Assembly (NCBI RefSeq): GCF_900110075.1
Contig: NZ_FOCJ01000001.1
Span: forward strand, 186,001-250,000
Source of the DNA: Paenibacillus sp. OV219
GTDB lineage: Bacteria; Bacillota; Bacilli; Paenibacillales; Paenibacillaceae
Reading direction: 5' to 3'
Length of the DNA: 64,000 nt
Below are positions 1 through 64,000 of this stretch, piece after piece. How positions within the stretch are numbered: position 1 is the first letter of the stretch; every line of letters begins with the position of its first letter. The notes beneath the pieces are model-generated. The model was given only the letters and a program-made list of their open reading frames with translations, ran no database searches and was not told the origin of the DNA. The translations under genes and the position numbers were made by a program.

Positions 1-1463
1 CCGTAAGCGGTTCCATTCAAGATGTCGACATTATTTTGTCGCTTGATGAAGAGGCGGATCGCGAGGCTTATCATTTGGAAATTGACGGTCAAGGCATCCG
101 TTTGGCAGCGAAGGACGATGCTGGCATGACGTGGGCGCTTGGGACACTTATTCATTTGACTGCAGAGGCCACAGCTAAGAACGAAGGCGTTCTTCCTCAT
201 ACGACACTTCGAGACTGGCCTCAATATAAGTATCGTGGACTAATGGTCGACGTTTGCCGACATTTTTTCGATATCGATCAAATGAAGAGAATCATCGAAG
301 AGATGTCGCTGTTCAAACTAAATGTGCTTCATTGGCATTTGACAGAAGACCAGGGCTGGCGTATTGAAAGCAAGGTATTCCCGAAGCTGCACGAAGTGGG
401 CGGAAGAGGACAATACTATACGCAGGAGCAAATTCAAGAAATCGTCCGCTTTGCGACGGCACGAGGCATTGAAGTCATCCCTGAGATCAATATGCCTGGA
501 CATTCCTCCGCGGCTATTTCGTCTTATCCGCATCTGGGCTGCTTCGATGAGCAAATCCAGGTCGCAGATAAGGCTGGAATTTTTAAAACGATTATTTGCG
601 CAGGCAAAGAGAGCACGTATGAGTGGATTTATCAGCTGATGGATGAGGTGACTGCATTATTCCCGTCAAACCGGATACATCTGGGAGGGGACGAAGCTCC
701 GAAGGAGAAATGGAATCAGTGTCCGCATTGCATTGCGTTCATGAAAGAAAACGGCATTCCTAACAGTGAGGAGCTGCAAGGCGTATTCACAGGCAAAGTC
801 GCCGCTTATTTAAGAGCTAAAGGAAAAGAAGTTATTTGTTGGAATGACAGCTTGAAATCCGAGGAACTAGCTAAGGACATCACCGCTCAATATTGGATGG
901 AAATATCGCAGGACAGCTATGTCTACCCGCACTTTGAGAAGGGTCGGAAGATGATCTTCTCGGAAACGTTCCATGCTTACTTTGACTATCCTTATTGCGT
1001 TGTGCCTCTTAAGAAAACCTATGAATATAGTCCTGAGATCAGACAGCATACGGGGCTGCAGGGAGACAACGTGCTTGGCATTGAAGGCTGCATCTGGACG
1101 GAACGCGTTCCGTCAAGCGACGTTCTGGAGGCAATGATTTCACCGCGTATTCAAGCTTTGGCTGAAGCGGCGTGGACGATTGATCGGAGCTATGACGATT
1201 TCTTGATCCGGCTGCAAGCTCAAATGTCTGAGTTCGGCTTGATTGGTTTGGCTTCGACGCCTTTCGTACAAGCAACAATCGAAGGAGAAGAGGCGAAAGC
1301 GCAGGCAATTGGCTTCTTGCAATCATTTATGGGTGCGATCTCAAGCTCGGATATCGAAATGGGGTTCACGCCGGAAGAGATGCAAGGGATGATGACCTTG
1401 TTTATCACCAATATTTTCGATGAGCAAACAGCAGGCGAGATTCTGAAATCATTACAGCACTAA
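1..1463 (+). CDS. Beta-N-acetylhexosaminidase, GH20 (5' end missing)
   Basis: The reading frame is open from base 3 at the left edge, so the gene starts outside the window and the TTG at 36 is not its start. The protein should release terminal N-acetylhexosamine residues from glycans or chitin fragments. Counting from the TTG codon, the GH20 signature HLGGDE lies at residues 215-220, and D219-E220 (bases 690-695) form the catalytic pair used in substrate-assisted catalysis by this family. The end of the small N-terminal GH20b-type domain (AGMTWALGTL) precedes the TIM barrel that begins near RGLMVDVCRHFF. The visible part has no signal peptide, but the true N-terminus is not seen. The GPH symporter gene starts 36 nt downstream with its own strong ribosome site, so the pair may import and cleave a hexosamine-containing oligosaccharide. 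Family assignment is firm; substrate is inferred. Confidence 0.93.
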   Translation, partial: VSGSIQDVDIILSLDEEADREAYHLEIDGQGIRLAAKDDAGMTWALGTLIHLTAEATAKNEGVLPHTTLRDWPQYKYRGLMVDVCRHFFDIDQMKRIIEEMSLFKLNVLHWHLTEDQGWRIESKVFPKLHEVGGRGQYYTQEQIQEIVRFATARGIEVIPEINMPGHSSAAISSYPHLGCFDEQIQVADKAGIFKTIICAGKESTYEWIYQLMDEVTALFPSNRIHLGGDEAPKEKWNQCPHCIAFMKENGIPNSEELQGVFTGKVAAYLRAKGKEVICWNDSLKSEELAKDITAQYWMEISQDSYVYPHFEKGRKMIFSETFHAYFDYPYCVVPLKKTYEYSPEIRQHTGLQGDNVLGIEGCIWTERVPSSDVLEAMISPRIQALAEAAWTIDRSYDDFLIRLQAQMSEFGLIGLASTPFVQATIEGEEAKAQAIGFLQSFMGAISSSDIEMGFTPEEMQGMMTLFITNIFDEQTAGEILKSLQH

Positions 1464-1499
1464 TTATATTATTATGAAATCCGCGTAGGAGGCTGCATC

Positions 1500-2852
1500 A
1501 TGACCAAACAATACGCCGCGACGCGGTTTGAACGAACAAGCTACGACTTGTTTTTCTCGGGGCAGAACATCGTATACTTTATACTGACTTCTTTCTTAAG
1601 CGTGTATTACACAGGAACGCTTGGAATTCCAGCAACGGCAGTCGCGGGTATTCTGCTCGCAGCGCGAATATGGGACGCATTTGTGGACCCGATGCTGGCA
1701 GCGGTCGTCGAACGATCGAATTTCAAGAGCGGTAAGTTCAGACCATGGGTACTGCTGGCTGCAATTACGGTTCCGTTCTTTACCATTCTTTGCTTCGGTT
1801 TTGACGGTTTTCTGCTTGATCAGAGCTTAAGCGTACGAATTGCTTATGCCGCCATTACCTATTTCCTCTGGGGGACCTTCTACGCGGCTGCGGATGCGCC
1901 TGCTTACGCGCTCTCGACCGTCATGACGCCATACCCTGAAGAAAGAAACCTACTGCTCACCTACAACAAAATAACGGGGCTCGTAGGCGGACTTGCCGGC
2001 ATGGTTGCATTCCCGCTTGTGCTCTCGGCGACGGACGATAATTGGTTTCTGACCGTGCTGGTCTTCTCGTTGATTGCTTTCGGTTGCATGATGATGATCC
2101 GGTTTGCCAAAGAAAGAATAAAGCATGTCCCTGACAATCCGCCGTCGATGTCCGTAATATTCAAGACGATTCTCAGCAACAAATATTTGGTGATCATCGT
2201 CATCGTCAGCCTAATTGCGAACGGATTGAATTTTATGCAGACGCTGACGCCTTTTCTCGCGAGCGACATCTATCATGATTCCAATGCAACAGCAACACTC
2301 TTGGGGGTCAGCGTTCTGCCCATGATCCTTGTGGCGCCATTTGCACCCGTCTTGATTCGCAAATTCGGGAAAATCAATCTGGTAGTAATCTCGTTTGCGG
2401 CTACGGCAGTATTTTCGGTGCTCCTTTACTTCTTCGCTAAGGAAAGCTTGACGATGTTTCTTGTGCTGTCCTTCCTGAAAGGACTGTTCTCTGCACCGTT
2501 CTTGGTCGTTTATTCGTTGTTCTTCGCGGACTGCATCGAATATGATGCACATCAAAAAGGGAAGCGGTTCGAAGCGGTCACTTTCGCGGCTCAAACGTTT
2601 ATGGCGAAGGTGAGTGCGGCCATTTCTGGTGGTGTCGGCATGTGGATTATCGGCATTGCCGGCTATAAGGCGGCCGTTGAAGGAGAAACGGTGACACAGT
2701 CGGATACTGCGCTTAATGCGCTATGGGCATCTGTCCATTGGGGACCGGTTGTTGGCTCCGTTATCGCCCTCGTGCTGTTTCTGAAATACTATGATTTGAC
2801 CGACGAGAAAGTAAAGAAGCTGGTTGAGTCCAATCTCGAAAAAGGCGTATAA
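1500..2852 (+). CDS. GPH-family sugar:cation symporter (MFS)
   Basis: A 450-residue polytopic membrane protein with about 12 hydrophobic segments. The first loop carries the glycoside-pentoside-hexuronide symporter motif (ARIWDAFVDPMLAAVVE followed by SGKFRPWVLL), as in MelB and XynP/YicJ-type carriers. It should import a glycoside together with Na+ or H+. The ATG at 1500 is preceded by AGGAGG at a good distance. The gene follows the GH20 hexosaminidase closely and ends at a strong intrinsic terminator, so the two are probably co-transcribed and the carried sugar may be an amino-sugar disaccharide. The substrate cannot be read from sequence. Confidence 0.9.
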   Translation: MTKQYAATRFERTSYDLFFSGQNIVYFILTSFLSVYYTGTLGIPATAVAGILLAARIWDAFVDPMLAAVVERSNFKSGKFRPWVLLAAITVPFFTILCFGFDGFLLDQSLSVRIAYAAITYFLWGTFYAAADAPAYALSTVMTPYPEERNLLLTYNKITGLVGGLAGMVAFPLVLSATDDNWFLTVLVFSLIAFGCMMMIRFAKERIKHVPDNPPSMSVIFKTILSNKYLVIIVIVSLIANGLNFMQTLTPFLASDIYHDSNATATLLGVSVLPMILVAPFAPVLIRKFGKINLVVISFAATAVFSVLLYFFAKESLTMFLVLSFLKGLFSAPFLVVYSLFFADCIEYDAHQKGKRFEAVTFAAQTFMAKVSAAISGGVGMWIIGIAGYKAAVEGETVTQSDTALNALWASVHWGPVVGSVIALVLFLKYYDLTDEKVKKLVESNLEKGV

Positions 2853-2863
2853 AACTGAAACTT

Positions 2864-2900
2864 CCGGAATGCACGCACTTGTCGTGTATTCCGGTTTTTT
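2864..2900 (+). terminator. Intrinsic terminator after the GPH symporter
   Basis: The arms CCGGAAT(G)CACG and CGTG(T)ATTCCGG form a near-perfect stem (2864-2894) followed directly by TTTTTT. Confidence 0.85.
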
Positions 2901-3007
2901 ATATCTGGAGGGCTTCTATACTTAAGCGGAACGCTCTACGCCCAATGCCCATATACTATCGGAGCTGCAGGATTGTGTGTTGTTTTCAGGAAAAGGTGGA
3001 GAACGCT

Positions 3008-3352
3008 ATGCATGCTTACTATCGTTATGGGCACCCGTATGGGGCGTATCGGGCACCGACAACGCCGGATCCGTCCGACGTTACACAGTTTAAATATTCC
3101 GCGAATCAATTCATGGTGCCAACGCTCGAGATGTATCATCTGCTGACACAGCTGTCGCAAAGCGCTGACTTAGCGAAAAATATTAAGGAAGCTGCGTCAA
3201 AGAGCGAGCATAGCAAAGCGGTCAGTTTGATCCAGGCAGCGGGCGTGAAGAGTCCGTTCGGCCTCACCTACTCGCCGGAAGGTCTCATCTTGACATTTAA
3301 CCCGGCAGACCAATCTGCTTGTTTTTCCATCCGAATGTCCTTATGCTGGTGA
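3008..3352 (+). CDS. Small hypothetical protein, possibly YuzC-like spore protein
   Basis: A 114-residue protein starting at ATG 3008 after AAGGTGGAG; upstream in-frame starts lack a ribosome site and run through the preceding terminator. The N-terminus is rich in Tyr, His, Gly and Pro (MHAYYRYGHPYGAYRAP), the middle is amphipathic helix, and the C-terminal part contains AAGVKSPFGLTYSPEGLILTF. The layout (aromatic-rich head, helices, then a final beta-like PEGLxLTF segment) reminds me of the small Bacillus YuzC-type sporulation-associated proteins, but that is recollection of a weak resemblance and not proof. It stands alone between two terminators. Confidence 0.6.
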   Translation: MHAYYRYGHPYGAYRAPTTPDPSDVTQFKYSANQFMVPTLEMYHLLTQLSQSADLAKNIKEAASKSEHSKAVSLIQAAGVKSPFGLTYSPEGLILTFNPADQSACFSIRMSLCW

Positions 3353-3367
3353 GCGCAAGGACATAAG

Positions 3368-3398
3368 AAGAAGCGTGCGAATCTCGCACGCTTCTTTC
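3368..3398. terminator. Bidirectional terminator between convergent genes
   Basis: A perfect 13-bp stem AAGAAGCGTGCGA / TCGCACGCTTCTT with a 3-nt loop lies between the small hypothetical gene and the convergent LysR gene. A short T-rich tail follows on the plus strand; the minus-strand tail is weaker. Confidence 0.7.
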
Positions 3399-3401
3399 CA
3401 T

Positions 3402-4289
3402 TTACCAGTTCAGCTTGGAGAAATACTCGATGATAAACTCGCGGAATTTCTGTGCAGCAGCAGACATGTAATGTCTGTTAGACGAAACTAGTCTCAGCTG
3501 TACTTGTCCATCCCAGTCGGAAATTCGAACCCGATTCTGACTGAGGTCCATCCTCGTTCTCCATGCCAAATCCGGCGCGAACGCCACCCCGTGCCCTTGC
3601 TTCAGCAGCAGCAGAACGGCATCCACTTCATCCACTTCAATCGTTGTCCTCGGCGTGAAACCGGCATTTCGAAGACATAAGCGATCCGTCATTTGTCTGA
3701 ACCAGAATATCGGCCGTAAGCCAATAAAGGATTCATCCTTCAATTCATGCAGCGATACGGATTCACGGCCTGCCAAAGCATGTTTATCAGGGACAAGCAA
3801 ATAAATGTCCTCCGTGCGCAGCTCCTGGGACTCGATATGCTCGCCCCCGATCTCAGCGAAGGTAAGGCACATGTCGATCTTGCCTCGCTCGAGCATTTGC
3901 TGCATGACGTCGATCGGTTCAACCACTTGGTGAAATTGTATATTTGGATGCTTTTCTAAGAAAGCTCCCAGCATTTCCGGTAATAAGTTGGTTAGTGAAA
4001 CAGCCAAGGTGATGACACCGCGGTCGAGTCCAGCCATGTCGCGGATTTCCCGCTCAGCCTCATCAAGCTCGGTGAAGACGTTCTCGACCCGTTTCAGAAA
4101 AGCTTGTCCATATGCGTTCAGGCGAATATTACGGCCATTCCGATCGAAGAGCGGCACGCCGACTTGCTCTTCGAGGCGTGAGATGGTTTTGCTTAGCGAA
4201 GGCTGCGCGATGTTCAATTGCTCTGCGGCTTTCGTCATTTGTTCAAGCTTTGCGGTCGCTAGAAAGTATCGCAATTGAAGGATTTCCAC
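3402..4289 (-). CDS. LysR-family transcriptional regulator
   Basis: A 295-residue one-component regulator. The N-terminal winged helix (VEILQLRYFLATAKLEQMTKAAEQL, then AQPSLSKTISRLEEQVGVPLFDR) is typical of LysR; the rest is a periplasmic-binding-like effector domain. I chose the GTG at 4289 because GGAGG lies 7 nt before it and the LysR domain begins right there; an ATG 36 nt upstream would add a non-homologous tail. The gene is divergent from the receiver-Hpt gene at 4515. Two identical 14-bp palindromic boxes lie in the shared upstream region, and one includes the likely -10 box (TATAAT on the minus strand at 4336-4331) of this gene. Target genes and effector are unknown. Confidence 0.9.
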   Translation of the reverse strand: MEILQLRYFLATAKLEQMTKAAEQLNIAQPSLSKTISRLEEQVGVPLFDRNGRNIRLNAYGQAFLKRVENVFTELDEAEREIRDMAGLDRGVITLAVSLTNLLPEMLGAFLEKHPNIQFHQVVEPIDVMQQMLERGKIDMCLTFAEIGGEHIESQELRTEDIYLLVPDKHALAGRESVSLHELKDESFIGLRPIFWFRQMTDRLCLRNAGFTPRTTIEVDEVDAVLLLLKQGHGVAFAPDLAWRTRMDLSQNRVRISDWDGQVQLRLVSSNRHYMSAAAQKFREFIIEYFSKLNW

Positions 4290-4324
4290 ACGATGTTGCC
4301 TCCTTTTGAAAACGCAGAAAATCA

Positions 4325-4413
4325 TTATGTATTATACATGAAGCATGCACTAATAAAAGGATTATTTTTCATAGATTTGAAGCTATATTATATGTCGGTT
4401 TATGTATTATACA
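4325..4413. promoter_or_regulatory. Two identical TTATGTATTATACA boxes between divergent genes
   Basis: TTATGTATTATACA occurs at 4325-4338 and again at 4400-4413. Each contains the palindrome TGTAT-T-ATACA. The first copy supplies TATAAT on the minus strand, about 40 nt from the LysR start, and the second supplies TATTAT on the plus strand toward the receiver gene. They could be paired LysR operators, -10 boxes of divergent promoters, or both. Confidence 0.45.
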
Positions 4414-4514
4414 GGAGCAAGCCTCGTTACTATAATGAGAACAAATGCTGTATGTATGAAAAGTGGTTTGCCTCGGATGACATCCTAAGAGTCAGCATAA
4501 GCACAAGGGGGAGC

Positions 4515-5249
4515 ATGATGAATTTGATATCCAACTCGCCACCATTCCTTCGCCTCTATCCAGCTCATATTCTATTAGTCGAAGATAATGCAATCATTCA
4601 AGAAGTAATGAAGGCGATACTCACGGAGATGGGTATGGAGGTTGACGTTGCGAATGATGGTGCGGAAGCGGTTCAAATGGCTGTTTCCAAGCAATACGAT
4701 GCGATACTAATGGATTTGCAAATGCCGGTTATGGACGGCTATGAAGCAGCGAGAACTATCCGGGAGCAGGAGAGCGGATGGGAAACGCCGATTATCGCCG
4801 TAACAGCCGAGGCGATAGATGAGGTCAAGGAGCGGGTGCTGAAGGCGGGCATGAACGCGTCTTTGTCGAAGTCGTTCGCTCCTTTAGAGTTGTTCAATGT
4901 GCTGCAGAGGGCTATGGACGATAGTTTCAAACAGAAGGAGGACAGGCGAGCTTCTATTCATGCGGAACGTTTGGCAAAGCTACTAAATGAGTTTATGATC
5001 GAGCACGCGGATACAATGAAGTGGATCCAATATGCGATCAGCAAAGGCGACCTGGAGAATGCGCTCTTCTTGGCACGTACGCTTAAGAATGCCGCGTTAA
5101 GCATTGGAGCAGCAGAGCTCACCGTAGCAATAGAGAAGCTGGAACATACTTTGATCAATCATCAGAATCCATCTATTGCTCTAACAATCGCGACGCACAA
5201 ACTTAAGGTAGTGTTATCGTCTATAGAAATGCTTGAAGCCCGCTCATAG
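4515..5249 (+). CDS. Response-regulator receiver protein with degenerate Hpt domain
   Basis: A 244-residue protein. Residues 17-135 form a CheY-like receiver domain with acidic residues E23-D24, phospho-acceptor D67 (DAILMDLQMPVMDG), T97 and K119. A second all-helical domain (about 150-240) resembles a histidine phosphotransfer (Hpt) domain: LARTLKNAALSIGAAEL aligns with the usual A-H-x-L-K-G-x-A signature, but the phospho-accepting His is Arg (R188). There is no DNA-binding domain and no kinase nearby. The start at ATG 4515 follows GGGGGAG; a second ATG follows directly at 4518. It probably signals by protein contact, with the Hpt-like part acting as a dimeriser or decoy. The signalling partner is unknown. 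Confidence 0.82.
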   Translation: MMNLISNSPPFLRLYPAHILLVEDNAIIQEVMKAILTEMGMEVDVANDGAEAVQMAVSKQYDAILMDLQMPVMDGYEAARTIREQESGWETPIIAVTAEAIDEVKERVLKAGMNASLSKSFAPLELFNVLQRAMDDSFKQKEDRRASIHAERLAKLLNEFMIEHADTMKWIQYAISKGDLENALFLARTLKNAALSIGAAELTVAIEKLEHTLINHQNPSIALTIATHKLKVVLSSIEMLEARS

Positions 5250-5260
5250 AGCGGGCTTTC
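5236..5260. terminator. Bidirectional terminator between receiver gene and tatA
   Basis: A perfect stem AAGCCCGCTC / GAGCGGGCTT with loop ATA overlaps the TAG stop of the receiver gene and is followed by a T-rich tail. The minus side carries AAGC and would serve the end of the amine oxidase-ridA-tatA operon. Confidence 0.75.
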
Positions 5261-5278
5261 TTGCGGAGAAGGGGAAGC

Positions 5279-5461
5279 TTATGACTTATTCTCCGAAACC
5301 TCTTCCTTCGTGTCGGAGACGAGCTCCTTAGCGGAGGATTTGAACTCATGCAGAGTGCGACCGACCGCACGGCCCAGCTCAGGGAGCTTGGAAGGTCCGA
5401 ATATAATAAGAACGACAACAAGAATCATCATTAGACCTGGTAAACCAATATTTTGCAGCAT
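5279..5461 (-). CDS. tatA: Sec-independent protein translocase TatA
   Basis: A 60-residue TatA/E protein: one N-terminal membrane helix ([18 protein letters not shown]), the hinge [14 protein letters not shown], an amphipathic helix ([14 protein letters not shown]) and a charged tail, as expected for the pore-forming Tat subunit. I place the start at 5461 because GAGGAG lies 9 nt upstream; the in-frame ATG at 5470 directly abuts that ribosome site. It follows the RidA-like gene by 20 nt in a minus-strand operon that begins with a Tat-dependent amine oxidase, and tatC is encoded divergently nearby, so this looks like a Tat system dedicated to, or co-regulated with, that enzyme. Confidence 0.93.
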
Positions 5462-5481
5462 GCGGATCATCTCCTCAAGGA

Positions 5482-6045
5482 TTAGTCTTGGTTATGCAGG
5501 CTTGGATAAGCGGCAACGGCCTCAATCTCGATCAGCCAATCTGGACTAACAAGACCTGCTACGCCGACGGTAGAGCGGGCGGTCTTCGTTGGATTAGTCT
5601 TCGTGTTGAAGTACTTGGCATACGCCTTGAACCAGCCGTCATAGTCGAACTTGCCTTCCTTCGCTGCATCCGGGGCGATGTAGACACGAAGGTAGATGAC
5701 ATCCTTCATGGTCAGCCCTTGCTCCTTCAGCTGCTTCTCAATGTTCTGCAAAATGCTGGTCCCCTGCGCTTCGGTGTCGCCGTAGCGTTCATAGATCGTT
5801 TTGCCTTCTTTATTGATCATGGAAGGCGTCGTACCGCTCGTCGAGAAGGTAGCTGCGCTGGCAGGCAGAGCGACCGCGCTTGCGATTGAAGATGAAGGAC
5901 TGCCATAGAATTCCGGTTCATAAATCGGGGTAAGCGGATATTTATTCGGCGTGATAGCGGCATACACAGTAGCGGTAGCGGCTAGAGAAGAGATAATGAC
6001 TGCTCCGATGGTGATTTTAACTTTACGAGATAGGTTCATGCTCAT
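5482..6045 (-). CDS. Exported RidA/YjgF-family protein
   Basis: A 187-residue protein with a Sec-type signal peptide (basic start, hydrophobic stretch [18 protein letters not shown], likely cleavage near AYA/AA around residue 30) followed by a RidA domain of about 130 residues. RidA enzymes hydrolyse reactive enamines and imines to keto acids and ammonia. The domain keeps [11 protein letters not shown], where the conserved Arg that binds the substrate carboxylate is expected, and [10 protein letters not shown] at the end. Most RidA proteins are cytoplasmic, so the signal peptide is unusual. It sits 11 nt after the Tat-exported amine oxidase gene, whose reaction would make imines, so a joint reaction outside the membrane is a reasonable inference. 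ATG 6045 has GGAGGG 6 nt upstream. Confidence 0.85.
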
Positions 6046-6056
6046 TCTTCTCCCTC

Positions 6057-7664
6057 CTATTCTTTCATGACGCGCTCGTGGATATCGGTAACGACCTCAC
6101 GTGCGGATTCGATTGCGCCTGCCATCCAGGCTGTAATGTAGCTAATATGCTCGCCGGCGAGGTAGACGCGGCGGTCAGGCTTACAGAGTACCGGATAATT
6201 CGTCTTCCGGTCGTCAGCGGAGTATGAGACCCAGCTGCCCATGTTGTATTTGATTGTTTTCCAGTTGACGGAGAAGGAGGACTCGAATTCGTTGTAATAT
6301 TGCGGATGAATCTTAGCGCCTTGAGCAAGGGCAAGTGCTTCGCGATCCTTGAAGGATAGCGCGCCGAGTTTGTCCGCCTTGGAGCCAAAGGCATAGTAGC
6401 CGAGCAGCAAGCCTTTCTTGGCAAAATAATTGGTAGGCGGGTAGTAGATGGACGAGATGTCCATATTCGTCAGCGTGTTGCCGCCGAAGATGAGGTCATC
6501 TTCCTCCCAGAACCGGCGCTTGAACTGTAAGCCGATCTTGCCAGCGTTCGCGTAGTTGGTATTGTTGATCGCTTTCGTCATTTCCTGCGACAGGTCGTGC
6601 TTGATCGTCTTCAGCACGGACAGCGGAATGGTGCAGATGCAGAAGTCGCCTTCGATCTGCTTCGCTTCCCCGCTCAGCAGGTCGGTGTAGGAAACTTGCA
6701 CCTTATCGCCCACATGCTTGATTTCGCTCACTTCCATATTGTGCTTGATCCGGTTGCCGAGCCGCTTCTCGAACGCCTTCGGAATCGCGTCGATGCCGCC
6801 GACAGGGTGGAACATCATCATTTGCTGGTCGTACTCGTATTCACTGCTGAAATAACTCGCGAAACCGGAGTTAATGATCGCCTTCATGTCGAACGGATCG
6901 CGAATGACGCCTGCGTCGAGGCGCGAGCCTGGTTCGTCTTTGTATCCGCCTCGCGAGGAGCCCTTGTAGAACAAGTCGGCGTCCAGATTGCCCTCGGAAC
7001 GGAGGTAGGCGACGATCTTCTCCTTCTCCTCTGGCGTAACTGGCAGATCGAGTCCTGGCTGGTTAATTGCCTTAGCCAGCAGCTCGCTTATGTAGCCCTT
7101 GGCATCGGCCTTCGCGGCACGTTTACGGACAGGAGTGTTCGAGAGGGTGCTCGGCACGTTGTCATTGTAGTAGTAGGCGCTCTCGTTCACGTTGTTGAAA
7201 GGCTCCATCTGAATGCCGAACTCGCGGCAATATTCCATCGTGACATGGAACTGAGGGATGCGCATACAGCCGGCGTTCAAATAATGGCCGTCGTCGAAGC
7301 GGGCAACCTGCTTCTGTCCGCCAACTTCGGTGATGGTCGTGCCGCGTCGTACCGACCAGTTCCGTCCGCCGGTGCGGGCACGGGCTTCGAGGATCGTGCA
7401 ATCATAGCCGGCTTTGCCGAGCTCATAGGCGGCAGTCAGACCGGCGAGACCCGCGCCGAGAATGACGATCTTCTTGCCGGAACGGCTCGTGCCTTTGAGG
7501 TCCCAGCTAGAAGGCGGCGTATATTCCGCTGCTTTCATCGTTTGCGGCGTGAACAGCCCCATCGTGCCCATGACACTGAAAAGGGCCGCGGCACCGCCGA
7601 CTCTGCCGACTGTCGTCAGAAATTGGCGGCGTGATACTTCATTTGGTGTTTCTTTCGTCTCCAT
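6057..7664 (-). CDS. Tat-exported flavin amine oxidase (MAO / L-amino acid oxidase family)
   Basis: A 535-residue FAD enzyme. The N-terminus carries a twin-arginine signal: S11-R12-R13-Q14-F15-L16, then a hydrophobic stretch and a likely cleavage site near MKAAE. The FAD-binding motif VILGAGLAGLTAAYELGKAG ends at the Glu in ILEARARTGGRNW, and the C-terminal VYLAGEHISYITAWMAGAIESA covers the second FAD contact. The family oxidises primary amines or L-amino acids to imines with H2O2 release; the substrate here is not clear. Export through Tat fits a protein that folds with its cofactor in the cytoplasm. It heads the operon with the exported RidA protein and tatA. A TnrA/GlnR-type box about 51 nt before a plausible transcription start suggests nitrogen control. 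Confidence 0.9.
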   Translation of the reverse strand: METKETPNEVSRRQFLTTVGRVGGAAALFSVMGTMGLFTPQTMKAAEYTPPSSWDLKGTSRSGKKIVILGAGLAGLTAAYELGKAGYDCTILEARARTGGRNWSVRRGTTITEVGGQKQVARFDDGHYLNAGCMRIPQFHVTMEYCREFGIQMEPFNNVNESAYYYNDNVPSTLSNTPVRKRAAKADAKGYISELLAKAINQPGLDLPVTPEEKEKIVAYLRSEGNLDADLFYKGSSRGGYKDEPGSRLDAGVIRDPFDMKAIINSGFASYFSSEYEYDQQMMMFHPVGGIDAIPKAFEKRLGNRIKHNMEVSEIKHVGDKVQVSYTDLLSGEAKQIEGDFCICTIPLSVLKTIKHDLSQEMTKAINNTNYANAGKIGLQFKRRFWEEDDLIFGGNTLTNMDISSIYYPPTNYFAKKGLLLGYYAFGSKADKLGALSFKDREALALAQGAKIHPQYYNEFESSFSVNWKTIKYNMGSWVSYSADDRKTNYPVLCKPDRRVYLAGEHISYITAWMAGAIESAREVVTDIHERVMKE

Positions 7665-7710
7665 GCTTCTTCAGCTCCTTTGGTGGACCAGGTGTCCGTC
7701 TCTGTGGAGA

Positions 7711-7716
7711 AATGTA
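7711..7716 (-). promoter_or_regulatory. Possible -10 box of the amine oxidase operon
   Basis: On the minus strand TG-T-TACATT forms an extended -10-like element. No good -35 is seen, as expected for an activator-dependent promoter. A start near 7704 would put the TnrA/GlnR box at about -51. Confidence 0.35.
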
Positions 7717-7746
7717 ACATGGAAATTTCGAGCAAATCCAATAAAT

Positions 7747-7763
7747 TGTCAGAAAGTCTAACA
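7747..7763 (-). promoter_or_regulatory. TnrA/GlnR-type operator upstream of the amine oxidase
   Basis: The minus strand reads TGTTAGACTTTCTGACA. The known Bacillus TnrA/GlnR consensus is TGTNANATTTTNTNACA; both outer arms match fully and the central tract has one mismatch. The box is centred about 90 nt before the start codon. Confidence 0.65.
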
Positions 7764-7965
7764 TCAATAAATTTTATATATGCGATAAATAATTTGAATC
7801 ATGTGATGGTGTAAAGGCTGAGAAAGTGCACCACTACGGTAGTTTTTAACTGGATTTCATTTGTAGAAAGAGGTATAAATTACCATATAAACCACGGTTC
7901 TGGGCGTGCAGTCCCATTGAAAATTCAGTAATATGCTGATATCATTTCGAAACAAGAAGAGTTTG

Positions 7966-7982
7966 TGTTAGGTTATATGACA
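7966..7982 (+). promoter_or_regulatory. TnrA/GlnR-type operator upstream of the TnrA-like gene
   Basis: TGTTAGGTTATATGACA matches the TnrA/GlnR arms TGTNA and TNACA exactly and the AT-rich centre with two mismatches. Its right arm overlaps a -35-like ATGACA (7977-7982) followed, after 18 nt, by TACGAT (8001-8006), a layout that suggests repression or autoregulation. Confidence 0.55.
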
Positions 7983-8032
7983 TTAGACTCGTCTCTCGAC
8001 TACGATACGCACGAGGGGAGGCCGTTCAAACG

Positions 8033-8263
8033 ATGCATGACAAGGTGATGAGCATTGGAACTGTATGCGACTTGACTGGTTTATCGGAAAGGCAAATTCG
8101 ATACTATGAGGAGAAGCAATTGGTTTTTCCGGTACGATCGAAAGGCGGCGCGCGTAAGTATTCGTTTGATGATGTAGAGAAGGTAAAAGAGATTCACGGG
8201 AAGCTGCGAGATGGATTTCATACATTCGAGCTTCGCAAGGGCGGAAGGGTGTGCTGCGAATGA
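8033..8263 (+). CDS. Short TnrA-like MerR-family regulator
   Basis: A 76-residue protein that is almost only the DNA-binding domain of the TnrA/GlnR branch of MerR: MSIGTVCDLTGLSERQIRYYEE, then FPVRSKGGARKYSFDDVEKVKEI. It resembles Bacillus TnrA closely in this part. TnrA (about 110 residues) has a C-terminal tail that binds feedback-inhibited glutamine synthetase; here the protein stops at RKGGRVCCE, so that sensor is absent. The stop overlaps the ATG of tatC (ATGA), so the two are translationally coupled. A TnrA/GlnR box precedes it and another precedes the divergent amine oxidase operon. It may be a dedicated local nitrogen regulator that binds DNA without the usual glutamine synthetase control, or may compete with the genomic GlnR/TnrA. 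Confidence 0.8.
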   Translation: MHDKVMSIGTVCDLTGLSERQIRYYEEKQLVFPVRSKGGARKYSFDDVEKVKEIHGKLRDGFHTFELRKGGRVCCE

Positions 8264-9012
8264 GCCGAGTGGAAGAGACGATGACGCTCATCTCTCATTT
8301 GACGGATTTGCGACGAAGGATTTGGCGAAGCCTTGCGGTACTGCTTCTGTCGCTTGGAGCTGGGTTGTACCTGTCGCCCAAGGTGCTGCATTATTTGAAG
8401 AGTGTCCCGCCAGCCGCAGATATGACCTGGAATGTCTTCTCTCCGTGGGACGGCATTCGAATGTACATGACGATTGCGCTAGTATTCGCGCTGACGATCT
8501 CATTGCCTTTCATTCTCTATCAATTATGGGGCTTCGTACGTGTTGGGCTGCATCCCGATGAACGTGCCGCAGCGTTGCGTTACGTCCCGTACAGCGTGAT
8601 TTGCTTCCTACTAGGTCTCGCGTTCGGATATTTTATCGTTTATCCGATGAGCTTTGCCTTTACAACTAAGATTACGAAGAGCTTGCAGCTGGTGGAGACT
8701 TACGGGGTTGCGCAATATTTTGGCTTCATGTTCAATATTATTATTCCGCTTGCAATTGCCTTCGAGCTACCTGTTGTAGTAATGTTTCTGACAAAGATCG
8801 GCGTGCTGACGCCTCAGGCGCTTCATAAGATGCGTCGATATGCGTATCTGGTGCTCGTGATCGTGGCAAGTCTGATCTCCCCGCCGGAGCTGATCTCTCA
8901 TATGATGGTGTTTATTCCGCTCGTTGTGCTCTACGAGGTGAGTGTATTGCTCTCCCGCATCGTATATGGACGGAGAAGAGGATCAGCCATCGTCGAAGCT
9001 TCAGGCGCATAG
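8260..9012 (+). CDS. tatC: Sec-independent protein translocase TatC
   Basis: A 250-residue TatC with six membrane segments. The N-terminal HLTDLRRRIWRS helix, the PEERAA-like cap (GLHPDERAALR) and a Glu in the AIAFELPVVVMFLTKIG helix match the conserved twin-arginine receptor surface. The ATG at 8260 overlaps the TGA of the TnrA-like gene, and GGCGGAAGGG lies 8-14 nt upstream; a GTG at 8251 is the alternative. With the divergent tatA, amine oxidase and ridA genes it forms a compact export locus. A strong terminator follows. Confidence 0.94.
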   Translation: MSRVEETMTLISHLTDLRRRIWRSLAVLLLSLGAGLYLSPKVLHYLKSVPPAADMTWNVFSPWDGIRMYMTIALVFALTISLPFILYQLWGFVRVGLHPDERAAALRYVPYSVICFLLGLAFGYFIVYPMSFAFTTKITKSLQLVETYGVAQYFGFMFNIIIPLAIAFELPVVVMFLTKIGVLTPQALHKMRRYAYLVLVIVASLISPPELISHMMVFIPLVVLYEVSVLLSRIVYGRRRGSAIVEASGA

Positions 9013-9031
9013 CAGGCAACAGGGTTACAGA

Positions 9032-9062
9032 AACTGGACTCCGATTGGAGTTCAGTTTTTTT
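9032..9062 (+). terminator. Intrinsic terminator after tatC
   Basis: Stem AACTGGACTCC / GGAGTTCAGTT (one mismatch), loop GATT, then a run of seven T. Confidence 0.88.
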
Positions 9063-9095
9063 GTTGTGTGGAAAACAAAGCTTAAATCCGAAAAG

Positions 9096-9135
9096 CCAAC
9101 TAAAACCAACTAAAAGCAATTAAAAACAATTTCTT
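9096..9135 (+). repeat. Four 10-bp phased repeats upstream of phnX
   Basis: CCAACTAAAA, CCAACTAAAA, GCAATTAAAA and ACAATTTCTT follow one another at exact 10-bp spacing. Helically phased A-tracts bend DNA and can act as an UP-like element or a multi-site operator. An 11-bp left half of a TnrA/GlnR box (TGTTACATTTT, 9155-9165) follows, but its right half is degraded. Confidence 0.5.
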
Positions 9136-9280
9136 TACGTGGAATCAATACTGGTGTTACATTTTGAATATATACTGAGGATATCCTTGAGACAGCGCTT
9201 ATTAAGAGGATAAATTCATGCCAACGGCGACAGGTTCCTCGCTTTGGCGATATCCATAGAGGCTAAGGGAGAGAGCATTA

Positions 9281-10078
9281 ATGATAAAAGCAGTTATGCT
9301 CGACTGGGCAGGTACAATGGTAGATTACGGTTGTTTCGCACCACTGCATGTATTTGTGCATGTATTTGCCCGCCGAGGGATTGAAGTAACGGTAGAAGAA
9401 GCACGCGGACCGATGGGGATGCTGAAGCGCGATCATATTCAGGCGATGTGCAATATGGAGCGAATCGCTGCATTGTGGGAAAGCAAGTTCGGCAACCTGC
9501 CTACGGAAGCAGATATTGACGCGCTGTACGCGGACTTCGAGCCGATGCTGTTCAGCACACTACACGAATATGCAACTCCAGTGCCAGGCGCGGTCGACCT
9601 CACAGCTAGATTGCGGGAGCAAGGTATTGTCATCGGCTCGACGACGGGCTACACTCGCCCGATGATGGATATTGTGTGCAAGAGCGCAGGCACGCAAGGC
9701 TATGCGCCTGATTCGCTCGTCACGCCCGATGAGGTGGCTGCCGGCAGGCCTTATCCTTGGATGATTTACCGTAATGCTGAGCTGCTAGGCGTTTATCCGA
9801 TGCACCATATTGTGAAAGCCGGAGATACTGTCAGCGATATGCAAGAAGGGGTTCATGCAGGCTGCTGGACGGTCGGTGTGATTCTCGGCAGCAGCGAGCT
9901 CGGCATGTCGGAAGCAGAAGTGGAAGCTTGCGAGCCAGAGGAATTGGACCGCCGCAAAAAAGCAGTCGCAGTGCGGCTGACTGCAGCTGGCGCACATTAT
10001 ATCGCGGAGTCTATAGGAGAGCTGGATCAGATCATCGCTCGTATTCATGTGCGATTAGAAAAGGGAGAGCGTCCATGA
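9281..10078 (+). CDS. phnX: Phosphonoacetaldehyde hydrolase (phosphonatase)
   Basis: A 265-residue HAD-superfamily enzyme that cleaves the C-P bond of phosphonoacetaldehyde to acetaldehyde and phosphate. The nucleophile is D8 in the [12 protein letters not shown] motif. K49 in [11 protein letters not shown] is in the position of the Schiff-base lysine that separates phosphonatases from other HAD enzymes, and [12 protein letters not shown] carries the Mg-binding acids. The downstream aminotransferase overlaps it by 4 nt, giving the complete two-step 2-aminoethylphosphonate pathway. The ATG at 9281 follows AAGGGAGAG. No phosphonate transporter is adjacent. Confidence 0.95.
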
Positions 10079-11262
10079 TGAACAGCGCAGATGCGTCAGA
10101 TGCGTCAGATGCGTTTGGAGGCGCAGATCGCGAGCAAGCAGCACGCACAAACACAAGCGCGAATAGCTCGAATCGTCCATACTTACTGCTAACACCGGGC
10201 CCGCTCACCACCTCAGAGACGGTCAAAGCAGCGATGCTTCGCGACTGGTGCACGTGGGATAACGATTACAACGGACTTGTACAAAGCATTCGCAGCCGGC
10301 TCGTTCACTTGGCGACGAATACGCCGGAGCGATACACAGCTGTTCTGATGCAGGGCAGCGGTACCTTCTGCGTGGAGTCGGTGATCGGCTCCGTCATCCC
10401 GCGTGACGGCAAGCTGCTCGTCCTTACCAATGGCGCATACGGCAAACGAATTGCCCAGATGGCGAGCGTCTATGGCATTGCGACTACGGTACTCGACTTC
10501 GGCGAGACCGAGCAAGTTCGCGCAGCCGATTTAAAGCAGCGTCTGCAAGAAGAGGGAGACATTACGCATGTCGCAATCGTTCACTGCGAGACGACAACCG
10601 GAATGCTGAACCCGATCGCGGATGTTGCTGCTATTGCGAAAGTGCATGGCAAGACCGTTATTGTCGATGCGATGAGCAGCTTCGGCGGCATCCCGCTCGA
10701 CGTGCATGAGCTGCAGATTGATTACTTAATCAGCAGCGCCAACAAGTGCATTCAAGGCGTGCCGGGCTTCGGCTTCATCATCGCCCGCACCGAGGCGCTT
10801 GCCGGCTGCGCTGGGCAAGCCCGTTCACTGTCGCTCGACCTGTACGACCAATGGTCGGCGATGGAAGCTGGAGGCGGCAAGTGGCGGTTCACTTCGCCGA
10901 CGCATGTCGTTCGCGCATTCGATCAAGCTCTGCGCGAGTTGGAGCAAGAGGGCGGCGTCGCTGCACGCTACCAGCGATATACAGCGAACCAGGAGCTGCT
11001 CGTAAACGGCATGAGGCAGCTAGGCGTTTACCCACTGCTGCAGAGCAAGGTGCAGTCGCCATTCATTACCGCGTTCTACTATCCACAGAGCGAACGATTC
11101 AGCTTCGAGGAGCTGTACGCTCGGCTGAAAGCGGCGGGCTTCGTCATCTACCCGGGCAAGATCAGCGCTGCTGATACGTTCCGCATCGGCAATATCGGTG
11201 AGGTGTATCGGGAAGACATCGCGAAACTGCTGCAAATCATCGAGGATGAATGCTTTTGGTGA
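10075..11262 (+). CDS. phnW: 2-aminoethylphosphonate--pyruvate transaminase
   Basis: A 395-residue fold-type I PLP aminotransferase that transfers the amino group of 2-aminoethylphosphonate to pyruvate, yielding phosphonoacetaldehyde for PhnX and alanine. The PLP lysine is K224 in [32 protein letters not shown] near the N-terminus is the family hallmark. The ATG at 10075 overlaps the PhnX stop (ATGA). The first 35 or so residues, Ala/Ser/Asp-rich and partly coded by a threefold 9-bp repeat (GATGCGTCA-like, 10090-10115), are an extension beyond the usual family start. The pathway can supply phosphate and nitrogen. Confidence 0.94.
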
Positions 11263-11310
11263 AGTGCCAGCTGGAATGGATTGTAGCGGAATAAAGGTTG
11301 ATGAATGCCG

Positions 11311-11361
11311 AAGAAGAGCGATCGTCACTGACCCTATGTCAGTCATTCGATTGCTCTTCTT
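11311..11361. terminator. Bidirectional terminator between phnW and gerC
   Basis: The outer arms AAGAAGAGCGATCG and CGATTGCTCTTCTT enclose an inner perfect stem ACTGAC / GTCAGT. The hairpin lies between two convergent genes; the T-tail is modest on both sides. Confidence 0.6.
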
Positions 11362-11364
11362 ATT

Positions 11365-12468
11365 TCAGTTTAATAACCCGGTGCTTTGAATATGGATGCG
11401 AAAATCCGGCTTCACGTTCGCTTCCTTATACTTGTCCTTCCAATTCATCTTCTTCCATAGCCGAGGGTAATGTATGCTTAAATGCCTCCCGATACCAAGA
11501 GCGTCACAGTTGGCTTGCAGCATTTGCCTTATGACTTCTGCTGCTTGTGCGTTAATGCTCGCGACTATCTTCTTACTCAGCTGTTCTCGATCGATGTCGA
11601 TGCCTAGCTCGCTTGGATAGTACTGAATAGCACCGTAGAGTTCCACCTTTACCGTGCATTCGACGGCGGATGTACGCTGGTTTACGCTGACTTTCAATTT
11701 CTGTTTTAGTTTGCGAACTTGGAACGTGACTAAGTTTTGCTGAACGGGAATATTGAGCGAAGCAATCTTCCCGAGCTTACCGTTCATAAGCAGAAGCAGT
11801 GTCGCATCCTCACCTATCAAAGATACGCCGGAATAACGGCTTCCTTGCATGAGAGCGATCCCATCAATGACTAAAGCCGACTCGTTTAATTTGCGTACCA
11901 GCGGAACGACCAAATCGCCTCCGGAATCATAAACCTGGCTCCATACGGAATAGATCGTTTGATCCTGTACCAATGTAGAGTGCTCGGCTCCATCAAGAAT
12001 TTGTTTAATGCCGAAAGCGACAGGGTTGTTCTCGATCTTCCGATAAGCTAAGATCTCAGAGGCTTTCCCTTTACTGATCAGGAGATGCGACTGCAAATAG
12101 CCTTTTGGGTTGCGAATAATCGCTTCAAGAGGAGAGAAAATGTCCTTCTTCGCAAGTGTGTCTCCCAAAATAACGACATGGGTTTTGCTGATTTCAACGG
12201 TGCCGGGAAGCATCGTATCAATCCTCGACGCAATGATGGACGGTGAAGCACCTTCTGCTTGCTTGAATTCATCCTTTACATCAAATTGGCCGCCGCCTTT
12301 ACTCTCCAGAATGACAGTTCTAACCGCGCCTAGAAATTTTTGATTTTCACCTGCATCGAAGCTAATCCCATTCACGATCTTCTTGGTCGTTAACAGCTGA
12401 CTGTCCCAGCAGCCGCTTAAGATTAGAGCGATGAGTCCGATGCAGATGAAGAACGCAATCCGGTTCAT
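11365..12468 (-). CDS. Spore germination lipoprotein, Ger(x)C family
   Basis: A 367-residue GerAC-type lipoprotein with lipobox L17-S18-G19-C20 after a short hydrophobic signal. In the family it sits on the outer face of the inner spore membrane and forms, with the A and B subunits, a nutrient germinant receptor. GCWDSQLLTTKKIVNGISFD and the C-terminal domain pattern fit the family. Its ATG overlaps the stop of the B gene (ATGA), so the three subunits are translated in a coupled series A, B, C. The germinant cannot be predicted from sequence. Confidence 0.93.
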   Translation of the reverse strand: MNRIAFFICIGLIALILSGCWDSQLLTTKKIVNGISFDAGENQKFLGAVRTVILESKGGGQFDVKDEFKQAEGASPSIIASRIDTMLPGTVEISKTHVVILGDTLAKKDIFSPLEAIIRNPKGYLQSHLLISKGKASEILAYRKIENNPVAFGIKQILDGAEHSTLVQDQTIYSVWSQVYDSGGDLVVPLVRKLNESALVIDGIALMQGSRYSGVSLIGEDATLLLLMNGKLGKIASLNIPVQQNLVTFQVRKLKQKLKVSVNQRTSAVECTVKVELYGAIQYYPSELGIDIDREQLSKKIVASINAQAAEVIRQMLQANCDALGIGRHLSIHYPRLWKKMNWKDKYKEANVKPDFRIHIQSTGLLN

Positions 12469-13562
12469 GTGGATTCAGCCTTTCCGCTTGTTTTCACAAG
12501 AAACGATGCCAGCCACAACGTAATCGGCACCGCCGTGATCATGATGAGATAACCGTATTCCAGCCACTTGCTGAATAAATCCAGGTTCTCGAACGTAGAT
12601 AAATACCAGCCGCACACAAAGACGGTCAGCCCGCTAAAGACGATGAGCTTGCGATATGCAGGCTGCTTTACCGTTAAGCTTTTGCCGGCGATGCAGAGAT
12701 AGGAGACGATCGTAGCAGTCATCGGGATGATCCAGATCGTTAAGAAGATCAGGTCAATCCGGTCGAAGAGCTGAAACGACAGCCCTTTCAAGATAAACAA
12801 TACAGGTTCGTTCACTCGACCTAACGCATCGGGACTTAATCCGATTTGGCATATAAAAACGAAGTACGTATAGAAGATCGTGACAAACAAATTGCTAAGT
12901 GTCATCACCTTTAGGCCTCCTGTACGGTCTCCTTGCACTTGCGCGTAGAAGTAGAGACTCACTTCAAATCCGAGCATCGAGAAGAACGTTCGCTCACTGC
13001 CTTGAAGAATTGGGCTGATGCCTGATTGTCCAAGGGGCAGTATATAGGAGAGATGCAATTCATTCGTCAAAGTTAGAAAACTGATTAGAATGAGCACCAT
13101 GAACAGCATGGATGCGAAAACGAAGAATCTGGCAATGACACGTAAATTATCATAGGCCAAATAGAGGCTCGTCCCAGTAATAAGCATAAACAGGATCCAG
13201 AGCGGAGTGAGCAACAACATCCAGTTATGAATAAGCTGAATGTACAGGTTGCTCGCATAAGCCGCAATCAATACGAAAAATACATAGTAGACCAAGTTGA
13301 GCGCTTTTCCCAAGTAAGGCCCCAGCAGGCGTACGATAATTTGACTCAAGTTGGCGCCCTGGAACTTCTTCAGAAGCTGCCAGTAAATGAGCAATATGAG
13401 CTGGATGACAAGGCCGGCGAACAGCACCGATAGCCAAGAATCCCCTTTGGCGGAATGTTGAATCTCAGAGGGTAGGGACAGTAGGCCGATGCCAATCTGG
13501 GTTTTTATTATGAGAAAGAACAGCTGGGATTTGGTTATCGTCGCGTTCGCAGTTGCGTTCAA
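12465..13562 (-). CDS. Spore germination permease-like subunit, Ger(x)B family
   Basis: A 365-residue membrane protein of the GerAB branch of the APC superfamily with about ten hydrophobic segments; in characterised receptors this subunit binds the germinant. I place the start at TTG 13562: GGAAGGTGG lies about 8 nt upstream, the TTG overlaps the TGA of the A gene (TTGA), and the protein then begins MNATANATITKSQLFFLI, as usual for the family. An ATG at 13640 would overlap the A gene by 82 nt and add a tail without similarity. Confidence 0.9.
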   Translation of the reverse strand: MNATANATITKSQLFFLIIKTQIGIGLLSLPSEIQHSAKGDSWLSVLFAGLVIQLILLIYWQLLKKFQGANLSQIIVRLLGPYLGKALNLVYYVFFVLIAAYASNLYIQLIHNWMLLLTPLWILFMLITGTSLYLAYDNLRVIARFFVFASMLFMVLILISFLTLTNELHLSYILPLGQSGISPILQGSERTFFSMLGFEVSLYFYAQVQGDRTGGLKVMTLSNLFVTIFYTYFVFICQIGLSPDALGRVNEPVLFILKGLSFQLFDRIDLIFLTIWIIPMTATIVSYLCIAGKSLTVKQPAYRKLIVFSGLTVFVCGWYLSTFENLDLFSKWLEYGYLIMITAVPITLWLASFLVKTSGKAEST

Positions 13563-15061
13563 GAGCGTTTCCACCTTCCGAACAATGACTGTTTGAACAG
13601 CCCGAACTTTGTATTTCGTGAATCCTTTATTGACATCCAAAGCGGCACTCGAAGAAACACATCTTTGAAATTCTCTTTCCCTTGAAAGGGACCGAACGGT
13701 GTGAAGTACGGAATGCCTAACGTTTCGAGCTTACACAGGTGAATAAAGATCAGCATGAGCATGATGGCGATGCCGAAGAAGCCGAACCAAGAGGCGGCCA
13801 GCATCATCGGGAACCCTAATATCCGCAAGCTGGTGCCGAATTCATTGATTGGCGATACGAAGGAAGCGATCGCTGTGAGTCCGATCACGACAATCATGGT
13901 GTGCGACACCAATTTCGCTTCAACCACAGCAGAGCCAATAACCAAGCCGCCAACGATGCCGATCGTCTGTGCGATTGGCGAAGGGAGCCGGATCGCCGCT
14001 TCCTTGAGCAGCTCCAGAATCGTTTGCATCACAAGCGCTTCTAGGATCGGCGGCAGCGGAACGTAGGTCAGCGATACTTTGACAGAATAGAGAATGCCGA
14101 TCGGCAGCACCTCGGAATGGTACGAGACGGTTGCGATATAGATGGCGGGCAAACAAATGGCCAGAATGAAGCTGATTAATCGGAGAATCCGGAAGAATGA
14201 ACCGGTAATCCAGCGGCTATTGTAATCGTCCGGCGATTGATAGAACGAGAAGAACGTAATGGGCAGAATCAGCACGCTTGGATAGCCGTTCACCATTAAC
14301 GTTATTTTTCCTTCTAACAGATACGATGCTGCCCGATCCGGTCTTTCTGTCTGAAGCGTTTGCGGAAACGGTGAGAACGGATGCTCCTCGAGCATCTCGT
14401 CCAAGTTACCTACCGAATTCAAGTTATCGAAGTCGATGGATTGCAGCCGCTCCTCGCATTCTGTTACGAGCCTCGGATCAGCGAGATGCTCCATATAGAC
14501 CATGGCAACCTTCGTACTCGTCATGCTGCCGAACGTGAAGTACTTTACTTTCAAGCCTGGGCTTCTCACACGGCCCCGAAGCAGGTAGAGGTTTGTGTTT
14601 AAATCTTCTATAAAGCCGTCATGGGAGCCTTTGATGACCTGCTCGTCCCGGGGCTCTTGAATCGACCTTGCATGTGTCTGTGAGACTGGCAATAGAATGG
14701 CTGTGGCTTCCTTGTCCTTGACGACTATACAATAGCCATCCAGCAGAAAATGCGCTATATGCACCAAATCAGACGATTTCTTGGCATCGACTGCATGGAG
14801 AATTTGTTCGACAGATCCTTCGCTGCATGCAACTAGAGGGGCGATGACATTGGTTTGAATGGTCTCTAGCTTCGTAAGTGACTCGATGAATAGGACGGCA
14901 TACCGATGTCCAAAGCAGGACAACTTCTGAATTTTAAGATCCTCTGTATTGGACATGTAAGCTTGAATTTGAGCAATTTGCTGCTCGAGTTTTTCAGGCT
15001 TCAGCTGCACTGGAGTCGCCGATCGTTTAGGCTTCTGGCTTCGTTTTATGGCATCGAACAC
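13559..15061 (-). CDS. Spore germination protein, Ger(x)A family
   Basis: A GerAA-type subunit of a germinant receptor: a soluble N-terminal domain (about 200 residues, starting near AYMSNTEDLKIQKLSCFG) and a membrane domain of several helices (from LILPITFFSFYQSPDDYNSRW to the end). The start is uncertain. GTG 15061 has AGGTGAT 8-12 nt upstream and gives 500 residues, close to the family norm; ATG 15181 gives 540 residues but has no recognisable ribosome site and lies only 26 nt from the divergent gene. The open frame is continuous from 15181. It is first in the gerA-gerB-gerC operon; a sigma-G promoter is expected upstream, but I could not identify one with confidence. Confidence 0.9.
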   Translation of the reverse strand: MFDAIKRSQKPKRSATPVQLKPEKLEQQIAQIQAYMSNTEDLKIQKLSCFGHRYAVLFIESLTKLETIQTNVIAPLVACSEGSVEQILHAVDAKKSSDLVHIAHFLLDGYCIVVKDKEATAILLPVSQTHARSIQEPRDEQVIKGSHDGFIEDLNTNLYLLRGRVRSPGLKVKYFTFGSMTSTKVAMVYMEHLADPRLVTECEERLQSIDFDNLNSVGNLDEMLEEHPFSPFPQTLQTERPDRAASYLLEGKITLMVNGYPSVLILPITFFSFYQSPDDYNSRWITGSFFRILRLISFILAICLPAIYIATVSYHSEVLPIGILYSVKVSLTYVPLPPILEALVMQTILELLKEAAIRLPSPIAQTIGIVGGLVIGSAVVEAKLVSHTMIVVIGLTAIASFVSPINEFGTSLRILGFPMMLAASWFGFFGIAIMLMLIFIHLCKLETLGIPYFTPFGPFQGKENFKDVFLRVPLWMSIKDSRNTKFGLFKQSLFGRWKRS

Positions 15062-15207
15062 GCATGCATCACCTGTCTGTAGTAAATGATTTCCTTTATT
15101 GTTAGCCAGAGAAGCATGAATTATGTCATATGGGGTGGATGGAAGCAGGGAGGTTTCGAATCGTGGTATACTGAGGGACATGTTAATTGGATGGAGGTAT
15201 TGTTTAT

Positions 15208-15522
15208 ATGAGCAAGCGTTACCGGATTACAAGGGAGTATCGAGAGCATGAGGGTGATCGTCAGCCGATTACGCTGGAAACATGCTTGGTTTATTTTGAG
15301 ACACAGTCTGATTTTACATATGCGCCTGAGTTGAAAGTGTCGGGGGCAGATGGTACGACAATGACCATTCCGGGGGATTTCTTCATGTGGCGCTACGAGA
15401 ACGTGCAGATTCCGTTCCGTCATTATGAGAGCGACATCTACGTGTCGGGCAGCAATGATGCAGTGATCTCGCGGATGACAGAGGTCGCAGGCGATCTCGG
15501 GGCAGATATTGAGGAAGGCTAG
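15208..15522 (+). CDS. Hypothetical protein, 104 residues
   Basis: A small soluble protein with no family I recognise. It is rich in charged and aromatic residues (KRYRITREYREHEGDRQPITLETCLVYF) and looks mostly beta. The start at ATG 15208 has GGAGG 9 nt upstream. It is transcribed away from the germination operon and ends at a clear terminator, which supports a real single-gene unit. No signal peptide or membrane segment is visible. Confidence 0.7.
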   Translation: MSKRYRITREYREHEGDRQPITLETCLVYFETQSDFTYAPELKVSGADGTTMTIPGDFFMWRYENVQIPFRHYESDIYVSGSNDAVISRMTEVAGDLGADIEEG

Positions 15523-15533
15523 TGTGTGAGGCG

Positions 15534-15567
15534 AAGGCTGACGGGCTTTAGGATCCGGCAGCCTTTT
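15534..15567 (+). terminator. Intrinsic terminator
   Basis: Stem AAGGCTGACGG / CCGGCAGCCTT (one mismatch) followed by TTTTTT. Confidence 0.82.
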
Positions 15568-15634
15568 TTCCATTTTACGGCAGGAGAATGCGTGTGAATG
15601 GGGAAGTAATTTAGAGAATCACTGATTCATTGAA

Positions 15635-16207
15635 TCATTGACTTGTCATAGTCAGAAAATCAAACTGTACCGTGCAGCCCGTCCCTTGAGGAGATTGGGC
15701 AACGACGCCCGCGCGGCATTCGTCTTGCAGCTTCATGCCGAAATAGCGAATTTGCTCCCATACTTCGCCATCGGCCGAGTAGGAGAAGGTCATACAATTT
15801 GCTTGCCTCACGATTCGCAAGAACGGTTTCTCCACATCCACTCGCTCCGAATTGCAATCATCCGACACGCCATCAATTGTCACGACTGACACAATAGTCG
15901 GATAGCGACCATTGTACTCGAAGCACAGCTTCGCCCAATTGCGGTCATCCGCCATCACCATGAGACAGCCAGAATCGTATTTATGCTTCATCTGAACACT
16001 TAAGCGCGTTGTGAGCTCGAAGCTGCTGCTGGCTGTTAGCTGCAGGAACGGGGCTGAGCTAACCATATGTTTGCCAGCAGGGTCTTGATAGTAATCGGCA
16101 TTCGCCGGAGCCTCTACAAGAAGGCCTTCTTGCTCGGTGCATGTCCAATCGGCAGGTTCGTTAATCCAGCTTAATGCATGCGCGTTCGCGCTGCTGAATA
16201 CATTCAT
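15635..16207 (-). CDS. DUF1349 family protein
   Basis: A 190-residue protein with the concanavalin-like jelly-roll of the DUF1349 family: NEPADWTCTEQEGLLVEAP, then FELTTRLSVQMKHKYDSGCLMVMADDRNWAKLCFEYNG, VTIDGVSDDCNSE and FSYSADGEVWEQIRYF. Members are small cytoplasmic proteins, often suspected of carbohydrate binding; no reaction is established. There is no signal peptide. The start at 16207 follows GAGGAGAG. The neighbouring divergent TIM-barrel gene at 16328 may share the upstream region. Confidence 0.85.
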   Translation of the reverse strand: MNVFSSANAHALSWINEPADWTCTEQEGLLVEAPANADYYQDPAGKHMVSSAPFLQLTASSSFELTTRLSVQMKHKYDSGCLMVMADDRNWAKLCFEYNGRYPTIVSVVTIDGVSDDCNSERVDVEKPFLRIVRQANCMTFSYSADGEVWEQIRYFGMKLQDECRAGVVAQSPQGTGCTVQFDFLTMTSQ

Positions 16208-16327
16208 CGTTCACACTCTCCTCGTATTCAAGTGGATGTTATTGTAGTAGACATTCTCTTTGCTCACGGTTACTCCTTCTTTAGTAAGGGAGGGACTTAA
16301 TAATCAAACCGAAAGGATGCATGAGGC

Positions 16328-17161
16328 ATGAGACTTGGCGGACCTATCCTGCATGGCGGCAAGCTTGACCCGGAGCAATGGGTTCGGGCGCACGCAGAAC
16401 GGCGGTACTCGGCGGCCTATTTACCGGATTTCGATAATGCCGCGCTCATTCAAGATTATGTGAGAGAAGCAAGCAAGGCGAACCTCTTCATTGCGGAGGT
16501 AGGCGCATGGAGCAATCCGCTCAGCGCAGATCCAGAGACAAGGGAGCGGGCGATCCGCTTCTGCAAGAAGAAGCTGGAGGCTGCGGAGCTGGCAGGAGCA
16601 CGCTGCTGCGTTAATATTTCAGGCTCGCGCGGCGCGCAGTGGGACGGGCATGATCCCGCAAATCTGACGGATGACACCTTCACACTCATCGTTGATACGG
16701 TACGAGCGATCATCGACCATGTGCAGCCAGAGCGGACGTACTATGCGCTTGAGATGATGCAGTGGATGTACCCAGACTCGGTAGAGAGCTACGTGAGGCT
16801 GATCGAAGCGATCGATCGACGGGCTTTCGCCGTTCACCTTGATCCTGTCAATCTAATTGCGAGCCCCCAGCTTTATTATGGAAACAGCGCGCTGATCGAG
16901 CACTGCTTCACGAAGCTTGGCCCGCATATTCGCAGCTGTCATGCCAAGGACATCACGATGAGTCAACAGATGACCGTTCATCTCGACGAAACAAGGCCGG
17001 GTCTTGGCGGACTCGATTACGCGCAGTATGTGCGTCAGTTAGGGAAGCTGCACCCGGATATGCCGCTCATGCTTGAGCATCTGGAGAGCGAAACGGAGTA
17101 TCAGCTCGCGGCGAGTTATATCCGCAGTGTGGCGGAGGAGGTTGGAGTTCAGATTCAGTGA
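16328..17161 (+). CDS. Sugar phosphate isomerase/epimerase-like TIM-barrel protein
   Basis: A 277-residue protein of the AP-endonuclease-2 / xylose-isomerase-like superfamily (PF01261 type). Putative metal ligands include the Glu in YYALEMMQW, the Asp/His pair in AVHLDPVNL, the His in IRSCHAKDI and the Glu in LMLEHLESE, matching the usual E-D-H-E metal site. The family covers isomerases, epimerases and decarboxylases of sugars and sugar acids, so the substrate is open. It stands alone with a strong terminator after it. Confidence 0.85.
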   Translation: MRLGGPILHGGKLDPEQWVRAHAERRYSAAYLPDFDNAALIQDYVREASKANLFIAEVGAWSNPLSADPETRERAIRFCKKKLEAAELAGARCCVNISGSRGAQWDGHDPANLTDDTFTLIVDTVRAIIDHVQPERTYYALEMMQWMYPDSVESYVRLIEAIDRRAFAVHLDPVNLIASPQLYYGNSALIEHCFTKLGPHIRSCHAKDITMSQQMTVHLDETRPGLGGLDYAQYVRQLGKLHPDMPLMLEHLESETEYQLAASYIRSVAEEVGVQIQ

Positions 17162-17206
17162 ACTAACTAGAGCTAGCTGTGGCTCGCCTTCTTCGAATAT
17201 GAGAAG

Positions 17207-17232
17207 GAGCACCTTGCGGGTGCTCTTTTTTT
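17207..17232 (+). terminator. Intrinsic terminator
   Basis: Perfect 7-bp stem GAGCACC / GGTGCTC, loop TTGCG, then seven T. Confidence 0.88.
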
Positions 17233-17318
17233 ACTGGGCTTGTCGTGTAGAAGTAGCTATCGTGGATAAATCCACTCATTTTCGGCCGAAACTGCTCAGC
17301 TGCACTGCTCTCCTCCGG

Positions 17319-17508
17319 CTAACGAATCGTATAGCGCTTATTTAGCCGATTTCGGCTGGTTAAATCGGCTAACGAACTGGGGTCACGCTATTGCCCCGAT
17401 TTTGCCACCCAAATGACTCAAATGCGCGGAATAACGTTACCTGAGTTCGTTAGAATATCAAACACGCTGAATTTGCTCGAATAACGCCTCCTGAGTTCGT
17501 TAGAGGGG
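17319..17508 (+). repeat. 190-bp intergenic repeat, copy A
   Basis: It begins CTAACGAATCG and ends TTCGTTAGAGGGG. It is about 93% identical (14 mismatches counted by eye over 190 bases) to the reverse complement of 37398-37587. Internally CTAACGAA/TTCGTTAG boxes recur four times, and the 3' half contains two diverged units of the form GAATAACG, spacer, TTCGTTAG. No open reading frame is conserved between copies. The rest of the 507-bp gap 17162-17668 holds two terminators and nothing else I recognise. Confidence 0.85.
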
Positions 17509-17621
17509 AGGAGCGGGGCTAGAGAGAACTCTGTATAGCGCACTCTGCCCAACTGCTCTGCCCAGCTGCTCTGACCTATGTAGTAACGATTTTTCCGCTA
17601 TAATGATGAGCTTTATCGCGC

Positions 17622-17652
17622 AAAAAAAACCTGCAGCGAATAATGCTGCAGG
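17622..17652 (-). terminator. Intrinsic terminator of the GntR gene
   Basis: Read on the minus strand: perfect 8-bp stem CCTGCAGC / GCTGCAGG, then eight T. It lies just after the stop of the minus-strand GntR gene. Confidence 0.9.
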
Positions 17653-17668
17653 TGTTTCGTTTAATCTA

Positions 17669-18304
17669 TCATAGCACTAGAATCCGCGCGGCGTATTCCA
17701 AATGCTCTACAATCCGCCGCTTAGCCTCATCGGCCTCGCCAGCGAGGATAAGCTCGAAGATTTCGAGGTGATCGCGGTACGAGTTTTGAATCCGGTTATT
17801 GTCTTTGCGGAGCACCTTGAGTGCAAGCTGGAACAACCGATCCTGCAAATTATTCATCATTTGTACCATTTCCTCGTTCTCGTAGACGAGCGCGAGTTGA
17901 CGGTGAAATTCGGAATCTGCGTGCGTAAACGCGAGATAATCATGCTGCGCGGCTGTTTGCTCCTGGATGCGAAGGTTCTCTCTGAACCATGCGATCTCAT
18001 TCGGCGACAGCTTGCGGTTCGCTAGCTTATGCACGATATGGCCCTCGATTGCGATGCGGAAGTCGAAGAAATCAGCGACTCGCTGCAGCGAAAGTCCAGG
18101 CAGGCTAAGTCCTTTGTTCGGCGCGATATTCAGCAGCCCCTCGGCAGCAAGCTTCTCCAGCGCGGATCGGATTGGCGTGCGGCTCATCTGCAGCAGCTCG
18201 ACGAGATATTTCTCAGTCAGCTGATCGTTGCTGCTGATCGTTCCTTCCATAAGGAGTGCGCGAAGCTGCTCATACGCTTTCTCTTTCAGCGTTACTGATG
18301 CCAT
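17669..18304 (-). CDS. GntR-family regulator, FCD type
   Basis: A 211-residue regulator with an N-terminal GntR winged helix (KEKAYEQLRALLMEG, then LQMSRTPIRSALEKLAAEGLL) and a C-terminal all-helical FCD effector domain with the DSEFHRQL motif and downstream His/Arg residues that usually bind a metal and a small organic acid. I chose the ATG at 18304 (MASVTLKEK); upstream starts only add non-homologous residues and extend the overlap with the TIM-barrel gene, which is 35 nt even here. It is last in an operon with that gene. A TGTATACA palindrome (19212-19219) in the divergent promoter region is a plausible operator. Confidence 0.88.
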   Translation of the reverse strand: MASVTLKEKAYEQLRALLMEGTISSNDQLTEKYLVELLQMSRTPIRSALEKLAAEGLLNIAPNKGLSLPGLSLQRVADFFDFRIAIEGHIVHKLANRKLSPNEIAWFRENLRIQEQTAAQHDYLAFTHADSEFHRQLALVYENEEMVQMMNNLQDRLFQLALKVLRKDNNRIQNSYRDHLEIFELILAGEADEAKRRIVEHLEYAARILVL

Positions 18305-19130
18305 AATGATTAACCCCATCTTCTCTAAAATAACCGCTATTCGTAAGTCCGGCGATACTCTCATCCATCCAGCGCTGCTCTAGCGCAATCGTGTCTGCGA
18401 CCGATGCGGTATAAGGTGTCCATAACTCAAGTATTGCGCTTGCCGCGCCTTTACCATGCTGCGCGATTCGGTCCATCAAATAGCCGATATTCAGCTTGCC
18501 GGCGCCTGCAGGTGTTCCGAGAATGGTATAACCCATCTGATGATCGACCCGTTTAATGTCAAAATCTTTAATATGCAAATTGACGAGATACGGTACGAGA
18601 CGATCAATAACCGTCTCCGGATTCTCTAGTGCACCGAATGAATTGACCGTATCGAGGCAGCAACCGACATAAGTCGAGGCGATACTTTCAAACAATTGTA
18701 CCAGTTGCCTAGTCGTATGCATACCATGATTTTCGATGGCAAGCGCGATGCCTGCGCCTTCATAGGCGGGCAGTACTTCGCGCAGTTGAAGCTCGGCCGC
18801 AGCTAGATCTGGTGTCGTAATAATCGTTCGGACGATAGGGGAGCCAAAGGTTTGGGCGATGGCAAGATAGGCGAGCAGATTACTAGGCTCGGTGCCTCTT
18901 GTGCCGACTTCGATTGCAATCTCATAGGTTTCAGCTGTTTGTTTGATATGTTCGAGCTCCGCTTCCGTCTTCGAGTGAAGCGGTAGGTTGTCGGCGAGTT
19001 GCAGCAGGCGAAGACCTCGGCTATGTGTGAGCTGAATCAAGTCTTCAGCCGTGAGCGGCTCGCACGGCATCTCATAACCGGGAACCCCTACTGACCATGT
19101 TAATGTAAACGAGCTAAGTCCGAGCTTCAT
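18270..19130 (-). CDS. TIM-barrel sugar isomerase/decarboxylase-like protein (OiaC-like candidate)
   Basis: A 286-residue protein of the AP-endonuclease-2-like superfamily. Candidate metal-site residues are the Glu in LAIENHG, the Asp in GCCLDTVNS, the His in VNLHIKDF and the Glu in AILELWTP. The start at 19130 (MKLGLSSFTLTWSVGVPG) has AAGGAGG at the right distance; a longer frame exists but lacks a ribosome site. It is divergent from an ApnO-like oxidoreductase. In the D-apionate route, ApnO makes 3-oxo-isoapionate, which OiaC, as I recall also a TIM-barrel protein, decarboxylates. That pairing suggests, but does not prove, a decarboxylase rather than an isomerase. Confidence 0.82.
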   Translation of the reverse strand: MKLGLSSFTLTWSVGVPGYEMPCEPLTAEDLIQLTHSRGLRLLQLADNLPLHSKTEAELEHIKQTAETYEIAIEVGTRGTEPSNLLAYLAIAQTFGSPIVRTIITTPDLAAAELQLREVLPAYEGAGIALAIENHGMHTTRQLVQLFESIASTYVGCCLDTVNSFGALENPETVIDRLVPYLVNLHIKDFDIKRVDHQMGYTILGTPAGAGKLNIGYLMDRIAQHGKGAASAILELWTPYTASVADTIALEQRWMDESIAGLTNSGYFREDGVNHYGISNAERESV

Positions 19131-19208
19131 CGTAACTTTCCTCCTTGGCATGGCGCTTTGTGATGCTAGAATAGCAGGATTTACGCGGAAGAGCAATAAA
19201 TATATATG

Positions 19209-19221
19209 AAATGTATACAAT
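19209..19221. promoter_or_regulatory. Putative GntR operator in divergent promoter region
   Basis: AATGTATACAATT is centred on the perfect palindrome TGTATACA and followed by a related TTGTATTGA. FCD-type GntR proteins often bind GTATAC-centred palindromes. It lies between the divergent TIM-barrel/GntR operon and the ApnO-like gene. Confidence 0.4.
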
Positions 19222-19296
19222 TTGTATTGATAGCTTTAACCCGATCCGCTATGCTTAATTTAGCATTCGAATGAATTCGAGAAGGAGCGGGTATCC

Positions 19297-20166
19297 ATGA
19301 GTGATTCAACAGGGCAAGCGACAATTGCGCTTATAGGAGCAGGCGGGAAAATGGGCTGCCGAATTACCGATAATTTGAAGACGGCTGACTATCGGCTGCT
19401 GCTATGTGAACAATCGGAAACTGGCAAAGCTCGTATTTCTGATCGAGGACTCGCCATAACGCCGAATGAGGAGGCGCTAGCAGAAGCAGATTTCGTGATT
19501 TTGGCGGTGCCGGACGCCGTCATTGGGCCGCTATCGGAGCTTATAGTACCGAAGCTGCGTCCGAATACGACGGTTATCGTGCTAGATCCGGCAGCAGCTT
19601 ATGCGAATCAAGTGGCGCTTCGTAAAGACTGCACCTTTGTCGTCACCCATCCGTGCCATCCTGCCTTGTTCGAGGAGCAGGATACGCCGGAGGCGCGTAA
19701 AGATATGTTCGGCGGCATCGCGGCGAAGCAGGATATCGTCATTGCACTGCATCAAGGACGTCAAGACCACTACGATCAGGCGGAGCAGATTTGTATCCGG
19801 ATGTTTGCGCCGGTAACAAGCTGTCACCGGATCACAGTAGAGCAGATGGCGCTGCTGGAGCCAGCCGCTGCGGAGGTTGTTGCCGCAGCCGCGGCATGTA
19901 TTATGAAAGAAGCGATGGACGAGGTCATCCGAATGGGTGTTCCTGAAGCTGCCGCTCGCGCCTTCATGCTCGGGCATATCCAGATTCCGCTTGCGATTGC
20001 GTTCAATAACGTCAATCCGTTCTCGGATGCGGCGAAGGTTGCAATTGAGTACGGCTATGAGAAGATATTCAAGCCGGATTGGAAGCAAGTATTTACGAAG
20101 GAATCGCTCGATGAGGTGCTGCGGCTTATGCTTCATCTAGACGAGAAGCCTACCGTTCAGCTCTAG
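19297..20166 (+). CDS. ApnO-like oxidoreductase (NAD-binding, PGDH_C-type)
   Basis: A 289-residue protein with an N-terminal Rossmann fold (IALIGAGGKMGCRITDNL) and a C-terminal helical domain (ITVEQMALLEPAAAEVV, KEAMDEVIRMGVPEAAARAFMLGH). The THPCHPALFEEQ motif and overall layout match proteins annotated as phosphogluconate dehydrogenase C-terminal domain proteins, a group that includes D-apionate oxidoisomerase (ApnO). It would oxidise and rearrange a branched sugar acid with NAD+. The divergent TIM-barrel protein and FCD-GntR regulator support a sugar-acid pathway. Family placement is good; the ApnO activity is inference. GAGAAGGAGCGG precedes the ATG. Confidence 0.8.
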   Translation: MSDSTGQATIALIGAGGKMGCRITDNLKTADYRLLLCEQSETGKARISDRGLAITPNEEALAEADFVILAVPDAVIGPLSELIVPKLRPNTTVIVLDPAAAYANQVALRKDCTFVVTHPCHPALFEEQDTPEARKDMFGGIAAKQDIVIALHQGRQDHYDQAEQICIRMFAPVTSCHRITVEQMALLEPAAAEVVAAAAACIMKEAMDEVIRMGVPEAAARAFMLGHIQIPLAIAFNNVNPFSDAAKVAIEYGYEKIFKPDWKQVFTKESLDEVLRLMLHLDEKPTVQL

Positions 20167-20208
20167 CGTAAGGGGCACTAATATTTCCGGGGAAATGAAA
20201 ATAATGAG

Positions 20209-20270
20209 AAAGCGGCTGGATGAAGGAAGCATCGTATGATGCCTATTTCCCGAATCCAGCCGCTTTTTTT
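20209..20270. terminator. Intrinsic terminator between convergent genes
   Basis: A perfect 13-bp stem AAAGCGGCTGGAT / ATCCAGCCGCTTT encloses a smaller stem (GCATC / GATGC) and is followed by seven T on the plus strand. Confidence 0.88.
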
Positions 20271-20300
20271 AATTTCTCCCGAATGAAACGCGCTACGCCG

Positions 20301-21104
20301 TCAAAGGACGGCGTCAGCTGTTTCACCTTGGCTGCCGCTAAGCTCGTCAGGCAGTGTACGCCTGCTTGCCCGGTATTGCCTCGGTGATTCTCCAGTTTCG
20401 CGCTTGAACAGCTTGCAGAACTGGGCGTCGGTCGAGAAGCCGGAGCGACCCGAGATATCGAGCACAGAGAGATCTGTGTTCACAAGCAGCTCGCAGCTAT
20501 TTGCTATCCGTTTCATAAGCACGTATTGCTGCGGCGAAGCGCCGAATTCCTCTTTGAACAGATGACGGAATCGGTCATAGCTGTAGCCGAAATTCTCCGC
20601 CATGACGCCAAGGTTCAGCTTCTCATGGAAGTGATTATCAATGTATCGCTGGAAAGTGACAAGCTTCTTCCCTCCGGTGCGCATCGACCATAGCTCATGC
20701 TTCTGCCTCGATAATTCCACCGCAAGTCTGCCAATCATGTAATCGAGCATAATCGAATAATGCGTCTGCTTGCTCGTGTATTCGTCATAGAGCGCTTCAA
20801 GCAGCGACAGGATCGTGGAATTCTTGTCCTGGAATATGCCTTCCTGCAGCTCGAGCGAATCTTCTTCACAGGTGAAACCGACGAAGATGACGTCAGTATC
20901 TTGAATTCGGCGTTCATCGTGTAGCGTTCCTGGACGAATGAGGCAATAGCTTCCCGCACCGAAGTGGTGCTTCGTATTGCCGATCTCCGTACTCCCATTG
21001 CCGTTTATGTAGTAGACGATCTCATAACAATGATGGGTATGATGTGAGATATAGGTCTGTTTAGCCCGAAGAGACCTGTAGAGGAATTCAAACTTCAATC
21101 GCAT
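20301..21104 (-). CDS. AraC-family transcriptional regulator
   Basis: A 267-residue regulator. The N-terminal half is a cupin-like sensor (HHTHHCYEIVYYINGNG, FGAGSYCLIRPGTLHD), and the C-terminal half has the two AraC helix-turn-helix motifs (LNLGVMAENFGYSYDRFRHLFKEEFGASPQQYV and the second motif around GFSTDAQFCKLFKRETGESPRQYR). ATG 21104 follows AAAGGGG by 10 nt; the in-frame GTG at 21125 is less likely. It is divergent from the GntR gene at 21313, but its targets are not evident. Such regulators commonly sense sugars. Confidence 0.9.
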   Translation of the reverse strand: MRLKFEFLYRSLRAKQTYISHHTHHCYEIVYYINGNGSTEIGNTKHHFGAGSYCLIRPGTLHDERRIQDTDVIFVGFTCEEDSLELQEGIFQDKNSTILSLLEALYDEYTSKQTHYSIMLDYMIGRLAVELSRQKHELWSMRTGGKKLVTFQRYIDNHFHEKLNLGVMAENFGYSYDRFRHLFKEEFGASPQQYVLMKRIANSCELLVNTDLSVLDISGRSGFSTDAQFCKLFKRETGESPRQYRASRRTLPDELSGSQGETADAVL

Positions 21105-21237
21105 GGTTACAATTCCCCTTTGCACGAAAAATGCACTTCGTATAATATTGTAACCAGATCGTTATAAAACGCTTTCTTTTCCAATAATATGCGAAAGATA
21201 CCTTTAAAGCAATGATATCAAATCATGACGATTCCAG

Positions 21238-21267
21238 TTGACATGGCAACTTTCCTTCGCTTACTAT
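21238..21267 (+). promoter_or_regulatory. Promoter of the GntR gene at 21313
   Basis: TTGACA (21238-21243), 18-nt spacer, TACTAT (21262-21267). The palindromic operator begins one base after the -10 box. Confidence 0.6.
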
Positions 21268-21268
21268 G

Positions 21269-21285
21269 TACCTATCAGATAGGTA
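21269..21285. promoter_or_regulatory. Perfect palindromic operator (GntR autoregulation)
   Basis: TACCTATCAGATAGGTA is a perfect 17-bp inverted repeat with a central A just downstream of the -10 box. A near copy sits at the same place in the importer promoter (22042-22055). Confidence 0.7.
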
Positions 21286-21312
21286 GTAAGGCGAAGGGAT
21301 GAGGCCGGATTC

Positions 21313-21993
21313 ATGGGAAAAATTCAGAAAATATTGGTGCATGAGCAAGTATCGCAAGAGATTCAAAACTTCATCCAGGAGCATGAACTTTCCGAAGGGG
21401 ACAAGCTGCCATCTGTAGAAGAAATGACGAATATGTTCGGTGTAGGACGTTCGTCGCTGCGCGAGGCGCTTCGCTACTTGGAAGCGATGGACATAATTGA
21501 AGTCCATAATGGGAAAGGTATATTCGTGAAGGATGTGAACACGTTTCGCTTCAGTGGCAAAGTGAAGATAGAGCGTGAGCGTAATTTCCTGCTGAACATT
21601 CTTGAGGTGCGCAGAGCGCTAGAGGGACAAGCAGTAGCACTTGCTTCCGTGCGGATTACGAGCAAGCAGATCAAGGAAGTTGAGGAATGCCTTGAGGAAT
21701 ACCGCATTCTGAAGGAAGCGAATAAAGATACGTCAAAAGTCGATTTGACGTTCCACCGTCATATTATTAAAGCGGCCAAGAACCCGATTCTGGAGACGGT
21801 ATTGGACTCGATTTCCGGCCTCATTGAGAAGTTCTTCAATGATCCGCTTGGCGATAAAGCGCTGTTTGATGAGACATACCCGTTCCATCATACGATGTTT
21901 ACCGGCATTGCCGCACATGATACAACAGTCGCGATGGAAGAGTTCAATAAGCTAATGGACTGCATCGAGGCGAAAATAAAAAGCGCAAAATAA
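21313..21993 (+). CDS. GntR-family regulator, FadR/FCD type
   Basis: A 226-residue regulator: winged helix (VSQEIQNFIQEHELSEGDKLPSVEEMTNMFGVGRSSLREALRYLEAMDII) and an FCD domain with LTFHRHIIKAAKNPILE carrying likely metal/ligand residues. Its own promoter and that of the downstream importer operon each have TTGACA, an 18-bp spacer and a CCTATCAGA(T/C)AGG element right after the -10 box. This strongly suggests autorepression and repression of the importer and PLP lyase genes. The ligand is unknown. The ribosome site is weak (GATGAGG). Confidence 0.88.
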   Translation: MGKIQKILVHEQVSQEIQNFIQEHELSEGDKLPSVEEMTNMFGVGRSSLREALRYLEAMDIIEVHNGKGIFVKDVNTFRFSGKVKIERERNFLLNILEVRRALEGQAVALASVRITSKQIKEVEECLEEYRILKEANKDTSKVDLTFHRHIIKAAKNPILETVLDSISGLIEKFFNDPLGDKALFDETYPFHHTMFTGIAAHDTTVAMEEFNKLMDCIEAKIKSAK

Positions 21994-22009
21994 TACACAT
22001 TTTTTCTTG

Positions 22010-22039
22010 TTGACACTGTAAAGCGCTTTCAACTATAAT
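22010..22039 (+). promoter_or_regulatory. Strong sigma-A promoter of the importer operon, with cre-like element
   Basis: Consensus TTGACA (22010-22015), 18-nt spacer, consensus TATAAT (22034-22039). The spacer holds TGTAAAGCGCTTTCAA (22017-22032), which on the minus strand fits the CcpA cre consensus except for one position, so catabolite repression is likely. Confidence 0.75.
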
Positions 22040-22041
22040 CA

Positions 22042-22055
22042 ACCTATCAGACAGG
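22042..22055. promoter_or_regulatory. GntR operator in the importer promoter
   Basis: ACCTATCAGACAGG matches the operator at 21269-21285 with one arm base changed, and begins 2 nt after the -10 box. Confidence 0.65.
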
Positions 22056-22235
22056 ATGACTGTGTGATACATGTACTGGAAGCAGGGGTTCATTTTTTTA
22101 GAAAGAGTTGTACAAATATTCAGAATCGAAAGACGAATTACGTTTCATTCCATGATCGGCGCGTAAGCGATTACGCAATGATCGCCAAAGATTGCCCAGT
22201 ACTCATCGATCAAAATTGAAAGTGGAGGGTTTCTC

Positions 22236-23597
22236 ATGGGGGTAACTAAAAAGTCAAAGTATTTGTATCTCGGTCTCGCGACCACAGTGTTGGCAGGCAT
22301 GCTTTCTGCGTGCGGAAGCAACAACAGCAATGATTCTTCTAATTCTGCAAGTACGAACAATGCAGCACAAAACAACGCAGGCGGTAAGCAAGAAGCGGTT
22401 AAGCTTCGCATGATTGAGAGCTTGACAAGTCCTGCTCGTACGGATCTTCTGAAACAATCGATTAAGCGTTTCGAAGATGCGAACCCTGGTATTACAGTTG
22501 AGCTTATCTCGCCGCCGTTCGATCAGGCGGACAATAAGATCCGTACAATGCTGAGCACAGGCGAGAACCTTGACGTTCTTGAAGTGCGTGACCAGACAAT
22601 TAATGAAGATGTTACAAACGGATATGTTGAAAACCTTGAACCATATGCGGCTAAATGGGCAGATTATGCTACCGTTTCTCAAGCTGCTAAGACAGTAGCT
22701 TCGATCGCTGATAAGCCGTATTTTATCGCAAACGGTATGTACGAGCGTCAAATGTTCTACCGCAAAGACTGGTTCGATGCAGCTGGCCTTGCAGCACCTA
22801 AAACATGGGAAGACGTTTACACTGCAGGTAAGAAGCTGACTGATCCAAGCAAGAACCATTACGGCTTCTCGTTCCGTGGCGGCGCTGGCGGTTCAGGCTA
22901 TATCGATGCCATTGCGCAAAGCTACAACGGCGCGAATTTGGATGAAGCTGACGGCCGCTTCCTGAAGGATGGCAAAACAACGATGTTTGGTTCGCCTGAA
23001 GCGAAAGAAGGATTCGAGCTTTACAAGAAAATCTTCAAAGAATCAGCGCCTGCTGACTCCATCAACTGGGGCTTCGCTGAGCAAGTACAAGCGTTTACTT
23101 CCGGCGTAACGGCAATGTTGATGCAAGATCCGGACGTTATCGGCGTTCTGAATGAGAAAATGGAAAAAGGAACTTGGGCTTCTACATTCTTGCCTGTAGG
23201 TCCTACTGGTAAAACGTTCTATGGTATTGGTGCTGCTGGTTGGGGCATGACTTCCTTCTCCGAACATAAAGAAGAAGCTTGGAAGCTGATCGCGTTCTTG
23301 TCGAGTCCTGCAGAAAACACTGCTTTCTGTAAAGCATTCGGCTTGCTGCCGATCCACTCTTCCGCAGCTGAAGATCCGTTCTTCCAAGAAGGTCCATACG
23401 CGACATTGCTTGAGATGAACACGAAGCCGGAAGATTATATTCCGCTTAAACCGAACTACAGCTACAATTCCGGAGACTATGGCGATGTTGTTATGAAGAA
23501 CACGCAAGCTTGGCTCCTTGATCAAGCATCAACTGAAGATACACTTAAAATTTTGGATAAATACTGGCAAGACCAAAAAGCGAAAATCGCGAAGTAA
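22236..23597 (+). CDS. ABC transporter sugar-binding lipoprotein (family 1)
   Basis: A 453-residue extracellular solute-binding protein. The signal ends in lipobox L23-S24-A25-C26, followed by a Ser/Asn-rich linker, then a family-1 binding domain (KLRMIESLTSPARTDLLKQSIKRFEDANPGITVELISPPF, GYIDAIAQSYNG). It captures a small solute, usually an oligosaccharide, outside the cell for the two permeases encoded next. A partial terminator separates it from the permeases, so it should be expressed more highly than they are. The leader of about 190 nt contains a small hairpin (GCGTAA / TTACGC, 22161-22176). Confidence 0.92.
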   Translation: MGVTKKSKYLYLGLATTVLAGMLSACGSNNSNDSSNSASTNNAAQNNAGGKQEAVKLRMIESLTSPARTDLLKQSIKRFEDANPGITVELISPPFDQADNKIRTMLSTGENLDVLEVRDQTINEDVTNGYVENLEPYAAKWADYATVSQAAKTVASIADKPYFIANGMYERQMFYRKDWFDAAGLAAPKTWEDVYTAGKKLTDPSKNHYGFSFRGGAGGSGYIDAIAQSYNGANLDEADGRFLKDGKTTMFGSPEAKEGFELYKKIFKESAPADSINWGFAEQVQAFTSGVTAMLMQDPDVIGVLNEKMEKGTWASTFLPVGPTGKTFYGIGAAGWGMTSFSEHKEEAWKLIAFLSSPAENTAFCKAFGLLPIHSSAAEDPFFQEGPYATLLEMNTKPEDYIPLKPNYSYNSGDYGDVVMKNTQAWLLDQASTEDTLKILDKYWQDQKAKIAK

Positions 23598-23604
23598 TGC
23601 TTTT

Positions 23605-23641
23605 GGTGATGGGTGGCTCCCGCTGTCCATCACCTTTTTTT
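23605..23641 (+). terminator. Intercistronic partial terminator after the binding-protein gene
   Basis: Perfect 8-bp stem GGTGATGG / CCATCACC with a 14-nt loop, then seven T. The permease ribosome site follows at once, as is common for leaky terminators behind binding-protein genes. Confidence 0.8.
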
Positions 23642-23659
23642 AATAAGGAGGGTTAATTA

Positions 23660-24595
23660 ATGGAAACGAAAGTCTCATCTGGTTCGACGGAGAATAAGGG
23701 GAAGAAAACCAGATTCTCGTCACAACTGTGGTTTATTTGGCTCTGTTTGCTCCCTGTTATTATTCTAGTTCTAACCTTTACTTATTATCCCGTTGTTCGC
23801 GGTATAACTCTCGCGTTCCAAGATTACAATTTGATGAATGTGAAGAACGTCAAGTTTATCGGTTTGGATAACTTTAGAACGATATTCCATGATAACCAAT
23901 TCATTACAGCTTTGAAAAACAGCTTGAAATGGGTGTTCTACTCCCTAGTCGCACAATTTGTTCTTGGTTTCATTCTTGCTCTCGTATTGAATAAGCCTTT
24001 CAAAGGCAGAGGACTCTATCAAGGTCTCGTTTTCTATTCCTGGGCGCTTTCTGGCTTCCTTATCGGTTTGATTTTCAAATGGCTTTACAATTCCCAAATT
24101 GGTGTTGTCAACGATCTATTGATTCGCTCCGGACTTATTAAGGAACGTATCGGATTCTTGTCCGATCCGCACTGGGCGATGTTCTCCGTAATCAGCGCAA
24201 ATGTATGGTACGGTATAGCATTTTTCGCAATTATGCTGCTCGCTGCATTGCAATCGATACCTGGCGAACTGTTCGAAGCTGCCGATATCGACGGAGCAGG
24301 CTGGCTGCGTAAATTGTTTAACGTTATCATTCCCTATATCATGCCTACGATCATAACCACTACTTTGCTCAGGGTGATTTGGATTTTCAGCGACCCTACA
24401 CTGATTTATTCGATGACGAACGGTGGACCGGCAGGCATGACACATATCGTCTCCTCATTCATGCTCTCTAAAGTGTTTGGGAACGGCGAATATGGTCTTG
24501 GTTCGGCAGTAGGTATTGTTATGATGCTCATGCTGATGCTCTACACGATCTTCTATCTGTTTGCGACAAAATCCGAGAAAGCGGGGGACTTCTAA
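23660..24595 (+). CDS. Sugar ABC transporter permease (MalF type)
   Basis: A 311-residue inner-membrane permease with about six helices. The EAA loop that docks the ATPase is visible as ELFEAADIDGAGWLRKLFNVIIPYIMP. Its partner permease starts right after its stop. No ATPase gene is nearby, so a shared MsmX-type ATPase encoded elsewhere probably drives transport. AAGGAGG precedes the ATG. Confidence 0.93.
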   Translation: METKVSSGSTENKGKKTRFSSQLWFIWLCLLPVIILVLTFTYYPVVRGITLAFQDYNLMNVKNVKFIGLDNFRTIFHDNQFITALKNSLKWVFYSLVAQFVLGFILALVLNKPFKGRGLYQGLVFYSWALSGFLIGLIFKWLYNSQIGVVNDLLIRSGLIKERIGFLSDPHWAMFSVISANVWYGIAFFAIMLLAALQSIPGELFEAADIDGAGWLRKLFNVIIPYIMPTIITTTLLRVIWIFSDPTLIYSMTNGGPAGMTHIVSSFMLSKVFGNGEYGLGSAVGIVMMLMLMLYTIFYLFATKSEKAGDF

Positions 24596-24596
24596 G

Positions 24597-25424
24597 ATGC
24601 AGAAGAAGCTGTTATTAAGTGCTAAAGTCTTATACTTGACGCTTCACGCTGTCATAATGTTGTTTCCACTTTATTGGATCATCATTACTTCCTTGAAGCC
24701 GCAGAAACAAATTTTCAGCTTTCCGCTTCATTACTGGCCGGAAACATTAACATTAGCGAACTATAAGAAGCTGTTTGAGTTCTCTAACTTTGGCGTATAT
24801 ATCTTCAACAGCTTGCTCGTATCCATCGGTGCGGCGGCTTGCGTTATTCTGATTTCGATCTTGAGCGGTTATGTACTTGCACGGTTTAAGTTCAGGGGTC
24901 ACAAGCATATTATGTTCGGGTTCTTCCTGACACAAATGCTGCCAGGTATTGGTGCACTTATCGTGCTTTATAAAATGATGTCAAGCATGCACTTAACGAA
25001 TCATCTATCATCACTCGTGCTCATTTATACAGTAGGAAGTATCCCATTCTCAACAATTATGCTTAGAGGGTTCTTCCAGCGCATTCCTTCAAGCTTGGAG
25101 GAAGCGGCAATGATTGACGGTTGCTCTCGAATTACAGCATTGTTCCGCGTCATTATTCCGGTCATGCTGCCTGGTATTGCAGCAACGTTCATCTTCGCCT
25201 TCGTAAACAACTGGAACGAGCTTATTATGGCCGTTATGTTCATTGACAGCGAATCGAGCCAGACGCTTCCGGTTGCGATGAATGGGTTCGTTATGAAGTT
25301 TGACATCGACTGGGGTGCAATGTCGGCTGGAACGGTTATGTCCGTTATTCCTACGATTATCGTGTTTGCGATCGCGCAGCGCTTTATCGTAGAAGGACTG
25401 ACGCAAGGTGCAGAAAAAGGCTAA
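24597..25424 (+). CDS. Sugar ABC transporter permease (MalG type)
   Basis: A 275-residue permease with about six helices and the EAA loop SLEEAAMIDGCSRITALFRVIIPVMLPG. The start at ATG 24597 lies one base after the stop of the first permease, with GGGGG at the right distance; an upstream in-frame ATG would overlap the first permease gene. It forms the membrane channel together with the preceding protein. Confidence 0.92.
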   Translation: MQKKLLLSAKVLYLTLHAVIMLFPLYWIIITSLKPQKQIFSFPLHYWPETLTLANYKKLFEFSNFGVYIFNSLLVSIGAAACVILISILSGYVLARFKFRGHKHIMFGFFLTQMLPGIGALIVLYKMMSSMHLTNHLSSLVLIYTVGSIPFSTIMLRGFFQRIPSSLEEAAMIDGCSRITALFRVIIPVMLPGIAATFIFAFVNNWNELIMAVMFIDSESSQTLPVAMNGFVMKFDIDWGAMSAGTVMSVIPTIIVFAIAQRFIVEGLTQGAEKG

Positions 25425-25465
25425 GGATACTATCGATATCGACAATCTCAAGGAGAGCTACAATT

Positions 25466-26650
25466 ATGACTAAATTAACTTTGGAGCAGATGTACACTGC
25501 GCTCGCACATGATGAGTTCGATGAACGCCATTACGGCGCCATTCAAATTCCGGTGTACCAGAACAGCCTGTTTGCTTTCGATACGTATCAGCAGTTTGAG
25601 CATGCGTTTGAAGAAATGCTAGGCAATCATATCTATTCGCGCGGCAACAACCCGACAGTTGAGTTTCTCGAAGGGAAGCTTGCCATGCTGGAAGGCGCTG
25701 AAGCTGCGCGGTGCTTCGCATCTGGGATGGCTGCGATCAGCGCAGCGATCTTCTCATCGGTAAGGGCTGGCGATCATATCGTTTGCGTCAGCAATGCATA
25801 CGGTCCGGCGAAGCAAGTGATGGGCGAGTATTTGAAGCGCTTCGGCGTTGAAACCTCTTTCGTAGAGGGCAGCCGTTTCGAAGCCGTTCAAGAGGCGGTT
25901 CGGCCGAATACGAAGCTCATTTATTTGGAAAGCCCAAGCTCACAAATGTTCGAGCTGATTGATTTGAAGCAGTGCGCGGATCTCGCTAAGGGGATCGGAG
26001 CGCGTACGATCATTGATAATACGTGGGCGACGCCAATCTTCCAGAATCCGCTGGAGTTTGGCATCGATCTCGTCGTCCATTCCATAACGAAGTATATTGC
26101 GGGTCATAGCGATGCGCTCGGCGGGGTCGTTATGGGCGCAAGCGAGCTGATGAAGCCGCTTAGTTACGACGAATATATGCTCTTTGGCGGGATTATGACG
26201 GCACACACCGCTGCGATGGTGCTGCGCGGCTTGCGTACGCTGCCCGTACGTATGGAGCGCTGCCAAGCGAGCGGGCTGAAGGTTGCTAACTGGCTTGAAA
26301 CAAGCTCATTCGTCGAGCGAGTGTATCATCCTGGGCTGCCATCACACCCGCAGCATGAGCTGGCGAAGAAGCAGCTTAAAGGATACAGCAGCTTATTCTC
26401 CTTCGAGAGCAAACAGCCGATTGAACGACTTAAAGCATGGGCATCTAAGCTTAAGCTCTTCAAAATCGCCGTTAGCTGGGGCGGTTATGAGAGCCTTGTC
26501 ACTGTGGGGCGCAACACCGATGTTAGTAGCGGTGAAGTCAAAACGGTCGTCCGCTTGTATATTGGACTTGAAAGTCCGGATGATTTGATCCGGGATATGC
26601 AGGAAACATGGCAGGAAGTGGCGGCAAGCGCTTCACTGGATCGTGTTTAA
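25466..26650 (+). CDS. PLP-dependent Cys/Met-metabolism family enzyme (trans-sulfuration type)
   Basis: A 394-residue fold-type I PLP enzyme of the cystathionine gamma-synthase/lyase family. The PLP lysine is K209 in VVHSITKYIAGHSD, and YSRGNNPTVEFLEGKLAMLEGAEAARCFASGMAAI is the usual N-terminal signature. Members catalyse beta/gamma elimination or replacement on cysteine- or methionine-related amino acids. Here it is the last gene of an ABC sugar-importer operon under an FCD-GntR regulator, an unusual setting that points to import and cleavage of a sulfur- or amino-acid-containing conjugate. The substrate is unknown. The start follows AAGGAGAGC. Confidence 0.88.
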   Translation: MTKLTLEQMYTALAHDEFDERHYGAIQIPVYQNSLFAFDTYQQFEHAFEEMLGNHIYSRGNNPTVEFLEGKLAMLEGAEAARCFASGMAAISAAIFSSVRAGDHIVCVSNAYGPAKQVMGEYLKRFGVETSFVEGSRFEAVQEAVRPNTKLIYLESPSSQMFELIDLKQCADLAKGIGARTIIDNTWATPIFQNPLEFGIDLVVHSITKYIAGHSDALGGVVMGASELMKPLSYDEYMLFGGIMTAHTAAMVLRGLRTLPVRMERCQASGLKVANWLETSSFVERVYHPGLPSHPQHELAKKQLKGYSSLFSFESKQPIERLKAWASKLKLFKIAVSWGGYESLVTVGRNTDVSSGEVKTVVRLYIGLESPDDLIRDMQETWQEVAASASLDRV

Positions 26651-26685
26651 CAAACGATAGACTAAAGGCGTTGTTCCAGAAAATT

Positions 26686-26747
26686 CGGAAAGCGTGCGCG
26701 GGATTGAGCAGAAGAGATGCACCCGCGCTCGTTTGTCCGTTTTTTTT
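26686..26747 (+). terminator. Intrinsic terminator of the importer-lyase operon
   Basis: An imperfect stem in which GCGCGGG pairs with CCCGCGC, extended by CGGA / TCCG, then eight T. A second, weaker T-tailed hairpin (AGCAGC / GCTGCT, 26751-26810) follows. Confidence 0.65.
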
Positions 26748-26852
26748 ATGAGCAGCTATAAACTCGAAGCTGGCAGAGAGTGGAAAATATCCCGCTCGGC
26801 TGCTTTTTTTATGCGATTTTAGCCCTAGGAGAGGCTTCTATGAATTTAGTAA

Positions 26853-26881
26853 TTGAAGTATATTCGCGTTTTACATATAAT
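26853..26881 (+). promoter_or_regulatory. Promoter of the AgrD-like locus
   Basis: TTGAAG (26853-26858), 17-nt spacer, consensus TATAAT (26876-26881), about 100 nt before the membrane-protein gene. Confidence 0.6.
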
Positions 26882-26985
26882 GGCGGTAGGAAGTCGAAAT
26901 CCCACATAAAGTGGGGGAAAATGGTGAATGAAGCGGGTCTATTAGCCCGTCAGGCAGCAGCTTATTAAAGGGAGTCGCAGGTGCT

Positions 26986-27654
26986 ATGGATTACATACTG
27001 TTTGTTATTGGGTCGACTTTTGAGTATATTGGCATGTTTTTGTTTTTGTTTGCATTGTTCAGGTTTGGTTTGTATACCCGCCTGATTATGAACGTAGTCA
27101 TCGTGTCGGTTCTTATGAGTCAAGTTTCCTATTTCACACGTCTTGATTCATCCGTAGGTGATTTGTCTTCTTACATACAATTCTTCTTGTTTGTCGTCGT
27201 CCTATGGTTGCTGTTTCAGGTACCACTTTTTCATTCGATCGTCATGAACTTCGCAGGATTAGCAGCTACATTCGGCATTAATGGCATCATTATTCTGATA
27301 GCTATTTTTTTAGGCGACATTTCGTTGGATACGATTCAAAGCACTCAATCGATTTTAACATCTTTTCAATTTGTTACGTTTCTAGCTGAGATCGGAATAG
27401 CCCGTTCGATCTATATCATGAATTGGGGTTTCGACTTCGTTCCAACATCCCGTAGGTCCTATGTCCAAATTAAAGGGACAAATGCGATTCTCATGGCAAT
27501 CATTTCAACAAGCATCGTCATCGCAGCCGTACTCGCATTTGTGTTCCGGAACGATTACAACGATTATGTGTTCTATGCAAGCTTTGTTTTTCTGTGTACT
27601 TTACCTATATTTCTATATTTCTCGCTTCGAAAAGATGTGGAAGATGCGACATAG
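26986..27654 (+). CDS. Unknown polytopic membrane protein next to an AgrD-like gene
   Basis: A 222-residue protein with six or seven hydrophobic segments (for example near residues 4-26, 33-52, 60-80, 84-112, 130-150, 165-188 and 192-214) and a short charged C-terminus. It lacks the His/Cys protease motif of AgrB, and no kinase domain follows, so it is neither AgrB nor a full AgrC. Its size and topology resemble the membrane sensor half of AgrC-type kinases, which is only an analogy. It lies 45 nt upstream of the AgrD-like peptide gene and probably shares its transcript. AAGGGAG precedes the ATG. It could export, process, sense or give immunity to the peptide. Confidence 0.75.
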   Translation: MDYILFVIGSTFEYIGMFLFLFALFRFGLYTRLIMNVVIVSVLMSQVSYFTRLDSSVGDLSSYIQFFLFVVVLWLLFQVPLFHSIVMNFAGLAATFGINGIIILIAIFLGDISLDTIQSTQSILTSFQFVTFLAEIGIARSIYIMNWGFDFVPTSRRSYVQIKGTNAILMAIISTSIVIAAVLAFVFRNDYNDYVFYASFVFLCTLPIFLYFSLRKDVEDAT

Positions 27655-27699
27655 ACTTAAACCATCTGTCTCTTGCTAACGTGAAAGGAGGTGAACAAC

Positions 27700-27822
27700 G
27701 TGAAAAAAATCGCGTTTCGCGGGATTGCTGCAATTATTGTAAGCCTTGCTTCGTTATTCGTGCTCACAGGTTCCTACGCTTTCTTTCACAAGCCAGAAAT
27801 TCCAGAAGAAATGAGAAAGTAA
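27700..27822 (+). CDS. AgrD-like cyclic lactone autoinducer peptide precursor
   Basis: A 40-residue peptide starting at GTG 27700 behind a near-perfect AAAGGAGGTGA ribosome site. Its layout is that of AgrD-type precursors: a basic amphipathic leader (MKKIAFRGIAAIIVSLASLFVL), a short core with a possible ring residue (S25 followed by YAFF), and an acidic recognition tail HKPEIPEEMRK that parallels the P-x-x-P-x-E-(L/M) tail cut by AgrB. Ser in place of Cys would give a lactone rather than a thiolactone. No AgrB, AgrC kinase or AgrA is encoded in the window; the only partner is the preceding membrane protein. The gene family call is good; ring boundaries and processing are inferred. Confidence 0.75.
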   Translation: MKKIAFRGIAAIIVSLASLFVLTGSYAFFHKPEIPEEMRK

Positions 27823-27918
27823 GCTATTGCATATACAACAAGAACAAATTCAGTAGATGATGGAACCATGAGGTAATGAGGTGCTGGGGATATCAAACTA
27901 TTGATAAGCAAACTAAGT

Positions 27919-27948
27919 AACTGTACCTCTTTGCGAGGTGCAGTTTTT
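27919..27948 (+). terminator. Terminator of the AgrD-like locus
   Basis: Stem AACTGTACCTC / GAGGTGCAGTT (one mismatch), loop TTTGC, then five T. Confidence 0.8.
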
Positions 27949-27972
27949 GCATTTTGACCGCAGATAAATGGA

Positions 27973-28001
27973 TTGACGAGCTAATATGTAAGCGATACCA
28001 T
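27973..28001 (+). promoter_or_regulatory. Promoter with embedded cre site
   Basis: TTGACG (27973-27978), 17-nt spacer and TACCAT (27996-28001). The cre consensus WTGNAANCGNWNNCW is met in full by ATGTAAGCGATACCA at 27986-28000, overlapping the -10 box, so CcpA should repress the next gene when preferred sugars are present. Confidence 0.55.
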
Positions 28002-28084
28002 GGATTATATAGGTAGACATCCATCAGCCAGAAACGGCAAAAGAAGTGCAATTGCTCCATTTTACCGTAGAAGGGATGCGTATC

Positions 28085-30037
28085 ATGTTGACTCAATCTT
28101 CATCGCAACCACCGCTCACGCCACAAGCACCGCTGCAAACGAGCTTGAAGGCTGTCCGCCGCTCTGCTCCGCCGAGCTGGGCTACGAAGCAGCGGCAGTT
28201 AATGGATCTGCTGAATGCGTCTGCCAAGCAGTTTATTGCCCGTTATACGAGGCCAGACGGGACGCTGATCTGGCGCAAAGATTGGCCGGGGATGGATGGT
28301 TCAGATGACCCGTACGAAGGCTTTATGAACCTTGCGCTGCTCTATGCGCTTGGTGGCGATGACTCCTTGCACGAGTCCTCTCGCCGTGTCTGGGAGGGCA
28401 TCACGTGGCAGTGGACGGAGTACGGGCAAATTCACCGTGAATTTGATGCGTACTACGACTGGATGCATCATGGCGAGGGTTATTTGTACTTCTACTTTCT
28501 CGGTCTTGCTGGACCGGCAACGCTGAAGGATCGGCAGCGGGCAGTGCGGTTCGCGCGCATGTACACAGGGGATGACCCGGAGGCGCTAAACTACGATGCC
28601 GAGAAGAAGCTGATTCGTTCGCCGCTGAACGGCAGCAAAGGCCCTAGGTTCGTAGCGACTGGCGAGGACTGGTCAACGCATCGCGGCATTCTGGACAACT
28701 ATCTGGCTCCGTTCGAGGATGTGCCAGGCGTTGACTTCGAATCGCGCAAATGCAAATGGAGCGATGACACGATCTACAGCCATCTGCTTGCGATGATGAA
28801 TGATCGGATGAACCGCGGCGACGTGCCGCTGAACCTGAACGCGACAGGCCTTGTCGCCAACGCCTATATGCATACGGCGGATGAGAAGTACAGCGAGTGG
28901 GTGCTAGAGTATCTGGCTGCATGGTGCGAGCGCGCGGAACGTAACGGCGGCATAATCCCTGATAATGTCGGCCTTAACGGGGAAATTGGTGAGTACAATG
29001 ACGGCAAATGGTGGGGCGGCTATTACGGCTACCGCTGGCCGCACGGCTTCGCAACGATCATCGAACCGATCACGAATGCGGCGATGAATGCCGTACTACT
29101 TACAGGCGATGTGAATCATTTGAAGCTTGCTCGCCAGCAGCTCGATCTGAACTGGTCCTTGCGCAAGGAAGTGGACGGCGAATGGAAAGTGCCGCAGAAG
29201 CATTTCGACGCGGGCTGGACCGATTACCGCGATGCCTCGGCGAAATATCCGATCTATCTTTGGATAGCCTCGATGGCGGAAGAGGATCTAGGGCGTATTC
29301 ATCGCGTGCCGAAGAACTACGATTGGGATGAGATCCATATCCCGAGTGTCTCAGGCGGCGGCTCCAAGCACTACATCATGAATACGGAGCCGTGGTTCCA
29401 ATACATTACGGGCCAGCTGCCGGACTATCCGGATCACATTCTGGATGCGAATTTCGAGCTTATCCATAACCAGCTGCAGCGTATGGATTCCGATATGGGC
29501 AATCCGGAGCTATGGTCGGATAACTACAATGATGATGACTTCTCAAGCATCCATATCTGGCAGGAGCTATGCCCTGTCTACATGGAGAGTCTCGTGCAGC
29601 TAACGTTAGGTGCTCCAATGCACATCTCGCACGGCGGTTTCCAGCACGGCCGCTTCCGCTACTTCGACGCTGATCGCAGACGTGTCGGTATGCCGCTAGA
29701 TACAGCGGCTCTCGTTGAGCAGCTGGGCGATCAGTCAGCCGTGCTTCAGCTAGTGAATACTTCGCCGTTTGAGACGCGTACAATCGTCGTACAAGGCGGT
29801 ACGTTCGGCGAGCATCAGATCGACAGAGTGATTGTGCTTGACGAGGAAGAGTCTCGCGAGGTGCAGGTGGGCAGTAAGTGGCTGCAGATCGAGCTGCTCC
29901 CAGCTACAGCGATCCGGCTCGAAGTCGTTATGTCGCGCTATGTAAACAAGCCGACCTATGACAGTCCTTGGTCGCAGCAATCCGGCGATGTACTGCTTCG
30001 CGGCAGGACGGAGTCAGAGTCGCCTAAAACTCCATAA
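28085..30037 (+). CDS. Large uncharacterised protein, probably alpha/alpha-toroid hydrolase-like
   Basis: A 650-residue soluble protein of no family I can name. The bulk (about 50-500) is helical with repeated aromatic and acidic loops typical of (alpha/alpha)-barrel enzymes: RKDWPGMDGSDDPYEGF, YYDWMHHGEGYLYFYF, KWSDDTIYSHLL, GGYYGYRWPHGFATIIEP, WIASMAEEDLG. The last 110 residues look like a beta domain (VLQLVNTSPFETRTIVVQG) as in many glycosidases. There is no signal peptide. I place the start at ATG 28085 because GAAGGG lies 9 nt upstream; GTG 28046 and ATG 28076 are in frame. The cre-overlapped promoter suggests a role in carbon use, perhaps glycan hydrolysis. Confidence 0.75.
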   Translation: MLTQSSSQPPLTPQAPLQTSLKAVRRSAPPSWATKQRQLMDLLNASAKQFIARYTRPDGTLIWRKDWPGMDGSDDPYEGFMNLALLYALGGDDSLHESSRRVWEGITWQWTEYGQIHREFDAYYDWMHHGEGYLYFYFLGLAGPATLKDRQRAVRFARMYTGDDPEALNYDAEKKLIRSPLNGSKGPRFVATGEDWSTHRGILDNYLAPFEDVPGVDFESRKCKWSDDTIYSHLLAMMNDRMNRGDVPLNLNATGLVANAYMHTADEKYSEWVLEYLAAWCERAERNGGIIPDNVGLNGEIGEYNDGKWWGGYYGYRWPHGFATIIEPITNAAMNAVLLTGDVNHLKLARQQLDLNWSLRKEVDGEWKVPQKHFDAGWTDYRDASAKYPIYLWIASMAEEDLGRIHRVPKNYDWDEIHIPSVSGGGSKHYIMNTEPWFQYITGQLPDYPDHILDANFELIHNQLQRMDSDMGNPELWSDNYNDDDFSSIHIWQELCPVYMESLVQLTLGAPMHISHGGFQHGRFRYFDADRRRVGMPLDTAALVEQLGDQSAVLQLVNTSPFETRTIVVQGGTFGEHQIDRVIVLDEEESREVQVGSKWLQIELLPATAIRLEVVMSRYVNKPTYDSPWSQQSGDVLLRGRTESESPKTP

Positions 30038-30097
30038 TACCACCTTCGAGTTCACGTTGCAGCAGTGGATAGGAGTGTCTGTACTTGTTCATTGTTA

Positions 30098-30106
30098 TGG
30101 TATAAT
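30098..30106 (+). promoter_or_regulatory. Extended -10 promoter
   Basis: TGGTATAAT is a consensus extended -10 element 41 nt before the next start codon; no clear -35 is seen. Confidence 0.5.
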
Positions 30107-30146
30107 TAGCTATTCGCAATTCGACATAAGCTGGAGGTTACTAACA

Positions 30147-30431
30147 ATGAACGTTACAATTATTCACGCCGAAATGACACAAGATCCAGAAAAAGGGTAC
30201 AAAGGCAGCGTGCAATTCGAAGTAGAAGGCCATAAGCAACCGTACGAAATTATACTGCAATTAACGAGCATCCGCGGTACAACATGGGATTACAGCTTGC
30301 ACTTCGCGAAGGAATCGGGCTCGGAAGAACAGATCAATGCGGTGGAGAAGGCAATCGAGGAAGACGACGATTTATTCGACGATTTGATTGATGCCGCTGC
30401 CGCTACTTTGCCAGAAGACGAGGAGGCATAA
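30147..30431 (+). CDS. Small acidic hypothetical protein
   Basis: A 94-residue soluble protein, beta-rich in its first half (NVTIIHAEMTQDPEKGYKGSVQFEVEGHKQPYEIILQ) and very acidic at the end (EEDDDLFDDLIDAAAATLPEDEEA). I do not recognise a family. CTGGAGG lies about 10 nt before the ATG, and the SDR gene follows after 6 nt, so the two form an operon. Confidence 0.75.
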   Translation: MNVTIIHAEMTQDPEKGYKGSVQFEVEGHKQPYEIILQLTSIRGTTWDYSLHFAKESGSEEQINAVEKAIEEDDDLFDDLIDAAAATLPEDEEA

Positions 30432-30437
30432 TAGACG

Positions 30438-31202
30438 ATGATTGGATTGAATTTAAGTGGCCGCACGGCATTGGTTACAGGTGCCACAGGTGAGCTTGGA
30501 AGAGTGATGGTTCGGACGCTTGCTGTATGCGGAGCAGATGTCGTGATCCAATACAATAACAACGAAGCGAAGGCGCAGGAGCTGAAGGCGGAGATTGAAG
30601 CGACAGGCAGACGAGCGCTGATCGTACAAGCCGATATTACCAATGAACAATCGATCAATGCCATGAGAGATAAGGTTACAGCAGAACTGGGCCATATCGA
30701 TATCGTCGTGGCAAATGCTGTCATTCAATACAAGTGGACGTCCGTGCTTGAGCAGGCGGCAGAGGATTATGTTAGCCAGTTCGAATCATGTGTGCTTCAG
30801 AGCGTCTTCCTTGCGAAGGCGTTCATTCCGGCGATGATCGAGAAAGGCGCGGGCCGGATGATCGGCATCAATACGGAATGCGCGATGCAGAATTTCCCGT
30901 CTCAGTCCGCTTATGTTGCCGGTAAGCGCGGCATGGATGGCGTATACCGCATTCTCGCCAAGGAAGTTGGCGAGCATCAGATTACGGTGAACCAAATTGC
31001 TCCAGGGTGGACCATTTCGGAGCGCGACCGTACGAACGGGACGGAGAAGAGCGAGAGCTACGAGGCTAGTGTTGCACTGAAACGGCGCGGAACTGACCAA
31101 GAAATTGCTAACGCTGTCGCTTTCCTTGCATCCGACCTGTCGAGCTTCATCACAGGCGCGTACATACCGGTTTGCGGCGGTAATGTTATGCCGACCATCT
31201 AA
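30438..31202 (+). CDS. SDR-family oxidoreductase
   Basis: A 254-residue short-chain dehydrogenase/reductase with the cofactor motif LVTGATGELGRV (TGxxxxLG variant), VQADITNEQ for the adenine-binding acid and the catalytic Y159-x-x-x-K163 (AYVAGK). Thirteen residues before the Tyr, where SDRs normally have Ser, there is Thr (T146). Loss of the Ser hydroxyl is avoided, but activity may be altered. GGAGG precedes the ATG by about 13 nt. The substrate is unknown. A strong terminator follows. Confidence 0.88.
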   Translation: MIGLNLSGRTALVTGATGELGRVMVRTLAVCGADVVIQYNNNEAKAQELKAEIEATGRRALIVQADITNEQSINAMRDKVTAELGHIDIVVANAVIQYKWTSVLEQAAEDYVSQFESCVLQSVFLAKAFIPAMIEKGAGRMIGINTECAMQNFPSQSAYVAGKRGMDGVYRILAKEVGEHQITVNQIAPGWTISERDRTNGTEKSESYEASVALKRRGTDQEIANAVAFLASDLSSFITGAYIPVCGGNVMPTI

Positions 31203-31229
31203 CAGCCATCTTAGCTATTCATTTATACG

Positions 31230-31267
31230 AGAAGAGGTCCTCTGGTGGGAGGCGCTCTTCTTTTTTT
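31230..31267 (+). terminator. Intrinsic terminator after the SDR gene
   Basis: Stem AGAAGAGGTCCTC / GAGGCGCTCTTCT with a small internal mismatch, then seven T. Confidence 0.85.
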
Positions 31268-31457
31268 ATCTTTTCGCGGGTCATTCCAGCATTAGTGAAA
31301 TGTCCAGTGAACAGCCTCTTTTTGCTTGTGCATTCGTCAATGCTCACGATTACGCTCGTTTGCTTCATTTGCAAAACAATCTGATTTTGAAGTACCATAA
31401 CGCATTAGTATGGTACCCTTGCAGCTCTTGTCAGCTGCGGGCGTGGAGGAGCAACAA

Positions 31458-32333
31458 TTGACTATGGATCATGCCATTCTCATGTCTATGCTGCTTGTCA
31501 TCGCATCTGGCCTAATCAATGCGATTAGCGGCTTCTTCACGAAACGAAGTATGGATAAAGCGGTCTTCCTTGGCTCGATGATCGGGCTTGCGGGAATTGT
31601 GCTGCTGCCGCACTTCGTGATGGAAATGTGGGGAGCCAATTTGCCGCCAATTGCATATGTTCTGTTCATACTCTCCATGCTAATCGAGGGACTAAACGGC
31701 TACTTGCTGTCGAAGGCCTATATTTTTGGAGATTTATCGCAGGTCTATCCGATCATGCGCGGAACAGGGGTGATCTTTACCCCAATCATTGGCGTTCTGT
31801 TTCTTGGCGAGTCGCTCGCGGTATGGGGCTGGCTCGGTATCGCAGGCATCACAGTTGGTATCTTTCTTCTTAGTGGTTGGCAGCCTGGAGCCGCTACAAA
31901 GGCGGACAAGCAGCTAGCGATGCGTCCGGTTCTCTTCGCTGTATCCGTAGGAGTATGCATTACCGGCTATACGGTCGTGGACAAGATGGCGCTAGACTAT
32001 ATCAGTCCGCTGTCACTCTTGGAAGTCGGCAATTTCGGGTTCGTACTCGTCTTTTTACCGAAGCTGTTGAATCGGGAACTCGTGCGCCAAGAGTTTGCCC
32101 TTAACGGCAAATTTATTGTGCTCGCAGCCATTTGCGCCCCATCCTCCTATCTGTTGTTCCTCGTTGCTATGCAGATGGCGCCTGTTTCGCATCTAGCGCC
32201 TGTGCGCGAGATCGGTACAGTGTTTGCCGCCATGCTCGGCGTGTGGCTGCTGAAGGAGAGGCAAGGCCCCAAACGGATTGTTAGTGCCGCGATGATCGTA
32301 TTGGGCATTAGCCTGATCGGAATCGGCGGATAA
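31458..32333 (+). CDS. EamA/DMT-family transporter
   Basis: A membrane protein of about 291 residues with ten helices in two EamA-type halves; the repeat signature GVIFTPIIGVLFLGESLAVWGWLGIAGITVGIFLLSG recurs in the second half as GTVFAAMLGVWLLKERQGPKRIVSAAMIVLGISLIGIG. It moves a small metabolite across the membrane, direction unknown. TTG 31458 has GGAGGA 7 nt upstream; ATG 31464, two codons later, is the alternative start. It begins a run of genes with a PhyH dioxygenase, a dehydrogenase, a TIM-barrel isomerase and a GH3 glucosidase. Confidence 0.88.
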   Translation: MTMDHAILMSMLLVIASGLINAISGFFTKRSMDKAVFLGSMIGLAGIVLLPHFVMEMWGANLPPIAYVLFILSMLIEGLNGYLLSKAYIFGDLSQVYPIMRGTGVIFTPIIGVLFLGESLAVWGWLGIAGITVGIFLLSGWQPGAATKADKQLAMRPVLFAVSVGVCITGYTVVDKMALDYISPLSLLEVGNFGFVLVFLPKLLNRELVRQEFALNGKFIVLAAICAPSSYLLFLVAMQMAPVSHLAPVREIGTVFAAMLGVWLLKERQGPKRIVSAAMIVLGISLIGIGG

Positions 32334-32369
32334 TAGATCTATAACAAGGATTGGAGAGAGTGTTTAACG

Positions 32370-33206
32370 ATGAGAATCAAACTGACCGAGCAAGAGCTGG
32401 CAACTGGCGTCCTGAGCCCAGAGATGCTGGAAACTGCAGCAGAGCAAGTACGTGTGAATGGTTACATCCTGTTCGAAAAAGTACTAAGCGATGAGAAGAT
32501 CAAGGGCATCCGCGATGCGTTCGATCCGATCTTTGACGAGTTTATTGAGAAGCGGGGCTACAACACAGGTACGAACCGTGCCCAGATGTTCCTGCCATTC
32601 ATGCAGCCATTCATCGATGAGGAAGTCATTGCACATCCAATCGTGATGAGCGTCATTGAGAAAGTGCTTGGCAAAGGCTTCAACTGCTCGTATTTCGCAT
32701 CCGACACACCAATGCCTGGCTCGGACTACCAAGCGGTACACTGCGACATTATGCCGTTGTTCCCGGAATTGACAGTTCCATTGCCGCCGTTCAGCCTAGT
32801 TGTGAACGTTCCGCTTGTTGATGTTACCGAGGAGAATGGACCGCTTGAAATATGGCCAGGCGGCACGCACCTGAACCCGGACAACGCGAACCACGATACG
32901 CTTGATGGCAGTGTAAACCCGAACCTGCACATTGTACGCGCTGCGGAAGGTATGCACTCCGAGAAAGTATTCATGCCAGCAGGCTCGATCGTCATCCGCG
33001 ATATTCGTATGTGGCACCGCGGCACGCCGAACCGTTCGAATGACCGCCGTACGAACCTTGCAATGATCTATAACCGCCACTGGTACAACTCCAGCTGCCA
33101 TACGCAAATTCCGCGTGAAACTTACGATACGCTGTCCAAGAAAGCGCAAGAGGTTGTTCGTAACTTCCGTATCGGCCAACCGGCTCAGATGCCTTGGGAG
33201 CTATAA
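32370..33206 (+). CDS. Phytanoyl-CoA dioxygenase (PhyH) family protein
   Basis: A 278-residue Fe(II)/2-oxoglutarate oxygenase. The facial triad is visible as H124-x-D126 (AVHCDIM) and H216 (MWHRGTPNRS), with Arg residues shortly after for 2-oxoglutarate. The family hydroxylates or demethylates many small molecules; in bacteria such genes are often found next to sugar-acid or secondary-metabolite genes. The active-site residues are intact, so it is probably active. Its place between a transporter and sugar dehydrogenase/isomerase genes suggests oxidative removal of a substituent from a glycoside or sugar. GGAGAGAGTG precedes the ATG. Confidence 0.88.
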   Translation: MRIKLTEQELATGVLSPEMLETAAEQVRVNGYILFEKVLSDEKIKGIRDAFDPIFDEFIEKRGYNTGTNRAQMFLPFMQPFIDEEVIAHPIVMSVIEKVLGKGFNCSYFASDTPMPGSDYQAVHCDIMPLFPELTVPLPPFSLVVNVPLVDVTEENGPLEIWPGGTHLNPDNANHDTLDGSVNPNLHIVRAAEGMHSEKVFMPAGSIVIRDIRMWHRGTPNRSNDRRTNLAMIYNRHWYNSSCHTQIPRETYDTLSKKAQEVVRNFRIGQPAQMPWEL

Positions 33207-33289
33207 TTTTACTATCGACGATTCTTAACTTTATTAATTAATTATGTTTTCAAAGTGTAAGATCAAATACATGAGTAGAGGTGAATGTT

Positions 33290-34363
33290 ATGCGTTTTTA
33301 CTTAGTCGGTGCTGGTGTCATTAACCGCACACACGCAGAAGCCATTTATAAGCTGGAAGATCAATCGTCCATTGAGATTAAAGTCGCAGACCCGAATCCG
33401 GCTGCGCTTGCAAGTTTCGCAGAGCAATTCCCGCAAGCCGTTACGTTTACAGATGCTAAGGAAATGCTGAGCGAAGAGCCGCAAGCAGAAGATATTGTTA
33501 TCATCGGCACGCCACCGTTCACGCACTTCCCGTTGTCCAAGATGGCGCTGGAATCGGGCCGTCATACGCTGTGCGAGAAGCCGCTTGTGATGAACCGCGA
33601 AGAAGCAGAAGGTCTGCTTGAAATTGCAAAAGCAAACAACCGCATGCTAGGATGCTGCTCCGTTCGGTTCCTGCAAGTGCCGAAGACAGAGCAAGTGAAG
33701 AGCATCTTGAACTCCGGCGAGCTTGGCGATGTGTACAAGATCTCCTTCGTATTCCGTGGTCAACGCGGTCGTCCGGGCGTGGAGTGGCAGCCGCAGAGCC
33801 GTTGGTTCCTGGATAAATCCAAGGCAGCAGGCGGTATCGTTATGGACTGGGGTCCTTACGACTTCACGATTCTGAATGACTTATTGCAACCGGAGAGCAT
33901 TGAAGTTGCTGCTGCTTGGGTAGCGAAGCCAGAGACGGAAGCTGATCCAACGGATGTTGTTTATGACATCGAAGGCGCTGTCGGCGCAATGTTGAAATTC
34001 CAGCAAGCAGACGGCAAATCGGTATGGGTGCAATACGAGCGCGCTTCCTGTACGCATGGCGAGCCATACTTCACGGTTGAAATCGAAGGTACTCGCGGTG
34101 CGGTGAAATGGTCGCCTTACTTCGAAACGGATCAAGTCCTAGTAAAATCCGATAAAAACGGAGAAGTTATTACGAAAGAGGATACGATTGCATACCCAGG
34201 ACCGATCGGTTATATGGATCACCCGGTACACTTCTTCGCGCAAAAGGTGAAAGGCCAGCAGTCGCCGGCAATCGTGAACGAGCAAGCCATATTCAATTTC
34301 CTGTGCCTGCAATCCATCTATGACAGCGCAAATGGCCAGAAGCCGGTTGTTCTGAAGAAATAG
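33290..34363 (+). CDS. Gfo/Idh/MocA-family oxidoreductase
   Basis: A 357-residue NAD(P)-dependent sugar or cyclitol dehydrogenase. The Rossmann motif FYLVGAGVINRTHAEAI and the family EKP motif (HTLCEKPLVMNREEA) are clear; the second half is the usual alpha/beta substrate domain with DWGPYDFTILNDLL near the active site. The start at ATG 33290 has AGAGGTG 6 nt upstream. It precedes the TIM-barrel isomerase by 34 nt; this pairing is common for keto-sugar intermediates. Substrate unknown. Confidence 0.9.
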   Translation: MRFYLVGAGVINRTHAEAIYKLEDQSSIEIKVADPNPAALASFAEQFPQAVTFTDAKEMLSEEPQAEDIVIIGTPPFTHFPLSKMALESGRHTLCEKPLVMNREEAEGLLEIAKANNRMLGCCSVRFLQVPKTEQVKSILNSGELGDVYKISFVFRGQRGRPGVEWQPQSRWFLDKSKAAGGIVMDWGPYDFTILNDLLQPESIEVAAAWVAKPETEADPTDVVYDIEGAVGAMLKFQQADGKSVWVQYERASCTHGEPYFTVEIEGTRGAVKWSPYFETDQVLVKSDKNGEVITKEDTIAYPGPIGYMDHPVHFFAQKVKGQQSPAIVNEQAIFNFLCLQSIYDSANGQKPVVLKK

Positions 34364-34397
34364 CAGTCGTTAAGCGAGAGGGAAAGGGGAACAAACA

Positions 34398-35207
34398 ATG
34401 ATTACAAGCAAAGGGTTTTCCACCGGTCTGTACGGTTACCAGGTAGAATACTGGAAAGACGGCAAAGATCCGTCGATGGAAGAGATTTTCCGCACGTGTG
34501 CGAATGCAGGCATGCAGGCGCTTGAAATTGACCCAACTCCCGAGCTGCTCAGCTTGGCGAAGCAGTTTGGCCTTGCTGTATCTGGCAGTTACATTGGTCT
34601 TCAGCTTCACGAGCCGTTCGAGTCGCTGAACATCGAAGAGACAGTGCTGCCTGTGGCGAAGCGACTGGCTGAAGCGGGCGCTACGGATCTGGTTATTAAC
34701 GCGGATCCAAAAGGCGGCTGGGATGCGCCAGAACTAAAGACCGAAGAGGAGTTCAAGCAGCAAGGCGTGAACTTGACTCGTATTGCCGATGCCGTGCGCG
34801 GGCACGATCTGAAAGTAAGCATGCATAACCACGCATCGGACAAGCATAATGCCGAGGGAGATCTCCGTTCGGTTATCGAATATGCAAGCCAGGAAGTCGG
34901 CCTCTGTGTCGATACAGGCTGGGCGCACGTGGCGGGTATGAATCCGGTGGATATGCTGAAGGCTTATCCAGATCGTATCTATGCTTTCCACTTCCGCAAC
35001 CAATTCGGGCGTGTACCGAGCGAGAATCTGTCTGTCGGGGAAGTTGATATGAAGGAGCTGCTTGCAGTCGCATCCGAAATCAACTACAACGGCTGGCTGA
35101 CGTTCGAGCTGCTGCATGAAGAAGCGACGAATGCGAAGCAGACGCTGGAGGAAGCAACAGCATCGTCGATCGCATACTTGAACGCATGCATCAAGGAGCT
35201 TGGCTAA
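34398..35207 (+). CDS. Sugar phosphate isomerase/epimerase-like TIM-barrel protein
   Basis: A 269-residue xylose-isomerase-like protein. Metal-site candidates include the His in VSMHNHAS, the Asp in GLCVDTGWAHVAG, the His in YAFHFRNQ and the Glu in TFELLHEE. It probably epimerises or isomerises a keto intermediate from the adjacent Gfo/Idh/MocA dehydrogenase. Its TAA stop overlaps the ATG of the GH3 gene by one base (TAATG), which indicates translational coupling. AAAGGGG precedes the ATG. Confidence 0.88.
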   Translation: MITSKGFSTGLYGYQVEYWKDGKDPSMEEIFRTCANAGMQALEIDPTPELLSLAKQFGLAVSGSYIGLQLHEPFESLNIEETVLPVAKRLAEAGATDLVINADPKGGWDAPELKTEEEFKQQGVNLTRIADAVRGHDLKVSMHNHASDKHNAEGDLRSVIEYASQEVGLCVDTGWAHVAGMNPVDMLKAYPDRIYAFHFRNQFGRVPSENLSVGEVDMKELLAVASEINYNGWLTFELLHEEATNAKQTLEEATASSIAYLNACIKELG

Positions 35208-37357
35208 TGGCGGCGGATAAGAAACCATTGAAAACTCCGTTCCTCTCGGATACCGAGACGGAAGCAGCAATTGATGCGTTGCTTGGCCAAATGACGCTGC
35301 AGGAGAAGATCGGCCAGCTGACGCAGCTCGGTACATTCGACGAAGAAACCGATGGCGAGTTGATCGAAGAAGGGATGGTCGGTTCTTTGCTCGGCATTCG
35401 CGGTGCGGACAGCGCTAACGCCATTCAGCGAGTTGCGGTGGAAGATACGCGTCTTGGCATTCCGCTGCTGTTCGCCGACGATGTCATTCATGGCTATCGT
35501 TCGACGTTCCCGATTCCGCTTGCGGAAGCGAGCAGCTGGAATCCGGATTTGCTGGAGGAGACGGCAGCAATCGCGGCACGCGAAGCTTCGTCAGACGGCA
35601 TTAGCTGGATCCTCGCGCCGATGGTCGACATCGCGCGCGATGCGAGATGGGGTCGGATTGCAGAAGGCGCCGGCGAAGATCCGTTCCTCGGTTCAGTCGT
35701 TGCAGCCGCACGGGTAAGAGGCATTCAGCGCAATGATTGGACGGACCGTCCGCATATTATGGCGTGTCCGAAGCATTTTGCCGCTTACGGTCTTGCTGAG
35801 GGCGGAAGAGACTATAATACAGTCGACATCTCGGAGACGCGGATGCGTGAGACTTACTTCCCGCCGTTCCAAGCGGCGCTTGACGCTGGAGCAGGAACGA
35901 TTATGGCAGCGTTCAACGAAGTTAACGGCGTACCGGCTTCTGGAAACCGCTGGCTCCTGAAGGATGTCCTTCAGGGTGAATGGAATTTCCAAGGCTTCGT
36001 CGTAAGCGACTGGGAATCGGTCGATGAACTCGTACAGCATGGCTATTCAGCTGACCGGGAACAAGCGGGCAGCGCAGCTATGAATGCGGGCATGCATATG
36101 GATATGCACTCGTTGATCTATCATGAGCATCTCGCGAATCTCATCGATAAAGGCGAAGTTTCGCTCGAGGTGATTGATGATGCGGTTCGCCGTATTTTGC
36201 GAGTGAAATACCGTCTTGGTTTGTTCATGCATCCGTACACGAACAATACGCTCGCAAGCACCTACATGCTGAATCCAGCGCACTTGGAGACGGCACGCGA
36301 GATGGCTCGCCAATCTATTGTGCTGCTGAAGAACGAGGGTCAGCTGCTGCCAATCGCACCGTCCGTGCGCAAGCTCGCTGTCATCGGTCCGCTAGCGGAA
36401 GACGTGGAAGCGCAGCTCGGCTGCTGGCGCGGACAAGGCAGACCGGAGGATGTCGTCTCCGTTCTCGCAGGTATTCGCTTGCTAGCAGAAGCGCAGCAGA
36501 CCGAAGTGGTCTTTGCGGCAGGAAGCGGCATTAATTCGGCCGACGAAGCAGAGCTTGCGAGAGCGGTTCGTCTGGCTAGGGAGAGTGAGCTCGCCATTGT
36601 TGTGCTTGGCGAATCTGCTGATATGAGCGGCGAGAACAACAGCCGCGTGTCGCTGGACATTCCGGCGCCTCAGATGGAGCTGCTTCAAGCGATTCATAGT
36701 ACAGGCGTACCGGTTGTGCTCGTGCTAGCGAATGGTCGTCCGCTCACAATCGAATGGGCTGACGCTCATATCCCGGCCATTGTTAACGGTTGGCACCTTG
36801 GCGTGCAAGCAGGTCCAGCTATTGCAGACGTTCTCTTCGGAGCGGTGAATCCGAGCGGCAAGCTGCCGGTCACTTTCCCAAGACACAGTGGTCAAGTACC
36901 GATTTATTACAACGCGAAGAAGACAGGCCGTCCGCAGATGAAACGTTATGCGGATGCTGACGTGACACCGCTGTATCCGTTCGGTCATGGCCTCAGCTAC
37001 ACGAGCTTCAGCTACGAGGAGCTGGAGGTAGAGCAGGCTGCTGTTAAGCTAGGCGAGTCCGTTACCGTATCGGCACGGATCCGCAATACCGGCGACCGTA
37101 ACGGCGTCGAGATCGTCCAGCTGTACATTTGCGATGTTGCAGCAAGCGTGACAAGGCCGGTGAAGGAGCTGAAGGGCTTCAACCGTCTGGAGCTGAAAGC
37201 CGGAGAGAGCCGTACCGTGACGTTCACACTTGGCGATCAGGAGCTTGGTTTCGTTAACGGGAAGCACGAATTTGTCGTGGAACCGGGCAAATTCAACGTG
37301 TGGATAGGCCCGAGCAGTGCAAAAGGCTTGGAAGGATCGTTTGAAATTACTGTGTAA
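35207..37357 (+). CDS. Beta-glucosidase, GH3 family
   Basis: A 716-residue GH3 enzyme without signal peptide, so probably intracellular. It has an N-terminal TIM barrel with nucleophile D268 in GFVVSDWESVDELV, an alpha/beta sandwich with likely acid/base E476 in SGENNSRVSLD, and a C-terminal fibronectin-III-like domain (EIVQLYICDVAASVTRPVKELKGFNRLELKAGE). It should remove terminal beta-glucosyl or related units from an imported oligosaccharide or glycoside. It is the last gene of the EamA-PhyH-dehydrogenase-isomerase run. Confidence 0.94.
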   Translation: MAADKKPLKTPFLSDTETEAAIDALLGQMTLQEKIGQLTQLGTFDEETDGELIEEGMVGSLLGIRGADSANAIQRVAVEDTRLGIPLLFADDVIHGYRSTFPIPLAEASSWNPDLLEETAAIAAREASSDGISWILAPMVDIARDARWGRIAEGAGEDPFLGSVVAAARVRGIQRNDWTDRPHIMACPKHFAAYGLAEGGRDYNTVDISETRMRETYFPPFQAALDAGAGTIMAAFNEVNGVPASGNRWLLKDVLQGEWNFQGFVVSDWESVDELVQHGYSADREQAGSAAMNAGMHMDMHSLIYHEHLANLIDKGEVSLEVIDDAVRRILRVKYRLGLFMHPYTNNTLASTYMLNPAHLETAREMARQSIVLLKNEGQLLPIAPSVRKLAVIGPLAEDVEAQLGCWRGQGRPEDVVSVLAGIRLLAEAQQTEVVFAAGSGINSADEAELARAVRLARESELAIVVLGESADMSGENNSRVSLDIPAPQMELLQAIHSTGVPVVLVLANGRPLTIEWADAHIPAIVNGWHLGVQAGPAIADVLFGAVNPSGKLPVTFPRHSGQVPIYYNAKKTGRPQMKRYADADVTPLYPFGHGLSYTSFSYEELEVEQAAVKLGESVTVSARIRNTGDRNGVEIVQLYICDVAASVTRPVKELKGFNRLELKAGESRTVTFTLGDQELGFVNGKHEFVVEPGKFNVWIGPSSAKGLEGSFEITV

Positions 37358-37397
37358 GGCAGAAGGGGAGCTATAGTGATCTCTCCCCAGCCCTGCT

Positions 37398-37587
37398 CCC
37401 CTCTAACGAACCCATGTGGCGTTATTCGAGCAAATTTGACGGGTTTGATATTCTAACGAACTCAGGAAGCGTTATTCCGCGAATTTGAGCCATTTGGTTG
37501 GCAAAATCGGGGCAATAGCGTGACCCGAGTTCGTTAGCCGATTTAACCAGCCGAAATTGGCTAAATAAGCGCTATACGATTCGTTAG
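37398..37587 (-). repeat. 190-bp intergenic repeat, copy B (inverted)
   Basis: The reverse complement of this segment matches copy A (17319-17508) over its whole length with about 14 mismatches and no gap by eye. It lies between the GH3 gene and the first LacI gene. The remaining part of the 651-bp gap 37358-38008 contains a terminator (37681-37719) and LacI operators. Confidence 0.85.
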
Positions 37588-37680
37588 CCCGAAGTGGTCG
37601 GATGGCGGATGGGTAGGATGCATAGTTAGCGCGATATCCATCAACGTTGGTTCCTTGCAACACAAGTCATTATTCAATCT

Positions 37681-37719
37681 GAGGAAAGTCTCGTCTATAA
37701 TGGGACTTTCCTCTTTTTA
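37681..37719 (+). terminator. Intrinsic terminator of the GH3 operon
   Basis: Perfect 10-bp stem GAGGAAAGTC / GACTTTCCTC with a 13-nt loop, then five T. Confidence 0.8.
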
Positions 37720-37845
37720 TTTGAACCGTTTCACCAATCTGTGATTTTCATATGGTCATCAAACCAAAATTACATATATTTTCGTCATAATCCGACTTAA
37801 TTTAACTCTTTTAAAAGCGATTACATTGTGATATTATTGCTGAGG

Positions 37846-37857
37846 TGAAACGTTTCT
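37846..37857. promoter_or_regulatory. LacI-type operator 1 of lacI-1
   Basis: TGAAACGTTTCT contains the CG-centred palindrome GAAACGTTTC typical of LacI-family sites. Confidence 0.6.
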
Positions 37858-37929
37858 ACAGAGTTCGACATACGTAGAATGATGAGTAACTGCCATTAAT
37901 TGCTTACTAAAGTACACTTGACTCGGTTT

Positions 37930-37942
37930 TGAAAGCGTTTCA
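37930..37942. promoter_or_regulatory. LacI/CcpA-type operator 2 of lacI-1
   Basis: TGAAAGCGTTTCA is close to both the GAAACGTTTC element (one base inserted) and the CcpA cre consensus. Confidence 0.5.
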
Positions 37943-37964
37943 GAACCATTTTTTTTGAATCAAG

Positions 37965-37978
37965 TTGAAACGTTTCAA
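37965..37978. promoter_or_regulatory. LacI-type operator 3 of lacI-1
   Basis: TTGAAACGTTTCAA is a perfect 14-bp palindrome 30 nt before the lacI-1 start, which fits autorepression. Confidence 0.65.
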
Positions 37979-38008
37979 TAACCTGATGAAAGTGAGGGAG
38001 CTTAATAC

Positions 38009-39001
38009 ATGGTCGCAACGATAAAAGACGTTGCCAGGATAGCTGGAGTCGCCGTTTCGACAGTCTCTTATGCACTCAATAACTCGCCTAAGATCAGTGA
38101 AGAAACACGAAAGAAGGTTGTCCGTGCTGCTGAATCGCTCAACTATCGTCCAAGTAATGCAGCGCGAAACTTGAAGAAGCAGAAGAGTGAAACGATCGGG
38201 CTATTCTTGTACAGCCTGGGAGGTCCATTTTATAGCCAGTTGATTGAAGGCATTCAAGAGGTCGTCGCCTCCTACAACTACAACTTGATTGTGTGCAGTA
38301 CATTCGGCGGAGAGAACAGTTCTGCTCACCGATTCTTGAGAGAGAAATTTGTAGATGGCGCAATCATCATGGGCACGCCTATCTCAGATAGCCTGATTCT
38401 TCAAGTAGCAGGCAAAGATTTCCCCATCGTCGTGCTTGATCGGGAGCTCAACTCGGACTATGTTCGAAGCGTTCTCATTGACGATGAGCAAGGCGCGTAC
38501 GATGCGGTTACCCATCTGATCAAGCTTGGCAGACGCAAGATAGAGTTCCTCAGCGGGCCGTTATTCACGATTGATAATATCAATCGTTACGAAGGCTACA
38601 AGCGTGCGATGGACGAGCATAACCTTCCGTTCTCGCCTGAGATCCTTATGCAAGGAAACTGCACTGAGACTTCGGGCTATCAAGCCATGAAGCTGATGCT
38701 TGCCGGAAGCCAAATGCCGGACGCGGTCTTCGCCGCGAATGACGAGATGGCAATCGGTGCCATAAGAGCTTTGAACGAAGCGAACCTTAGTGTGCCTGAG
38801 CAAGTGGCCGTCGTTGGTTTCGATAACATTCATCAAAGTTCTTATGTCAGACCTTCGCTCACAACGGTTGGTCATTCCAGATACGAGCTTGGTGCTATTG
38901 CGACACAATGTTTATTTAACTCTTCTCCCAAGGACAATTCCATTGTTCTTCCCACAGAGCTTGTCATCCGGCAATCCTGCGGCGGCATGGGAGTGAGCTA
39001 A
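38009..39001 (+). CDS. LacI-family regulator (lacI-1)
   Basis: A 330-residue repressor: N-terminal LacI helix-turn-helix (ATIKDVARIAGVAVSTVSYALNNSPKISEETR) with hinge helix (NAARNLKKQ) and a sugar-binding-protein-like effector domain. Three GAAACGTTTC-type sites lie upstream, so it is probably autoregulated and controls the permease-permease-lipoprotein operon that starts 76 nt downstream. A second regulator at 46255 is about 70% identical by eye, with the same recognition helix. A small hairpin (GGCAT / ATGCC, 39011-39026) follows the stop. The start has GTGAGGGAG upstream. Confidence 0.93.
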   Translation: MVATIKDVARIAGVAVSTVSYALNNSPKISEETRKKVVRAAESLNYRPSNAARNLKKQKSETIGLFLYSLGGPFYSQLIEGIQEVVASYNYNLIVCSTFGGENSSAHRFLREKFVDGAIIMGTPISDSLILQVAGKDFPIVVLDRELNSDYVRSVLIDDEQGAYDAVTHLIKLGRRKIEFLSGPLFTIDNINRYEGYKRAMDEHNLPFSPEILMQGNCTETSGYQAMKLMLAGSQMPDAVFAANDEMAIGAIRALNEANLSVPEQVAVVGFDNIHQSSYVRPSLTTVGHSRYELGAIATQCLFNSSPKDNSIVLPTELVIRQSCGGMGVS

Positions 39002-39077
39002 TCCATAATATGGCATGAATTTATGCCAAGAGTAAGATCATGGAGCACGTGCATACTTCAAAGAGGAGGAATCACTA

Positions 39078-40037
39078 ATGGCTACAATCACCGACAAAAC
39101 TCATGTTGCCGCTAAGAAGAAGAAGCGGAGCATCGAACTGAAAAAAGTATCTGTGCTGTATCTCTTTTTGGCCCCTGCAATCATTCTGACGCTCATCTTC
39201 GCATACTTGCCAATGTTCTCGAACTATATCGCATTTCTCGACTATGACTTTAATAAAGGCTGGTTCGGCTTCGGCAGTAAATTCGTCGGCTTCGACAATT
39301 TCGCGAAGTTCCTCACCGACCATAAGTTCTACACACTGATCGGCCGTACGCTGCTCTACAGTGTCACGATGATGGTCGCAACGTTCCCGGCACCGCTCAT
39401 TCTGGCGCTTCTGCTTAACGAGCTGCGCGGCGAGCGGTTCAAGAAGATTGTACAAACGACTTCCTATATTCCTCACTTTGTATCGTGGGTAACTGTTGCC
39501 GGTTTGTTCTACATGTTCTTGACGGTTGATGCGACGGGTATTATCAACAACCTTCGCCAATTGATTGACCCTGCTGCTGAGCGTATATCCTACATGCAGG
39601 ATGCACACAATTTCTTGCCGGTTCTCGTAATTTCTGAAATTTGGAAAGAAACAGGCTGGGGTACGATTCTTTACCTCGCAGCGCTCACGACGATTGATCC
39701 GCAGCAATATGAAGCGGCGCAGGTGGATGGCGCAACACGCTGGCAGCGTCTATGGTACATCACATTGCCAGGCCTTGTTCCAACGATGAGTATTCTGCTG
39801 ATCTTCTCCTTGAGTGGATTGCTTGCGACGAACTTCGACCAAGTATTCAACTTGCAAAATAAGATGATCCGACTGGATACCGACACGATCGGCGTTTACA
39901 CGTACTACCAAGGTATAGTCAGCGGTCAATATTCGTACTCCGCTGCGGTCGGCCTTTTCCAAGGCATCATATCCTTTATTCTTATCATGCTTACGAATGC
40001 CACGACGAAGAAACTTAGCAATGTAGGTATTGTCTAA
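39078..40037 (+). CDS. ABC transporter permease (LplB type)
   Basis: A 319-residue permease with six helices and the EAA loop QQYEAAQVDGATRWQRLWYITLPGLVPT. It belongs to the LplB branch, which works with LplC-type permeases and large lipoproteins in import of complex glycan fragments. AGAGGAGG precedes the ATG. No ATPase is encoded nearby. Confidence 0.92.
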   Translation: MATITDKTHVAAKKKKRSIELKKVSVLYLFLAPAIILTLIFAYLPMFSNYIAFLDYDFNKGWFGFGSKFVGFDNFAKFLTDHKFYTLIGRTLLYSVTMMVATFPAPLILALLLNELRGERFKKIVQTTSYIPHFVSWVTVAGLFYMFLTVDATGIINNLRQLIDPAAERISYMQDAHNFLPVLVISEIWKETGWGTILYLAALTTIDPQQYEAAQVDGATRWQRLWYITLPGLVPTMSILLIFSLSGLLATNFDQVFNLQNKMIRLDTDTIGVYTYYQGIVSGQYSYSAAVGLFQGIISFILIMLTNATTKKLSNVGIV

Positions 40038-40055
40038 GGAAAGGAGCGACTTTAC

Positions 40056-40994
40056 GTGTCAAATGCAACTTTGAAAGCAAACCGCATCAAACGATCAACA
40101 GGCGAGCGCACCTTTGATACCGTTAACATATTGATTATGCTCGTCTGGGCAGTTACTGCGATCTATCCGTTCTGGTACATCCTTGTCATGTCATTCAATA
40201 CAGGAGCGGATGCTGCAGCAGGTCCGATCTGGTTCTTCCCGCGTGTGTTCACGCTTGAGAATTATGCGTTCGTGTTCCAGTATGAACGTCTGCAAACGGC
40301 GTTTGTCGTCACAGCGCTGCGCTGTGTCATCGGCCCGGTGCTATCCGTTATCGTGACTATGATGGCGGCGTTCGCGCTCTCGAAGCGCTTCCTGCCAGGC
40401 CGTAAGACGTTGCTATTCTTCTTCATGATCCCGATGTTTATCGCAGGTACGATTATTTCGAACTATGTTGTTATTTCGAAGCTCCACTTGATTAACAACT
40501 TCCTTGTATACGTGCTCCCAGGCGCCTTCGCGTTCTTCAGTATGATCATCATGCGGACGCATATCGAAGAATTGCCTGCTGAGCTGCAAGAGTCTGCAAT
40601 GATAGATGGCGCTGGCTACGGCCGAATTTTCTTCCAAATTATTTTGCCGCTGTCCATGCCGATTATTGCTGCATTCGCTTTCTTCGCAGTCGTTGGCAAC
40701 TGGCTCGACTACTACACGAACTTGATTTACGTAACCGACCGCGGACTCAGTACGCTGCAGTACGTGCTCTACGAAATCATCAACCGTGCAGAAGCGAACA
40801 CGCTGATCGACTTTACGAAGACAAGTGGCGCGCAAGCACGCCGCCTCATGGCGCAGCAGAACAATTCCGTTCCAACGCCTGAGGTTATCAAGATGACAGT
40901 CATGGTTGTCGTTACATTCCCGCTGCTGTTCATCTACCCGTTCTTCCAGAAGTACTTCGTCAAAGGGATGTTGACTGGTGCGGTTAAGGCATAA
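40056..40994 (+). CDS. ABC transporter permease (LplC type)
   Basis: A 312-residue permease with six helices and the EAA loop ELQESAMIDGAGYGRIFFQIILPLSMP. It starts at GTG 40056 with AAGGAG upstream, 18 nt after the first permease. A loop insert (KTSGAQARRLMAQQNNSVPTPE) before the last helix is typical of the LplC branch. It pairs with the preceding permease. Confidence 0.92.
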   Translation: MSNATLKANRIKRSTGERTFDTVNILIMLVWAVTAIYPFWYILVMSFNTGADAAAGPIWFFPRVFTLENYAFVFQYERLQTAFVVTALRCVIGPVLSVIVTMMAAFALSKRFLPGRKTLLFFFMIPMFIAGTIISNYVVISKLHLINNFLVYVLPGAFAFFSMIIMRTHIEELPAELQESAMIDGAGYGRIFFQIILPLSMPIIAAFAFFAVVGNWLDYYTNLIYVTDRGLSTLQYVLYEIINRAEANTLIDFTKTSGAQARRLMAQQNNSVPTPEVIKMTVMVVVTFPLLFIYPFFQKYFVKGMLTGAVKA

Positions 40995-41047
40995 CGCCTT
41001 GACTCATCTAAAGTTAATAGATATTCATTCAGGGGAGGATTTTATTT

Positions 41048-42973
41048 ATGAAAAAGGTTATGGCACTTATGCTGGCTACCGTTCTTTCCATTACGCTTGT
41101 CGGCTGTGGCAGTTCGAATAACTCGCAAGGCAGCAACGGCTCATCCGCTGGTGGAAACACAGCTGCGAACAATGGTGCACCTGTTGATCCAGCAAGCTTC
41201 AAAGAAATGCATCTTGAAGTTCTAGGTAATTTGCCCACGAGCCCGCGTAAGCCGGTCGAAGACAAATTGACGCCAATCTGGCGCGACAAGACGAAGGTCA
41301 TTCCTGACTTCATCGAAATCCCACCGAACACAGACATTAAGAGCTGGCTGCAAATGCAAATCCTTGCGGACACAGTCCCGGCTGTTATTGCAAACCAGAA
41401 CGGTATTGCTGATGACGCTGCCAACATGGAAATGCTGAAAAAAGCAGGCATGGCTCGTGAGATTACGCTTGATGAAATTAAAAAATATATGCCTTTGACA
41501 GCAGCACGTCTTGCTGACCTTGGCGTTACTGTAGATCAGTGGTACCAAGCGAGTGTTGACCCAACAGACGGCAAAATGTGGTCGATCCCGTCCATGCCAA
41601 GCCCACTGCTTAAAGAAGAATACCGCAAAACGCCTTACGGCGATGCAAGTCTTGGTAACGGCGGTTATGGCGTGTGGATGCGTGACGACATTCTGAAGAA
41701 AGTCTATCCGAATGTCATGAGTGCTGCTGATCTGAAGAAGCTTGCAATCGCAAACAAAGGTCAATTGTCGCTTGAGCAAATCGACGATGTGCCAATCAAG
41801 AACCTATCCGACCTGAACGGTTACCTGGAGCAAGTGAAAGCGCTGAACCTGTCGGAGAACGGCCACCCGATTACACCGGCACATTTGCAATTTGAGAACT
41901 CACGCGGTGCGCTGTACTGGTCCTTGTTCTCTGCTACAGGTCTTAGCATGAGCAATGCTTATCCGCTTGTCATTAATGAATCGCAAAACCTTTACTCGGA
42001 TTTCGAGCTTACACCTGAATGGAAAAACTATATTTCCTTCATGAACAAAGGCTTCAAAGATGGCTTGTTCGGTAAAGAATTCTACATTCAGAAGAATGAG
42101 CAGCGCGATGCAAAAATCATCAATGGTGAATATGCAGTCGTCAACATGTGGGCGCCAGTTGCTGCTAACCGTGATAAGGTAAAAGGCAAGTATGACTGGA
42201 GATTCGTTCCGATCTTCGCAAACGAGCTTAATCCGAACAATCAGGACGCGGCGAACCAATACTTCCCGCTGACAACGAAATGGAACTCCAAAGTGATCAA
42301 CCCTAAGAAAGTGTCTGACGATCAAATTCCACAAATCCTGAACTGGATCGACTGGAACAACTCGCTTGAGGCTGCTGATCTTCGCGCTTGGGGTACACCT
42401 GACATGTACACGGGCGAAGGCATGAATCGCCGCTACAAGCCAGAGTTCAAGAAGGTTGAAGAGTATATGCTGCTCGGCAAAGCAGATGAGTCCGGCGATG
42501 GCTGGTACTATGGTATTGTTGGTCAAGACAACCAAATGACGAACCCTGAAGTATATGGTCTTGCACAAGCTGGCGAAATGGGTTATGTATACAAACCGCA
42601 AGTTGTATATCCGTTCAGCGAAGCGAACTATGATCAGAATACGCTTGTAAATGCTGCATGGCAGAAGCATAACCTGAAGAGCATGACGCTGTATGCGGAG
42701 CTGCCGGTAGACGAAGCAACTCTTAAAGCGAAAGCGGAATGGGAAACGATCAACACGGATTTCAATAATAACCTTGTTGCCCCTCATAACGATGAGTTGG
42801 ACAACCTCATGGTTAAAGCAATCACAGGTTCTAGCGATAAGTTCGATGAGAACTACAAAGCGTACACAGATATCCTGTCGAGCAGCGACGTTGCTGACGG
42901 TTTGACGAAGATGAAGGACGCTTGGCTGAAGTATTACAAGCTGCGTCAAGGATTCTTGAAGAAGCTTAACTAA
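41048..42973 (+). CDS. ABC transporter substrate-binding lipoprotein (LplA/LipO type)
   Basis: A 641-residue lipoprotein with lipobox L17-V18-G19-C20 and a Ser/Asn/Gly-rich linker, then a large binding domain (MHLEVLGNLPTSPRKPVEDKLTPIWRDKTKVIPDFIEIPP). This long form is typical of importers for polysaccharide-derived oligosaccharides in Paenibacillus. GGGGAGG lies before the ATG. A strong stem-loop follows the stop and may stabilise its mRNA. Confidence 0.92.
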   Translation: MKKVMALMLATVLSITLVGCGSSNNSQGSNGSSAGGNTAANNGAPVDPASFKEMHLEVLGNLPTSPRKPVEDKLTPIWRDKTKVIPDFIEIPPNTDIKSWLQMQILADTVPAVIANQNGIADDAANMEMLKKAGMAREITLDEIKKYMPLTAARLADLGVTVDQWYQASVDPTDGKMWSIPSMPSPLLKEEYRKTPYGDASLGNGGYGVWMRDDILKKVYPNVMSAADLKKLAIANKGQLSLEQIDDVPIKNLSDLNGYLEQVKALNLSENGHPITPAHLQFENSRGALYWSLFSATGLSMSNAYPLVINESQNLYSDFELTPEWKNYISFMNKGFKDGLFGKEFYIQKNEQRDAKIINGEYAVVNMWAPVAANRDKVKGKYDWRFVPIFANELNPNNQDAANQYFPLTTKWNSKVINPKKVSDDQIPQILNWIDWNNSLEAADLRAWGTPDMYTGEGMNRRYKPEFKKVEEYMLLGKADESGDGWYYGIVGQDNQMTNPEVYGLAQAGEMGYVYKPQVVYPFSEANYDQNTLVNAAWQKHNLKSMTLYAELPVDEATLKAKAEWETINTDFNNNLVAPHNDELDNLMVKAITGSSDKFDENYKAYTDILSSSDVADGLTKMKDAWLKYYKLRQGFLKKLN

Positions 42974-42998
42974 TACGGATCGAAGTTTCGGCAGGATG

Positions 42999-43026
42999 CA
43001 GGCTCTAGCCTTTCGGTTAGAGCCTG
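42999..43026 (+). other. Intercistronic stem-loop after the binding-protein gene
   Basis: A perfect 9-bp stem CAGGCTCTA / TAGAGCCTG, extended inward by weaker pairs, without a T-run. More likely an mRNA 3' stabiliser than a terminator. Confidence 0.6.
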
Positions 43027-43068
43027 TCTGTCAAATGAGCTGGGGATATAATGGGGAGGATGTTTGAG

Positions 43069-44136
43069 ATGACGAAGAAATTGAAGGTTGGCGTAATCGG
43101 TGCAGGAGGTATTTTTCAATGGGCGCACTCGGAGCCGCTGAAGAACCATCCTGAGCTGGAAATCGTAGCGATCTGTGATATTGATCTAGAGAAGGCGAAG
43201 GCAGCTGCTGAGCAGCACGGCATTCCGCAAGCGTTCAGCGACTACCGCGATGTAATCGCTCTTGCAGATGTTGATATTATTGATATTTGCACACCGAATC
43301 TGTTCCACTCCGAAATTGCGGTTGCTGCGCTTGAAGCAGGCAAGCATGTATTCTGTGAGAAGCCGGATGCGGTAAGCGTAGAAGAAGCGCTTCGCATGAA
43401 GGATGCTATGGAGAAGAGCGGCAAGAAGCTGATGGTTATGCGTAACAACCGTTTCCGTCCGGCATCCCAATATGTGAAACGTTGGATCGACCAAGGCAAC
43501 CTGGGCGAAGCTTATGCAGGACGCTGCGGCTGGACTCGTCGCCGCGGTATTCCAGGCAAAGGTGGCTGGTTCACGACGAAGGAATTGTCCGGTGGCGGAC
43601 CACTTATCGACCTTGGCGTTCACTTCATTGACCTTGCAATGTGGTTCATGGGCAATCCGAAGCCGGTATCGGTTACTGGTGCGACTTACACGAAATTCGC
43701 AGATGCTGAGGATATCGCTGGCTCTGAGCATAGCAAATTTGGTTCCAAGTCCGAAGGCGAAGGCACATTCGATGTAGAAGATTTGGCAATTGGCTTCATT
43801 CGTTTCGACAACGGCGCTTCGCTGCAAATCGAATTCAGCTGGGCATCGAACATCGAAGAAGAAGAGAACTTCGTTGAGCTTCGCGGTACGAAAGCTGGCA
43901 TCAAGTTCAGCAACGGCAAGCTTGGCATCTTCGGCGAAGACCAAGGCATTGTAACGGATACATTCCCGCACACAGGTCAAGATTCCGGCGGACATGGCGA
44001 GCATCTTGCTCACTTTGTCGATGTTGTACAAGGCCGTGCGAACCCAATCAACACGATTGATCAAGGCGTTGACATGATCAAAATTCTATCTGCAATCTAT
44101 GAGTCCGCTCGTACAGGTTCCGAAGTTAAACTGTAA
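43069..44136 (+). CDS. Gfo/Idh/MocA-family oxidoreductase
   Basis: A 355-residue NAD(P)-dependent sugar dehydrogenase with VGVIGAGGIFQWAHSEPL, the EKP motif (KHVFCEKPDAVSVEEA) and the catalytic-region motif GGGPLIDLGVHFIDLAMW, where the His and nearby Asp are typical of active enzymes. ATG 43069 has GGGGAGG 9 nt upstream; earlier in-frame ATG codons overlap that ribosome site. It is the first metabolic gene of the LplB-LplC-lipoprotein operon and ends at a terminator. Confidence 0.9.
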   Translation: MTKKLKVGVIGAGGIFQWAHSEPLKNHPELEIVAICDIDLEKAKAAAEQHGIPQAFSDYRDVIALADVDIIDICTPNLFHSEIAVAALEAGKHVFCEKPDAVSVEEALRMKDAMEKSGKKLMVMRNNRFRPASQYVKRWIDQGNLGEAYAGRCGWTRRRGIPGKGGWFTTKELSGGGPLIDLGVHFIDLAMWFMGNPKPVSVTGATYTKFADAEDIAGSEHSKFGSKSEGEGTFDVEDLAIGFIRFDNGASLQIEFSWASNIEEEENFVELRGTKAGIKFSNGKLGIFGEDQGIVTDTFPHTGQDSGGHGEHLAHFVDVVQGRANPINTIDQGVDMIKILSAIYESARTGSEVKL

Positions 44137-44154
44137 GAGATGGGTATGACCTTG

Positions 44155-44179
44155 AACCGGCCCTGTGGGCCGGTTTTTT
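44155..44179 (+). terminator. Intrinsic terminator or attenuator
   Basis: Perfect 8-bp stem AACCGGCC / GGCCGGTT, loop CTGTG, then a T-run. The next start codon lies only 20 nt later, so some read-through is likely. Confidence 0.82.
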
Positions 44180-44198
44180 ATATGAGGGAGGCGGCGAA

Positions 44199-45161
44199 AT
44201 GCGCAAGCTGGTATGTGTTTATGATTTGGAGCCGCAGCACCGAGAGCGGATTGCGGAAGCGGCGCCGGGATTTGAGATCGTCTACGCCGATGGTGATCAG
44301 GCTGAGAGTGCGCTCGCGAGTCACCTCGCTGAAGCGGAGATTGTGGCAGGTTGGAGCGAGCAGGCAGAGGCTCATGCGCTAAAGGCCGGCGGCGCGCTAC
44401 GATGGGTGCAGGCGTGGGGCGCTGGCGTCGAGCAAATGCCGTTTGATGCTTTTGCAGCCTGTGAAGTGATGCTGACGAATGCGAGCGGCGTTCATGCGAA
44501 TGCGATATCGGAGACGGTGCTTGGCATGATGCTTGCTTTTACAAGGAAGCTGCATCTGACGATTCGCAATCAGATGGAGAAGCAGTGGGACTGGATTGGC
44601 GGATTAGGCGAAATACATGGCAAAACAATTGGCATCGTTGGTGTAGGCGCGATTGGCGAGGAGCTGGCTAGGCTGGCGCAAGCGTTTCAGATGCGCGTCC
44701 TTGGCGTGCGCAACTCTGCCCAGCCATCGCCGTTCGTAGATGCGATGTTCAGCACTGGTGGTCTGGATCGGTTGCTGCAGGAGAGCGATTTCGTCGTTGT
44801 GACGCTGCCGATTACGAAGGAGACGCAAGGGCTGTTCAACCGCGCCAAGTTTGCGCAGATGAAGCCAAGTGCTTTCTTCGTGAACATCGGTCGCGGCCAG
44901 ACGGTCGTCACCGATGATCTTGTTGACGCTCTGGAGCGTGGCGTCATCGCTGGAGCAGGGCTCGATGTCTTCGATCCGGAACCGCTGCCGGAATCGCATC
45001 CGCTGTGGACGATGGAGAACGTCATCCTGACGCCGCATAACTCCGGCAATTCCATCTACTACACAGACCGTGCTGTCGATATTCTCGTCGACAACCTGCG
45101 GAGCTACATCGAAAGCGGCGAGCCGCATCGCAATAGGGTGAGCTTGAAGAATCGCTATTAG
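44199..45161 (+). CDS. D-2-hydroxyacid dehydrogenase family protein
   Basis: A 320-residue NAD-dependent enzyme. The Rossmann motif is GIVGVGAIGEELARLA; the catalytic Arg, Glu and His lie in VNIGRGQTV, DVFDPEPLPESHPLW and LTPHNSG. Members reduce 2-keto acids or oxidise D-2-hydroxy acids; some act on glyoxylate/hydroxypyruvate or phosphoglycerate. It follows the sugar dehydrogenase behind a leaky terminator and may handle an acid produced from the same sugar. GGGAGG lies before the ATG. Confidence 0.9.
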   Translation: MRKLVCVYDLEPQHRERIAEAAPGFEIVYADGDQAESALASHLAEAEIVAGWSEQAEAHALKAGGALRWVQAWGAGVEQMPFDAFAACEVMLTNASGVHANAISETVLGMMLAFTRKLHLTIRNQMEKQWDWIGGLGEIHGKTIGIVGVGAIGEELARLAQAFQMRVLGVRNSAQPSPFVDAMFSTGGLDRLLQESDFVVVTLPITKETQGLFNRAKFAQMKPSAFFVNIGRGQTVVTDDLVDALERGVIAGAGLDVFDPEPLPESHPLWTMENVILTPHNSGNSIYYTDRAVDILVDNLRSYIESGEPHRNRVSLKNRY

Positions 45162-45201
45162 ACTCGGCTCAGCTCCGCAAGGGCTTACTTGAAGGACGTT
45201 G

Positions 45202-45230
45202 AACCCGGCTGAGAGCAGCCGGGTTTACTT
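45202..45230 (+). terminator. Intrinsic terminator
   Basis: Perfect 10-bp stem AACCCGGCTG / CAGCCGGGTT, loop AGAG, then a short T-rich tail (TTACTTTG). Confidence 0.75.
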
Positions 45231-45311
45231 TGTAGCTCCAGGGTGGTTGGGTCGCGTTCCACGCAATGCGTGCACCGCGTACCGCGTGGATCCAGTGCGC
45301 CAAGGCGCGCG

Positions 45312-45598
45312 TCATGTATTCAAATACTAAACTCCTCTTCGCCGAAACACAGCATTCCACGCACCCGTGCACCTGACACACTCTATGCAGTCTATGTATT
45401 CAAACACTCAACACCCAACGCCCCAACACACTCGACGCGCTCATCGCACACCTAACTTCACGTACTCCACGCACTCAATTAACTTCACGTACTCCACGCA
45501 CACCAAGCACAGCACGCACACCACGCACACAACACATTCACGAACTGTACGCACCCGACTTCCCGCACGCATCCCTTTGACCTGACACACTCCACAAG
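45312..45598 (+). repeat. G-poor low-complexity tract with direct repeats
   Basis: About 290 bp almost free of G runs and dominated by CAC, ACTC and CACGCA words. It contains a 22-bp direct repeat at 45453-45474 and 45480-45501 (period 27), and further imperfect repeats of ATGTATTCAAA and CTGACACACTC. The short frames through it look non-coding. It is part of the 1093-bp gap 45162-46254, which also holds a terminator, repeat copy C and the lacI-2 regulatory region. Confidence 0.6.
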
Positions 45599-45612
45599 CT
45601 CGTTACATCCCG

Positions 45613-45799
45613 CTAACGAACCGTACACGCCTAATTGGTCTGGAAATTACCCTCTAGAAATTGTAACAAACCCTACAATCGTTATTGAACTCCTGTGCAG
45701 CCGATTGAGCCTGTTTTGTATGAAATAACGTCACTGTAATTCGTTAGAATCTGAAAACGTGTTTTTCCGGGCGAATAGCGACTCTGTGGTTCGTTAGAG
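45613..45799 (+). repeat. Degenerate third copy (C) of the intergenic repeat
   Basis: It begins CTAACGAACCGTA and ends GGTTCGTTAGAG, 187 bp. The same order of boxes as in copy A is kept (GAAATAACG, TTCGTTAGAAT, GCGAATAGCG, TTCGTTAGAG), but spacers are strongly diverged. Confidence 0.6.
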
Positions 45800-46086
45800 C
45801 TACCTCTGCGAGAGATGGTGACACCAAATGGCTTTAATTAGCGAGGGTAAACAGTCAGTCAGTAGGAATTCAGTAGGTTAGTGGGATGGCTAGCCAGCAA
45901 ACAATCCGAAACTACCATTTCCGCTCAACTTTCCTCGTTTTATAAGGCAAATATAGCAAATCTATCGAATCGTTTCGAATTCCTTCTTTTTCACGAAAAA
46001 TATTTTAAATAATTTTTTACAAAAATGGCCCGTTTCCTTCATTGTAAGCCTTTTCATTTTCCAAATAGTATGCTAGGATGTGTTTG

Positions 46087-46098
46087 TGAAACGTTTCT
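46087..46098. promoter_or_regulatory. LacI-type operator 1 of lacI-2
   Basis: TGAAACGTTTCT is identical to operator 1 of lacI-1 (37846-37857). Confidence 0.6.
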
Positions 46099-46132
46099 AC
46101 TAACAAGTTGCGACAATGCTAGAATAGCTTAT

Positions 46133-46157
46133 AATTCTGACCGAAATTATCAGAATT
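46133..46157. promoter_or_regulatory. Inverted repeat between the lacI-2 operators
   Basis: AATTCTGA and TCAGAATT form perfect 8-bp arms around 9 nt. This could be an operator for another regulator or a transcript hairpin. Confidence 0.35.
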
Positions 46158-46214
46158 GAAGCGTTATACAGTTATGTATGCGCTTTATATGGGGTAATTT
46201 TACATCGATTCTAC

Positions 46215-46226
46215 TGAAACGTTTCA
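46215..46226. promoter_or_regulatory. LacI-type operator 2 of lacI-2
   Basis: TGAAACGTTTCA, a perfect 12-bp palindrome 28 nt before the start codon, matches operator 3 of lacI-1. Confidence 0.65.
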
Positions 46227-46254
46227 ATTATCGGATAGGAAGTGATGGTTCTTT

Positions 46255-47253
46255 ATGGCTGCTACGATAAAAGATGTTGCTAAACTCGCCGGTGTTGCCG
46301 TATCGACTGTCTCATATGCGATGAATAACTCGCCGAAGATCAGCGAGGAGACGCGGCGCAAAGTGTTTCTGGCAGCGAAGGAATTGAACTTCAGGCCAAG
46401 CGGTGCCGCCCGCAATTTGAAGAAAAGGAAGACGCAAACGATCGGATTGTTCCTGTACGATCTCGGCGGACCATTTTATAGTCAAGTAATCGAAGGTGTG
46501 CAAGAGGTCGTTGCCTCGCACGGATTCAACCTAGTTGTATGCAGTACATATGGCGGAGAGAGCAGCTCCGCGCACCGATTTATGGTGGAGCAGTTCGTGG
46601 ATGGAGCAATCATCATGGGCTCATCGATTAGCGACAGCTTAATTCTCCAGGTTGCATCGGAGTCATTCCCGATTGTTGTGTTGGACAGGGAGCTGAAAGG
46701 CGAGTATGTACACAACGTACTCATTACGTATGAGCAGGGCGCCTATGACGCTGTCTCCCATCTTATAAAGCTAGGCCGGCGCAATATCGAGTTTCTGAGC
46801 GGTCCACTCACTTCTTTCGACAATTCGCTTCGATATAACGGCTATAAGAGAGCGCTTGAAGAGTATGGCTTGCCCGTTCCGAAGAAGATTAGCATGTTCG
46901 GTCGATGCCTCGAAGTCGGCGGCTATCAAGCGGCGAAAGTGATGCTTGCTGGCAGTCAACTGCCTGATGCGATTTTCTCGGCGAATGATGAGATGGCGAT
47001 CGGTTCGATTCGCGCGATGTCCGAGATTGGCGTTCGGGTACCGGATGACATTGCAGTCGTCGGCTTCGACAACATTAACATCGGGCCTTACGTCAACCCG
47101 CCTCTCACCACAATTGGACACTCGAAATACGAAGTCGGCGCTATCGCAACGCAATTAATGTTCAGCGCACAGCGCGAAGGAAACTCGATTCTGCTGCCAA
47201 CGCAGCTTATCGTCCGCGACTCTTGCGGGTATAAAGAAAGCCTTAACGGTTAA
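46255..47253 (+). CDS. LacI-family regulator (lacI-2)
   Basis: A 332-residue paralogue of lacI-1 (about 70% identical by eye) with an almost identical DNA-binding region (ATIKDVAKLAGVAVSTVSYAMNNSPKISEETR). Two GAAACGTTTC sites precede it. It lies 158 nt before the first gene of the large glycan-uptake block and is its likely regulator. Effector-domain differences would allow a different inducer while DNA targets stay shared. A short AACGGTT-type repeat follows the stop. Confidence 0.93.
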   Translation: MAATIKDVAKLAGVAVSTVSYAMNNSPKISEETRRKVFLAAKELNFRPSGAARNLKKRKTQTIGLFLYDLGGPFYSQVIEGVQEVVASHGFNLVVCSTYGGESSSAHRFMVEQFVDGAIIMGSSISDSLILQVASESFPIVVLDRELKGEYVHNVLITYEQGAYDAVSHLIKLGRRNIEFLSGPLTSFDNSLRYNGYKRALEEYGLPVPKKISMFGRCLEVGGYQAAKVMLAGSQLPDAIFSANDEMAIGSIRAMSEIGVRVPDDIAVVGFDNINIGPYVNPPLTTIGHSKYEVGAIATQLMFSAQREGNSILLPTQLIVRDSCGYKESLNG

Positions 47254-47411
47254 CGGTTAACGACTAACGAATCACGATTCCTGTACTGTCATATTCCATG
47301 AAGGGAGGCGATGCTCGGGAGAAGTAGTGCTTCTGTTGAAATGTACAAGTCGAGCAATAAGGATTCACGTGTGCGAAATATTTTCAGACTATGATCTGGG
47401 GGAGAACTGAG

Positions 47412-48860
47412 ATGAAAAAGTCACTTTTAATGGTTTTGGCTTTATCGTTTACACTCGCGGGTTGCGGTGGTGGCAACTCGAATTCAAACACAACAAACTC
47501 AAATAATGCAGCAACAAATTCAACAACTAATAATGCAAATGCAAGCACGAACACGAGCACAGATACAACTGCGAACGCAACGAATACAACAGACGATGCT
47601 GCGGCGAATGAGCCTGCCGCAACGGATGAAGTGGTGACAATCAAGTACGCGACATGGGGCGATAAAACAGATACCGGGGCTGAGATGAAGCGGATTAAAG
47701 CGTTCGAAGCGACTCACCCGAATATTAAAGTTGAAATTGATAAATCGATGGACTGGCCTTGGGATGAGAAGCTGGCGGCTGCGGCGGCTGCGGACAAGCT
47801 TCCTGACGTAACCTGGCTGTTCAACGTACCGCTTGCAGTAGGCAGCGGCTGGCTTGAAGATTTGACCCCTTACCTTGCACAAGATCCTGATTTTAGCCCG
47901 GATAAGATCTACGGCAGTCTGGCAAAAACAGGCGAATATAACGGCAAACAATTTGCCCTGCCTCACGGTCTCTACTCATGGGCGATCTACATCAACAAAG
48001 ATTTGCTAGCAAAAGCGAATATCCCAGAGCCACAAGCTAACTGGACATTGTCCGATCTGGAAGACATTTCGAAGAAGCTGACGAATTACAATGAGCACCA
48101 ATTCGGCATCGACGGCGCTGCGGGCATGGGCGATGTATTGATCCCGAACTACAACTCAGCGCTCGGTGCATCGACATGGGATGGCACACAGTATAACTAC
48201 ACGGACCCGGCTTGGGCGGAAGCGACTAACTGGGCGAACAACTTTGGCTACAAAGACAAATCTTCGCTGCAGAGCTACAAGAAAGAAGAAAGAGACAAGT
48301 GGTACGGCAAAGACATCAGCGGCTTTAACATCGGTAAAGTCGGCATGGTGTTCGACGCAACGTGGAGCCTGACTTGGTATAAGCAGAACCTGAAATTCAA
48401 CTGGGATATCCTTCCTGTACCGGGCGTGAATGGTCAAAAAGCCGGCCTTGTTACGGATTATGCTGGTGTTACGAAGAGCTCGAAGCATAAGAAGGAAGCA
48501 GTTGAGTTCCTGAAGTGGATGACTTACTCCAAAGACGGCTGGCTCGCTCGTATCAAAGACGAAACACCGCTTGCGACAATGCCGCTTGTTAACGATCCAG
48601 ACGTATGGAACGCTTGGCTCAACCAAGATTTCGTAACGCCTGGTATCAAAGAGATCGTAAAGGCAATCCCAACTGGCGTACTTGAAACATTCAAGTATCA
48701 ACCGGGCTTTGCAGACTTCACATCGAAAGTAAAAGACAAGTACAACGAGAAGTTCCAGAAGGGCGAAGCAAGACCAGAAGACGTTGCTGCCGAGCTCCAA
48801 GAGAAATCGATGGAGTACTACAACAACGCAATGAAAAAGATCGATGAGGCTACAAAATAA
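47412..48860 (+). CDS. ABC transporter sugar-binding lipoprotein (family 1)
   Basis: A 482-residue solute-binding lipoprotein with lipobox L15-A16-G17-C18, then a linker of about 55 residues made almost only of Asn, Thr, Ser, Ala and Asp, and a family-1 binding domain (VTIKYATWGDKTDTGAEMKRIKAFEATHPNIKVEID). ATG 47412 has GGGGGAG upstream. It is the first gene of the two-importer block. A 17-bp perfect stem-loop separates it from the next gene, which suggests a separately stabilised, abundant transcript. Confidence 0.92.
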   Translation: MKKSLLMVLALSFTLAGCGGGNSNSNTTNSNNAATNSTTNNANASTNTSTDTTANATNTTDDAAANEPAATDEVVTIKYATWGDKTDTGAEMKRIKAFEATHPNIKVEIDKSMDWPWDEKLAAAAAADKLPDVTWLFNVPLAVGSGWLEDLTPYLAQDPDFSPDKIYGSLAKTGEYNGKQFALPHGLYSWAIYINKDLLAKANIPEPQANWTLSDLEDISKKLTNYNEHQFGIDGAAGMGDVLIPNYNSALGASTWDGTQYNYTDPAWAEATNWANNFGYKDKSSLQSYKKEERDKWYGKDISGFNIGKVGMVFDATWSLTWYKQNLKFNWDILPVPGVNGQKAGLVTDYAGVTKSSKHKKEAVEFLKWMTYSKDGWLARIKDETPLATMPLVNDPDVWNAWLNQDFVTPGIKEIVKAIPTGVLETFKYQPGFADFTSKVKDKYNEKFQKGEARPEDVAAELQEKSMEYYNNAMKKIDEATK

Positions 48861-48871
48861 AGAACGTAATC

Positions 48872-48909
48872 ACAATTTTTCCTCCTCTGTGAAGAGGAGG
48901 AAAAATTGT
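48872..48909 (+). other. Very stable intercistronic stem-loop
   Basis: A perfect 17-bp stem (left arm 48872-48888, right arm 48893-48909) with loop GTGA. No T-run follows, so it probably protects the upstream lipoprotein mRNA. The downstream start codon lies 17 nt after it. Confidence 0.7.
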
Positions 48910-48926
48910 TCTACTGGGGTGAAATC

Positions 48927-51900
48927 ATGAAATTCAAACCATTGTTAGCCATAGTGACGCTTCTCTCTCTGTTGATAGCAGCCGTAACGCCAGTATCACT
49001 GGAGGGTCGTTCGGTTACAGCAGCTGCCGAGGGAACAGCGCCTGATAACAAGAAGAACGATAATGACGACGTGCTCGGCAACTTGTTCGGAGATGGCGGT
49101 GACAAGAGCGGCAATATATCGTCAGGTGGAGACACAGAGACAGATGCCGCTAATGCTAATGCTGACGACGAGGAAGAAGATACTCCGGTTAAGAAAGTAA
49201 CGGAAGATTCTTACCGGGATGTCTTGAAAGGTTGGAATGACAAAGGGATCAAGGACGCACAGTCCGGCGATATCGTCATTCACCCGAACCAATTCACCGC
49301 AGTAGGCGGCAAAGCGATTCTGGGTTCGGATTCGAAAGGATATGACGAGCCTGTATTTGAATGGAACGATGACGTGCAAGCCATTGAGCTGAACGTCAAC
49401 GTAGCTCAGGACGCTTTGTATCAAATCAAGTTCGATTATTATTCGACGTCGGATAAGATCATTTCGATCGAGCGCGCAATAGAAGTGAACGGGATTTATC
49501 CTTTTTTTGAAGCTAGACGCTTCGTACTCTCAAAACTATGGGCTGACGAGAATGCTCAGTTTGATCAAGATGGGCTAGGCAATGATTTGCCTGCAAGCCA
49601 GAAGCAGATCAGACAGTGGCAGACGGCCCCGATTACGGACGCAAGTTATTTTAATGCGGAACCGCTGCGGTTTCATCTAAAGCAAGGAATGAACACAATT
49701 AAGTTTAATAATCTGCGGGAAGCTGCCCTTATCGGCCGCATCGTTATCGCAGCGCCTGAAGTATTGCCGAAGTATGAGCAGTACAAGCAGGAGCACAACT
49801 TGCCGAAGGTGGGCAAGTCGCTGATTACGGTGGAAGCCGAGCATCCGCAAACGAAGTCTCAGCCATCTATTCGCTCTATTGCTAGCGGCGATGCGACGGT
49901 AGTGCCTCATCGGAACGGGAAAGTAACGCTCAATACGCTCGGCGGCGAAACAATTGCAACGAGCGGAAACCCGGATGAGAATGAGCAAGCATGGCAAGTG
50001 GGTGGTCAACGCGCGACGTGGAAAGTGAAAGTCGATAAAGCAGGCTCCTACCAATTGGCATTTAAGTATTTGCAAACAGGAAAGACGAGCATGCCTGTTT
50101 ATCGGTCTTTGATGATAGATGGTCAAGTGCCATTCAAGGAAGTGAATGAATACGCGTTCCCGTACACGGAAGACTGGAGCAACGAGGTGATGTCGGACAA
50201 ATCCGGCAAGCCGTACCAGTTCGAGCTTACGGAGGGCGAGCATGAAATCTCACTCACAGCCGATGCTGCACCTTATGGACCAGTTGTCGAAGAGATTCGC
50301 AAGGTGATGTGGGACATCAATACGCTCGCGCTGGAGATCAAGATGGCGACGGGCAACACGATGGACACGAACCGCGACTGGGATATTACGAAGCAAATGC
50401 CAGATCTTGCGACAAATTTGCAAGGCTTCGCGGCTACGCTGCGCAAGCAGTATGACGCGCTCAAGGTGCTAGCTGGCGGGAACCCGGACCAAGCGAGCAA
50501 TTTGCTCGTTGCAGCGGAGACACTAGATCGGCTCGCAGCTAGTCCGGATAAGATTCCATACCAATTTAACCGGCTATCGGAAGGCTCCGGCTCTGTTCTG
50601 CAGACGCTTGGCGTCATTAATACGAAGCTGCCGAATCAGCCGCTTCAGCTGGACCGCTTCTATATTTATGAAGACAGCAAGCTGCCAAATGAGAAAGTCG
50701 GCTTCTTCAAATCGCTGTGGAACAGCATCGCCGCTTTCTTCAAATCGTTCACAACCGATTATTCGCAAGTGTCGGCTGATGACAAAGGCTCTTTGCAAAT
50801 TTGGGTAAACCGTTCGCGGCAAAATGTAATGCAGATGCAGCAGCTTGTCAACCAGGAATTTACGAAGAAGACGGGCATCAAAGTAACGCTGTCCATTATG
50901 CCGGATGAAGGCAAGCTTGTTCTGGCAAGCGCTGCGGGCAATGCGCCTGATGCTGCGCTTGGCGTCAGCAACTATATCCCGTTCCGTCTAGCGGCACGCG
51001 GAGCGCTGGCGGATATGAACCAATTCCAAGGCTTCGACGAAGTGAAGAAGCGGTTCTCGCAGGGCGCACTCGTGCCAGTGACATTCAACAACAAGCTGTA
51101 TGCTTTGCCGGAAACACAGAGCTTCTGGGTGCTGTTCTACCGCAAAGATATTCTCGATGCGCTGAACATTCCTGTACCCGATACGATGGAAGAGGTCAAG
51201 CAGATATTGCCGGAGCTGCAGCGCTTCGGGATGAACTTCTATCTCCCTCTCTCGCAAACCGGCGGCTTCAAGCCATATAACAACACCGTTCCGTTCATCT
51301 ATCAGACGGGCGGCAAGCTCTACACGGACGATGGCATGCATACGGCAATCGACCAAGACGCAGCGCTTGAGGGCCTGAAGGAAATGACCGACATGTTTAC
51401 GGTCTACAGCGTTCCGCTGCAGGTGCCGAGCTTCTATAACCAATTCCGCGACGGCAGCTTGCCTATCGGTATTGCGGATGCAACGACTTATATCCAATTG
51501 ACCGCCGCTGCGCCGGAAATTGCAGGCTGGTGGAAGATAGCGCCATATCCGGGCGTAAAGGGTAAGGATGGCGTCGTGAACCGGACAGCACCGGGAACAG
51601 GCGCAACCGCAATTATGTTCAACAGCAGCAAGAAGAAGGATAAGACTTGGCAGTTCCTGCAATGGTGGACATCGCAAGAGACGCAGGTGCGCTTCGGCAA
51701 CGATCTTGAAGCCATCTACGGTCCGACTTACAAGTGGAATTCCGCCAATGTCGAGGCGTTCAGCCAACTGTCCTGGCCGAAGGAAGATATTGAAGTCATT
51801 CAAGAGCAATGGAAGTGGCTATATGATATTCCGCGTTACTTCGGCGACTACATGGTCGAGCGGGAGATCAGCGACGCTTGGAACAAAGTCGTCTTCAACG

Positions 51901-52070
51901 GCTTCAATGCAAGGCGGGCCATGGAAGACGCCGTCATTAACGGCAATCGCGAAATTAAGAAGCAGCTGACCGACTTCGGATATTTGAAGAACGGGAAGTT
52001 TGTGAAGCCGCTGCAGGTTCCGATTATGCCGAACATGGAAGAAATGGCCAAAGAAGGTGAGCACAAATGA
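48927..52070 (+). CDS. Giant multidomain extracellular solute-binding protein
   Basis: A 1047-residue exported protein. It has a signal peptide ([19 protein letters not shown], cleavage probably near VTAAAEG) with no lipobox; an acidic low-complexity linker (about 40-95); a first beta-sandwich (about 100-265, [23 protein letters not shown]); a second related one (about 290-450, [23 protein letters not shown]); a helical spacer; and a family-1 binding-protein domain (about 620-1000, [17 protein letters not shown]). Binding proteins are normally 400-550 residues. The sandwiches look like CBM6/35-type modules, so the protein may hold a long glycan while the C-terminal lobe presents its end to the permeases. 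The start at ATG 48927 has GGGGTG upstream. Its stop overlaps the permease ATG. Confidence 0.88.
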
Positions 52071-52972
52071 AACCGGCAACGGTAAAAGCGATCAAAAATG
52101 AGCTAAGCGCCTATGCGTTTATCAGCCCTTTCCTTATTATCTTTACACTGCTTGTCGTCGTGCCGGTCGTATCGGCAATTTACTTGTCCTTTACCGATTT
52201 CAACTCGATTCAGACGCCGAAGTTTATTGGGCTAACCAACTTCGTCAACCTCATCACGCAGGATAACGCGTTTATGATGTACGTGCTCCCGAATACGCTG
52301 AAGTTCGCGCTGCTCGTCGGCCCAGGAGGATACTTGCTATCCTTCTGGCTCGCGTGGCTGCTGGCGCAAATTCCGCGCAAGTCGCGTACTGTAATCGCGC
52401 TGGCGATCTACTCGCCGTCGCTTACGGCGGCAATAGCAATGGCGGTCGTCTGGCTCGTTATTTTCAGCGGTAACGCATCGGGATATTTGAATCATTTTCT
52501 CATGAGCCTTGCAATCATTAATGAGCCGATTCAATGGACGCAATCACCGCATTATCTCATGCCGATCATGGTCATCGTATCGCTCTGGAACAGTATGGGC
52601 GTTGGTTTCCTCGCCATGCTCGCCGGCATTCTGAATATCAACGGCGAGATGTATGAAGCGGGCTACATCGATGGTATTCGCACACGTCTGCAAGAGGTGT
52701 GGTATATCACCATTCCGAGCATGAAGCCGCAGATGCTATTCGGCGCTGTTATGGCCGTTGTCGGCACGTTCCAAGCTGGTGCGATTGGCGTGCAGCTGTC
52801 AGGGGCGAACCCGACACCGCAAAATGCCGGTCAGCTGATGATCAATCACATCGAGGATTACGGCTTCCTGCGTTACGATATGGGATACGCTTCGGCGGTT
52901 TCCGTCGTTCTGCTCATTATTGTTTACGGGTTTTCCAAGCTGTGCTGGCGATTGTTCGGCGAGTCCGACTAA
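52067..52972 (+). CDS. Sugar ABC transporter permease (MalF type), importer 1
   Basis: A 301-residue permease with six helices and the EAA loop [29 protein letters not shown]. Its ATG overlaps the stop of the giant binding protein (ATGA), which supports a direct functional link. The expected Ala/Gly of the EAA motif is present. A shared ATPase must be supplied from elsewhere. Confidence 0.92.
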
Positions 52973-52989
52973 GGCCGGCAGGAGAAACG

Positions 52990-53040
52990 ATGAATTGGGA
53001 GAAGGTGACCTGCACGAATGGCTTCATTTCATGGCAATAA
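52990..53040 (+). CDS. Possible 16-residue leader peptide overlapping the next permease
   Basis: ATG 52990 has a perfectly spaced AGGAG and reads MNWEKVTCTNGFISWQ before TAA at 53038, overlapping the permease start at 53018 in another frame. It may couple translation of the permease, or mark a frame change at the original N-terminus. Low confidence. Confidence 0.3.
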   Translation: MNWEKVTCTNGFISWQ

Positions 53041-53899
53041 AATCAATCCGGAGCGGTTCAGCTTCGGTCAGTGGAAGTTTTTCGCATTCTTAATCTCACT
53101 CTCGGTATTTATGATTTTGCCGATTATATTTATTTTCTCACAGGCGCTCAAGCCGGTGGACGAGCTGTTCTTGTATCCGCCGAAGCTGTTTGTTCATCAC
53201 CCGACATGGGGGAACTTTGCTCAGCTGTTCAGCGTCAGCAACGTGGCGGCTGTGCCGAAGACCAAATATCTGTTCAATAGTATTCTAGTGACGGCTGCGG
53301 TTGTTTTCTTGTCGATTATGCTCTGTTCCATGACGGGCTTTGCACTTTCGAAAAAAGAGTTCAAGCTCAAAAAAGTCGTGTTCGAAGTGAACATTATTGC
53401 GCTCATGTTCGTTCCGGCGGCGGTTACAATTCCGAGGTACTTAATTATTGAAAAGCTCGGGCTGACCGACAACTTTTTCGGGCATATTCTGCCGATGCTA
53501 TCGCTGCCGGTAGGTGTATTCTTGGTCAAGCAGTTCGTCGATCAGATTCCGAATGCGCTTATTGAGGCGGCAAAGCTTGACGGTGCCAACGATTACTACG
53601 TATTCCGCAAGCTTGTCATTCCGATGATTATGCCGGCGCTCGCGACGGTATCTATTCTGGCTTTCCAGCTCGCGTGGAACAACGCGGAAACGTCGACCTT
53701 GTTCATGAGCAAGGAGACGCTGAAGACGTTCGCGTTCTACATGAGTACGTTAACGACGACGACAGCGATGGAGAATAACATCGCCGGTCAAGGGATGGCT
53801 GCGGCTGCGGCACTCCTGATGTTTATACCGAACTTGCTCATCTTCATCTTCATGCAAAGCAAAGTGATGGATACGATGGCGCATTCCGGATTGAAGTGA
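53018..53899 (+). CDS. Sugar ABC transporter permease (MalG type), importer 1
   Basis: A 293-residue permease with six helices and the EAA loop ALIEAAKLDGANDYYVFRKLVIPMIMPA. The ATG at 53018 has AAGGTGA about 10 nt upstream; the frame is closed just before it. It forms a pair with the preceding MalF-type protein. Confidence 0.9.
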   Translation: MASFHGNKINPERFSFGQWKFFAFLISLSVFMILPIIFIFSQALKPVDELFLYPPKLFVHHPTWGNFAQLFSVSNVAAVPKTKYLFNSILVTAAVVFLSIMLCSMTGFALSKKEFKLKKVVFEVNIIALMFVPAAVTIPRYLIIEKLGLTDNFFGHILPMLSLPVGVFLVKQFVDQIPNALIEAAKLDGANDYYVFRKLVIPMIMPALATVSILAFQLAWNNAETSTLFMSKETLKTFAFYMSTLTTTTAMENNIAGQGMAAAAALLMFIPNLLIFIFMQSKVMDTMAHSGLK

Positions 53900-53910
53900 G
53901 GGGGAGAACG

Positions 53911-55971
53911 ATGTTTAGGTTCAAGCGAATCATCATACTTCTCGCCGCGATTGCGCTGCTCCTTAGCTGTTCCACTGCTTATGCGGACGTTCCGTACAAC
54001 ACGTTCACAATTGATGGCGGCAAAGGCATCATGATGCAGAACGCCTACACGCCTGTAGGCGCAATCGATGGGTACAGCATCTTTGGCGAGAATGAAGCGG
54101 CAAGTAAAGGGAAGGTCGAGCTTAGAGATCCACAAGATATTTTTGTGGATAACGAAGACAACGTCTATATCGCGGATACGGGTAATGGACGTATTGTGGA
54201 GCTGGATTCCTGGGGGAATTTCATCCGCATCATCGGCGACGGTCAGTTGAAGCAGCCGAGGGGCGTATTCGTCACCGAAACGCATGACATCTACGTTGCA
54301 GACTACGGCAAGCAAAGCGTTGTTGTCTTCGGTCAAGACGGCAAATTGAAGTCGACGATCGGCAAGCCGAAATCGAAGCTGTACGGCAAGGATACGCCGT
54401 TCAAGCCGCAGAAGGTCATTGTCGATAAACGCGGCAGCATCTACATTATCGGCGAAGGTCTTATTCAAGGTCTTGTCCGGCTCAGTCCGGAAGGCAAGTT
54501 TCTTGGCTACTTCGGCGGTAACCGCGCAGGCTTTAACCTGCTCAAGACACTGCAGCGTATTTTCTATACAAAGCAGCAATTGAGCAAGATGACACGGGAA
54601 ATGCCAATCTCGCCGACGAACATTTCGGTCGACGAAGAAGGACTTATCTATACAAGTACGAGCGGTATTAACGGCGGTGCGATCAAGAAGCTGAACGTAG
54701 CCGGTAAAGACTTGCTTGGCGGAACATGGTCGCTCAAACAGGTATCGGATGTAACTGTCGACCGTATGGGCAATATTTTCGCGGTGGATTCCATGGAAGG
54801 CCTCATTCTCGAGTACAATCGGGACGGCAATCTGATGTTCATCTTCAGCGGCAGCGATACAGGTGAACAGCGGCTTGGTCTGCTGCGTGCGCCGACAGGC
54901 ATCGCGGTCACATCCGATGGAAGGCTGCTTGTACTGAGCGGTGAACGTGGCAACGTGCAAGTGTTTAAACAGACGGCATTCACGGCGCTCGTGCATGAAG
55001 CACTCGGATTGTACCTGGACGGTAAATACGTTCAGAGCCGCGAGCCATGGAATGAAGTGCTGCGGCAGAACAGCTTGTTCTCGCTCGCGCATACCGGTAT
55101 TGGCCTCGCTTATTTCAAGGAAGGCAATTACAAGGATGCGTTCGCTGAATTCCAGTTCTCCAAGAACAAAGCGGAATATTCCAATGCGTATTGGGAGCTT
55201 CGTCGCATCTGGATTATGGATCATGCGGTCGATGTCGCGTTAGCCTTTGCGGGCGCTATCGTGCTGTACGCAGCAGTGAGGTTCTCGTATCGCCGATTCA
55301 GCTTCGGAGCACCGGTTGTTAAAGGCTGGACAGCGGTGAAGGAGCAGGGCTTTGTCGCTCAGTTGCTTCATCCGTTCCGTATGCTGCGGCATCCGATTGA
55401 TGGTTATTACGAGCTGGAGCATAACGGCAAAGCTTCGATCGCATCTGCTACCGTATTGCTGGTCCTCATGTTCGTCGTGAGAATGATCGGGCTATACACG
55501 ACAAATTTCCTGTTCGCAACGATGGAACCGCTGCAGATCAATTTCGTCACAGAACTGCTGAAGCTGACGCTTCCACTGTTCGCATGGGTCATCTCCAACT
55601 ACCTCGTCAGCGTCATCAATGACGGCGAAGGTAGCTTTAAGAACATTTATAAAGGCACGGTTTACGCTCTGTCCCCTTATATCATCTTTGCCATTCCGCT
55701 GGCGATTCTGTCTCGTGGGCTTACGTTAATGGAAGGCGTTATTTATAACTACTCGTATGATTTCGTCATTGTGTGGAGCGCGCTGCTCATCTTCATTATG
55801 GTGAAAGAGATTCACGGCTACGAAATTAAAGAAACAGTCCGGAACATCGTTCTCACACTGATCGGAATGCTCATTATGGCGTTCGTTGCGTTCATTCTGT
55901 TCGGCTTGTCGAACCAGGTATGGGAATTTGTTTACTCGTTATTCCAAGAGGTGAATTTGCGTGTCCACTAA
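53911..55971 (+). CDS. Exported NHL-repeat / TPR / YIP1-type membrane protein
   Basis: A 686-residue protein with an N-terminal signal (IIILLAAIALLLSCSTAYAD) that could be cut by signal peptidase I after AYA or lipidated at the Cys of LLSC. Residues about 55-360 carry NHL-type beta-propeller repeats (DPQDIFVDNEDNVYIADTGNGRIVELDSWGNFIRIIG; LRAPTGIAVTSDGRLLVLSGERGNVQVF). Residues about 365-430 look like TPR helices (EALGLYLDGKYVQSREPWNEVL, FKEGNYKDAFAEFQFSKNK). The C-terminal 240 residues are polytopic and resemble a YIP1 domain. The propeller would face outward, tethered by the membrane part. ATG 53911 follows GAGGGGGAG. It lies between two permease pairs, so a scaffold role in glycan import is inferred. 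Confidence 0.85.
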   Translation: MFRFKRIIILLAAIALLLSCSTAYADVPYNTFTIDGGKGIMMQNAYTPVGAIDGYSIFGENEAASKGKVELRDPQDIFVDNEDNVYIADTGNGRIVELDSWGNFIRIIGDGQLKQPRGVFVTETHDIYVADYGKQSVVVFGQDGKLKSTIGKPKSKLYGKDTPFKPQKVIVDKRGSIYIIGEGLIQGLVRLSPEGKFLGYFGGNRAGFNLLKTLQRIFYTKQQLSKMTREMPISPTNISVDEEGLIYTSTSGINGGAIKKLNVAGKDLLGGTWSLKQVSDVTVDRMGNIFAVDSMEGLILEYNRDGNLMFIFSGSDTGEQRLGLLRAPTGIAVTSDGRLLVLSGERGNVQVFKQTAFTALVHEALGLYLDGKYVQSREPWNEVLRQNSLFSLAHTGIGLAYFKEGNYKDAFAEFQFSKNKAEYSNAYWELRRIWIMDHAVDVALAFAGAIVLYAAVRFSYRRFSFGAPVVKGWTAVKEQGFVAQLLHPFRMLRHPIDGYYELEHNGKASIASATVLLVLMFVVRMIGLYTTNFLFATMEPLQINFVTELLKLTLPLFAWVISNYLVSVINDGEGSFKNIYKGTVYALSPYIIFAIPLAILSRGLTLMEGVIYNYSYDFVIVWSALLIFIMVKEIHGYEIKETVRNIVLTLIGMLIMAFVAFILFGLSNQVWEFVYSLFQEVNLRVH

Positions 55972-58270
55972 CAAGAAACGTATTGTATGGGTCGCAGCTA
56001 GTGCAATGGCGGCGTTCGGGTTATATCAATTCGCGTACGGAGCGACAGTTGAGCCGCAGGCCACTCTTGGTCAGAGCAAAATCGTTCTCAATAAGAAGGA
56101 AGGCGCATTCCCGTATCGTTCCAACAATTATACGATGCCGGAGCTGGCGGCAGGCGCGATTGCGAGCCGCACGATCCCGGCGGAATATAAGAAGATTGGC
56201 GAGTCGAATGGGCTGGAGCTCTACATGGCTAGCAAGTCGCTTGCGATTATGGTGAAGAACAAAGCAACCGGTTATGTCTGGTCATCTATGCCAGGTGATG
56301 CTGATTTGGCGAATGCGGATCTGAATGACGAGTGGCAAACGGCGATTAAGTCGCCGCTGCTTCTCGAGTATTATACGGCGGATGAAATGCTGAGCAACGG
56401 CAGCTACCTGTCGCTTGGCGGCAAAGTAGACAAAGTCGAGCCGATCGAGCAAGGGATGCGCGTCAACATTACACTCGCAGCCATTAAAGCGGGCTTGTCG
56501 CTTGAGGTGAAACTTGACGGCGACTCGCTCACCATCAAGATTCCGCAGAGTTCGATGTGGGAGAAAGGTGCGGAGAAGCTGGCTTCCATCCAGCCGTATC
56601 CGTTCATCGGCGCTGTGCACAAAGCGGACATCCCAGGCTACATCTTCATTCCGGACCGGAGCGGAGCGCTTATCCGCTTCTCCAAAGCGCATATCCAGTT
56701 TGACGATCCTTATGTAGGGAAGATTTATGGCACGGACTATTCCTCCGATAGCATGGATTCGGCAACTGGTCGATCATCGGTTCCCGTGTTTGGCGTCGTG
56801 CATGGCACGAAGCAGAACGGCGTGCTCGGTATCGTGGAGGACGGCCGATATAATGCGAAGATCGTCGCTTACCCAAGCGGTTTAAGCACGGATTTCTATT
56901 GGGTGTCGCCGAAATTCGAGATTCGCTACGGCTATTTCCAGCCGACGAGCAAATCCATGGGCGGCTACAACACCTTCCAGAAGGATCCGCTTAAGACAGA
57001 CCGTCAAGTTCGCTACGAGTTCCTCGGCGGCGAAGATGCGGATTATATCGGAATGGCGAAGACCTATCGCAGCTATCTGCAGAACAAAGGCGAGCTGACG
57101 AAGGAGAAGAAAGAGAAGAGCAACGCGGACATTCCTCTGCAGCTCCGTCTGCTCGGTGGGGAGACGGAAGCGAGTACGTTCGGCGCACAAGTTGTTCCGA
57201 TGACGACGTTCGCGCAGTCGAAAACAATTGTCGATCGGCTGGTGAAGGACGGTATCACGAACATGAAGACCGTTCTGGACGGCTGGAATAAAGGCGGCTG
57301 GAATGGCAAGCGGCCGGCAGAATTCCCGGTAGAGTCGAAGCTTGGCGGCGCTTCGGGACTGAAAGAGTTCCAGAAGTATTTGGCTAGCAAAAACATTCCA
57401 CTCTATCTGACTAACAATTACTCCATTGCGTTCGAGAATTCGGACCTGCTTAATTTGCGCTCCGATGCGGTGCGTGCGCTAAACAACGAAATTAACGAGT
57501 TTCCATACTTCGGCTGGGGCTCGGACAGCTTCTTCGATGACATCATGGCGAGGAACATTAGCCCTGGCAAAGCGCTGAAGCTGGCAAAGGACGATACGGA
57601 GTCGATGAGGAAACTCGGTGTAGATGGGTTGGCACTTGACTGGACGGGTACCGTGCTTAACTCGGATTACAACAAGAAACATCCTTTTACTCGTGAACAG
57701 TCGGCGAATACTTATCGGGAGCTTGCGGGGAACTTCAAGAAAAGCGTGAAAGAACTAGCCATGTATCAAGCGAACGATTACATGTGGAAGTATGCGGACA
57801 CCATGTTCGGTGTAGATAACGGTTCTTCGCAGTTCATGTATGAGACCGATACGGTTCCTTTCATACAGACTGTAATGCACGGGTATATCGATTATTTCGC
57901 TAACCCATCCAACTCATCTTCCAGCCCGCGCGAGGATACGCTGCGCATGATCGACTACGGGCAATATCCGTCGTATCTGCTCACGTACGAGCCGTATTGG
58001 AAGCTAAGAGATACACCTTCCATAGACTTGCTCACGACGCAATATACGGATCTTGAACAGCCGCTGACTGAAATGTACAAAGCGATGAACCAAGCGCTGC
58101 GGCAAGTACAGGATGCGACGATTGAAGCGCGCGAAGTTCCGGATTACGGTATCTCGGCGGTTAAATATTCGAACGGCGTGAAGATCGTTGTGAACTACAC
58201 ATCAAATGATTACAGCTTGGGCGGAGTCAACGTCAAGGCGAAGAGCTTCGTCATCATCGGAGGTGAGTAA
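55961..58270 (+). CDS. DUF5696 protein, glycoside-hydrolase-like, exported
   Basis: A 769-residue protein with an N-terminal signal or anchor (VWVAASAMAAFGLYQFAYGATVEP). The middle part is beta-rich; the C-terminal 400 residues look like a glycosidase TIM barrel plus a small beta domain: MKTVLDGWNKGGWNGKRP, GWGSDSFFDDI, DGLALDWTGTVLNSDYNKKHPFTRE and VKYSNGVKIVVNYTSNDYSLGG. I recall this layout from DUF5696 proteins of Paenibacillus; enzyme activity is unproven. Asp residues in DGW and ALDWTG are candidate catalytic acids. It starts at GTG 55961, overlapping the previous gene by 11 nt, and is followed at once by the second permease pair. Confidence 0.82.
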   Translation: MSTNKKRIVWVAASAMAAFGLYQFAYGATVEPQATLGQSKIVLNKKEGAFPYRSNNYTMPELAAGAIASRTIPAEYKKIGESNGLELYMASKSLAIMVKNKATGYVWSSMPGDADLANADLNDEWQTAIKSPLLLEYYTADEMLSNGSYLSLGGKVDKVEPIEQGMRVNITLAAIKAGLSLEVKLDGDSLTIKIPQSSMWEKGAEKLASIQPYPFIGAVHKADIPGYIFIPDRSGALIRFSKAHIQFDDPYVGKIYGTDYSSDSMDSATGRSSVPVFGVVHGTKQNGVLGIVEDGRYNAKIVAYPSGLSTDFYWVSPKFEIRYGYFQPTSKSMGGYNTFQKDPLKTDRQVRYEFLGGEDADYIGMAKTYRSYLQNKGELTKEKKEKSNADIPLQLRLLGGETEASTFGAQVVPMTTFAQSKTIVDRLVKDGITNMKTVLDGWNKGGWNGKRPAEFPVESKLGGASGLKEFQKYLASKNIPLYLTNNYSIAFENSDLLNLRSDAVRALNNEINEFPYFGWGSDSFFDDIMARNISPGKALKLAKDDTESMRKLGVDGLALDWTGTVLNSDYNKKHPFTREQSANTYRELAGNFKKSVKELAMYQANDYMWKYADTMFGVDNGSSQFMYETDTVPFIQTVMHGYIDYFANPSNSSSSPREDTLRMIDYGQYPSYLLTYEPYWKLRDTPSIDLLTTQYTDLEQPLTEMYKAMNQALRQVQDATIEAREVPDYGISAVKYSNGVKIVVNYTSNDYSLGGVNVKAKSFVIIGGE

Positions 58271-58271
58271 G

Positions 58272-59153
58272 TTGAAAATGACCAAAAAGATGAGGGAAGC
58301 GCTCACTGGTTACGCGCTGGTGTCGCCTTGGATAATCGGCTTCATCTTATTCATGGCTTATCCGATTTACTACTCGACCTATCTCAGCTTCCATAAGGTT
58401 ACGATTAGTGCGGATGGCATAGTGACGGAGTACATCAAGGGTGACAACTACAAATACGCCTTCTTGTCTGACCCGGAATTTGTCGAGAAGCTGCTGCTCT
58501 TCATTAAGACGGCGGTAGGCATGATTCCGATCATCATCGTCTTCTCGATGCTTGTCGCACTGCTCATTAATCAGCCGATCCGGATGAAGGGCTTGTTCCG
58601 CTCCATCTTCTTCCTTCCGGTCGTCATTACGAGCGGCGAGGTTATTAACGAACTGTTCAGCCAAGGCGCAACTGCGATTCCGCTCGTCGAGAAGTACGGC
58701 ATCATTGAGATTATTAAAGACAATTTGAGCCCGGCGTGGTCGTCACCGATTATTAGCCTGATTCAGCAGCTCATTCTTATTCTGTGGTTCTCCGGGGTGC
58801 AAATTCTGATTTTCCTCGCGGGTCTGCAGAAGGTAAACAAGCAAGTGTACGAGGCGGCATCCATAGACGGTGCTTCGCCGTGGGTCAGCTTCTGGAAAGT
58901 GACGCTGCCGGCGATCAAGCCGTTCATCGCGGTCAACATGATTTATACGACGGTGGATCTGTTCACGAACTCGTTCAGCGATGTCATTACGATGATTAAG
59001 GACAACATGTTCAATCTGACAACAGGCTTCGGTTATGCAACAGCGCTCGCTTGGATTTACTTCGGCGTCATCTTCGTTTTCCTGCTGCTTATCTTGCTGT
59101 TGTTCCGTAACAACGACGACGTCAATGTGAGACCGAGAAGGAGGAGGGCGTAA
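58272..59153 (+). CDS. Sugar ABC transporter permease (MalF type), importer 2
   Basis: A 293-residue permease with the EAA loop QVYEAASIDGASPWVSFWKVTLPAIKP. TTG 58272 has GGAGGTGAG 8 nt upstream, so it is preferred over ATG 58278 two codons later (14 nt). Its start lies one base after the stop of the DUF5696 gene. It is more similar in layout to lactose/raffinose-type MalF proteins than to the LplB branch. Confidence 0.9.
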   Translation: MKMTKKMREALTGYALVSPWIIGFILFMAYPIYYSTYLSFHKVTISADGIVTEYIKGDNYKYAFLSDPEFVEKLLLFIKTAVGMIPIIIVFSMLVALLINQPIRMKGLFRSIFFLPVVITSGEVINELFSQGATAIPLVEKYGIIEIIKDNLSPAWSSPIISLIQQLILILWFSGVQILIFLAGLQKVNKQVYEAASIDGASPWVSFWKVTLPAIKPFIAVNMIYTTVDLFTNSFSDVITMIKDNMFNLTTGFGYATALAWIYFGVIFVFLLLILLLFRNNDDVNVRPRRRRA

Positions 59154-60148
59154 TGGAACCTACCGCTAAACTGAGCAAGGTGAAGTTTCAGCAGGCAAAG
59201 CTGCAGAAGGCGATGCTGTTTGCCATCTATAATCGCATCAAGCGGATTGCCTTCGGCAGACAGGGAAATGACGGACTCGTATTCAAGCTTTTCGTATACG
59301 CGCTGCTCATCAGTGTCGGATTCGTCTACTTGTATCCGATTCTCTATCTCGTATCCCAGAGCTTCAAGAGCTTGAATGATTTGCTCGACCCGACAGTACT
59401 CTGGATACCGCAGAAGCTGTACTTCGAGAACTTCGTCCAAGCATGGCATGTATTGAACTATATGGATACGTTCTGGAATTCAGTGTTGAACTCCGTCGTG
59501 CCGGCAATCGGACAGACAGTTTCTTGTGCGGTTGTCGGGTATGGACTGGCGAAGTTCCGCTTCCCGGGCAAGTCGATCATATTCGGACTGATGATGATTT
59601 CGTTCATCGTGCCGTCGCAAGTTGTTATGATCCCGCTCTATCTGATGTTCAACGATTACCATATGCTCGGCTCGCCGCTGCCTTTTATCATTCCGACGAT
59701 CTTCGGCCAGGGCATCAAAGGAGTACTGTTCATCCTCATCTACATGCAGTTCTTCCGGACGATTCCGACATCGCTGGAGGAAGCGGCGCAGATGGATGGC
59801 GCGGGCTTTATCCGTACCTTCTTCACAGTCATTCTGCCGATCTCGACGCCGGCGATCGTCGTCGTTATGCTCTTCTCGACAGTATGGCACTGGAATGAGA
59901 CGTACTTGACTTCCCTGTACTTGGGAGACAGCATGACGACTCTTCCGCTGATGCTCAAAACATTCAACGATTCGTTCTCGAAGCTGTATGGCGGAGGAGC
60001 GGCGGTTGGCGGCAAGCATCAGAACATTAACGAGTCGATACGCATGGCAGGTACTCTCCTTATCGTGCTGCCGTTATTAGTCCTCTACCTATTCGCTCAG
60101 AAGCGATTCGTTGAGGTCGTGGACAAGACCGGAATTACTGGGGAGTAA
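59153..60148 (+). CDS. Sugar ABC transporter permease (MalG type), importer 2
   Basis: A 331-residue permease with six helices and the EAA loop SLEEAAQMDGAGFIRTFFTVILPISTPA. It has a longer N-terminal cytoplasmic part (about 45 residues, Lys/Gln-rich) than the importer 1 MalG. The ATG overlaps the stop of its partner (TAATG). A periplasmic-side insert (NDSFSKLYGGGAAVGGKHQNINESIRMAG) lies before the last helix. Confidence 0.92.
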   Translation: MEPTAKLSKVKFQQAKLQKAMLFAIYNRIKRIAFGRQGNDGLVFKLFVYALLISVGFVYLYPILYLVSQSFKSLNDLLDPTVLWIPQKLYFENFVQAWHVLNYMDTFWNSVLNSVVPAIGQTVSCAVVGYGLAKFRFPGKSIIFGLMMISFIVPSQVVMIPLYLMFNDYHMLGSPLPFIIPTIFGQGIKGVLFILIYMQFFRTIPTSLEEAAQMDGAGFIRTFFTVILPISTPAIVVVMLFSTVWHWNETYLTSLYLGDSMTTLPLMLKTFNDSFSKLYGGGAAVGGKHQNINESIRMAGTLLIVLPLLVLYLFAQKRFVEVVDKTGITGE

Positions 60149-60202
60149 GGCAGTCTGATTGAAAAATAAAGCGTGGATATGACCCACATCGTAAAGCTAT
60201 CT

Positions 60203-60293
60203 AAGAATCCATGCAGCTACGCTGGTGTTTCGGAGATGTCCTCTCTTGGGGGCAATTCCGACTCTGGCATTATGCTTCATGGGTTCTTTTTTA
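60203..60293 (+). terminator. Structured terminator or attenuator before the GH144-like gene
   Basis: A long-range 15-bp stem (60203-60217 with 60274-60288, two imperfect pairs) ends in a T-run. Its 56-nt loop folds further: TCGGA/TCCGA with an inner TGTCC/GGGCA stem. A smaller hairpin (GTGG/CCAC, 60173-60187) precedes it. It may separate the import genes from the catabolic genes or work as a regulated attenuator. Confidence 0.6.
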
Positions 60294-60313
60294 TTTGAAG
60301 GAGGCATACAAGT

Positions 60314-61543
60314 ATGACGTTAACGGATGAACAGCTGCTCGAATTAGAGAGTAAGCGAAGCTTCTATTTCTTCTGGGAAGAGGCCAACACGGATAAGGAA
60401 AGTCCCGGCTATGGACTTATTGTGGACAGAGCTCCGGGCGATTCTGAAATGTGCAGCGTCGCATCTGTCGGCTTCGGCTTGACGGCGATTATGATTGGCG
60501 TAGAGAGAGGCTGGATATCGCGCGCAGAAGGCTACGAACGGGCGCTGGGCACGCTGAACACGCTGCTTGAGCATGCAGATCAGGTGAACGGGTTCTTCTA
60601 TCATTTTCTGAACATGAAGACAGCGCGACGCCATGATAACTGTGAAGTCTCTGTCATCGACACCGCAATCGCGGTAAGCGGCGCGATCACGGCAGGCGAG
60701 TATTTCGGCTGCGATGTCCGCGAATATGCGCAGCGGCTCTATGAACGCGTTGACTGGAATTGGTACCGCAATCCGGAGTACAACCAGTTCTACATGGGAT
60801 ATGCACCAGAGCGTGGTTTCTTCGCACGTTGGGATCTGTACGCTGAACAGTTCATGATGTACTTCCTTGCAGCTGCTTCGCCGACGCATCCGGTTGATCC
60901 GAGCATGTTCTATGATTTCGGACGCCAGTATGGCACATTTGGGGACAACCCTCCGTTCATCTACACTTGGCTCGGCTCGCTATTCACGTTCCAATTCTCC
61001 CATGCCTGGTTCGATCTGCGAGGGAAAGTGGACCGTGACAACGTGGACTGGTGGCATAATTCAGTCATTGCGACGAAAGCGAACCGCGACTATTGCATCG
61101 CACACGCTTCGGAGTTTCGTACGTTCGGTCCGGATGCGTGGGGATTGACGGCATGCGATGGTCCGAACGGCTACAGTGGCAGATACGGCACAGCGCCATC
61201 GGGGCTGAATAGCAGTAATGACATGCATTTACCAGATGGCACGGTTCCGCCGGCAGGCGCGGCAGGCTCAATTGTGTTTATGCCAGAGGAAGTAATTAGC
61301 GCTCTGCGTAATTACTATGAGAACTATCCGCAAATGTGGGGGCGTTACGGCTTCAAGGACAGCTACAATCTCGATGTGACGCCACCGTACTTTGCCGAGG
61401 ATGTCATTGGGATCGATAAGGGCATTACGCTGCTCATGATCGAGAATTATCGAAGCGGGCTCGTTTGGAATTATTTTATGAGAAATCCATATGTCCAGCG
61501 CGGCATGGTGTTATGCGAAATTAAGGACAAGCAGCAATCATAA
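60314..61543 (+). CDS. GH144-like glucoamylase-domain protein (PF10091 type)
   Basis: A 409-residue (alpha/alpha)6-barrel protein. ELESKRSFYFFWEEANTDKESPGYGLIVDRAP at the start and DVIGIDKGITLLMIENYRSGLVWNYFMRNPYVQRGM at the end match proteins annotated as glucoamylase family / PF10091, the group that includes GH144 endo-beta-1,2-glucanases. There is no signal peptide, so it would act on imported oligosaccharides, which is unlike secreted GH144 enzymes. Substrate is inferred only: beta-1,2-glucan, or another beta-glucan fragment. GAAGGAGG precedes the ATG. It opens the catabolic part of the block. Confidence 0.85.
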   Translation: MTLTDEQLLELESKRSFYFFWEEANTDKESPGYGLIVDRAPGDSEMCSVASVGFGLTAIMIGVERGWISRAEGYERALGTLNTLLEHADQVNGFFYHFLNMKTARRHDNCEVSVIDTAIAVSGAITAGEYFGCDVREYAQRLYERVDWNWYRNPEYNQFYMGYAPERGFFARWDLYAEQFMMYFLAAASPTHPVDPSMFYDFGRQYGTFGDNPPFIYTWLGSLFTFQFSHAWFDLRGKVDRDNVDWWHNSVIATKANRDYCIAHASEFRTFGPDAWGLTACDGPNGYSGRYGTAPSGLNSSNDMHLPDGTVPPAGAAGSIVFMPEEVISALRNYYENYPQMWGRYGFKDSYNLDVTPPYFAEDVIGIDKGITLLMIENYRSGLVWNYFMRNPYVQRGMVLCEIKDKQQS

Positions 61544-61567
61544 AACGATAATCAGGAGGCTATGTAC

Positions 61568-62344
61568 ATGAAATATTCCATTCCATCTTATTCGTTTCAC
61601 GGTTTGCACAGCGAAGGCAAGATCGATCTCTTTGGCTATTTCGAAACGGTCAAGTATCGATATCATCTGGATTCAGCAGATATTTGGAACATGATGTTTA
61701 AGAGCTTTGACGATGATTACTTACGCAAACTTCGGGAAGCGCTGGATGAAAGGGAAATGTACGTTGCCAACCTGTGCGTGGATGCTGCAGAAGTGTGGGA
61801 TGTAGACCCGGAGAAGCGCGAGCAGTTCTACCGGAACGGGCTGGACAACCTGCGTGCAGCAGCCATCTTAGGTGCACAGACTGTTCGTATAGATATGGGC
61901 GGCCGCACGCTGGACATGTCGGAGGAGCAGTTCGAGTACACGGTGAATCGTTACAAGGAATATTGCGCTTTTGCTGAGGAGCATGGATTCATGGTTGGAC
62001 CGGAGAATCACTGGGGCACTTCGCGCGACCCGGAGAATATTCGCAAGCTGGTAGAAGCGGTCGATCATCCGAACTTCGGCATTCTGCTCCACTTCGAGAA
62101 CTGGGATTCGGAGAAGGAGAACGGCGACCGTCTCTGTGCGAAATACGCATTCCATACGCATCTGGCGGCATGGGTTATTCCGAATTGCGATGAGAAGCTT
62201 GCGCTTCTGGAGGAAGTCGGCTACAAAGGCCATCTTGGCATTGAACATCACTCGTCGAAGAACGAATATTCGCAAGTGGCATGGCAGTATGCGACTGCGC
62301 GCAACACCTATAATCTGATGCAAGCCAAAAAGTTAGGGGTGTAA
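61568..62344 (+). CDS. Sugar phosphate isomerase/epimerase-like TIM-barrel protein
   Basis: A 258-residue protein of the xylose-isomerase-like superfamily. Metal-site candidates are the Glu in VGPENHWG, the His in LLHFENWD, the His in YAFHTHLAAW and the Glu in GIEHHSS. ATG 61568 has AGGAGG 8 nt upstream; an ATG at 61562 is too close to it. It is followed after 6 nt by a Gfo/Idh/MocA dehydrogenase, the usual partner for keto-sugar chemistry. Confidence 0.88.
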   Translation: MKYSIPSYSFHGLHSEGKIDLFGYFETVKYRYHLDSADIWNMMFKSFDDDYLRKLREALDEREMYVANLCVDAAEVWDVDPEKREQFYRNGLDNLRAAAILGAQTVRIDMGGRTLDMSEEQFEYTVNRYKEYCAFAEEHGFMVGPENHWGTSRDPENIRKLVEAVDHPNFGILLHFENWDSEKENGDRLCAKYAFHTHLAAWVIPNCDEKLALLEEVGYKGHLGIEHHSSKNEYSQVAWQYATARNTYNLMQAKKLGV

Positions 62345-62350
62345 TCGAAG

Positions 62351-63481
62351 ATGGAGACGCGGAAAATCAGAATTGGTATTATCGGTGCGGGAATAATCAG
62401 CAAGGAGCATTTGGAGAAATATGAGCAAATCGAAGGCGTGGAAGTCGTTGCCCTCTGTGACACCAATGAAATGCAGCTGAAGAAGATGGCGGAGCAATTC
62501 GGCGTGCCGCATACCTATACTGATTTTCGTGAGCTGCTGCAGCGTGACGACCTCGACGCCGTTGACGTCTGCCTGCATAACAATCTGCACGCGCCGATTA
62601 CGATTGCTGCACTGGAAGCGGGCAAGCATGTTTATTGCGAGAAGCCGATTGCCGGCTCCTATGCGGACGGGAAGGCGATGATTGATGCGGCGGAGCGTCA
62701 TGGTAAAATGCTGCATGTCCAGCTGAGCTTCATCTATCAGATCGAAACAATGGCTGCGAAAATGTTGATCGACGAGGGCAAGCTTGGCAAGCTATATCAT
62801 GCCCGGTCGACGGGTCATCGCAGACGCGGCCGTCCTTTTGTCGATGGTTATGCAACGAAGGAATTTAACCGCAAAGCTACCGCATCTGGCGGTGCTTTGT
62901 TCGATATGGGCGTTTATCGCATCTCGCAGCTGCTCTACTTGATGGGCTTGCCGAAGGTGAAGACGATTACCGGCAAGACGTATCAAGAGGTTGCGATGGA
63001 TGAGAAACGTAGAGAAATAAGCGGATTTGACGTGGAAGAGCTCGGCGTTGGCTTCGTTCGTTTCGAAGGCGGGCTGACGCTGGATATTATCGAGGCTTGG
63101 GCGATTCATTTGAACGGCTTTGAAGGCAGCAGCCTCGTTGGGAATGTTGGCGGAGTGAGGCTCCCGGGGCATACAAGCCAGGGCGATACGCCGTTTAGCT
63201 ATCATACGCAGGTAGCGGACATGGATATGGATGCGACGTTCGATCTCGGCTATGCGAATTACCGCTGGCATCAGCTGCGTGACAATACCGATGCGTACGA
63301 TTCGTCGCAAAAGCATTGGATCGCGGCGCTTCAAGGCCGAGTCGAGCTGCTGCCAACCGCAGAGATTGCGCTGCAGACGATTCTTGTGAGCGAAGGCATC
63401 TATCTCTCTGATCGGTTGGAGCGGGAAGTGACAGCGGAAGAAGTTATTGAAGCTTCTGTGTCGACAGCGATCAAACTATAA
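62351..63481 (+). CDS. Gfo/Idh/MocA-family oxidoreductase
   Basis: A 376-residue NAD(P)-dependent dehydrogenase with IRIGIIGAGIISKEHLEKY, the EKP motif (KHVYCEKPIAGSYADG) and GGALFDMGVYRISQLLYLMG in the active-site region. It is translated closely after the TIM-barrel isomerase and precedes the GH35-like gene. The pair GH plus Gfo/Idh/MocA plus isomerase suggests oxidation-dependent glycoside cleavage or conversion of a keto sugar. The gap 63482-63559 contains a self-complementary GCTAGC-rich stretch without T-run. Confidence 0.9.
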   Translation: METRKIRIGIIGAGIISKEHLEKYEQIEGVEVVALCDTNEMQLKKMAEQFGVPHTYTDFRELLQRDDLDAVDVCLHNNLHAPITIAALEAGKHVYCEKPIAGSYADGKAMIDAAERHGKMLHVQLSFIYQIETMAAKMLIDEGKLGKLYHARSTGHRRRGRPFVDGYATKEFNRKATASGGALFDMGVYRISQLLYLMGLPKVKTITGKTYQEVAMDEKRREISGFDVEELGVGFVRFEGGLTLDIIEAWAIHLNGFEGSSLVGNVGGVRLPGHTSQGDTPFSYHTQVADMDMDATFDLGYANYRWHQLRDNTDAYDSSQKHWIAALQGRVELLPTAEIALQTILVSEGIYLSDRLEREVTAEEVIEASVSTAIKL

Positions 63482-63559
63482 ATTATAAATTCAGCTTGAG
63501 CTAGCTAGCTGCTAATTGAGTGGCTAGCTGGCTAGCGTCAGTCAGGAGAATATATACGG

Positions 63560-64000
63560 ATGATTGAAATTCGAGATAAGCAAATCATGATTGACGGGAA
63601 GGCTACGCTCATTATGTGCGGCGAGGTTCATTATTACCGGCTGCAGCAGAGCGAGTGGCAGGATCGCATTGATAAGCTGAAGGATGCTGGCTGCAATGCG
63701 GTTGCTTCCTATGTGCCGTGGCTCTGTCATGAGCCCTTGGAAGGGCAGTTCGATCTGGATGGACATTCGCGGCCGGAGCTTGATCTTGGCGGATTTATTG
63801 ATCTATGCCGCGATAACGGACTGTATTTCTTTGTCCGCCCAGGCCCATTCATTATGGCGGAGATGAAGAACGAGGGTATCCCGTTCTGGGTATACGAGAA
63901 GCATCCGGAAGTGATTCCGTATGGCTGGGATGGAGCGGCGGCAACGACGCGCACGCTCGATTATTTGGCGCCGGGCTTCTTAGCGGCCACGCGCGATTGG
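63560..64000 (+). CDS. Beta-galactosidase-like protein, GH35 (3' end missing)
   Basis: The first 147 codons of a gene cut by the right edge. IDGKATLIMCGEVHYYRLQQSEWQDRIDKLKDAGCNAVASYVPW is the typical GH35 start, and FVRPGPFIMAEMKNEGIPFWV contains the region of the catalytic acid/base in this family. There is no signal peptide. ATG 63560 has AGGAG 10 nt upstream. It would trim beta-galactosyl or similar end units from an imported oligosaccharide. Confidence 0.85.
   Translation, partial: MIEIRDKQIMIDGKATLIMCGEVHYYRLQQSEWQDRIDKLKDAGCNAVASYVPWLCHEPLEGQFDLDGHSRPELDLGGFIDLCRDNGLYFFVRPGPFIMAEMKNEGIPFWVYEKHPEVIPYGWDGAAATTRTLDYLAPGFLAATRDW

Follow-up and report, generated by a model that had tools for sequence, protein, structure and literature searches.

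A conserved seven-part gene cassette with two permease pairs, an NHL-Yip1 protein and DUF5696 as a candidate glycan-uptake machine

Introduction

Does a row of eight genes that holds two solute-binding proteins and two permease pairs encode a single uptake machine, or several systems under one promoter? The row in question lies in a 64,000-nucleotide stretch of Paenibacillus sp. OV219 (NCBI RefSeq assembly GCF_900110075.1, contig NZ_FOCJ01000001.1), hereafter the window; positions are those of the window, and every feature described lies on its plus strand. Gram-positive CUT1 (MalFGK2-type) ABC importers share an MsmX/MalK ATPase, and in Gram-positive polysaccharide utilisation loci (PULs), as in the SusCD PULs of Gram-negative bacteria, genes for surface binding, transport and degradation are clustered. 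To our knowledge, no role has been assigned to date to the two-channel layout, the NHL-YIP1 protein, DUF5696 or the N-terminal half of the larger binding protein. No description of the cassette and no mention of DUF5696 turned up in the open-access literature, and neither YIP1 nor NHL occurs in the main text of PMC12838199 (Anaerocellum bescii transporter) or PMC4765114 (Paenibacillus JDR-2).

Results

Open reading frames and Pfam matches agree with the eight-gene row that a sequence-only reading had drawn at 47412-60148. The row opens with a family-1 solute-binding lipoprotein, SBP1 (47412..48860, in a frame that starts at 47391), and SBP2, a 1047-residue binding protein (48927..52070), and continues with the CUT1-type permeases A1 (52067..52972) and A2 (53018..53899). 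A protein composed of an NHL propeller, a TPR-like region, a transmembrane segment and a Yip1 membrane domain follows (53911..55971; the frame runs from 53896, and the ATG at 53911 is the likely start), then DUF5696, a GH129/DagB-related and extracytoplasmic protein (55961..58270; Pfam E 1.6e-183), and the CUT1-type permeases B1 (58272..59153, likely starting at TTG 58272 or ATG 58278) and B2 (59153..60148). The genes had been described as mostly joined by stop/start overlaps, which is roughly right: three of the seven junctions overlap or touch (SBP2/permease A1, NHL/DUF5696 and permease B1/B2), and of the other four, two span at most 12 bases, provided that the likely starts are correct, and two are gaps of 45-66 bases. 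The catabolic genes reported downstream are likewise present, namely the catabolic companion of this copy, a GH144-like enzyme (PF10091; 60314..61543) in which no signal peptide is evident, an AP_endonuc_2 or xylose-isomerase-like TIM barrel (61562..62344), a Gfo/Idh/MocA oxidoreductase (62351..63481; GFO_IDH_MocA) and the 5' part of a GH35 gene (63560..64000), which the end of the window cuts.

Upstream lies a LacI-family regulator (46255..47253; PF00356, E 1.1e-18), itself preceded by two operator-like palindromes of LacI type, one perfect (TGAAACGTTTCA, 46215..46226) and one with a single mismatch to it (46087..46098). Between the two sites sits a sigma-70-like promoter (46108..46135, 10/12), a consensus match only, and such sites are no commoner in the region than in shuffles (20 versus 18.6). 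As regards the co-regulation of transport and degradation genes by one glycan that marks a Gram-positive PUL, what the window shows is co-directional genes and LacI-type sites. No Rfam family matched between 44000 and 64000 at gathering thresholds.

All four permeases match BPD_transp_1, and the glycine of the EAA loop (the coupling loop) is kept in 121 of 121 copies of each of the four classes in the cassettes described below. A stricter EAA motif is present in 120 copies of A1, 102 of A2, 54 of B1 and 111 of B2; B1 has the loosest loop, with the motif Asp in 77 of 121. No MalK/MsmX-type ATPase was found among the operon proteins scanned with Pfam, and the genome of the window has 2 ATPases with OB_MalK for at least 150 matches to BPD_transp_1. 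Of the 121 cassettes, 26 adjoin an ATPase, which in one case was confirmed as MalK type; this count comes from sequence motifs and can miss genes past the fetched stretch, which often held less than 2 kb of upstream sequence. These figures fit the earlier proposal of a shared ATPase.

Whether the genes belong together was addressed by comparing their order across genomes. SBP2, permease A1, permease A2, NHL-YIP1, DUF5696, permease B1 and permease B2 occur in one order in all 121 loci, of which 117 lie in 21 genomes of the genus (all full-length DUF5696 genes of the 22 genomes examined) and 4 in other genera. The 117 were picked by DUF5696 and the 4 by NHL-YIP1 similarity, with core genes chained when less than 500 bases apart, so that the comparison asks whether a full-length DUF5696 implies the cassette and not whether every NHL protein does; weak NHL matches also occur without a cassette, as in genome G004 (E 8e-5). 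That every locus shares one arrangement of the core is more than chance. Frames are split or additional in two loci, L142 and L074. Four of the cassettes are in the window's own genome, a single genome carries up to 19, and the identical order is found in records of P. cellulosilyticus and Butyrivibrio fibrisolvens. Each of the 22 genus genomes has as many copies of this YIP1 type as of full-length DUF5696, one of them with none of either.

A phylum survey extends the association. Across 398 genomes, SBP2 and full-length DUF5696 occur together in 37, SBP2 alone in 2 and DUF5696 alone in none, where SBP2 matches were counted if they included the N-terminal half or were cut by a contig end (G391). 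At most three candidates per genome were scored in one search and at most two in the SBP2 search, and both searches were taken to cover the same 398 genomes because their genome handles agree. Six of the 45 genomes with matches at E 1e-60 were left out, as their matches fell wholly or mostly in the common SBP domain (G297, G343, G368, G381, G414 and G444), and G588 and G611, at 26 bits above the DUF5696 cut-off and not full-length, were excluded. In the two SBP2-only genomes (G392 and G441) the match lies close to a contig start, at a distance of roughly 0.7 kb. All 19 short loci that the phylum search yielded have the block YIP1-DUF5696-permease B1-permease B2, and 16 of these loci come from beyond the taxonomic order.

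Beyond the taxonomic order and class, the latter step leading to what we guess are Clostridia, the unit is looser. SBP2 lies downstream in 6 of 47 scored DUF5696 loci and is absent within 8 kb on the same strand in 19 of the 47; NHL-YIP1 is directly upstream of DUF5696 in 18 of those 19, and no close relative of permease A1 was found on the contigs of DUF5696 loci without a nearby SBP2. Genome G351 carries 10 NHL-YIP1 copies and 4 copies of SBP2. In some genomes outside the class, therefore, the unit consists of two modules, SBP2-permease A and NHL-YIP1-DUF5696-permease B, and the first may serve in trans. The earlier claim holds as to composition: a large binding protein, a propeller and a glycosidase-like protein are conserved together with two permease pairs. 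As a single linked system, the unit withstands within the genus (117 of 117) the proposed check of whether relatives carry its parts separately, and the idea is refined outside the class, where the modules can lie apart.

This separability speaks for a rival explanation, namely that two ordinary, independent CUT1 importers under one promoter take up two products of one polymer, with NHL-YIP1 and DUF5696 as separate surface accessories and no joint complex. The coupling glycine in both permease pairs and the presence of SBPs of two kinds would fit such an arrangement, as would the fact that SBP2 tracks permease A more closely than B in within-genome distances (differences of 0.11, 95% 0.05-0.18, and 0.18, 0.09-0.27). 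However, independent importers do not account for NHL-YIP1-DUF5696 always accompanying permease B, in the genus as in the short loci, and would not need an SBP2 that is kept in 37 of 37 genomes with full-length DUF5696, even where it is unlinked. The co-variation of permeases A1 and B1 (0.85) also argues against them, with 0 of 200 label shuffles reaching the observed value in each of nine pairs, although co-variation was compared among cassette genes only and co-inheritance in one operon would by itself give much of it. YIP1 is the weakest core part in this respect (0.56-0.65). Permease B1 tracks A1 more than it tracks B2, a pattern that counts against one machine yet is not expected from two simple, separate importers either. 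On balance we regard independent importers as unlikely.

In the window's propeller protein the NHL region matches at E 4e-17 and the Yip1 domain scores 36.5 bits against a cut-off of 28.6; a separate copy reaches 57.3 bits for Yip1. The claimed TPR part is weak in the window's protein by Pfam (E 0.02), whereas the family profile does match designed TPR chains. A structure model of mean pLDDT 49 is usable for the propeller only (block pLDDT 33-90), and the modelled propeller matches the NHL domains of TRIM proteins and PknD; the Yip1 domain profile matched nothing in the PDB up to E 10. The earlier placement of the propeller outside the cytoplasm is supported. A weak PADLOC match of the protein to PD-T4-6 (E 2e-5, 21.7 bits, 0 stretches) was judged to be chance.

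Since the NHL propeller is the outer domain of the sensor kinase PknD, where it has a sensor role, and some transporter-like proteins act as receptors, one could suppose that a single permease pair transports and that the other forms, with NHL-YIP1 and DUF5696, a sensor or signalling complex for extracellular glycan. The loose EAA loop of permease B1 and the excess of NHL-YIP1 over SBP2 copies in some genomes, G351 among them, are in keeping with this idea. We nevertheless hold it to be quite improbable: the loop glycine is invariant in both permease B subunits, the LacI regulator and operator-like sites at the window's copy make a further sensor superfluous, and neighbouring core genes at most 500 bases apart leave no space within the core for a constant signalling partner.

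DUF5696 is distantly related to the GH129/DagB glycosidases and has conserved acids of its own, with 232, 569 and 665 among the conserved positions. Its profile matches GH129 5wzn (E 7e-15, profile positions 342-547) and DagB 5opq (E 2e-10), and a profile from another sequence set gives E 3e-12 and 7e-11, respectively. The similarity to the GH129 alpha-N-acetylgalactosaminidase NagBb and the GH129-like 3,6-anhydro-D-galactosidase DagB is significant, yet DUF5696 differs from both in its conserved acids, in being secreted or membrane-tethered and in lying inside an importer operon. An N-terminal hydrophobic segment is present in 110 of 121 copies; that of the window's copy falls below threshold. 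At the position aligned with the GH129 active-site residue D322 of 5wzn (Ala in 5wzq), Asp occurs in 4 of 121 copies, and DUF5696 could therefore be non-catalytic; the alignment ends before the equivalent of NagBb D435. We dropped the stronger view that the missing Asp proves a dead enzyme, because DagB is active while conserving only one of the two catalytic residues of NagBb (PMC5698469). An AlphaFold2 model from an alignment of five close relatives (75-90% identical) had a pLDDT of 30.

Both binding proteins contain SBP_bac_1, as do the family-1 solute-binding proteins of CUT1 importers. The nearest solved chain to SBP1 is 22hh (E 6e-36). Of the 121 loci, 21 lack SBP1 in the chain and 2 have one between permease A2 and NHL; any preference of SBP1 for permease B falls short of significance within genomes. 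The SBP2 frame spans 1054 residues, 1047 from the first Met, with SBP_bac_1 at residues 644-927; an N-terminal hydrophobic segment, two beta-rich regions and a helical linker precede this C-terminal domain. One beta-rich region is weakly CBM35-like, below the cut-off, and the domain assignment for the N-terminal half is our own reading.

The neighbouring enzymes suggest that the substrate of the window's copy is probably beta-1,2-gluco-oligosaccharides. The earlier guess at a beta-1,2-glucan gains three pointers, one of them weak: the PF10091 protein has the GH144 fold, an intact homologue of the GH35 enzyme in locus L067 is closest to the beta-1,2-glucosyltransferase IaSGT (7vkw, E 4e-55), and the SBP2 domain of the window is closest to the Listeria protein Lin1841, although that protein is also the top match for the entire SBP2 family profile. 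The same features recall the beta-1,2-glucan clusters of Listeria innocua and of Ignavibacterium, source of IaSGT, although the portion of PMC8861115 consulted makes no mention of NHL-YIP1 or DUF5696. Elsewhere the neighbours vary, and some cassettes adjoin luciferase-like monooxygenases or no sugar enzyme.

At L071, one of the cassettes of the window's genome, the three neighbours scanned include no sugar enzyme, which, together with how unusual YIP1 and propeller proteins are as importer parts, might suggest an export or cell-envelope assembly system. With four BPD_transp_1 permeases accompanied by SBPs, and with glycoside-hydrolase families matched by 11 of the 30 flanking proteins scanned, spread over 9 of 17 loci, we give that explanation almost no credence.

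Discussion

We consider it somewhat more probable than the opposite that the eight genes encode one glycan-uptake machine, that is, a CUT1 ABC importer that has two channels and is joined by a scaffold in the membrane and a processing protein at the surface. In the mechanism that we propose, the lipoprotein SBP1 and SBP2, secreted or membrane-tethered and with carbohydrate-binding-like N-terminal regions, would capture an oligosaccharide; SBP2 would deliver to channel A (permeases A1/A2) and SBP1 perhaps to channel B (permeases B1/B2). A single ATPase of MalK/MsmX type, encoded elsewhere in the window's genome, would power both. The NHL-TPR-Yip1 protein would sit in the membrane with its propeller outward and keep the parts together, and DUF5696 may trim or position the glycan at the channel mouth. 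At the window's copy, imported beta-1,2-gluco-oligosaccharides would pass to the cytoplasmic GH144-like and GH35 enzymes and the oxidoreductases under LacI control, and the machine would serve as a chassis reused for many substrates.

A more specific version of this machine is tentative, and we put less weight on it. Here the NHL-TPR-YIP1 protein would act as the dedicated membrane organiser of a modular import super-complex and bring a surface glycosidase together with two ABC channels, so that capture, cutting and import take place at one site; in some genomes beyond the class, a single unlinked SBP2-permease A module would serve several NHL-YIP1-DUF5696-permease B modules, as a common channel with exchangeable front ends.

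The cassette resembles CUT1 importers in its family-1 SBP, its paired six-TM permeases with EAA loops and the MalK-type ATPase beside some copies, and it differs from them in having two permease pairs per unit, an SBP of 1000 residues with extra N-terminal regions, and a constant NHL-YIP1 and DUF5696. The resemblance to PULs that had been seen in the locus is one of analogy, as binding, transport and degradation genes share a cluster; it does not extend to SusC or SusD, since no match to either family was found by Pfam among the eight proteins. Unlike SusCD PULs, moreover, the cassette reuses a fixed seven-part transport core with various enzymes.

The cassette looks like a widespread uptake machine awaiting characterisation. 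A constant seven-part unit in Bacilli and Clostridia, with up to 19 copies per genome, is likely a major route of glycan uptake in soil and gut bacteria. It suggests what DUF5696, as well as a bacterial Yip1 family, may do, and it can be used as a marker, with substrates predicted from the adjoining enzymes. If the super-complex reading is true, the cassette would be a Gram-positive answer to SusCD.

A single gene order throughout the genus

The cassette at 47412-60148 (forward strand) comprises genes for two solute-binding proteins (SBP1 and SBP2), permeases A1 and A2, an NHL-TPR-YIP1 protein, a DUF5696 protein, and permeases B1 and B2, in that order; a LacI regulator gene lies upstream, and GH144-like, AP_endonuc_2, Gfo/Idh/MocA, and GH35 genes lie downstream. 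Its 6.1-Mb, Paenibacillus-related genome (G000) carries four cassettes of this kind, and the highest count in any one genome was 19. The window's NHL-YIP1 protein is 91% identical to its counterpart in P. taihuensis, the nearest named relative, and 83 to 85% identical to those of P. lignilyticus, P. montanisoli, and strain CF384. Gene-by-gene annotations of the cassette already stand in public records; neither a description of the cassette nor the term DUF5696 was found in searches of an open-access library.

DUF5696 (E 1e-3) was detected in 22/22 genus genomes and at full length in 21 of them, amounting to 117 full-length copies, the window's included (>=495 bits). We fetched ~20 kb around the 116 further DUF5696 genes, together with four loci of other genera picked via the NHL-YIP1 protein, and classed the ORFs of all 121 loci using profiles made from the window's own genes. 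The sequence-only reading had called for a check of gene-order conservation: SBP2-permA1-permA2-NHL-YIP1-DUF5696-permB1-permB2, on a single strand, was the order in 121/121 loci, with SBP1 inserted ahead of NHL in two and split or extra frames in two (L142 and L074). At locus L142 (G008:C2:269300-289042), the frames of permease A1 and of YIP1 are each split, a likely sign of decay or misassembly. SBP1 preceded the core in 76 loci, followed it in 22, lay within it in 2, and was absent from the chain of neighboring genes in 21; NHL and YIP1 were fused in 74 loci and separate genes in 47. The copy number of YIP1 (E 1e-8), scoring two fragments of one broken G008 copy once, equaled that of full-length DUF5696 in 22/22 genomes, with none in genome G004.

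Two proposed modules beyond the genus

DUF5696 occurred in 131/198 genomes of the order (124 above the cut-off) and in 46/398 genomes of the phylum (39 above the cut-off, 37 of these full-length). The cassette is present in both Bacilli and Clostridia, since the identical order recurs in the record NZ_CP054609 of P. cellulosilyticus and in NZ_CP146964 of Butyrivibrio fibrisolvens. Among the 398 phylum genomes, SBP2 (matches including the N-terminal half or cut by a contig end) and full-length DUF5696 occurred together in 37, SBP2 alone in 2, and full-length DUF5696 alone in 0; SBP2 (E 1e-60) was found in 32/32 genomes with full-length DUF5696 outside the order. In 19/19 short loci that the phylum search returned, including 16 from beyond the order, YIP1, DUF5696, permB1, and permB2 were adjacent.

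Of 47 scored loci outside the order, SBP2 lay 4.2 to 6.4 kb upstream of DUF5696 in 22 and 2.0 to 3.8 kb downstream in 6, and 19 had no same-strand SBP2 within 8 kb. NHL-YIP1 was directly upstream of DUF5696 in 18 of these 19, the exception (G370:C81) lying at a contig start. Contig ends do not fully explain the SBP2-less loci, because G351:C7, G452:C7, and G422:C40 have 10 to 49 kb of upstream contig without SBP2. Relatives that match permease A1 closely (E below 1e-110) adjoin SBP2 in genomes outside the order and are absent from the contigs of SBP2-less loci, where a more distant pair is possible. Conversely, SBP2-permA1 stands with no NHL protein detected downstream, although >50 kb of contig extends there, at G422:C45, G452:C3 (84977), and G329:C8; further such cases may represent contig ends. 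The unit therefore reads, by gene arrangement, as a module A (SBP2-permA1-permA2) plus a module B (NHL-YIP1-DUF5696-permB1-permB2). The proposal that all eight genes form one glycan-import system holds insofar as the dependence between modules is unbroken, and is limited by their separation in some loci outside the order. Some genomes have more NHL-YIP1 than SBP2 copies (G351, 10 versus 4), and one module A could possibly serve several B modules in trans.

Co-variation of the cassette proteins

We compared protein distances among cassette pairs of the same genome (457 pairs), which lessens the effect of the species tree. Correlations were positive between all parts (permA1-permA2, 0.91; permA1-permB1, 0.85; SBP2 domain-permA1, 0.85; NHL-permB1, 0.77; SBP2 domain-permB1, 0.75; DUF5696-permA1, 0.74; permB1-permB2, 0.74), weaker for YIP1 against other core parts (0.56 to 0.65) and, over 273 pairs, 0.63 for SBP1-permB1 and 0.56 for SBP1-permA1; 0/200 within-genome label shuffles reached the observed correlation in each of nine pairs tested. 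Because all genes compared belong to the cassette, this co-variation is evidence of joint inheritance rather than of contact. SBP2 tracks permease A over B (bootstrap 95% intervals, 0.05 to 0.18 and 0.09 to 0.27). For a preference of SBP1 for permease B, the within-genome interval spans zero; when all pairs are taken together, the preference is clear with permB2 alone. PermB1 tracks permA1 more closely than permB2, which argues against a strict A/B split.

Channels, DUF5696, and the propeller protein

Both the channels and the binding proteins are of importer type. The EAA-loop glycine is kept in 121/121 sequences of each of the four permease classes, which makes coupling to an ATPase plausible for both pairs; the fuller EAA motif is present in 120/121 (A1), 102/121 (A2), 54/121 (B1, the loosest), and 111/121 (B2). 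An ATPase common to several importers would fit genome G000, because it has 2 OB_MalK ATPases versus at least 150 BPD_transp_1 matches. An ABC ATPase motif lies just beside the cassette in 26/121 loci, a count that ATPases outside the fetched stretch could escape; by SBP1 position, these are 18/22 downstream, 8/21 absent, 0/76 upstream, and 0/2 inside. One such ATPase examined has OB_MalK and TOBE_2 domains, and UgpC is annotated beside the P. cellulosilyticus cassette.

A DUF5696 profile of 54 proteins matches GH129 NagBb (5wzn, E 7e-15) and DagB (5opq, E 2e-10), as does a second set of 33 proteins (3e-12 and 7e-11). D232 is kept in 117/121, W442 in 121/121, and R578 in 119/121; position 569 is D in 112/121 and E in 6/121, and position 665 is E in 111/121 and D in 10/121, the window's copy among the latter. 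The site aligned with 5wzn D322, a residue among those altered in 5wzq, is Asp in just 4/121, and DagB is active though sharing only D435 with NagBb (PMC5698469). Given that rarity and that activity, DUF5696 may either catalyse through another residue set or purely bind; our judgement leans moderately toward an enzyme.

The modelled NHL propeller has, by our reading, about six four-stranded blades (block pLDDT 33 to 90) and is nearest to TRIM NHL domains, with PknD NHL domains also matching; a profile search with the Yip1 part found no solved relative. The hydropathy profile shows a signal-like segment at 12-30, with membrane segments lying at 438 and beyond, and the propeller is thus probably outside the cell. 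L064 retains the Cys found near residue 25 but L065, L067, and L068 lack it, which argues against a lipoprotein. The model of the window's protein (53911-55971) has a helical insertion between blades 3 and 4 (residues ~210-237) that is a candidate for a contact surface; the 22 proteins in alignment A2 all have aligned sequence there.

Regulation and substrates

A promoter-like site is flanked by two operator-like sequences, a perfect TGAAACGTTTCA at 46215 and, at 46087, a copy with one mismatch; three more TGAAACGTTTCA-like sites (37722-37977) precede a second LacI gene (38009) whose product is 70% identical to the first (5 sites in the window versus 0.21 expected). This second LacI-controlled transporter operon (37722-45161) encodes the LacI, a permease pair, Gfo/Idh/MocA, a 2-hydroxyacid dehydrogenase, and a 641-residue lipoprotein-like protein with no Pfam match; it may be co-regulated with the cassette.

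The GH144-like enzyme P0011 has a GH144 fold (5gzh, E 1e-47), with 8xul and others scoring higher. The nearest solved chain to the window's SBP2 is Lin1841, although this is also the top match for the whole SBP2 family; we take Lin1841 to be the L. innocua protein that binds beta-1,2-gluco-oligosaccharides. In relative L067, the intact GH35 comes nearest to IaSGT (E 3.6e-55), a beta-1,2-glucosyltransferase (PMC8861115). The passages of that paper on a Sop-binding protein from L. innocua do not use the name Lin1841. These three likenesses agree as putative pointers to a beta-1,2-gluco-oligosaccharide substrate for the window's copy.

Elsewhere the neighbors differ. Among 30 flanking proteins from 17 hand-picked loci, 11 (9/17 loci) match glycoside hydrolase families: GH5 (L069), GH2 and two GH123 (L070), GH85 (L117), GLAA-B barrels of GH110 type (L118), GH114 (L144), GHL10 (L141), GH18 (L073), GH35 (L186), and GH29 (L119). 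Other flanking genes include DUF5060, CBM9, DUF5722 plus GDSL lipase, luciferase-like monooxygenase, regulators, and household genes. At L161 (413-5623), a 1736-residue protein fusing DUF5722 and GDSL lipase domains immediately follows the cassette; at L071 (G000:C34:329988-349751), a complete cassette is followed by nucleotidyltransferase-like and UvrA-like genes, not sugar enzymes. Luciferase-like (LLM) flavin monooxygenases follow the cassettes at L106 (12882-16967; one by Pfam) and L210 (20204-29427; four by annotation), and, together with the extra solute-binding proteins alongside, suggest an unusual substrate there, perhaps non-glycan or modified. We read the cassette, from its varied neighbors, as a putative chassis used for many substrates.
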